Virus record (IMG/VR): IMGVR_UViG_3300024999_000344
Coordinates: 1-26,460 of that record
Length of the DNA: 26,460 nucleotides
DNA from: a virus
Reading direction: 5' to 3' (one strand)
Below, in pieces: positions 1 to 26,460 of the stretch (position 1 is its first letter; each line of letters starts with the position of its first letter). A program made the position numbers and the translations under genes. The notes beneath the pieces are model-generated. The model worked only from the letters and a program-made list of their open reading frames with translations. It was not told the DNA's origin and did not search any database.

Positions 1-977
1 TACAGTCTACTAAAGGACGAGCTAAAGAAGCATACAAAGCTCTTGGTGAACAAGCTAAGGCACTTCAACGAATGGGAAGTTTCACCGATACAGAAAAGGA
101 ACGCTTAGTTGCATTACAGAGCGGCACCATGAGAGCACCAATAAAAAATACTGTAACTCAGAATGTGTTTGAAAAGACCAAGCAAGCCAAGAAAAAACTT
201 GATGAGTTCGATGAAGTTAATGAAGACCTTAATGATGAAGAGCTTGACGATGTGCAAGAAACAACCAGCTCTAACATTCAAGTAATTTATGTAGCTGAAA
301 ATTACAAGACTTTTCTCGATAAGATTCCTAGCAATTCTGTGGGAATGGTAGAACTTGATCCACCATACGCGATTGAATTTAACGACAATTATGGTAAAAC
401 GAATAAGATCGAATGCAAAGCCCAAGATTGGGATGAAAAAGAACTTTATGATTTCTACTTTAATTATTTGCCATTAGTCTATGAGAAGATGCTTGACTGT
501 AGCTGGGCTTTAGTCTGGACAGGCAAGGAACATTTCATACAGATCAATAATATTGCACGAGAAATAGGATTTGGAGTTCAGTCTCCTGGTTCATGGAACA
601 AAGTTGGAGGCAGTACCAATAAACCTAAAACAAACATGGTGAGCAATTGGGAAATGTTCTTGCTGCTGCGCAAAGGTAATGCACAATTCAATACTCCTAG
701 CTTATCATCTTCAATTAACATAAGTACAGTTAGCTCAAGCCAACGCATTCACCAGTGGGAAAAGCCTATAGAGCTTTACGATCATTTCTTAAAAGCTCTA
801 GGTAAACCTGGTACGTTATTTATGAGTCTATTTGCTGGTTCTGGAAACTGCTTGATTAGTGCAGCCAAAGAAAAAATGATGCCAGTTGGATGTGATAAGA
901 GTCAGAAGTATATTCCAGAATTTTACCAAAGACTTGAAAACTATTTGGGAATAACTGCTGAAGTAGAAGGACTTTAA
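1..977 (+). CDS. DNA N-methyltransferase (beta-class order), 5'-truncated by the window edge
   Basis: Predicted S-adenosylmethionine-dependent methyltransferase acting on an exocyclic amino group (N6-adenine or N4-cytosine). Counting from the ATG at base 72, the catalytic DPPY motif is at residues 96-99 and the AdoMet-binding FAGSG motif at 254-258. This order (DPPY, target-recognition part, FxGxG) is that of beta-class enzymes. The frame has no stop between base 3 and base 72 and encodes a plausible charged helix there (ending KALGEQAKALQR). The ATG at 72 has no Shine-Dalgarno sequence, so the gene very probably starts outside the window with an extra N-terminal domain. No restriction endonuclease lies next to it, so it looks like an orphan phage methylase, perhaps for self-protection. 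Class is well supported; target base and site are unknown. Confidence 0.85.
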   Translation, partial: QSTKGRAKEAYKALGEQAKALQRMGSFTDTEKERLVALQSGTMRAPIKNTVTQNVFEKTKQAKKKLDEFDEVNEDLNDEELDDVQETTSSNIQVIYVAENYKTFLDKIPSNSVGMVELDPPYAIEFNDNYGKTNKIECKAQDWDEKELYDFYFNYLPLVYEKMLDCSWALVWTGKEHFIQINNIAREIGFGVQSPGSWNKVGGSTNKPKTNMVSNWEMFLLLRKGNAQFNTPSLSSSINISTVSSSQRIHQWEKPIELYDHFLKALGKPGTLFMSLFAGSGNCLISAAKEKMMPVGCDKSQKYIPEFYQRLENYLGITAEVEGL

Positions 978-997
978 TCTAAAGTGTAGGCTAGGTT

Positions 998-1267
998 ATG
1001 ACAAAATATAAAGTAGGCCAACTATCCGAACAGAAAGCCCCCATTACGCCTGGTTCTAACTGCTGCCTACACAAAAACATTGTGCCACTCGAAATAGGTT
1101 TTGCCTCTAAGAGCTGGCCGAACGGATATAAAAATGAGCCAAACTATAACTTTGCTGTTAGCATGATAAGTGCAAATGTTATACGGGTTCGTTCTTATCT
1201 TTGCTTGGATTGCAAACAAGAGATTAAAGCTCCGAATCCAGGAGCATTAACTAAGGATAGGATATAG
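998..1267 (+). CDS. Small Cys/His-rich protein, possible zinc-binding
   Basis: An 89-aa protein of unknown function. The visible signature is an N-terminal Cys-Cys-x-His (residues 22-25) and a distal Cys-x2-Cys in YLCLDCKQEI (about residues 70-73), separated by about 45 residues. Such spacing suits a small treble-clef or zinc-ribbon fold, so zinc binding is a reasonable inference but not proven. It lies 20 bases after the methyltransferase and 8 bases before the next gene in a same-strand run. Its ribosome binding site is weak (AGG within the bases just before ATG), and the same TAGGTTATG string recurs before the next gene. No enzyme motif is recognised. Confidence 0.7.
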   Translation: MTKYKVGQLSEQKAPITPGSNCCLHKNIVPLEIGFASKSWPNGYKNEPNYNFAVSMISANVIRVRSYLCLDCKQEIKAPNPGALTKDRI

Positions 1268-1275
1268 GTTATGCT

Positions 1276-1512
1276 ATGAACTTATTTAAAAAACTTTTTA
1301 AATCAAACTCTAATCTTGAAGAAAAATCAAAACCTAATCCTGGAGAATCATGGGAATTATTTGATAAATCTCCGTGGCCAAAACACTCTACATCAATAAC
1401 AATTTTAGATGTTAAAGATGATTGGGTAAGATATGATATGTCACCTTTGTTTATGGATCAAAGAATGGAATTAAAAAGTTTTTTACGTATTTATAAAAAA
1501 GTAAATAATTAA
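1276..1512 (+). CDS. Hypothetical small phage protein
   Basis: A 78-aa protein with a basic N-terminus (MNLFKKLFK), a polar linker, then a compact segment from about residue 25 (WELFDKSPWP) to the C-terminus containing LDVKDDWVRYDM. The segment reads like a small beta-rich domain of the kind often seen among phage early genes, but I cannot assign a family. Codons are strongly A/T-ending, more so than in the polymerase gene downstream. The gene ends 11 bases before the polymerase start and is presumably co-transcribed with it. Confidence 0.65.
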   Translation: MNLFKKLFKSNSNLEEKSKPNPGESWELFDKSPWPKHSTSITILDVKDDWVRYDMSPLFMDQRMELKSFLRIYKKVNN

Positions 1513-1523
1513 AGGAACCCTCA

Positions 1524-4046
1524 ATGATAATTCCTAGCATATCAACTACAGCAACTCCGCAGAAAGAAGATTCTTTCAATTGCTTAGCTGTAGAATGCGC
1601 TCCAACTGACAACATACTCACAGCCGAGATCGCAATGGTTGGCGAAGCTCCAGGCGAAATTGAAGTACTGAAGAATGAACCATTCGTAGGTCCGACAGGT
1701 TCTCAGCTTAATCGCATCTGTGCAGCTGTCAGACTCGCAAGATATAAAATCTATCTAACTAATGCTTGCAAAGCTAAGTTTCCAAAAAACAATACCGCAG
1801 TCTTATGGACTGATAAAGGCTATCGCCATCCAGACTGGAGTAAGTTACAGGCAGCACTAATTGATGAGCTTGCTCAATTCCCTGGCAAAGTCATAATGTT
1901 GCTTGGTGCAACTCCAATGAGACTTCTGCTCGATGAGTCTAAGTTTGATTCTATTACAAAATATCGCGGTTCTTTCTACCATGCTGAAGACTTCCCTCAT
2001 TTGAAAGAAAAACTTGCAGGCAAGATAATCGGTTTGTCTTATCACCCATCTTTCACCCTCCCGTACGGTCAGCCTATCCACTTTTATACAATGATTGCAG
2101 ACTTCACGAAAGCCTTGCGGATTATTGAAGATCCAGAATTGCTCGTTGACAATGTGGAAATAAAAATCAAGCCTAGCTTTGAAGAAATCATGCAATTCTA
2201 TGCATTGATTAAAACAAAGCAATATGTAGCATTTGACATTGAAGCTACGCCAGAATTTATTACCTGCTACTCATTGGCTGTCTACCATGATAATAAGATT
2301 CTCTCTATGTCTGTTCCTCTAATGAATAACCAGGGCAACTATTGGGCAACAGGAGAAGAGATAAAAATCTGGACTGGCCTAGCAGAAATCCTGAACAATG
2401 AAGCCATAGGCAAGATTTGTCAAAATGGAATGTTTGACATCATGTTTACTTTTCGTACCATGATGATTAAAACAGATAACTTTTATTTTGATACAATGCT
2501 TGCACAGCACATCTGCTATACTGAACTTCCAAAAGGACTTGATTACTTAACTTCAACATACACATATTATCCTTATTACAAAGATGAGGGTAAGCAATCA
2601 CATCTTAAGGCTATCAAAAACTGGTCACAATACTGGACTTATAATGCCAAAGACTCAGCATACTTATTACCAATAACTGAGAAGCTCTTAGAAGAATTAG
2701 GTGAATTCGATTCCATGGATGCTATGGATTATACAATGAATCTCCATAAGCCACTCATGGAAATGGAATTCAATGGCATCTTAACTGATACAGACGGTAT
2801 TGAAAAGATTAAATCTGAGTATGAAATCAAACTGATTGAGCTTCAGGCAGAGCTGAATAAACTCGCAGGTAAAGAGATCAATCCTGGTTCAGCGAAACAA
2901 ATGGTTGCATACTTCTACGGAACTTGTATGATCAAGCCATATGTGAATCGCAAAACTGGTTCAGTTACCTGTGATACTGTAGCCTTGCACAGAATTGCAA
3001 AGAAAGATGTTAAAGGATCTGAAGAAGCCAGGATCATTATAAAGATTCGTAAGTACCAAAAGATGGTATCAACTTACTTTAATATCCAGGTCGATGATGA
3101 TAAGCGATTACGTTGTAACCATAAAATCTCTGGAACAGTCTCTGGCAGGATTGCTACTGAAAAGACTTATTTTGGTACTGGATCTAACCTTCAGAATCAG
3201 CCGTATGTTTTCAAATATTATCTCATTACAGAAGACGGTTGGATTCTCTGCGAATGTGATCTTGCCAAAGCTGAAGCTCATGTAGTTGCATACCTTACTC
3301 AAGATGCTAACATGATCCAGTCGTTCGAATCAGGAATAGATGTGCATAGCTTTAATGCTAGTAAGATATTTAATGTTCCAATTGAAGAAGTAATTCATGA
3401 AGCTAAGACTAAAAAGGCTGATCAGAAATCTACCATGCGTTACATGGGTAAGAAAGTAGTTCATGCGAGCAACTATGCAATGGGTCCACAGACATTCTCT
3501 GACAACCTTGCAGCTGAGGAAATTTTCAAATCTCAATCAGAATGTAAGCGATTGCTTGATAGTTATTCTGACCGCTTTCCTGGGCTGAAACGCTGGCACA
3601 GATCAATTGAAGAAGAAGTACAGAAGAATCGAGTTCTCTACAACTTATTTGGACGGCCTCGTAGGTTTTTGGGTGAAATGAATGCAGCACTCTTCAGAAA
3701 TGCTTATAGCTACAAACCTCAGTCAACCGTTGCAGAGTTGTTAAATCGCGGAATGATAAAGGTTGTGAATGATCCTCGGCTCGGCAAACTTGGCTTTGAC
3801 ATTCGCTGCATGACAACTGTTCATGACTCGTTTGTATTCAGGTTTCATAAAAGCCAAATTTCAAACTTGCCGCAGATTCTTCTTATCATTAAAGATCATT
3901 TGACCCACACATTTACTTACAAGGGCAAGAGCTTTACTATTGGCTTGGATGCTAAGATCGGTACTCAATGGGCTGGCAATACGGCTGAAATCAGTAAGTT
4001 CACTCAGGAAGAATGTGATAAAGCTATTGAGAAGATAGGTTTTTAA
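1524..4046 (+). CDS. Family A DNA polymerase with N-terminal uracil-DNA glycosylase domain and 3'-5' exonuclease
   Basis: The 840-aa replicative polymerase. Residues about 30-200 resemble family-4 uracil-DNA glycosylase: GEAPGEIE at 40-47, PFVGPTG at 53-59, YLTN at 77-80 and HPS at 174-176. Residues about 230-390 form the 3'-5' proofreading exonuclease, with FDIE (D238, E240), NGMFD (N301-D305) and YNAKD (Y373, D377). The polymerase part has a Pol I-type SGR...NLQN region (539-560), motif A with D579 and E584, motif B with R639, K643 and Y651, and motif C VHDS (766-769). There is no 5' nuclease domain. The glycosylase Fe-S cysteines look incomplete: C20, C25 and C82 are present in non-canonical spacing, and no fourth is obvious. 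The start follows AAGGAA 7 bases upstream. Polymerase identity is very secure; glycosylase activity is inferred. Confidence 0.95.
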   Translation: MIIPSISTTATPQKEDSFNCLAVECAPTDNILTAEIAMVGEAPGEIEVLKNEPFVGPTGSQLNRICAAVRLARYKIYLTNACKAKFPKNNTAVLWTDKGYRHPDWSKLQAALIDELAQFPGKVIMLLGATPMRLLLDESKFDSITKYRGSFYHAEDFPHLKEKLAGKIIGLSYHPSFTLPYGQPIHFYTMIADFTKALRIIEDPELLVDNVEIKIKPSFEEIMQFYALIKTKQYVAFDIEATPEFITCYSLAVYHDNKILSMSVPLMNNQGNYWATGEEIKIWTGLAEILNNEAIGKICQNGMFDIMFTFRTMMIKTDNFYFDTMLAQHICYTELPKGLDYLTSTYTYYPYYKDEGKQSHLKAIKNWSQYWTYNAKDSAYLLPITEKLLEELGEFDSMDAMDYTMNLHKPLMEMEFNGILTDTDGIEKIKSEYEIKLIELQAELNKLAGKEINPGSAKQMVAYFYGTCMIKPYVNRKTGSVTCDTVALHRIAKKDVKGSEEARIIIKIRKYQKMVSTYFNIQVDDDKRLRCNHKISGTVSGRIATEKTYFGTGSNLQNQPYVFKYYLITEDGWILCECDLAKAEAHVVAYLTQDANMIQSFESGIDVHSFNASKIFNVPIEEVIHEAKTKKADQKSTMRYMGKKVVHASNYAMGPQTFSDNLAAEEIFKSQSECKRLLDSYSDRFPGLKRWHRSIEEEVQKNRVLYNLFGRPRRFLGEMNAALFRNAYSYKPQSTVAELLNRGMIKVVNDPRLGKLGFDIRCMTTVHDSFVFRFHKSQISNLPQILLIIKDHLTHTFTYKGKSFTIGLDAKIGTQWAGNTAEISKFTQEECDKAIEKIGF

Positions 4047-4060
4047 TTAAGAGATAATAA

Positions 4061-4076
4061 AATGGGAAAGCCCATT
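4061..4076 (+). promoter_or_regulatory. Perfect 6-bp hairpin in the polymerase/ATPase gap
   Basis: AATGGG and CCCATT flank a 4-base AAAG loop in the 65-base gap between the polymerase and the P-loop ATPase gene. There is no T-run after it, so it is not a convincing intrinsic terminator. It could be an RNA-processing or stability element, or chance. Confidence 0.3.
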
Positions 4077-4111
4077 CAACAATCGTATGTCGTTATTCAA
4101 GGAACCTTTTC

Positions 4112-5383
4112 ATGTCGAGGCAATTAGATAATTGGTTATCACACTACATGAAGTACACACAGCGAACAGAGCCACCAGAACTATACCATCTTTGGAGCGG
4201 ACTAACTGCAATAGCTTCTGCATTACGAAGAAAGTGCTATTGTAACTGGGGAGCACTTCGTGGTTATGTTTATCCTAACTTATTTGTATCTCTTGTCGGT
4301 CCACCTGGAGGACGGAAAGGCACAGCCATGAAAATTGCAAAGAGCTTTGTACAAAAACTAGACGTTAATATCGGTGCAGATTCGCTAGGCTCAACCCAGG
4401 CACTATATAGAGAACTCATGGACAGCGAAGATACTTATGTTGATCATGCTGGACTTACTCGCAAGCATAAGAGTGTATCAATCTGGTCAGAAGAATTCCA
4501 AGTCTTCTTGAACGACAGAGACCAAATGCTCCTAGCTTCTTTGACTGACCTATTTGATTGTGCAGATACTTGGAAGTATAAAACCCTAGCAAGAAAGACT
4601 GAAGACATATCCAATTGTTGGCTAACGCTTTTTGGTTGCATAACTCCTAGTCTTTTGCAATCTAAGCTGAGTCAAGATGCAGTTGGTGGAGGGTTAATCT
4701 CTCGAATCATTTTCGTAGTTGGCCAAGGCCCCAAGCAAAGAAGAGCCTTGCAGTTCTTGACTGAAGAAGAAGAAAGTACACAGAAAATGTTAGAAAACGA
4801 CTTACAAGAAATTGCAAACCTATCAGGACAGTTCACCCTCAGTAAGGATTTTCTCAAAACTTATGTCCGTTGGTATGAGCAAGACTATGACGAGTCAGGA
4901 GTTCCTAGCGAGCGATTCTTAGGATATAATCATAGGCGGCCATTACATCTGAATAAGGTCTGTATGCTTGTATGTGCTGCCGAATCTGACAACATGATTA
5001 TCACGGCTGAACATTTCGAGCAAGCCCTCGCAATAATGCAAGCAACAGAACTTGAAATGCCAAACGCATTCTATGGTTTAGGCTTATCAAGTCAGGCTAA
5101 CATATATGCAAAGATACTTTCATTCATTGATAGTCACGAATCTTTTGAGTGGACAGAACTTGTTAGAAACTTTCACCTAGATGTAGATAACATACCTCAG
5201 CTACGTGGATATGTCGAGATGGCTGAGCAATCTGGAATACTCAAGGCTGAAAATTCTGCTACAACTTGTATGTATACCACAATTCGTAAGCAACAAAAGC
5301 TTCGTGATCCAACATATCTTGATAGAACAGTCTTTAGATTGATGGACAGGAATGTTATTAAAAATCAAATGGAGAAAAACTGA
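4112..5383 (+). CDS. DUF3987-like P-loop ATPase, putative replicative helicase/primase component
   Basis: A 423-aa protein resembling the DUF3987 group of phage and mobile-element ATPases, which often stand in the place of a replicative helicase or primase-helicase. A Walker A loop GPPGGRKGT is at residues 63-71. A Walker B-like strand ending in acidic residues is SIWSEEF (E127, E128). The N-terminal LYHLWSGLTAIASAL segment is typical of the group. Residues about 335-400 look like a winged-helix-type C-terminal domain. The start follows AAGGAACC, about 8 bases upstream. The gene lies directly between the polymerase and two exonucleases, which supports a replication role. The ATPase fold is well supported; helicase activity is inference. 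Confidence 0.85.
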   Translation: MSRQLDNWLSHYMKYTQRTEPPELYHLWSGLTAIASALRRKCYCNWGALRGYVYPNLFVSLVGPPGGRKGTAMKIAKSFVQKLDVNIGADSLGSTQALYRELMDSEDTYVDHAGLTRKHKSVSIWSEEFQVFLNDRDQMLLASLTDLFDCADTWKYKTLARKTEDISNCWLTLFGCITPSLLQSKLSQDAVGGGLISRIIFVVGQGPKQRRALQFLTEEEESTQKMLENDLQEIANLSGQFTLSKDFLKTYVRWYEQDYDESGVPSERFLGYNHRRPLHLNKVCMLVCAAESDNMIITAEHFEQALAIMQATELEMPNAFYGLGLSSQANIYAKILSFIDSHESFEWTELVRNFHLDVDNIPQLRGYVEMAEQSGILKAENSATTCMYTTIRKQQKLRDPTYLDRTVFRLMDRNVIKNQMEKN

Positions 5384-5887
5384 ATGAAGTATTATATTGA
5401 TACAGAATTTATTGAATACCCATGTACAATTGAACTTGTTTCATTAGGAATAAAATGTGAAGATGGAAGAACTTTTTATGCAGAGTCAAATGAGTTTAAT
5501 ATTAATAAAGCAGATGATTGGGTAAAAGAAAATGTAATAGCTAAACTTTTGCATCAAAATAAAAAACCATTTATTGATAGGTCTCTTTCAAATTCTTTTG
5601 TTATGTTTTCAAATAATAGAAGAATTGCTGATATAGTAAAAATGTTTATTGGTAATGACGTTCCAGAATTTTGGGGTTATTATGCTGATTATGATTGGGT
5701 AGTATTTTGTTGGTTATTTGGAGCTATGATTGACTTACCGAAAGGTTGGCCAATGTATTGTAAAGATCTTAAACAACTATTAGATGATTATAAGATAGAA
5801 AAAATTCCTGATCCTGCTAATGAACATAATGCTTTATCAGATGCTATTTGGAATGAGAAGTTACATCAACATATTTTGATCAATTAA
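5384..5887 (+). CDS. DEDDh 3'-5' exonuclease, Rv2179c-like (RNase T superfamily)
   Basis: A 167-aa exonuclease of the DnaQ-like fold. Exo I is IDTEF (D6, E8), Exo II is within YYADYDW (D104), and Exo III is EHNALSD (H148, D153), giving the DEDDh set. The short length and the W-G-Y-Y-A-D-Y-D-W core resemble the Rv2179c-like group, whose studied members degrade RNA or short single strands, so the substrate could be RNA as well as DNA. The ATG directly abuts the TGA of the preceding ATPase gene, with GGAG inside its last codons, indicating translational coupling. Codons are strongly A/T-ending and clearly differ from those of the exonuclease that follows, suggesting separate acquisition. Confidence 0.88.
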   Translation: MKYYIDTEFIEYPCTIELVSLGIKCEDGRTFYAESNEFNINKADDWVKENVIAKLLHQNKKPFIDRSLSNSFVMFSNNRRIADIVKMFIGNDVPEFWGYYADYDWVVFCWLFGAMIDLPKGWPMYCKDLKQLLDDYKIEKIPDPANEHNALSDAIWNEKLHQHILIN

Positions 5888-5909
5888 TTATTAAAAGGAG
5901 AAAAACTAA

Positions 5910-6533
5910 ATGACACCAGCTACAAAAGTACTATTCTTTGACACTGAAACTTCTGATTTTATTAAAAAAGCTCTCTCTGCCAACGATCCCGAGCAAGCCT
6001 GGACAGTACAAATCGGAGCAATTCTTGCCAGCCAAGAAGAAGAATTTGACCAAATGAATGTCATTATCAAAAGTAATGGACGTTCAATGAATTATTATGC
6101 CCAAGAAGTACATGGCATCACCATTGAGCGAGCCGACACTGAAGGCATTGAAGAACTTGAAGTGGCTGAACAATTTGGATTAATGCTCAGGCAGGCTGAC
6201 TTAGTAGTATGTCATAACTTTGCTTTTGATTGGAACTATGTTTACCAGATGATGGAACGAAACCTTGATGAATTGTCAGATCTGGCGAGAAGTGCATTCT
6301 ATCTTGACCTGCCAAATCATTGTACCATGAAAGATAAGGCTGTGGTAAAAATGTGTGGACTGAAAAACAAGGCTGGCCGTGCAAAATGGCCAAAGCTAAC
6401 CGAGCTGCATGAACACTTATTTGGGGAAAGATTTGATGGAGCACATGACGCTTATGCAGATATCAGCGCAACTAAAAGGTGCTTTTTTGAATTGGTAAAT
6501 AGAGGAATTGTTACTCTTAATCTAGAGGGTTAA
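5910..6533 (+). CDS. DEDDh 3'-5' exonuclease, DNA polymerase III epsilon-like
   Basis: A 207-aa DnaQ-like exonuclease. Exo I is FFDTETSD (D11, E13), Exo II is CHNFAFDW (D107), and Exo III is HDAYAD (H179, D184). The EVHGIT segment at about 66-71 is characteristic of epsilon-type exonucleases. It probably removes 3' nucleotides from DNA during replication or recombination, or degrades host DNA; the sequence does not distinguish these. A strong AAAGGAG lies 8 bases before the ATG. It is the second stand-alone exonuclease in a row and the third DEDD domain in this block, counting the polymerase's own. Confidence 0.9.
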   Translation: MTPATKVLFFDTETSDFIKKALSANDPEQAWTVQIGAILASQEEEFDQMNVIIKSNGRSMNYYAQEVHGITIERADTEGIEELEVAEQFGLMLRQADLVVCHNFAFDWNYVYQMMERNLDELSDLARSAFYLDLPNHCTMKDKAVVKMCGLKNKAGRAKWPKLTELHEHLFGERFDGAHDAYADISATKRCFFELVNRGIVTLNLEG

Positions 6534-6535
6534 AA

Positions 6536-6706
6536 ATGGATAGAAATATTATGTTATCTTATTTGCGAAACCCTTATGGTATTGATGAACTTGAATTACG
6601 TACAGCAAGATTACAAGCTGCCGATGAGCTTGAAAGACTTTATAAGATTGAAAAAGGATTGAAAGATCTTGTATCAAAAATAGAAAAACAACATAATGGA
6701 GTTTAA
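6536..6706 (+). CDS. Small helical hypothetical protein (56 aa)
   Basis: A 56-codon gene (MDRNIMLSYL... to ...KQHNGV). It is supported by an AGAGGG ribosome binding site 5 bases upstream, a start two bases after the stop of the preceding exonuclease, and a stop two bases before the next ATG. The product is charged and mostly helical (DELELRTARLQAADELERL), possibly a short coiled coil. No family is recognised. Confidence 0.65.
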   Translation: MDRNIMLSYLRNPYGIDELELRTARLQAADELERLYKIEKGLKDLVSKIEKQHNGV

Positions 6707-6708
6707 CT

Positions 6709-7041
6709 ATGCAAATTGATCCTTGTCCATCAGAAGAAGATTATGAACCTATTCCTTCATTACGTGCAATTGAATGGCATAAATTTGCTAATAACGTCTT
6801 TAACCATATTGAAACCTATACAGTGCCGCAATACGGAGATAAAGGCCACGATCAATGTTCAGAGTTTAGCGAAGCTGACTTTATCACGCAAATGAAAAAG
6901 TATTTAAATCGTTATGGAAAGAATTCTCGTGAAGGCCAACAGAGGCTTGATTTGCTAAAAATTGCACACTATGCAGGGATGCTTTATGCAAAACTAAATG
7001 AAGAATCACAAGAGATTGATAAAATAATCATGCATGAATAA
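6709..7041 (+). CDS. Conserved phage protein of unknown function (110 aa)
   Basis: A 110-aa soluble protein. The central segment from YTVPQYGDKGHDQ through QMKKYLNRYGKN to LLKIAHYAGML (about residues 37-92) looks like a type I recall recurring among phage early genes, with Y-G-D near the start and L-K-I-A-H-Y-A near the end. I cannot give a Pfam name with confidence. It may be a small regulator or a nucleotide-metabolism accessory. It sits in a run of tightly spaced small genes between the exonucleases and thyX. Confidence 0.72.
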   Translation: MQIDPCPSEEDYEPIPSLRAIEWHKFANNVFNHIETYTVPQYGDKGHDQCSEFSEADFITQMKKYLNRYGKNSREGQQRLDLLKIAHYAGMLYAKLNEESQEIDKIIMHE

Positions 7042-7049
7042 GGATATTT

Positions 7050-7247
7050 ATGGACATTCAAAAGTTTATAATCACTATCCAGTGGGGAAAAGGTATGCAT
7101 TATGTCGCATCTACTTGTAATACTGAAAAACAAGCGGCAGAATTAGTTGCTTTTCATACTGGCAGATGTGATAAATTAAAACTTAAAACCAGACGTGGAG
7201 CTAAAGCAACTATTAGATCATGGCAATTAGTAACAGAGTCTAAGTGA
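7050..7247 (+). CDS. Hypothetical protein (65 aa)
   Basis: A 65-aa basic protein beginning MDIQKFIITIQWGKG. The alternating hydrophobic pattern suggests an alpha/beta mini-fold, and the second half is Lys/Arg-rich (KLKLKTRRGAK), which could bind nucleic acid. It starts 8 bases after the previous stop, with AAGGA in the gap, and its last codon and stop overlap the GTG of the next gene by 4 bases. No homologue is recognised. Confidence 0.62.
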   Translation: MDIQKFIITIQWGKGMHYVASTCNTEKQAAELVAFHTGRCDKLKLKTRRGAKATIRSWQLVTESK

Positions 7248-7495
7248 CTAAATTTATGAAAAAACTAACTGAACTAGACTTACAAAATGCTCTTGATGAA
7301 TGCGAATTATTACAGTTCAAATCTCATGGAGACTGGCTGGCTGGAATGGTCAAGCGATTGAATGCAGTACTAATGTTTAATGATTGTACTGAATTAGTTG
7401 GAAATGCATTGCTAAAGAAAAAAGTTATTCCACCAATAAAGACTGTAGTAACGATTGGCAATTCTGTTGAACCAGAAGTTCCATGCATTAGCTGA
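7244..7495 (+). CDS. Hypothetical protein (83 aa, GTG start)
   Basis: An 83-aa protein if read from GTG at 7244, which overlaps the preceding TGA by 4 bases (GTGA) and fits translational coupling. An in-frame ATG at 7256 would give 79 aa. Neither has a strong ribosome binding site, so I prefer the coupled GTG. The first two thirds look helical (LQNALDECELLQFKSHGDWLAGMVKRLNA, seen in pieces) with a short beta-rich tail. Function unknown. Confidence 0.6.
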   Translation: MTKFMKKLTELDLQNALDECELLQFKSHGDWLAGMVKRLNAVLMFNDCTELVGNALLKKKVIPPIKTVVTIGNSVEPEVPCIS

Positions 7496-7505
7496 AGTGA
7501 TTAAC

Positions 7506-7522
7506 TACACCTGGAGGGTGTA
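7506..7522 (+). promoter_or_regulatory. Hairpin presenting the ribosome binding site of the gene at 7529
   Basis: TACACC (7506-7511) pairs with GGTGTA (7517-7522) around a 5-base TGGAG loop. The Shine-Dalgarno core GGAGGG occupies the loop and the 3' arm, 10 bases before ATG 7529. The arrangement resembles a translational operator where a protein or folding could limit ribosome access. Only the pairing is seen; regulation is inferred. Confidence 0.4.
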
Positions 7523-7528
7523 ATAAAA

Positions 7529-7723
7529 ATGAATACGTTCAAATCTAAAGTGATGCAAAAACTTCAATCCTTCTTACTTGAGCGTGAAAACGAACCAACT
7601 AGAGATGCAGCCAATGTAATAATTCCTAATGGAGTTACAGCAGCAGCAACCATACAAGCAATTAAAGATTGTATTAAAATAGTTGAAGGAACAAGTAATG
7701 AAAGCACACCTGAAAACACTTGA
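7529..7723 (+). CDS. Hypothetical protein (64 aa)
   Basis: A 64-aa protein with a helical N-terminus (KSKVMQKLQSFLLERENEP) followed by VIIPNGVTAAATIQAIKDCIKIVEG and a polar tail. It has the strongest ribosome binding site of the small-gene cluster (GGAGGG), placed inside a small hairpin. Its 3' end overlaps the next gene by 26 bases in another frame. No family is recognised. Confidence 0.65.
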   Translation: MNTFKSKVMQKLQSFLLERENEPTRDAANVIIPNGVTAAATIQAIKDCIKIVEGTSNESTPENT

Positions 7724-7952
7724 CAGAGCTGGTATTAATGCTCCATTGATTCGAGAATTTCTTATTAAGGAGCTAACTGAGGCTAGCATAATTGCTATTG
7801 AAGAAAAGGTCAAACAACTCTATAGTCAGATAAGAGTTTTAGCTGATATAAGAATGCAATTAATGAATAAATCAAAAGACTTTATAATTGATCCCAGAGA
7901 AGATTTGCATAATGATTTGATAGTAGCTTTAAATCATGAGGATGGAGAATAA
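7698..7952 (+). CDS. Hypothetical helical protein (84 aa)
   Basis: An 84-aa protein from ATG 7698 (MKAHLKTLDRAG), chosen because AAGGAA lies 6 bases upstream. A TTG at 7683 in the same frame would add five residues but has no better signal. The product is mainly helical with a charged middle (EEKVKQLYSQIRVLADIRMQL), possibly a coiled coil. It overlaps the end of the preceding gene, and its own end overlaps the region just before thyX. Function unknown. Confidence 0.65.
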   Translation: MKAHLKTLDRAGINAPLIREFLIKELTEASIIAIEEKVKQLYSQIRVLADIRMQLMNKSKDFIIDPREDLHNDLIVALNHEDGE

Positions 7953-7956
7953 AAAT

Positions 7957-8823
7957 ATGAAAATAATCAAACCAAGCGTTGAATATTTCGGAGCAGTACC
8001 GACAGAATATAATGCCGCTCTCAAGTTTATCGAGATAGCAGGACGAACTTGCTACAAGTCAGAAGATAAGATCACCGAGGATAGTGCTGAGGGGTTCGTT
8101 CGGAAGCTGATTAAGGCTGGACATCTGGCTATGGTTGAACATTCAAATTTTGTAGTTCGAACTAACAATAGTTTCACTCCTGCATATATTGCATTGATGA
8201 CAGAACAATTAGGAAAATATATTAATGTAAAAGTATGGAAAGACCATATATATGTAGGTGGTAGTTTAACAGCATGGGCGCAAGTTACTATGGAGATTAG
8301 ATATGCTACAGTACTTGTACCTTTTGTGGATATATACGGAGCGCTGTTTGATCAAAGTATGGTGAAGATTCATTCATCTTGGGAAGTCTGCCCGCATGAC
8401 GAAATCCCAAAAGAACTCCACCGTTACTCAGCTAAGTTCATCTGTGATCGTGGTGTCAGTCATGAGTTGGTGAGGCACAGACCATGTAGCTTTGCACAAG
8501 AGTCAACAAGGTATGTGAATTATGGTGGCAAAGATATGGAGTTTATTGAACCCGATGAGTTTGAGGGATGGGTTGATCTTACTCAAGCTCGATTTAAAGA
8601 AGCATGTAAAATGTCTAGGAGATATTATAATGATCTTTTAAAGTATGGTGACCTCAAGCCTCAACAAGCCCGAGCCGTCCTGCCAAATGCTCTGAAGACC
8701 GAGATCGTGGTTACAACCGATGCTGCTGAGTGGGAGCATATCAGAAAGCTGCGAACAGCTAAATCAGCTCATCCTGATATGCAGCGAGTAATGAATATGA
8801 TGCCCTGGGAGGAATTCTTATGA
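7957..8823 (+). CDS. thyX: FAD-dependent thymidylate synthase
   Basis: Makes dTMP from dUMP using methylenetetrahydrofolate, NADPH and FAD. The ThyX signature RHRPCSFAQESTRY is intact (RHR at residues 173-175 and the motif Ser at 183 counted from ATG 7957). Other typical parts are the N-terminal RTCYKS, GHLAMVEHSNFV and the C-terminal WEHIRKLRTAKSAHPD. ATG 7957 is preferred because GGAG lies about 9 bases upstream; an earlier in-frame ATG at 7936 would add seven residues inside the previous gene. The 288-aa length fits longer ThyX members. The stretch at about 8140-8350 has markedly more A/T-ending codons than the rest, a hint of mosaic origin. It supplies thymidine for phage DNA synthesis beside the glycosylase-polymerase. 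Confidence 0.95.
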   Translation: MKIIKPSVEYFGAVPTEYNAALKFIEIAGRTCYKSEDKITEDSAEGFVRKLIKAGHLAMVEHSNFVVRTNNSFTPAYIALMTEQLGKYINVKVWKDHIYVGGSLTAWAQVTMEIRYATVLVPFVDIYGALFDQSMVKIHSSWEVCPHDEIPKELHRYSAKFICDRGVSHELVRHRPCSFAQESTRYVNYGGKDMEFIEPDEFEGWVDLTQARFKEACKMSRRYYNDLLKYGDLKPQQARAVLPNALKTEIVVTTDAAEWEHIRKLRTAKSAHPDMQRVMNMMPWEEFL

Positions 8824-9041
8824 TTCAATATTTTACTATTCCAATAGCTTTGTTATTTGGTTTATTGGCTATTTACAAAGGATATATCAGACCAAAGCGT
8901 GAAGATCTTATTTCTGTAAAAATTAAGTTGCACACTGAAGCAAGTGTATTAGCCTTCACTGCAAGTACAATTTCTTTTCTTGGTTTATTATTTGATCAAA
9001 TATATAAATCTATATATGGGCATTATATATACTTCTTTTAA
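8820..9041 (+). CDS. Small membrane protein
   Basis: A 73-aa protein with two predicted membrane helices, about residues 6-23 (IPIALLFGLLAIY) and 43-60 (VLAFTASTISFLGLLF), separated by a basic loop (RPKREDLISVKIK). It overlaps thyX by 4 bases (ATGA), indicating coupled translation, and is the last gene of the plus-strand block. It lacks the features of a recognisable holin and no endolysin is adjacent, so I leave the function open. A/T-rich codon use matches the other small unknown genes. Confidence 0.65.
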   Translation: MIQYFTIPIALLFGLLAIYKGYIRPKREDLISVKIKLHTEASVLAFTASTISFLGLLFDQIYKSIYGHYIYFF

Positions 9042-9055
9042 AGATTAAAATAAAT

Positions 9056-9083
9056 GGGACATGAATCTACCCATGTCCCTTTT
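9056..9083. terminator. Bidirectional intrinsic terminator between convergent operons
   Basis: GGGACATG (9056-9063) and CATGTCCC (9072-9079) form a perfect 8-bp stem with an 8-base loop. TTTT follows on the plus strand, and the minus strand continues with a T-rich run (complement of TAAAATAAA). It lies in the 63-base gap between the two convergent gene blocks, exactly where both transcripts should end. Confidence 0.8.
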
Positions 9084-9104
9084 AGTTTAATTGCTTTATA
9101 AAGT

Positions 9105-12100
9105 TTATCTTAATTCAAAATATCTTTTCAATATCACCTCTCGTTGCTGCTGCAACTGTCCAAGCCTCTCTCGAACATTTGTTGTCTGATCAATCTTTTT
9201 CAACTTATTAATTACTGCCTGGTTTCGATTTAATGCTGATTGAAAATTTTCATGCAACTTCATTTGTTTGAAGCCATCCAGGTTTGAATTCAAGAAAGTT
9301 CTCTTGTCTTCAGAATTTTCAAGCTGCTTCTTGAATACATCCACTTCCTTACTGATCTTACCAAATTCTTGTTCATTGCTACTCTTCTTATAGTCTTCCC
9401 CTCGTCCGTAATGCCAATAATAAAGCTTTCCACCAATCGGGATTGATTCTACAATTCTGGCATGATCATAATCAATTGTATCACCCGTAATATAAGATCC
9501 GTACAATTGGTTAAGATCCTTACTGATGGAATTTACAAATCTGAAAGGAGGTAAAATTTGGCCAATTAATCCAGATCCTAGACCTTCCCGAGCTGTTTGC
9601 ATCCTTACAAACTTTGATGCTCCGCCCATGGTTAGAAAGTTTTCAATCACGTGATCTTCAAACTTTGTTTCTTTTCCCAACATCCAATCCTTCAGTTCAT
9701 CCGCTCCTGCATTAGCAAGTGTAAGCAAACTCACCAGCTTGATCATGTTACCAATTCCTTCAATAACCTGATCCCGTTCTCCAGTCTTAATTTTGTGCCA
9801 AGCTTCATTTCGGAAAACATCAAATTGCTTGAGTGTGTATGTCTTGAGCATATAAAAAACTCGGCCATTTCCACTCTTGAGATATTGCTCTGACATTTCA
9901 GAAAGCGCTACAGGTTGGAAATCCAACAATCTATGATACAACAACATCTTAACGTTGTCTGTAGAATTGTTTGCAAGCAAATCATTTATTACACTTTCCG
10001 ACTGTGTTCCAAAGATAGGCTTGATTTGCTTCAACAATGCTTGGCGTCCATCTTCAGTGCTGGCCATAGCTTTGTAGTTACTAAACGCATTATTGATTAA
10101 AGTCTCCTTGCCTATTGAATCAATACGTTCCAGTCCAACTAGTTTAAATACCTTACTGACTGCATTCCCCAATGTTGTGCCGTCTGCAAACTCTTGTGCG
10201 ATCCTCTCAATTCCGAGGTCTTCCTTAGTTATTTCAGACTTCTTAGTTATGGCCTTACCAACATTCTTAACTGTATCAGCTAGTCCACGTGGTGTCCATA
10301 CTTTGCCAACATACATCGCCCAAGCAAGATCACCAATCTGAGTCAATGCAGATATTGGTGATCCCATAACATCGATGTATGACATATTTTTGTATGCATT
10401 AACTATTCCTGTAGCTCCATGTTCATGAAATCTTGCATCAAGAATATCCCTAACTACTTTTTCATCATCTGCTTGGATTCGTCCACTCAATCGAAGGTCA
10501 TTAATATATGAGCCAATATTCTCAGTGTAATCTCTCTGAAGTTTGTACTTATCCAATTCTTGTTCGATTCTAATCAAGTCACCAGAAACATCATCTATAC
10601 GAGTAGCATTATTGGCTTTTTCGTATTCCGTGAGCATTACCTGCTTTCGTTTCTTTTCAGCTTTTAGGGTTGCTATTCTTTCTGGAACCTTACCAAAGAA
10701 ACGTCTAGCCTCAATTTTCTTCGTCATACTATAGATGTATTGCATCAATGCTGCGTCACTATCCATGTAGAACTTATTCAAAAGTGGTGGAACAGTTTCA
10801 TATTGCCTGGCTTGAATGTTGCCTGGACCACCAAGTCCAAGGTTCCTGCCCAGTATTGTGTTGCTTGCAATATCTGCTGCCTGTTCAGGATATGCAAGCT
10901 CAAACTTTTCAACTGTCATACCCAGTTTGTCTGCATAAACTTTGATTGCATCAGTAATAACTGGTCGTTGAGAAATTCCTTTTGTTGCCTGCAAGAAGCC
11001 TTCTTGATCCTTGATTATTCGAGGCCAGTATTCTTCAATAAAACCTACATCATAACCAACATCAATTGCATCTTGCCTAATTTGATTTAAGACTGCTCGC
11101 AGCTTTTCTTGATCAGCGGTCATGTTGTATTTTTCTGCAAGTTCTTTTATCTTAACCTCGTCTGAGTTACGTCTCGCTGCATCCCAAACAAATTTGTCTT
11201 GCGGACTCATTTGCTTAGTCTTCTCAAGGAGTGGATGAGCAATACGTAATGCGGTTACAATCTTTTGTGAAGTCCGAAAGTCTAGGTTTCTAATCTCTGA
11301 ACGGAGCATAGGATCTACATTCTTAAGCCTGGTTGAAATAGATCCTAATCCTTTGTCGATGAGTTGCTTAATTTCATGTCCACGCATACGAAGCATCTGA
11401 CCGATTGTACGAACCAAACTATTTCGTTCGCTGAACATTTGATGATAAACGTCATCACTAATTTTTTGAGTTAGGGCTTCACGAACCTCGAACATCGGCA
11501 TACCTTCACGTAGTGCCTTAGATTTCATGCGGTTCGTGATTGGAATGCTTAATACATCAAAAGAATATGTTGTTTGATAATTATCTTGAGAATATTTACC
11601 TATTATCTTAGTTGTAGCTACTTTCGCATTTCCCCACTTGTTCTTATTGAACTCTGCATTAAAAGTATTCGGGAGTATCTTATCATAAAACTCTTGCATA
11701 CCATGAAGTCTTTTAGCTTGTTCTTCTTCAGTGCCTTGAGCATAACGATCAAACTGCTGCTGCCCAGTAGTCCATGCAATTTTATCAAAACCATTCTCAG
11801 CAGCATACCTGACCATTCGCTTCATGGCAAGGAGAGACCATTGAGTAGAGTTCTTGAATGGTGCATTGGGAATTGTAGGTAATTTTGGTAATTTTTCTAA
11901 CCTTTCTAATCCTTGTCCATTTAATAATTCGTTACGCTCTCCAGTAGTAATAAATCCTTGATTATATAATTCATTTATATATGGATTATTTTTAATTTCA
12001 TTTTCATAACCACGCTTCTTTCCTTCCTGATGCCAGTCACTCTGCACCTCTTCAAGGAAAAGAACTTTATTTCCATCTGCATCAGTTCGTTCATTGAACC

Positions 12101-15100
12101 TAATATGAGCTAAGACATTCTTTTCATCCCAATGAATTGTTTTATAACCATGAGATTTTCTTATATTAGCAATTTGAAGTTGCTTAATTTCATCAGATGA
12201 TAAATCAGTAAAATCTTTACCAAACATTGTTTGTGCATCTTGATTAAGAGTAGTTGGTTTGTTTGGTAAAGTAAGTAATATTTCTTTGTAATTCTTTCCA
12301 CCGAGAAGTTGATAAGTTGAATGCTTAGCTACTTCTGTTTGCGGATTAATTCCATCATTACGTATTACTTCACTAACTTCATCAGGGATATTTTCTGCCT
12401 CAATAGTTTCACCCGTATAAATATCAACTAAAGACCAATCATCATATTCTTCTTCATAACGATAACCTAAAGGACCCAACTTTTTATTTATTCTATCAGA
12501 AATAATTTGCTCAGATTCTTTAACTACTTCTTCAAGATGAACATTATTTTCCTGAACAAATTTCAACAAAGCTGCCTGACTAACTTTTCCTTCCTGCTTA
12601 TCAAGCCAATCATTCACACCGACCCAATCAAGTTCATCCTGCTTAATTCCAGGAAAGTTCTTAATCATTCCTTTCCACTGATCAGGTGTTGCTTGCTTCT
12701 GATTAAACCCAGTAATCGCATTCTCAAGTGCAGAGTACCACTTATTTGCTACTTCTTCAGCCTGAGAAACAGTAACTTGAACAGTTTGTCCATTAACTTG
12801 ACGCTTATAAATCTTTCCACTTTCTACTTCACGAGCCAATCCTGAAACTGTTTGCTTACCAAAACTTAACAATTGCTGAAAGAAATCCATTACCCTTTGA
12901 ATCACTTTACCAAAAGTAGTGTTTCGATACTCCGCTCTGTTGACCATAATCTGAGCAAACATGTTCGCACGATTTTCAACCATCCTCTGCTTCGGATCTT
13001 TGTGAGTACTCAGAGCAAAATCAAGCTTGCCTGCCTTTCGAAGTTTATTAAACTCCTTATTCAAAGCACTATCATCTGCTTCTGTAATTAATCCCAAGTT
13101 ATCAAGGACATGCTTGTTCTCATGCCAAAGAGTCTTATTGTCTGCAAAGTTTTCATCAAGAAGAATTTCATTCCCAACAGTAATGCCAAAGATACTTTGA
13201 CCTTTGGACATTTGCCCAGTTTCAATTGCTAACTTAATAAAGCCTTCGCCTGCATTTTGTATGCTATTAATCTTTACGCCTTGTCCATTTTTGAACTGAA
13301 CAGATACTGAACCATTTTCATTCTGAGTAATTGTTTGATTTGGAAAAGTCTTTTTAATATCATCAAGATTTACTTTACCTAAGGCTTTTTGATTTTCGTT
13401 TACTTGAAACTGTGGAACACTACCTACTTGCCGTTCATTAGTGAACCTACTCGGCAACCCTCCGGGCAAGTTTCTAGGAACCTCAGGTTCAACTGCCTGC
13501 CTATTTACTGACGGAATATCACCAAGATCTTTAGCAATTTGTTGAAACCATGCCTGGCGTTTATTCTGCTCAGCTAAAGATGGAACAATATTTTGTTTTG
13601 CTTCACTTTGTATCGTAGTATCACTCTTAACATTATTTTCAATTTCATTAAGTTGAGTCTCAAAGAACTTACGCTTCATATAAGCTTCAGTTCCAGGAGT
13701 CATTTTTTCGCGGGCTACTTCTAATTCACCTTTAACTTCTTGCCAATAATTTTCAATAATATTTCTTTCAGCTGGACTAAACTTTTGATTAAGAAAACTA
13801 GTTATTTGATTTTGATAGTCGCTGATTACTCGTAACTTCTCAAGATCTTCTGGATTTGTTGCAACTTCTTGAAGTAAACTTTGTTTTCTTTCATTATCTT
13901 TTGTATTATTTATTTCATTTACATAATCAACAATACTATTATAGCGTTGATTAATCACTCCTTGATCTTTCAATTCATTAAATCTTGCCTGCAGATCATC
14001 AGCATATTGACTGGCATTCTGTAAAATCCTTTCACGCTTAGGATCTACTTGCCTTTCTTGAGTTTTAAGATTAGTTATTTCATTATAATAATCAGTAATA
14101 TCTTTTGCAACTTTTTGGTCTGGCAATGCATTAATAGTTTCTGCAGATTCAGCAGCATCTTTTTCAAAACCTACTTTATCACTTTGATTAATATTAGCAG
14201 TACCAAAAAGCTCTTCAAGATATTTCTGTCTACCATCTCTAGTAGTGTATGGAGCAAAAGCCTTCTTAACCTCAGGCGTTTCTTTATCAAGTAACTCATT
14301 ACGCCTTTTGTTCAGTTGAATAAGGTTATTTTCAATTACTTTTTTTTCTTCTGCACTTGGTGATGTTTTAGCATCTAATGCATAAGGATCAAACTTACGA
14401 TTATATTGCTCAGAGAGAGTTGTAATCTCATTATCAATATTTGTAATTCTTTCATTAAGTTGGCTTGCATCAGCAATTCTCTTCTCAGTTAACTTATTTT
14501 CAATCTCTCTTACTTCCTTCTCTTCAGGAGAAAATGCTTCATATTCTTTCTTAACAAGCTCTTCTTTCTTCTGTATTCCAGAATTAATCCGATCTAGAAG
14601 ACTTTGATTATTTTTATTATCCTCAACAGTCTTTCTAATTAATTCAGCCGGATCAACATTTAGCTCTCTTGCTTTCTGATCAAGTTTATAAGGATCATCA
14701 AGAATTTCTTTATTTAAATTAAGAGTTTCATTTAAAGTTTGAATACTCTTATCAAGTTCATCTTCTTTCAAATTGAGAATATTTGCTGCCTGTCTATCAA
14801 GCTCTAACTCTTGTTCAGTCTTTTCAGCTGGCTTATCTACTCCTGGAAGTAAATTTGCTCCGCCACCCATTACTCCACCAAGAATAATAGCTTGTGCAGC
14901 TCCTTCAGGAACTCCATCAAGCAAAGGCTTATCAAGAGCTGCATTAGTAAATATTGTCTCTTGAACAGTTTGTGGTAATTCTTCAAACACACCTTCAGTT
15001 ATACCACCACCAACAATAGATTTTACAACACCTTTAAACCCTTCTTTCTTAGCAGGATTTAATCCAGAAATTACCATCGTATCTATATCAGCAAAACCAA

Positions 15101-15764
15101 GTTTTTTGGCTAGTGATCCCCCAACTAATCCAAAAGCTGCTGTTCCTAATCCTGAAGCTGCTGCAAGGGCAGATTGTTCAGCAGTCAAAAGATCATCAGG
15201 TGTAGCATTTCTTATTTGCTCTGCAGTTTGGCCAGCAGATATTGCCCCCTCACCAACTGATCCAGCAGCGATAGCAGATCCAGTTTTGCCTAATGCAGTT
15301 ACAACCTTTGGTAATAATTTACTACTAAGAGCTATAGCACCACGACCTAATACACCACCAGCAGCAACGGATGGCAATGTTTCAACAATACCATGAGCAA
15401 TAGTGCTTGGATTTTCTAACATTGCTTGTGCTGTATTAACAAAGCCTTTTGCAGAATCAACCTTTTTATTTGCTTCTTGTTGAGCAAGAGAATATTCTTC
15501 AGAAAGATCTGTCTGCCATTCTTCTGGCTTTATGCCAATATGCTCAAGGCCACGACCAACTCTACCACCAGTTGGAATGTCAGCAAGCCCTACAATTCCT
15601 TGACCTGCACCAATAACACCTTTAGCAAGAGATATTCCAGTGTCTTTTAATGTAGAGCCTAAAGTACGTTCAGGAACAGGAACATTAATTTCTTCTGTAT
15701 CATCAAAAAAACTTTTTGCTACTGGCGAAGTAGTTTCTTCTGTATCATCAAAAAATCCAGCCAT
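9105..15764 (-). CDS. Giant polyvalent-type protein, putative virion/DNA-ejection protein with zincin motif
   Basis: A 2219-aa multidomain protein. In order: tandem FFDDTEE motifs (residues 4-10 and 19-25); a Gly/Ala-rich, weakly hydrophobic region (about 35-310); long charged coiled coils (about 320-770); a zincin-like metallopeptidase motif HENKH (H881, E882, H885), with E930 in VENRAN a plausible third ligand; a helical segment around DELDWVGVNDWL; a conserved block with HIRFNERTDADG, EEVQSDWH and IAWTTGQQQ (about 1215-1320); and a C-terminal part with GSPISALTQIGDLAWAM (about 1797) and a probable membrane helix near 2000-2020. These segments resemble the large polyvalent proteins of phages, thought to be packaged and ejected with DNA. 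It is last in the virion operon and starts after AGGT, 8 bases upstream. Exact domain names are from memory; peptidase activity is inferred. Confidence 0.85.
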   Translation of the reverse strand: MAGFFDDTEETTSPVAKSFFDDTEEINVPVPERTLGSTLKDTGISLAKGVIGAGQGIVGLADIPTGGRVGRGLEHIGIKPEEWQTDLSEEYSLAQQEANKKVDSAKGFVNTAQAMLENPSTIAHGIVETLPSVAAGGVLGRGAIALSSKLLPKVVTALGKTGSAIAAGSVGEGAISAGQTAEQIRNATPDDLLTAEQSALAAASGLGTAAFGLVGGSLAKKLGFADIDTMVISGLNPAKKEGFKGVVKSIVGGGITEGVFEELPQTVQETIFTNAALDKPLLDGVPEGAAQAIILGGVMGGGANLLPGVDKPAEKTEQELELDRQAANILNLKEDELDKSIQTLNETLNLNKEILDDPYKLDQKARELNVDPAELIRKTVEDNKNNQSLLDRINSGIQKKEELVKKEYEAFSPEEKEVREIENKLTEKRIADASQLNERITNIDNEITTLSEQYNRKFDPYALDAKTSPSAEEKKVIENNLIQLNKRRNELLDKETPEVKKAFAPYTTRDGRQKYLEELFGTANINQSDKVGFEKDAAESAETINALPDQKVAKDITDYYNEITNLKTQERQVDPKRERILQNASQYADDLQARFNELKDQGVINQRYNSIVDYVNEINNTKDNERKQSLLQEVATNPEDLEKLRVISDYQNQITSFLNQKFSPAERNIIENYWQEVKGELEVAREKMTPGTEAYMKRKFFETQLNEIENNVKSDTTIQSEAKQNIVPSLAEQNKRQAWFQQIAKDLGDIPSVNRQAVEPEVPRNLPGGLPSRFTNERQVGSVPQFQVNENQKALGKVNLDDIKKTFPNQTITQNENGSVSVQFKNGQGVKINSIQNAGEGFIKLAIETGQMSKGQSIFGITVGNEILLDENFADNKTLWHENKHVLDNLGLITEADDSALNKEFNKLRKAGKLDFALSTHKDPKQRMVENRANMFAQIMVNRAEYRNTTFGKVIQRVMDFFQQLLSFGKQTVSGLAREVESGKIYKRQVNGQTVQVTVSQAEEVANKWYSALENAITGFNQKQATPDQWKGMIKNFPGIKQDELDWVGVNDWLDKQEGKVSQAALLKFVQENNVHLEEVVKESEQIISDRINKKLGPLGYRYEEEYDDWSLVDIYTGETIEAENIPDEVSEVIRNDGINPQTEVAKHSTYQLLGGKNYKEILLTLPNKPTTLNQDAQTMFGKDFTDLSSDEIKQLQIANIRKSHGYKTIHWDEKNVLAHIRFNERTDADGNKVLFLEEVQSDWHQEGKKRGYENEIKNNPYINELYNQGFITTGERNELLNGQGLERLEKLPKLPTIPNAPFKNSTQWSLLAMKRMVRYAAENGFDKIAWTTGQQQFDRYAQGTEEEQAKRLHGMQEFYDKILPNTFNAEFNKNKWGNAKVATTKIIGKYSQDNYQTTYSFDVLSIPITNRMKSKALREGMPMFEVREALTQKISDDVYHQMFSERNSLVRTIGQMLRMRGHEIKQLIDKGLGSISTRLKNVDPMLRSEIRNLDFRTSQKIVTALRIAHPLLEKTKQMSPQDKFVWDAARRNSDEVKIKELAEKYNMTADQEKLRAVLNQIRQDAIDVGYDVGFIEEYWPRIIKDQEGFLQATKGISQRPVITDAIKVYADKLGMTVEKFELAYPEQAADIASNTILGRNLGLGGPGNIQARQYETVPPLLNKFYMDSDAALMQYIYSMTKKIEARRFFGKVPERIATLKAEKKRKQVMLTEYEKANNATRIDDVSGDLIRIEQELDKYKLQRDYTENIGSYINDLRLSGRIQADDEKVVRDILDARFHEHGATGIVNAYKNMSYIDVMGSPISALTQIGDLAWAMYVGKVWTPRGLADTVKNVGKAITKKSEITKEDLGIERIAQEFADGTTLGNAVSKVFKLVGLERIDSIGKETLINNAFSNYKAMASTEDGRQALLKQIKPIFGTQSESVINDLLANNSTDNVKMLLYHRLLDFQPVALSEMSEQYLKSGNGRVFYMLKTYTLKQFDVFRNEAWHKIKTGERDQVIEGIGNMIKLVSLLTLANAGADELKDWMLGKETKFEDHVIENFLTMGGASKFVRMQTAREGLGSGLIGQILPPFRFVNSISKDLNQLYGSYITGDTIDYDHARIVESIPIGGKLYYWHYGRGEDYKKSSNEQEFGKISKEVDVFKKQLENSEDKRTFLNSNLDGFKQMKLHENFQSALNRNQAVINKLKKIDQTTNVRERLGQLQQQREVILKRYFELR
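15689..15710 (-). repeat. 22-bp direct repeat, copy 2 (encodes FFDDTEE)
   Basis: Identical over 22 bases to 15734-15755, with starts 45 bases (15 codons) apart and in the same frame. Each copy encodes the FFDDTEE peptide near the N-terminus of the 2219-aa protein. Confidence 0.85.
15734..15755 (-). repeat. 22-bp direct repeat, copy 1 (encodes FFDDTEE)
   Basis: First copy in reading order of the perfect in-frame repeat also found at 15689-15710. Near-perfect DNA identity suggests a recent duplication or selection for the peptide. Confidence 0.85.
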
Positions 15765-15788
15765 TTTATTTACCTATAGTTTAATTTA

Positions 15789-16865
15789 TTAATACGGAAG
15801 GTTTCCAAATCTCATTTTATATTCAGCTTCAGCGGCAGCAAAATTAGGATCTTTAGATGCACGCATTTTTAATAGCTTTTCTGTAGTAGCTGGCTTTGGA
15901 GTTGTAACTGTTGGCTGACCTGACATGCCATCAACATAGCCAGTACCCTCTGCATTAGGAATCATAATTCTTTGTCTTTTACTTGCTCCAATAGGATCAT
16001 TTGGATCAGGTTCTTCAATGACCATAGGCTTCAATGCCGTTTCTTTAACTAGCGGTTGCTGTGCTACTTGCCCTTGAATATCACGTAACTTATTTTCTGC
16101 AATAACACCCATTTCATCTATACGATTTTTTTCTTTATCAATAGCACTTCTAGATGCTATTTCAGCTAAATTATTCTTTTCTGATTGTTGATTAGTTAAT
16201 TCTTGTAGCATAAGATCTTTATGTGTTCTCCATCCCATAGGAGGTGGTGGAGAATTGTCAATCTTAGTAACACCAAAATTCTGTCCTCGAGGAGTGTTCA
16301 TATACTTTTCATACTGAGCCATCTGACCAGTCGGAGCAACAGGATTTTCTAAGAATCTTTTTCTTGCCTCAGGTGATACACTGGAATCAAATGATACATT
16401 CATATTGCCAACTCGTTGAATACCATTTGGATTTATTCTTTCTAAATTAGTTTTAGTTTGGTTATTTTTATTTCCTTCAAATGAAAGAGTATTTCCACCA
16501 ATATCATAAGTGGTTGTATTTCCATTAGTTGCTACAGTCATTTTGCCTAACTCTTCATCTCTTTGTGAATTAGGAATTTCATTAATCTTAGGGCTTTCAA
16601 TATTTACTGATGGTAACATATTTCTTTCAACTACTCTAGTTCCTTGCCCTATTCTATCAGGACGAGAATTAATGTTTCTTAACGGATTACTTCCACCATA
16701 GAATGATTCATTCATCGGATCACCTGGCATCATTGGTGCTTGTTTCTTTACGGGTACAGAAGCATTCCAGGCTTCTCCTGTAAATGCATCATCTGTAGTA
16801 GGAAGAAGAGCCAACTTTCTTTTTTTCTTTTCTTCTTCAGATACTGTTTGAAAATCATTAAGCAT
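15789..16865 (-). CDS. Low-complexity virion-associated hypothetical protein
   Basis: A 358-aa protein rich in Asn, Pro, Lys and Glu, probably largely disordered: a charged N-terminus (SEEEKKKRK), a Pro-rich SPPPPMGW near the middle, a helical segment around 225-270 and a conserved-looking end (DPNFAAAEAEYKMRF). The first ATG (16871) overlaps the previous stop as ATGA, but AAGGAG lies only one base before it. The ATG at 16865 has ideal spacing of 7, so I use it. It lies directly upstream of the giant polyvalent protein and may be its partner or another internal virion protein. No recognised family. Confidence 0.75.
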   Translation of the reverse strand: MLNDFQTVSEEEKKKRKLALLPTTDDAFTGEAWNASVPVKKQAPMMPGDPMNESFYGGSNPLRNINSRPDRIGQGTRVVERNMLPSVNIESPKINEIPNSQRDEELGKMTVATNGNTTTYDIGGNTLSFEGNKNNQTKTNLERINPNGIQRVGNMNVSFDSSVSPEARKRFLENPVAPTGQMAQYEKYMNTPRGQNFGVTKIDNSPPPPMGWRTHKDLMLQELTNQQSEKNNLAEIASRSAIDKEKNRIDEMGVIAENKLRDIQGQVAQQPLVKETALKPMVIEEPDPNDPIGASKRQRIMIPNAEGTGYVDGMSGQPTVTTPKPATTEKLLKMRASKDPNFAAAEAEYKMRFGNLPY

Positions 16866-16867
16866 GC

Positions 16868-18757
16868 TCATTCTCCTTGAGTGTAAATTGTTTTCTTAAT
16901 AATTTTATTTGTTTGCGTCCAGAGTGGTGAATCATAATCTCCTTCACTTGGCGTAGAAATAGTTGCTATCACAGTAGTTGTATTGACTGTAACATCATCG
17001 TGCCAAGTAAACTCGTAACCTGGTGTTCCTTCACCTTCACCAGAATCTTGATGTACTGGAATATTTGCTTGGTCATCATAGATTGTCAAAGCAGGATTGG
17101 TAAATACTAACCCCATGTGATTCCCAAGAAATCCTCCGCTACCAGGAAGCTTCGCTGTGAGTGGTGACTTATCAGCAATAATCGAACCTGCAAAATAAAT
17201 ATCAGAATTTACTGTTCTAATTGCTCTTGGAATAACTCCTGTATTTCCTGCAACTTGTGATTGTGTAAGTTCAAGGGCCATGTGTCTTTTCCAGAGTACA
17301 TCTCCTGCTTGTGGTGCTAATGGATTAACAGAGTCAGACTTTTGAAACTTAATTATATATGCACCCCATCCATCAGTTCCATTAGGGAAACTAGGAAAAA
17401 TAATATACACTCCATCAAAAGAAACATCTAGTTGAGTAACACAAAGAATCGCATCTGCATCATCGTAATATTGTACCTCTGCAAATCTCTGCCATTGCAA
17501 TGCTCCAGCAGAGGATACTTTGGAAAGATGAAAGTGCCACCAACCACTATCAGTAGCAATTTCAATCTTTGTCATTGAAACACAGTAAATATCTCCATTA
17601 CTATCAATGGCACATCCTCTGATATTCAGTCCGCTCATACTGGTGCCAACACCATACCAACCATAAAGTCCATTCGCTTGCAAGAACCTGCCTTCAAGAA
17701 CTCGATGCCACTGAACAACTCCACTACTATTAAGTTTAGTCAAGAGTCCCATTGGATGAATCGAGCTAGTTGTAGGCTCTTGAATGCTTCCACCGATGAT
17801 GATGTCTCCTGTAGACTTGACAGCAACATCATATGGATTAACCATATTTTGTACAGTTGGCTCACCAAACTCATCAAGCAAACAATCACCAAGTTGTAGA
17901 GTCCAACCTAGCGTTCCATCATATTGCAAGAAAGCAACATAAGCAGCATTATAAATTAAAACATAACTTTCATTATAGGCATCATGTCTACCTATGACTA
18001 CTGCATTACCAGCAGCATCAGCATCAACACCCCAACTGAATAAGTCATCAATGCCAGTATCGCCAAGAGAAAATCGTTTCTTCCACTTAATCGTTACACC
18101 ATCATTAGCATATTTAATCAAGCTCATATCGTAGCAGTTGTCATCACGCAACTTATAAATATCTGCTGTGACATAAACTCCACCATAATCAGTATCAAGT
18201 TCGGTTGGAACTGTAGGATCAATTGCAACTCCAGTACCAGATTCATTCCGATTTACTTCACTTAACAGGCCACCTTCTAATACTCTACGACGTTGAAACC
18301 ATCCATCATTATTATAATATTGAACGTATGCTTCATTTGATAATTCTGACGAAGCATCTGCATAATCTCTTGTTCGAGTGTATCCAACTACAATTACGTT
18401 GCCCATCGAATCAACATCAATATCTGATAAGCCACCACCTGAGATAAGAGTCTGTATAGTATCTGTAGATACTGCTAAGGCATACCAGTACCATTCATAC
18501 CTCTCTTCGATTGGTAAGTGTTTGCCAAGTTTCTTCCTAACTAATGGTGTGACATGAACCCTCGCTTCATCAAACCCAAATACTGAGCGTGCTTCAATAG
18601 TTACCCCTGGGGCAACAGGAACAAAACGCCTGCCTTGCTTAAGTCCTAATCGAGACATATCATCTTTCAGCATACCGACTTGAACTCTGGCCTGTTTGGC
18701 GAAATGCCGGCCGGCAAAGGTATCGCCAGTATATGTCACTTTGATCGGGACTCTCAT
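16868..18757 (-). CDS. Propeller-repeat virion protein with N-terminal domain
   Basis: A 629-aa protein. Residues about 1-95 form a separate, more GC-rich, basic domain (KVTYTGDTFAGRHFAKQARV, VRKKLGKHLPIEER). Residues about 105-560 carry repeated beta-propeller blade signatures: DIDVDSMGNVIVVGYT, AVKSTGDIIIGGS, AIDSNGDIYCVS and similar, spaced roughly 55-80 residues, resembling SBBP-type or quinoprotein-like propellers. The C-terminal segment is Thr-rich. The layout suggests an attachment domain followed by a surface propeller, so a tail or adsorption role is likely but not shown. It couples by ATGA to the gene before it and is followed by an overlapping stop/start. Confidence 0.78.
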   Translation of the reverse strand: MRVPIKVTYTGDTFAGRHFAKQARVQVGMLKDDMSRLGLKQGRRFVPVAPGVTIEARSVFGFDEARVHVTPLVRKKLGKHLPIEERYEWYWYALAVSTDTIQTLISGGGLSDIDVDSMGNVIVVGYTRTRDYADASSELSNEAYVQYYNNDGWFQRRRVLEGGLLSEVNRNESGTGVAIDPTVPTELDTDYGGVYVTADIYKLRDDNCYDMSLIKYANDGVTIKWKKRFSLGDTGIDDLFSWGVDADAAGNAVVIGRHDAYNESYVLIYNAAYVAFLQYDGTLGWTLQLGDCLLDEFGEPTVQNMVNPYDVAVKSTGDIIIGGSIQEPTTSSIHPMGLLTKLNSSGVVQWHRVLEGRFLQANGLYGWYGVGTSMSGLNIRGCAIDSNGDIYCVSMTKIEIATDSGWWHFHLSKVSSAGALQWQRFAEVQYYDDADAILCVTQLDVSFDGVYIIFPSFPNGTDGWGAYIIKFQKSDSVNPLAPQAGDVLWKRHMALELTQSQVAGNTGVIPRAIRTVNSDIYFAGSIIADKSPLTAKLPGSGGFLGNHMGLVFTNPALTIYDDQANIPVHQDSGEGEGTPGYEFTWHDDVTVNTTTVIATISTPSEGDYDSPLWTQTNKIIKKTIYTQGE

Positions 18758-20205
18758 GCCGTCGGGTCGTGGGTAAATTCGTGTGACTCGGAAATACTAG
18801 AGCCGAAGGAATGAGACTCGCTGATCGATTCACTATGCCCATAGCTCTCCGACCTGTTTTCTGATCCAGAGTATCCAAGCGAGGCTGAGGCGTTGACGGC
18901 ATTCAGCGCTGAAGCGACAGACTGTGCAGCGATCTGTGCCATATCATTGCTTACTTTCTCTTTGAGTGAAGATTCGGCTACATAGGCCCGTATTGCTGCG
19001 TCGACCTTACCAAGCAGTAGGCGCAATTCAATGTCCGCCTTTTCAATCTTCGCTTTGTTGTCTTCAACCAGGGCCATCTGACTTGCAGTCAGTGCTTTAG
19101 TTTCAGCTTCGTATCCGGTAATCTCTGCGTCAAAGCCTTTGATAATTGCATCATTAATACTAGCTTTAGCTTCAACGCCAACTTTGAATGCTTCTATCTG
19201 AGATTTGTATACATCATTAAGGCCCTTGTTACTCTCGATTGCGCCACGCAGAACTTCAACTTGTGCTTGGATATATGCTTTCTTTGCTTCAAGAGTAGCT
19301 ACATAACCTTTGACACTTTCTGAATACAACTGAATAACAATTTCAGCGGAAATCTTAGAATAATAAAGTGATCTCTGCGATTCACTATCTCTAGTAGTCC
19401 GGATTAACTTCTCCAATTCTGTTGCTTGCTGGATGATAAACTGAGCATTTTTCTGAACCAAATCGGCGCGTTCAATCATTACCTTTTCAGTAACATCCGT
19501 TTCGTTCCTAGCAATCTCAGCAGATGCCTCAAGAAGCTTTCCTTCAAGAGCACCCTGTGGTTCATCCCATCCGCGAACTGAGAAGTAACTCTCGACATCG
19601 TTATACAGCTTGCTATTAGTAGTCAGGTTTCTTGCAATAGCGCGATCATAAAGCGCCTGCTCTACTAACGGATCAAGTCCGGTCGAATCATCTGCCATCG
19701 TAGCAAGAATCTTCGCTAACAATGGAGTATAAACAGAAGTAGCAAGTGCAGTCTCAGACCATGTGACACTTGCATCAGGAGCAACTGGAGCAGTACCTGG
19801 AGTTAATAAAGTTGTATCTATAGTTGGCATTGCTGCCATTGTTGGAGCTACTTCAGAAAATGTACCAAAGTCGGTAATTAATGATGCAAGTCCAGTTGGC
19901 AATGGACGGTCAGGAATAGTTACAGCGGTTGTAGAAAGAGTAATAGAAAGTGGATCAAGAACTGGCTCAGCATAAGTAGTAATTAAAGAGTTAAGTGTTC
20001 CAAGATAACCACTCGCCCCGTCAAGTCCGACCAATCGCACCATCATGTCGTCAGCTATCTGCATGGTTGCGTCGAACTTCTCAGTGACTATGGTATAAGG
20101 CCCAGTAGGCGAAACAGTAGGCCAAGGTTCATGGACTTCGTTTATACCATCAGTGACTGGCGTTTCTGGTATTATGACTCCTGCGGATGATACAAAATCT
20201 GCCAT
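18754..20205 (-). CDS. Conserved helical virion protein with Ser/Glu/His-rich C-terminus
   Basis: A 483-aa structural protein. A Pro/Thr-rich N-terminal part (to about 165) is followed by a long helical body (about 175-440), including a VRGWDEPQGALEGKLLEA region and AQFIIQQATELEKLI. It resembles tail-associated helical proteins I recall from other phages, with the R-G-x-x-x-P-x-G-A-L pattern, though no family name is certain. The last ~35 residues are built of short Ser-Glu-Ser/His repeats (SESYGHSESISESHSFGSS). AGGAGAG lies 5 bases before the ATG. A tail or baseplate role is inferred from position. Confidence 0.75.
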   Translation of the reverse strand: MADFVSSAGVIIPETPVTDGINEVHEPWPTVSPTGPYTIVTEKFDATMQIADDMMVRLVGLDGASGYLGTLNSLITTYAEPVLDPLSITLSTTAVTIPDRPLPTGLASLITDFGTFSEVAPTMAAMPTIDTTLLTPGTAPVAPDASVTWSETALATSVYTPLLAKILATMADDSTGLDPLVEQALYDRAIARNLTTNSKLYNDVESYFSVRGWDEPQGALEGKLLEASAEIARNETDVTEKVMIERADLVQKNAQFIIQQATELEKLIRTTRDSESQRSLYYSKISAEIVIQLYSESVKGYVATLEAKKAYIQAQVEVLRGAIESNKGLNDVYKSQIEAFKVGVEAKASINDAIIKGFDAEITGYEAETKALTASQMALVEDNKAKIEKADIELRLLLGKVDAAIRAYVAESSLKEKVSNDMAQIAAQSVASALNAVNASASLGYSGSENRSESYGHSESISESHSFGSSISESHEFTHDPTA

Positions 20206-20214
20206 AACTCTCTC

Positions 20215-21600
20215 CTATGAAATTCCACTTGATTTAATAATTGGTAATACTGCATTTGTATCTATTGAGAAGTCACTTCCAAGAACATTAGATATCTTAG
20301 GTGTCCAATATCTTCCATACAAATTTCTCCCTATTGGTGTTCTAACAACTTGGTGTACATTTCTTGGAGGTGAAATTCTAAATGATTTAGTATTTATCGT
20401 TTTACCTTCTGCTGTCAAGTCAAGTTGTATTTTGCCATCAGTTTTTACTCCCATGTACCAGAAACGAAGATGTTTGTTATTCTGAGAGCCTAAATCAGTA
20501 GTTGGTAAGGTAAATGTAGAAGCAATTAAAGTAGTGTTATCAGTGCTGCCACTGGTAATCTGGAACAATCCATCACTCTTTGCACCATACAATCCACCAT
20601 TAAAATTAACCATCGAGTTAAATCCATAGTTCCGATACTTACTAGATGCAGTTCCAATTAAATTAGTTCTAATACAAACTGAATCATCAATTGTATTGAT
20701 AACTGTACTTCCATTAAAGACTGTTGCACCTCTAGTTCCGGCTTGATAATTAAGTTTATCCTTAGTAACTACAATCAACTGGCCTTGTGGAGTGCCAATA
20801 CACAGTCCATCATTACATGACCATGCCGCGCATTCTCCTGTATCTGGTGAAAGTCCAAATTTCTCACCATCTATATAACCGATAGCCTCAGAGTATTCAT
20901 GTGCTGGACATTCAAGACGCGGATGACGAATAAGTTCTCTAATATTTGATCCTTCAAGAAAATAAGTTCTCTTGCTATCTGACGCCCATATCCCACCATC
21001 AACGGGCTTAAACATCTTCACATTACTAGCAAATCTTAATCGCGATCTAGCATTATCAAATAAACCATATCCAAGTGGTTCAGAATAATTAACAATTGCC
21101 CCATTAACTACACACATACTAGAAGAAAACAAAGCAAGATGAGTGCCAAGTGGAGGTGTTCCGAATGTCTTAGTTGTCGAAGGTCCTACATAAGTTTGTG
21201 CTGCCCATGGATAAGATACGCCTGAAGTAATATAGCCACTCTGCAATCCGTTACTATAATAAGTTCCAAGACTAGTCTGACACCATCCCATTCTGAGATT
21301 CTTGGTCAACCCTGAACGAACACCAACAAGAACATTATTTGTACCAACTTTATAAATGGCTGCATCACTTACAGTCTCAAGAATAACGAAGCAATCTCCA
21401 CCATCACAAAAGATAGAATGATATTCTCCAACCGCAATCAGACCTTGTCCTAACCTTCTGGATATTCTCCCATTATCATCTATATCTACATCAAGAGCTT
21501 CTGCCAGTTCGACGATGCCAGTCTCAAAGTCAATCTTAAGTCTGGTTGGATCAGCAATATTGTTCCAGCCAGTAGTACCGGAAAATAGTTTTATAGTCAT
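20215..21600 (-). CDS. Conserved propeller-type phage virion protein
   Basis: A 461-aa protein of a family common in phage structural operons. Visible landmarks are ALDVDIDDNGRISRRLGQG (about 35-53), YHSIFCDGGDCFVI, a YSEPLGYGLFDNAR segment (about 171-184) and VDGGIWASDSKRTYFLEG (about 200-217). Regularly spaced blades suggest a beta-propeller. Several Cys pairs occur (FCDGGDC, ECAAWSCNDGLC). It overlaps the Ig-like gene by 4 bases (ATGA). It is likely a tail, neck or adsorption component; the exact place in the virion is unknown. Confidence 0.78.
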   Translation of the reverse strand: MTIKLFSGTTGWNNIADPTRLKIDFETGIVELAEALDVDIDDNGRISRRLGQGLIAVGEYHSIFCDGGDCFVILETVSDAAIYKVGTNNVLVGVRSGLTKNLRMGWCQTSLGTYYSNGLQSGYITSGVSYPWAAQTYVGPSTTKTFGTPPLGTHLALFSSSMCVVNGAIVNYSEPLGYGLFDNARSRLRFASNVKMFKPVDGGIWASDSKRTYFLEGSNIRELIRHPRLECPAHEYSEAIGYIDGEKFGLSPDTGECAAWSCNDGLCIGTPQGQLIVVTKDKLNYQAGTRGATVFNGSTVINTIDDSVCIRTNLIGTASSKYRNYGFNSMVNFNGGLYGAKSDGLFQITSGSTDNTTLIASTFTLPTTDLGSQNNKHLRFWYMGVKTDGKIQLDLTAEGKTINTKSFRISPPRNVHQVVRTPIGRNLYGRYWTPKISNVLGSDFSIDTNAVLPIIKSSGIS

Positions 21601-21938
21601 TTCGTATTATCCTGAACTATATCAAATTTTGCTTTTTGAACCGTTCTTACATCCGTTCCACTAGTTAACTGAATATCGTAAAAATAATTTCCAATCGCCG
21701 CAGTATTCACTGAGGTAGGTTTAAATACTACTAGCCCAGTTGTTGGGTCTGCATCAATAGTGCCCGTCATATCAAACAGTTTAGTAGTAGCATCAGGTGG
21801 GTCTTTAATCGTTGTAACAGTCATCTTCAAAGTCGCACCACTAAGAGATACAGGAAGAGTTGTATCACTGTCAGTAATGGTAAAAGTAAGGTCATATGAA
21901 TCCCCTCTATACATCCTGATATCGTTTTCATTTGCCAT
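21597..21938 (-). CDS. Ig-like phage structural protein (BppU N-terminal-like)
   Basis: A 113-aa single-domain beta-sandwich protein. RGDSYDLTFTITD, VSLSGATLKMTV, and NYFYDIQLTSG with TVQKAKFDIVQD are typical of the small Ig-like domains found as stand-alone proteins or as the N-terminus of BppU-type baseplate proteins. The start MANENDIRMYRGD at 21938 is chosen because GGGAG lies 8 bases upstream and one base separates it from the fibre gene's stop. A longer in-frame ATG at 21995 would lie inside that gene. It probably acts as a small adaptor between tail parts. Confidence 0.82.
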   Translation of the reverse strand: MANENDIRMYRGDSYDLTFTITDSDTTLPVSLSGATLKMTVTTIKDPPDATTKLFDMTGTIDADPTTGLVVFKPTSVNTAAIGNYFYDIQLTSGTDVRTVQKAKFDIVQDNTK

Positions 21939-21939
21939 A

Positions 21940-24900
21940 TCATTCTCCCTTTGTTGCGATGTATGTAAATAGGCTGAGAGTCGCAACAACTGCACCAGCC
22001 GCTATAGCCTCTATTTCAGGTGTATCATGAACAGCTGTAATTTCACCCTGACTGAAAATTGCTTCTATATCATTATCTTGCAACGTCCCCATAATTGTCT
22101 CACTATTAAAGATTGCTTCTATTGTCGGAACAAACAGAGTAGCAGTATATGATGTTTCTCCATAAGTGACATTCATCTCAGGGAAATAGCATTCAACTCT
22201 GATAGCTGAATAACCGTCAAGAATCGTGAACAACTCTATTCTTGCAGCGTTCATGATTGCAGTATTCGTCAGTGCGTCATCGACAAATGATGTCTCAACC
22301 GTGAACCCCCAACTAACCATTATTGTAGTCGAGTCATCATCTATCTCCATGCTCTCAGCAATTACACTTGACGCAGCATTGTAAGCTGAAACAATCTCTT
22401 CAATGGTTGCTATATCTGCAAGAGAAACATAAAGTCCTCGCCATGCAATAACCTCTTCACTGGGAATTAATGTATCAATCACTGAAGAATCAGCTGTCTT
22501 ATGACTATTCTGTGTTGCCCTAATTATAGCCCATGCGTAACCTGTACCATAAACATATCGACTAGCTATTTGATCGGCAGCAATTGTTAAACTATCTGTA
22601 ACTGCTCCACCATAAGATTGTGCTCCAACTTGTACTTCAGCAATTGTAGCACTATCAGTCCTATCTGCTTCTTCTGTAGCAGATGAAACTCCATTATGTG
22701 ATTCAGTTGCTGCCAGAGAATCAGTTCTATCTGCTTCTTCAGTATAAAAACTCGTATTGGTTAGAGTATCAGATGGAGTGAGTGATCCAGCTTCTGCCGT
22801 TGCTGGTGATGCAATCCAACCCTCAAGTTTTACCTTAAGAACTAGAGCCATCATATAGATGTAATCCTGCGTTGCGCCATCTGCAGTAGTAGCAACAATA
22901 CTACTTGCACCCCAAGGAATTGCACCTACTGTTGTTCTGATCGACCATCCATAAGAACTATTATATGCTCCACCACTAATCAAGTTTGGCTGCCTACCTA
23001 CATCACACCTAACTTCACCATATACTCCGCCACCCATACCATATTCAATACCAACTATCATATCTCCTTCATTATATGAAATATCAGAAAGAGTAAGTGA
23101 AGAAGCATTAGTTACACCTTCTGGAGATATGATACTGCGAAAAGGATCTCCTGAAATATCAACATTAGTAAACTGGCAAATTTTAATGATATCAGCATAT
23201 GCTTCGACTCCACCAAAGTTCGGATTGGGAAAATTCCAAGCGATATTACCAGATTCTGGATTCTTAAAATATGCTACCATCACATTATACCCGGCAGCAT
23301 TAGTATTGGCAAGATGTACAAATGGTACACCACCCAATGTTAATGTATAGTTTCCTTCCTGAATCCATGCCGGATTGTAGAATAGTGTGTGATAAGCAAA
23401 AAGCAATAAATTAGTATTAGCATGAATAGTGACTGCGCGACCACCACTAGTTGTATTAGCATAATCATGAATCTGATAGGATCGACTATCAGAGAACATT
23501 ATCTCTGTTGGGATATCTACATAAGGTCCATTAATCTGGCTTACAGGTAGAGAATCAGCAGCACCTCTATCAATGGTAACAGTTGATTCTATACTATCAC
23601 TACATACTGATCCTTCACCTACTCCACGATCAAATCCTTCATTTGTAGCAAAGCTATCTTCTTCATCAGTTATCTCTGATATTTCAGTTATCTCAGCTCC
23701 AGAAGGAACAGCTTCTCCGTCAAGGACTGTATTTATAACTACTGTATCTTCTAAGTCTACGCTTTCAGCATTGTTAGAACTTCCCGCCTCAGCTACTGCA
23801 AGAGTTTCTGTGATTGCTGAATGCATATACTGAGTCTGGTCTTGTCCAATACTTGCATCTGATATGCTGCCGATTGATTCTGTTTGTGCCACCCTGTGCA
23901 GTTCTCCGACTGATTTTCGCAAAGAAAAGGAGAGGTACCCGGCGAAAACAAGATCGTCGAAATAAAATCGGTCGGCAGCATCAGCAACGTAGTCACCGAT
24001 CATCGTAATAACATAGTTAGGATACGACCCGTCACCATGTACAACTCTGACCATTTGGTTGTTAACGTCTATTGTAGCTACGGGCGTTCCTGGAAGTGTA
24101 GCGGCAGCACCGACAGTCAAGCCTCCTTCCTCATCCACGACAACAAGGTTTCTGTCCGTAAGCGTCAGGGTCGTGGTACACCCTGACCTGTAATACAATC
24201 CGTTACTTGGCTGATACACTAATGGGTCGGTTTGATGAACGTTCGCGTAAAAGACCAGACTGAAAGAATGCGTATCAGATATAGGGTAGAATGACCACCC
24301 GAAAAGTTGCTCTCCAAGCGGTGGAGCTGGCAGCAGATAGGCCGCAACATCACATATATATCTGTTGTCGCCAACCAACTCGTCGAGTTCCTGGCTCCTT
24401 GCCCCGAGAGTGAAGGTTTGTCCTCCGAGCCAATACTCGCCCATGAGGAAATGATCATCTTCTGTTTCCGAGTCCACATTCGATTGCCTCGACCCATGAA
24501 ACAAAATACAAAAGTCAGCACCTTCAGGTACGGTAACAAGTTCTGTCCCAGCTCTCCCCTGGTTTAGGACTGTGCCATTGTCTTTGAATGACAAGGTCAC
24601 AACCCCGACAACCGTAACCTTCTTGTATGGTATACACTCTTCAGTCGCTGATACTGTTTCAGTCTGCGAGGCAGTTGTGGGAATTACCCCGACAGTTGTC
24701 TCGCTGACTGCTACTGTTTCTGCCTGTGCTGCTTCAATAGGTGCTCCACCACCACCACCAATGATATCACTTATTGCTGAAGATTCTGACTGTGACACTC
24801 CAAAAGTAGTCGGTGGAGCCAGAGCAATAGTGATAAATGCAGCTGTAGTAGTTGCTGTACTAGTAACAGAAGTTACACCAGTATCTCCTGCAACTATTTT

Positions 24901-25467
24901 ACTACCAGTATAAAGTCCTAATCCACCACCAGCTCCAGCATTTACTGTCTCATCTGCGCGTTTAGTCAGACTAGCAAGATTAGCATTAGATGAAGCAGTA
25001 AGTGATGTGGTAGAATTAGCATCACGATCCTGACCAAGACAGAGCAAGATAAGACAATTCGAAATAGTAGTAGTTACCGCAGGACATGACCAGGATGTAG
25101 AGGCAGGGGTATTGACACTTCCAGCTGTAATATTAATTGGACCTGCATTATCTATCCCCCTGAATAGAAACATCTGACCCGTAGTAACGCTGCCAGAATC
25201 TGGCACTGAAACAGCTGACTGTGATCCTGATACTAACTTCCAGAAGGCAGCAAGTCTAATTCCACCAGCTGAACCAGCCGTACCAGTACCTTGAGGACTA
25301 TTTGTTACTTCAGTCCAACCTCCAGGCGTAGAGATAGTCTCATTTGCTGAAGAAACAAGCAGGACAAGAATATCTTCATCAGCATAACCAGTTGGCACCG
25401 GAACAGATAATGCTCCAGTACCAGCTGTAAATACACCTTGATTGACGTATGTTGGAACTGCACCCAC
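21940..25467 (-). CDS. Modular fibre-like virion protein with acidic Ser/Thr repeats (GTG start)
   Basis: A 1175-aa protein starting at GTG 25467, with AAGGA 6 bases upstream overlapping the previous stop. Residues 1-220 form a beta-sandwich domain (SVPVPTGYADEDILVLLV, TPGGWTEV, FLFRGIDN). Degenerate ~20-residue repeats of the type SQSESSAISD and AQAETVAVSE follow (221-280), then a second globular domain (283-525), more repeats (525-650), a third domain (about 655-880), repeats including EEADRTDS twice (about 895-935), and a C-terminal part. DNA at about 23,880-24,640, encoding the second domain, is visibly more GC-rich than its flanks. The modular layout suggests a tail fibre or receptor-binding surface protein; the receptor is unknown. 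No intramolecular chaperone is recognised. Confidence 0.75.
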   Translation of the reverse strand: MGAVPTYVNQGVFTAGTGALSVPVPTGYADEDILVLLVSSANETISTPGGWTEVTNSPQGTGTAGSAGGIRLAAFWKLVSGSQSAVSVPDSGSVTTGQMFLFRGIDNAGPINITAGSVNTPASTSWSCPAVTTTISNCLILLCLGQDRDANSTTSLTASSNANLASLTKRADETVNAGAGGGLGLYTGSKIVAGDTGVTSVTSTATTTAAFITIALAPPTTFGVSQSESSAISDIIGGGGGAPIEAAQAETVAVSETTVGVIPTTASQTETVSATEECIPYKKVTVVGVVTLSFKDNGTVLNQGRAGTELVTVPEGADFCILFHGSRQSNVDSETEDDHFLMGEYWLGGQTFTLGARSQELDELVGDNRYICDVAAYLLPAPPLGEQLFGWSFYPISDTHSFSLVFYANVHQTDPLVYQPSNGLYYRSGCTTTLTLTDRNLVVVDEEGGLTVGAAATLPGTPVATIDVNNQMVRVVHGDGSYPNYVITMIGDYVADAADRFYFDDLVFAGYLSFSLRKSVGELHRVAQTESIGSISDASIGQDQTQYMHSAITETLAVAEAGSSNNAESVDLEDTVVINTVLDGEAVPSGAEITEISEITDEEDSFATNEGFDRGVGEGSVCSDSIESTVTIDRGAADSLPVSQINGPYVDIPTEIMFSDSRSYQIHDYANTTSGGRAVTIHANTNLLLFAYHTLFYNPAWIQEGNYTLTLGGVPFVHLANTNAAGYNVMVAYFKNPESGNIAWNFPNPNFGGVEAYADIIKICQFTNVDISGDPFRSIISPEGVTNASSLTLSDISYNEGDMIVGIEYGMGGGVYGEVRCDVGRQPNLISGGAYNSSYGWSIRTTVGAIPWGASSIVATTADGATQDYIYMMALVLKVKLEGWIASPATAEAGSLTPSDTLTNTSFYTEEADRTDSLAATESHNGVSSATEEADRTDSATIAEVQVGAQSYGGAVTDSLTIAADQIASRYVYGTGYAWAIIRATQNSHKTADSSVIDTLIPSEEVIAWRGLYVSLADIATIEEIVSAYNAASSVIAESMEIDDDSTTIMVSWGFTVETSFVDDALTNTAIMNAARIELFTILDGYSAIRVECYFPEMNVTYGETSYTATLFVPTIEAIFNSETIMGTLQDNDIEAIFSQGEITAVHDTPEIEAIAAGAVVATLSLFTYIATKGE
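22654..22740 (-). repeat. Imperfect direct repeat encoding EEADRTDS twice
   Basis: Bases 22654-22674 and 22720-22740 match at 20 of 21 positions, with starts 66 bases (22 codons) apart and in frame. They are the clearest DNA-level remnant of the repeat unit in the fibre-like protein. Confidence 0.75.
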
Positions 25468-25475
25468 ATTAATCC

Positions 25476-26180
25476 TTAAGTCAAGGTTGCAGTATAACTA
25501 ACATTCAACGTATCACCGTTGGCAAGAACTTTGTCGCCGCCAGTAAATAATCCAGCAGAAAATAAAGTACCAGTAGTGCCTGACTTGGTGGCTACAGAAT
25601 TAAGGAAGCACCCCTTTATTGTAGTTCCATCACCATTAATTGAGAAAACACATGCTGCAGAAAGAGCTTTACTCCCAGCTGCTGCTGCGCTCCATGCCGT
25701 GGTTGGCCTAGCTGCCTGGGAATATTCAACATCCTCAGCCCAACCACCATGAGAGGCCATAGTATCAGTAACAGCTGCACCAGTTGTATATGAAGTCGAT
25801 CCGATCAGACCAATATACCAAGCAGCAGTATAGGCTGATCCAGCAAGATACTTATCAAGCATATCATTCTTGCCGGCCGTAGTAACAAGATTGGCGAAAT
25901 CCTCAGTCCACTTCACTTCCATAGGAATTGTAGCAAATTCAGACAGCAGCTTTGCAATGTTTGCCTTCTGCAAGAATCGTCGAACTTTACTCATCTGCTT
26001 AAATGCAAGAATCCTGTCACGAAGTAAAACATACTGTGAACGAAATTCTTCAACCGGTCCAATACACTCGATGCCATACCGACCAATAGCTTTAGACTGC
26101 TCTATTGACTCAACACCTCTGCCAACGCTTGCACCTTGATCTGAGAGGCCATGTGAAAATTCAGCTCTGCTCTCTTCCAT
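25476..26180 (-). CDS. Conserved phage virion protein (234 aa)
   Basis: A 234-aa protein. The N-terminal ~90 residues are helical (SQYVLLRDRILAFKQMSKV). From about residue 105 there is a conserved pattern: LAGSAYTAAWYIGLIG, DTMASHGGWAE, ARPTTAW, FSINGDG, SGTTGTLFSAGLF and GDTLNVSYTATL. This pattern recurs in small beta-rich proteins of phage structural operons, although I cannot assign a precise virion position. The ATG at 26180 is preferred over the GTG at 26183 because an extended Shine-Dalgarno GAGGTGAT gives a spacing of 7 bases from GAGG. The fibre gene follows after 8 bases. Confidence 0.78.
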   Translation of the reverse strand: MEESRAEFSHGLSDQGASVGRGVESIEQSKAIGRYGIECIGPVEEFRSQYVLLRDRILAFKQMSKVRRFLQKANIAKLLSEFATIPMEVKWTEDFANLVTTAGKNDMLDKYLAGSAYTAAWYIGLIGSTSYTTGAAVTDTMASHGGWAEDVEYSQAARPTTAWSAAAAGSKALSAACVFSINGDGTTIKGCFLNSVATKSGTTGTLFSAGLFTGGDKVLANGDTLNVSYTATLT

Positions 26181-26374
26181 CACATCACCTCTTCCAAATC
26201 AGATTCCAGAAACCATCGACGATGAGTTTCAACCACTCCATCATTATTAACATCCGTAGTCCATTCAAGACAATGCTCAAGACATCTTTCCTTCTTATTG
26301 TACTGCACATCAACTACAACTCCTTCAACAGTCGGTTGTTTCAACCTTGCTCTTTTTCCTTCTTCCAATGCCAT
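26180..26374 (-). CDS. Small hypothetical protein (64 aa)
   Basis: A 64-aa charged protein (KRARLKQPTVEGVVVDVQYNK, then HRRWFLESDLEEV). The strand pattern suggests a small SH3-like barrel. AGGAG lies 6 bases before the ATG, and its TGA overlaps the start of the next gene (TGATG), so translation is coupled. Its place at the head of the visible virion operon suggests a minor structural or assembly role; no family is recognised. Confidence 0.68.
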   Translation of the reverse strand: MALEEGKRARLKQPTVEGVVVDVQYNKKERCLEHCLEWTTDVNNDGVVETHRRWFLESDLEEVM

Positions 26375-26393
26375 AGCATACTCCTGTTTTAAA

Positions 26394-26460
26394 TTATCTA
26401 AGCATTAATCCACGAGAATAAAATGGAAGTGTTAATTCAAATGTTCTTAATGCAGCAAGA
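26394..26460 (-). CDS. C-terminal fragment of an unidentified virion protein
   Basis: The minus strand is open from the window edge (first full codon at 26459) to a TAA at 26396-26394, encoding LAALRTFELTLPFYSRGLML-R. It ends 19 bases before the next start, in the same orientation and style as the genes that follow, so it is probably the end of another structural gene lying mostly outside the window. Confidence 0.55.
   Translation of the reverse strand, partial: LAALRTFELTLPFYSRGLMLR

Follow-up and report, generated by a model that had tools for sequence, protein, structure and literature searches.

A giant, probably virion-borne polyvalent protein of the F116/N4 type with a conserved zincin signature and an exchangeable middle domain

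The Giant Gene and Its Setting

The window, an entire IMG/VR record of 26,460 bases (IMGVR_UViG_3300024999_000344), is a fragment from an uncultured virus of bacteria. A single uninterrupted ORF on its minus strand, running from 15764 to 9105, encodes a 2219-aa product (Table 1); a plus-strand reading of 9105–15764 is ruled out, as stops occur throughout. This giant gene closes a leftward virion block (26183..9105) that includes a head-closure-like protein, as the preliminary description had claimed in placing the product at the end of the virion operon. Rightward replication genes (a UDG–DNA polymerase A fusion, plus ThyX) meet the virion block at the end of the giant gene. In the fusion (1524–4046, plus strand), a uracil-DNA-glycosylase domain is joined N-terminally to the family A polymerase. 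A 132-aa protein encoded amid the virion genes (21597–21995, minus strand) matches BppU_N, a baseplate upper protein domain.

Three genes of the virion block, encoding 235, 461, and 483 aa, match gp55, gp54 (and gp57), and gp58, respectively, of Pseudomonas phage H66, where a similar block also has its giant gene (gp60) at the end. Counterparts exist for gp55, gp54, gp58, and gp60 and are missing for gp56 and gp59. The F116-type arrangement, in which a shared N-domain closes a collinear structural block, is therefore present here with partial collinearity.

Sequence evidence supports a chain that begins with a duplicated-peptide leader and an N-domain, continues through a variable linker to a zincin and a slot for payload domains, and finishes in a large helical C-module; it equally supports the N-domain homology, the intact zincin residues, and the exchange at the slot described below. 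Among relatives, the N-domain, zincin, payload domain, and C-module are separable by exchange. A profile search for domains, as proposed at the outset, matched the N-domain to PHROG 30335 and gave no Pfam or NCBIfam match for the whole protein; the PDB likewise gave none for the whole protein by sequence, and the Pfam search found no recognized polyvalent domain in the window protein itself.

Table 1. Features of the giant protein and of the adjoining virion genes, with window coordinates
Feature	Residues	Position	Strand	Basis
Complete gene, 2219-aa polyvalent virion protein		9105..15764	-	ORF
Leader with duplicated peptide FFDDTEE	4-10 and 19-25	15690..15755	-	Shuffling p = 0.0025
N-domain, Gly/Ala-rich, GxxxG-rich	33-330	14775..15668	-	PHROG 30335, E 5.5e-50
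Variable charged, Gln/Asn-rich linker	331-785	13410..14774	-	
Zincin domain (fold predicted)	787-1003	12756..13406	-	Alignment, AlphaFold2 model, dN/dS 0.08-0.20
HENKH	881-885	13110..13124	-	Motif
E930, putative third zinc ligand	930	12975..12977	-	29/29 homologs
Exchangeable payload slot, undescribed domain here	about 991-1413	11526..12794	-	Precise in-frame absence in close relatives; ART-PolyVal elsewhere
ALREGMPMF, C-terminal signature of payload domain	1417-1425	11490..11516	-	Scar where domain missing
All-helical C-terminal module	1432-2219	9108..11471	-	Alignments, AlphaFold2, dN/dS 0.05-0.08
360-aa gene directly upstream of giant gene, without assigned function		15789..16871	-	Relative in most related loci examined
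483-aa virion gene, homolog of H66 gp58		18754..20205	-	Sequence match
461-aa head-closure (Hc3)-like protein, resembling H66 gp54 and, in its second half, gp57		20215..21600	-	
235-aa virion-block protein, homolog of H66 gp55		25476..26183	-	

Leader, N-Domain, and Linker

The two FFDDTEE copies lie within the first 25 residues, 15 residues apart, and the p-value given for them in Table 1 is the lowest attainable in that shuffling test. An internal duplication at p ≤ 0.01 was found in 27 of 59 nonredundant N-termini of giant proteins, as against one of 150 N-termini of other ORFs and two of 60 internal segments in the same test. The leader sequence varies among phages (DEFDKMFG, NPFDQFD, SPYKQF, FDDIFG) while the copies within one protein agree, and a duplicated aromatic-acidic leader is also seen in relatives such as L147, L136, L156, L212, L241, L242, and L244. 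In the cultured phages H66, 8P, USP_25, and phiC725A, KPWEEF or KPWESF occurs twice, at a spacing of 16 to 24; no duplicated leader of this kind was found at the Shewanella Y11 N-terminus. Relatives whose N-domain is 90% identical carry different leaders, and a comparison of leader type with upstream genes gave no clear pattern. The duplicated leader may be a loading tag for phage heads; that it acts as a bivalent docking or loading signal is our guess. A light literature search found no description of it.

The N-terminal region is Gly-rich, as had been described: residues 1–310 contain 14.8% Gly, 12.6% Ala, and 8 GxxxG motifs. The N-domain is 40% identical (E 9e-42) to that of H66 gp60, whose record notes that it was "verified by mass spectrometry as part of the virion." It is also homologous to the N-terminus of a Y7 DarB-like protein and to that of the N4-type virion RNA polymerase (vRNAP) of Acinetobacter phage XC38 (gp14; 70.9 bits, compared with 29.3 bits for the best of 200 locally shuffled copies); the N-terminus of N4's own polymerase has no detectable relation to it. 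These homologies and the position of the gene lend good support to the earlier proposal that the protein is packaged and delivered with the DNA. The giant protein is probably packed in the phage head and injected with the genome, packaging of the window protein itself being what we infer from H66 gp60 and from gene position. In five loci (L003, L011, L026, L023, and L036) a second, much diverged N-domain type (~21% identical) sits on otherwise similar proteins.

Two other elements of the preliminary description fared less well. Residues 311–785 are charged and Gln/Asn-rich, and a simple Fourier test detected no significant heptad periodicity in them, so that the long coiled coils are unproven rather than excluded. 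The membrane-like C-terminus is contradicted by residues 1431–2219, which have a GRAVY of −0.49 and no hydrophobic window; the sole borderline hydrophobic segment of the protein (200–218) falls within the N-domain.

The Zincin

HENKH comprises H881, E882, and H885, and E930 comes 45 residues after the last of these. Every one of the 29 homologs of the domain, down to ~21%–24% identity, has all four residues, counting one (L222) that is truly HExxxH and aligns only with a gap, while the interior of the motif varies (HENKH, HEKKH, HESMH, HENLH). The earlier reading of HENKH with a downstream Glu as in zinc peptidases is thereby confirmed, and the catalytic signature is solid at the level of sequence. 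Among 64 nonredundant giant proteins sharing at least one module with the window protein there are 54 HExxH motifs, compared with 2.9 expected from shuffles, which excludes a chance HExxH.

An AlphaFold2 model built with 43 sequences predicts strands followed by separate HExxH and E930 helices, with a pLDDT of roughly 90 and one extra helix between the two. By giving HExxH and the distal Glu a helix each, the predicted fold counters in a weak form the possibility that HENKH lies in a plain helix. Sequence searches with the zincin found no match in Pfam, the PDB, or 50,697 sequenced phage records, and a fold search with the joint zincin-payload model returned no zincin among the matches listed. 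The invariant residues and the model together are consistent with a domain that would bind zinc and act as a peptidase. In one relative (L023:9773-15553), HEGRH at residue 842 lies upstream of the zincin within a ParB-like stretch and, judged by that context, is not a zincin motif.

The Payload Slot

Among close relatives whose C-modules are ~95% identical, residues 991–1413 are either present or cleanly absent, in frame, and their loss leaves the zincin and C-module adjacent. Relatives without the payload domain retain ALREGMPMF, which suggests that the domain was lost rather than never present. The idea that GMPMF marks a cleavage site recurring between domains of different kinds was rejected; it is the payload domain's own C-terminal end. 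In five relatives (L013, L156, L167, L194, and L203), an ADP-ribosyltransferase (ART-PolyVal) stands between the zincin and the C-module.

Alignments of relatives show that the conserved polyvalent blocks previously noted (residues 1145–1425) are real. They belong to a payload domain that is undescribed and widespread: it occurs in about 76 viral loci, as counted by two short patterns alone, and in few sequenced phages, as well as in LPD23-type proteins on Pseudomonas plasmids. The domain (window 11490–12749, minus strand) is common to giant proteins of cyanophage Dfl-JY45, which has two copies, and of a Pelagibacter phage. It has no Pfam model and no sequence match in the PDB. Its many invariant polar residues, E1239, Q1241, and D1243 among them, suggest that it is an enzyme. 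A GNAT-like-fold acetyltransferase is a possible identity for it (about residues 1145–1425), though we hold this a doubtful one. GNATs are already known in polyvalent proteins, several of the top PDB fold matches are GNATs (spermidine/spermine acetyltransferase), N-acetyltransferases appear among the weak viral matches, and by eye the predicted succession of strands and helices, in which a strand carries the invariant E1239, resembles that of a GNAT. The fold matches are weak, however (E 0.04 and above, with none in the PDB below 0.001, and very low TM-scores), and when its profile was compared with six E. coli GNATs the probability was 0.3%, a level that decoys reached as well.

The C-Module and Its Partners

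The C-module is nearly confined to uncultured phages. A fold search found no relatives of it, a sequence comparison with the PDB found no match, and, as for the zincin, there was none in the sequenced phage records. A prophage search for the host found it on just three distant metagenome-assembled-genome contigs (two Omnitrophota, one Brevinema), too few to name a host.

HExxH is present in 45 of 54 C-module–bearing ORFs of at least 1400 aa, a set that includes near-identical copies, and it is always N-terminal to the C-module. Five of the other nine hold an upstream HExxxH, and four have neither motif; a RadC (JAB) domain is found in one of these four, L051. Relatives without the window-type zincin mostly hold another HExxH or HExxxH ahead of the same C-module, and in L224, L071, and L072 (L224 and L072 being the contigs of L044 and L052), which lack that zincin, the payload is separated from the C-module by an unrelated domain with HELTH or HEITH. 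The L051 protein (L051:5381-11872), from a contig of presumed phage origin, joins the same C-module to ddrB-ParB and RadC domains.

In comparisons with seven relatives, dN/dS was 0.05–0.08 for the C-module and 0.08–0.20 for the zincin, versus 0.32–0.55 for the payload (1145–1425) and 0.23–0.64 for the linker; these values are rough, coming from a simple counting method and, for the payload, an uneven alignment. Purifying selection is strongest on the zincin and C-module, a conserved pair to which the payload does not belong.

Comparison with Known Systems

The protein resembles the polyvalent proteins described by Iyer et al. 2017 (PMC5512222) in its very long chain of disparate domains, in its virion gene neighborhood, and in an HEXXH followed by a conserved Glu, as in the zincin-like MPTases of that class, where this Glu is in the next conserved helix and not, as in the model here, beyond one extra helix; relatives sharing its C-module carry the ART-PolyVal, ddrB-ParB, RadC, and LPD23 domains of that class. 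Unlike those described there, it has a zincin, a payload domain, and a C-module for which Pfam offers no matching model. With the F116-like giant protein of Hollowayvirus (H66 gp60, phiC725A_54) it shares the N-domain at the identity given above, a duplicated leader, and the last place in a similar structural block, whereas the rest of the H66 gp60 chain (3787 aa in all) is unrelated by sequence and has other motifs, HELQH and HEMVH.

The N4 vRNAP consists, in order, of a membrane-associated N-domain, the RNA polymerase, a C1 domain with HExxH, and a large helical C2 domain without structural relatives (PMC12633501). The window protein is like N4-type vRNAPs (N4 gp50, XC38 gp14) in having an N-domain, a payload, an HExxH domain, and a large helical C-terminal region, the last also without fold relatives, but its slot sits between the zincin and the C-module. 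Pfam detected no RNA polymerase domain in it, and the match to the XC38 vRNAP is confined to the N-domain. Homology of the C-module to N4 C2 was considered and rejected as not detectable. Phage P1 DdrB, which we compared by description only, is a further head-packaged polyvalent protein with an MPTase and has been reported to be processed before packaging (PMC5512222).

Discussion

The giant protein is an F116/N4-type virion polyvalent protein. The explanation that we consider best, and to which we give about even credence, is that it is a virion-packaged ejection protein of an uncultured, F116-like, short-tailed phage and that its zincin cuts its own chain in cis. On this account, the protein would be loaded into the head and leave it with the DNA, the N-domain would help it to cross or dock at the envelope, and the zincin would cut the chain close to its own position, allowing the payload and the C-module to separate, whether in the maturing head or once the protein had entered the cell. 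That zincins process the polyvalent proteins in which they occur has been proposed before (Iyer et al. 2017; PMC5512222). The preliminary description had suggested a peptidase acting on host proteins or on its own chain. The putative peptidase site gains from the invariant pairs of His and Glu on separate predicted helices; of the two targets, the protein's own chain seems to us the more probable, since the evolution of the zincin follows that of the conserved C-module rather than that of the rapidly changing payload. The main argument against cleavage in cis is the N4 vRNAP, which has its HExxH domain beside a helical C-domain and reportedly enters the head uncut (PMC5512222). We found no cleavage site in the window protein, and no product of it is known. 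The slow evolution of the zincin is also compatible with a structural role, or with an effector directed at an invariant host protein.

The first of these would have the zincin fold retained chiefly for its architecture: comparably to C1 of the N4 vRNAP, it would serve the C-terminal half in packaging or docking, with any peptidase activity secondary. The C1 (HExxH) and helical C2 pair of N4 (PMC12633501) offers a precedent, its C-terminal region being reported as required for encapsidation of a protein that is packaged whole (PMC5512222), and when 169 fragments are ranked against the window zincin, the N4 HExxH region comes out among the highest and in register, albeit with only 13% probability. 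A mere scaffold, however, would not need all four catalytic and metal positions to be invariant, and zincins of unrelated sequence replace one another, so that we think this reading improbable. We think it unlikely, too, that the zincin is one payload among several, an effector that cuts host proteins after injection. Zincins do serve as effectors in other conflict systems (PMC5512222), the giant protein very probably enters the host, and neighboring slots in relatives carry predicted host-modifying ADP-ribosyltransferases; yet the zincin evolves slowly with the C-module, unlike the payload, and the stretch ahead of the C-module hardly ever lacks an HExxH or HExxxH domain, although the type of this domain changes, which better fits a job within the protein. 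These two observations are also why we favor a self-serving zincin. That the protein is absent from the virion and HENKH a chance motif in a helix is very improbable: the HENKH helix is a predicted one and virion status comes from homology, but the excess of HExxH over expectation, the invariance that extends to E930, and the homology and gene order shared with a virion protein verified by mass spectrometry all stand against it.

In a further reading, which we think doubtful, short-tailed phages of the F116 and N4 kinds would share a general delivery chassis made up of a two-copy loading-tag leader, a membrane-active N-domain, a zincin, and a helical C-module, with a fixed slot beside the zincin for swapped effectors that the zincin would free; the leader would then be a phage-specific code whose duplication is kept. 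The duplicated leader might more generally direct the loading of proteins into phage heads.

With its well-conserved zincin site and its swappable middle domain, the giant protein adds a variant to an already described class of injected phage proteins. In the sources consulted, the evidence for zincin self-processing consists of one processed protein, P1 DdrB, set against an N4 vRNAP that is packaged whole. The present family amounts to a natural experiment, with a near-identical chassis occurring with and without its payload and bearing one zincin or another at an equivalent point, and it thereby makes the self-processing proposal directly testable.
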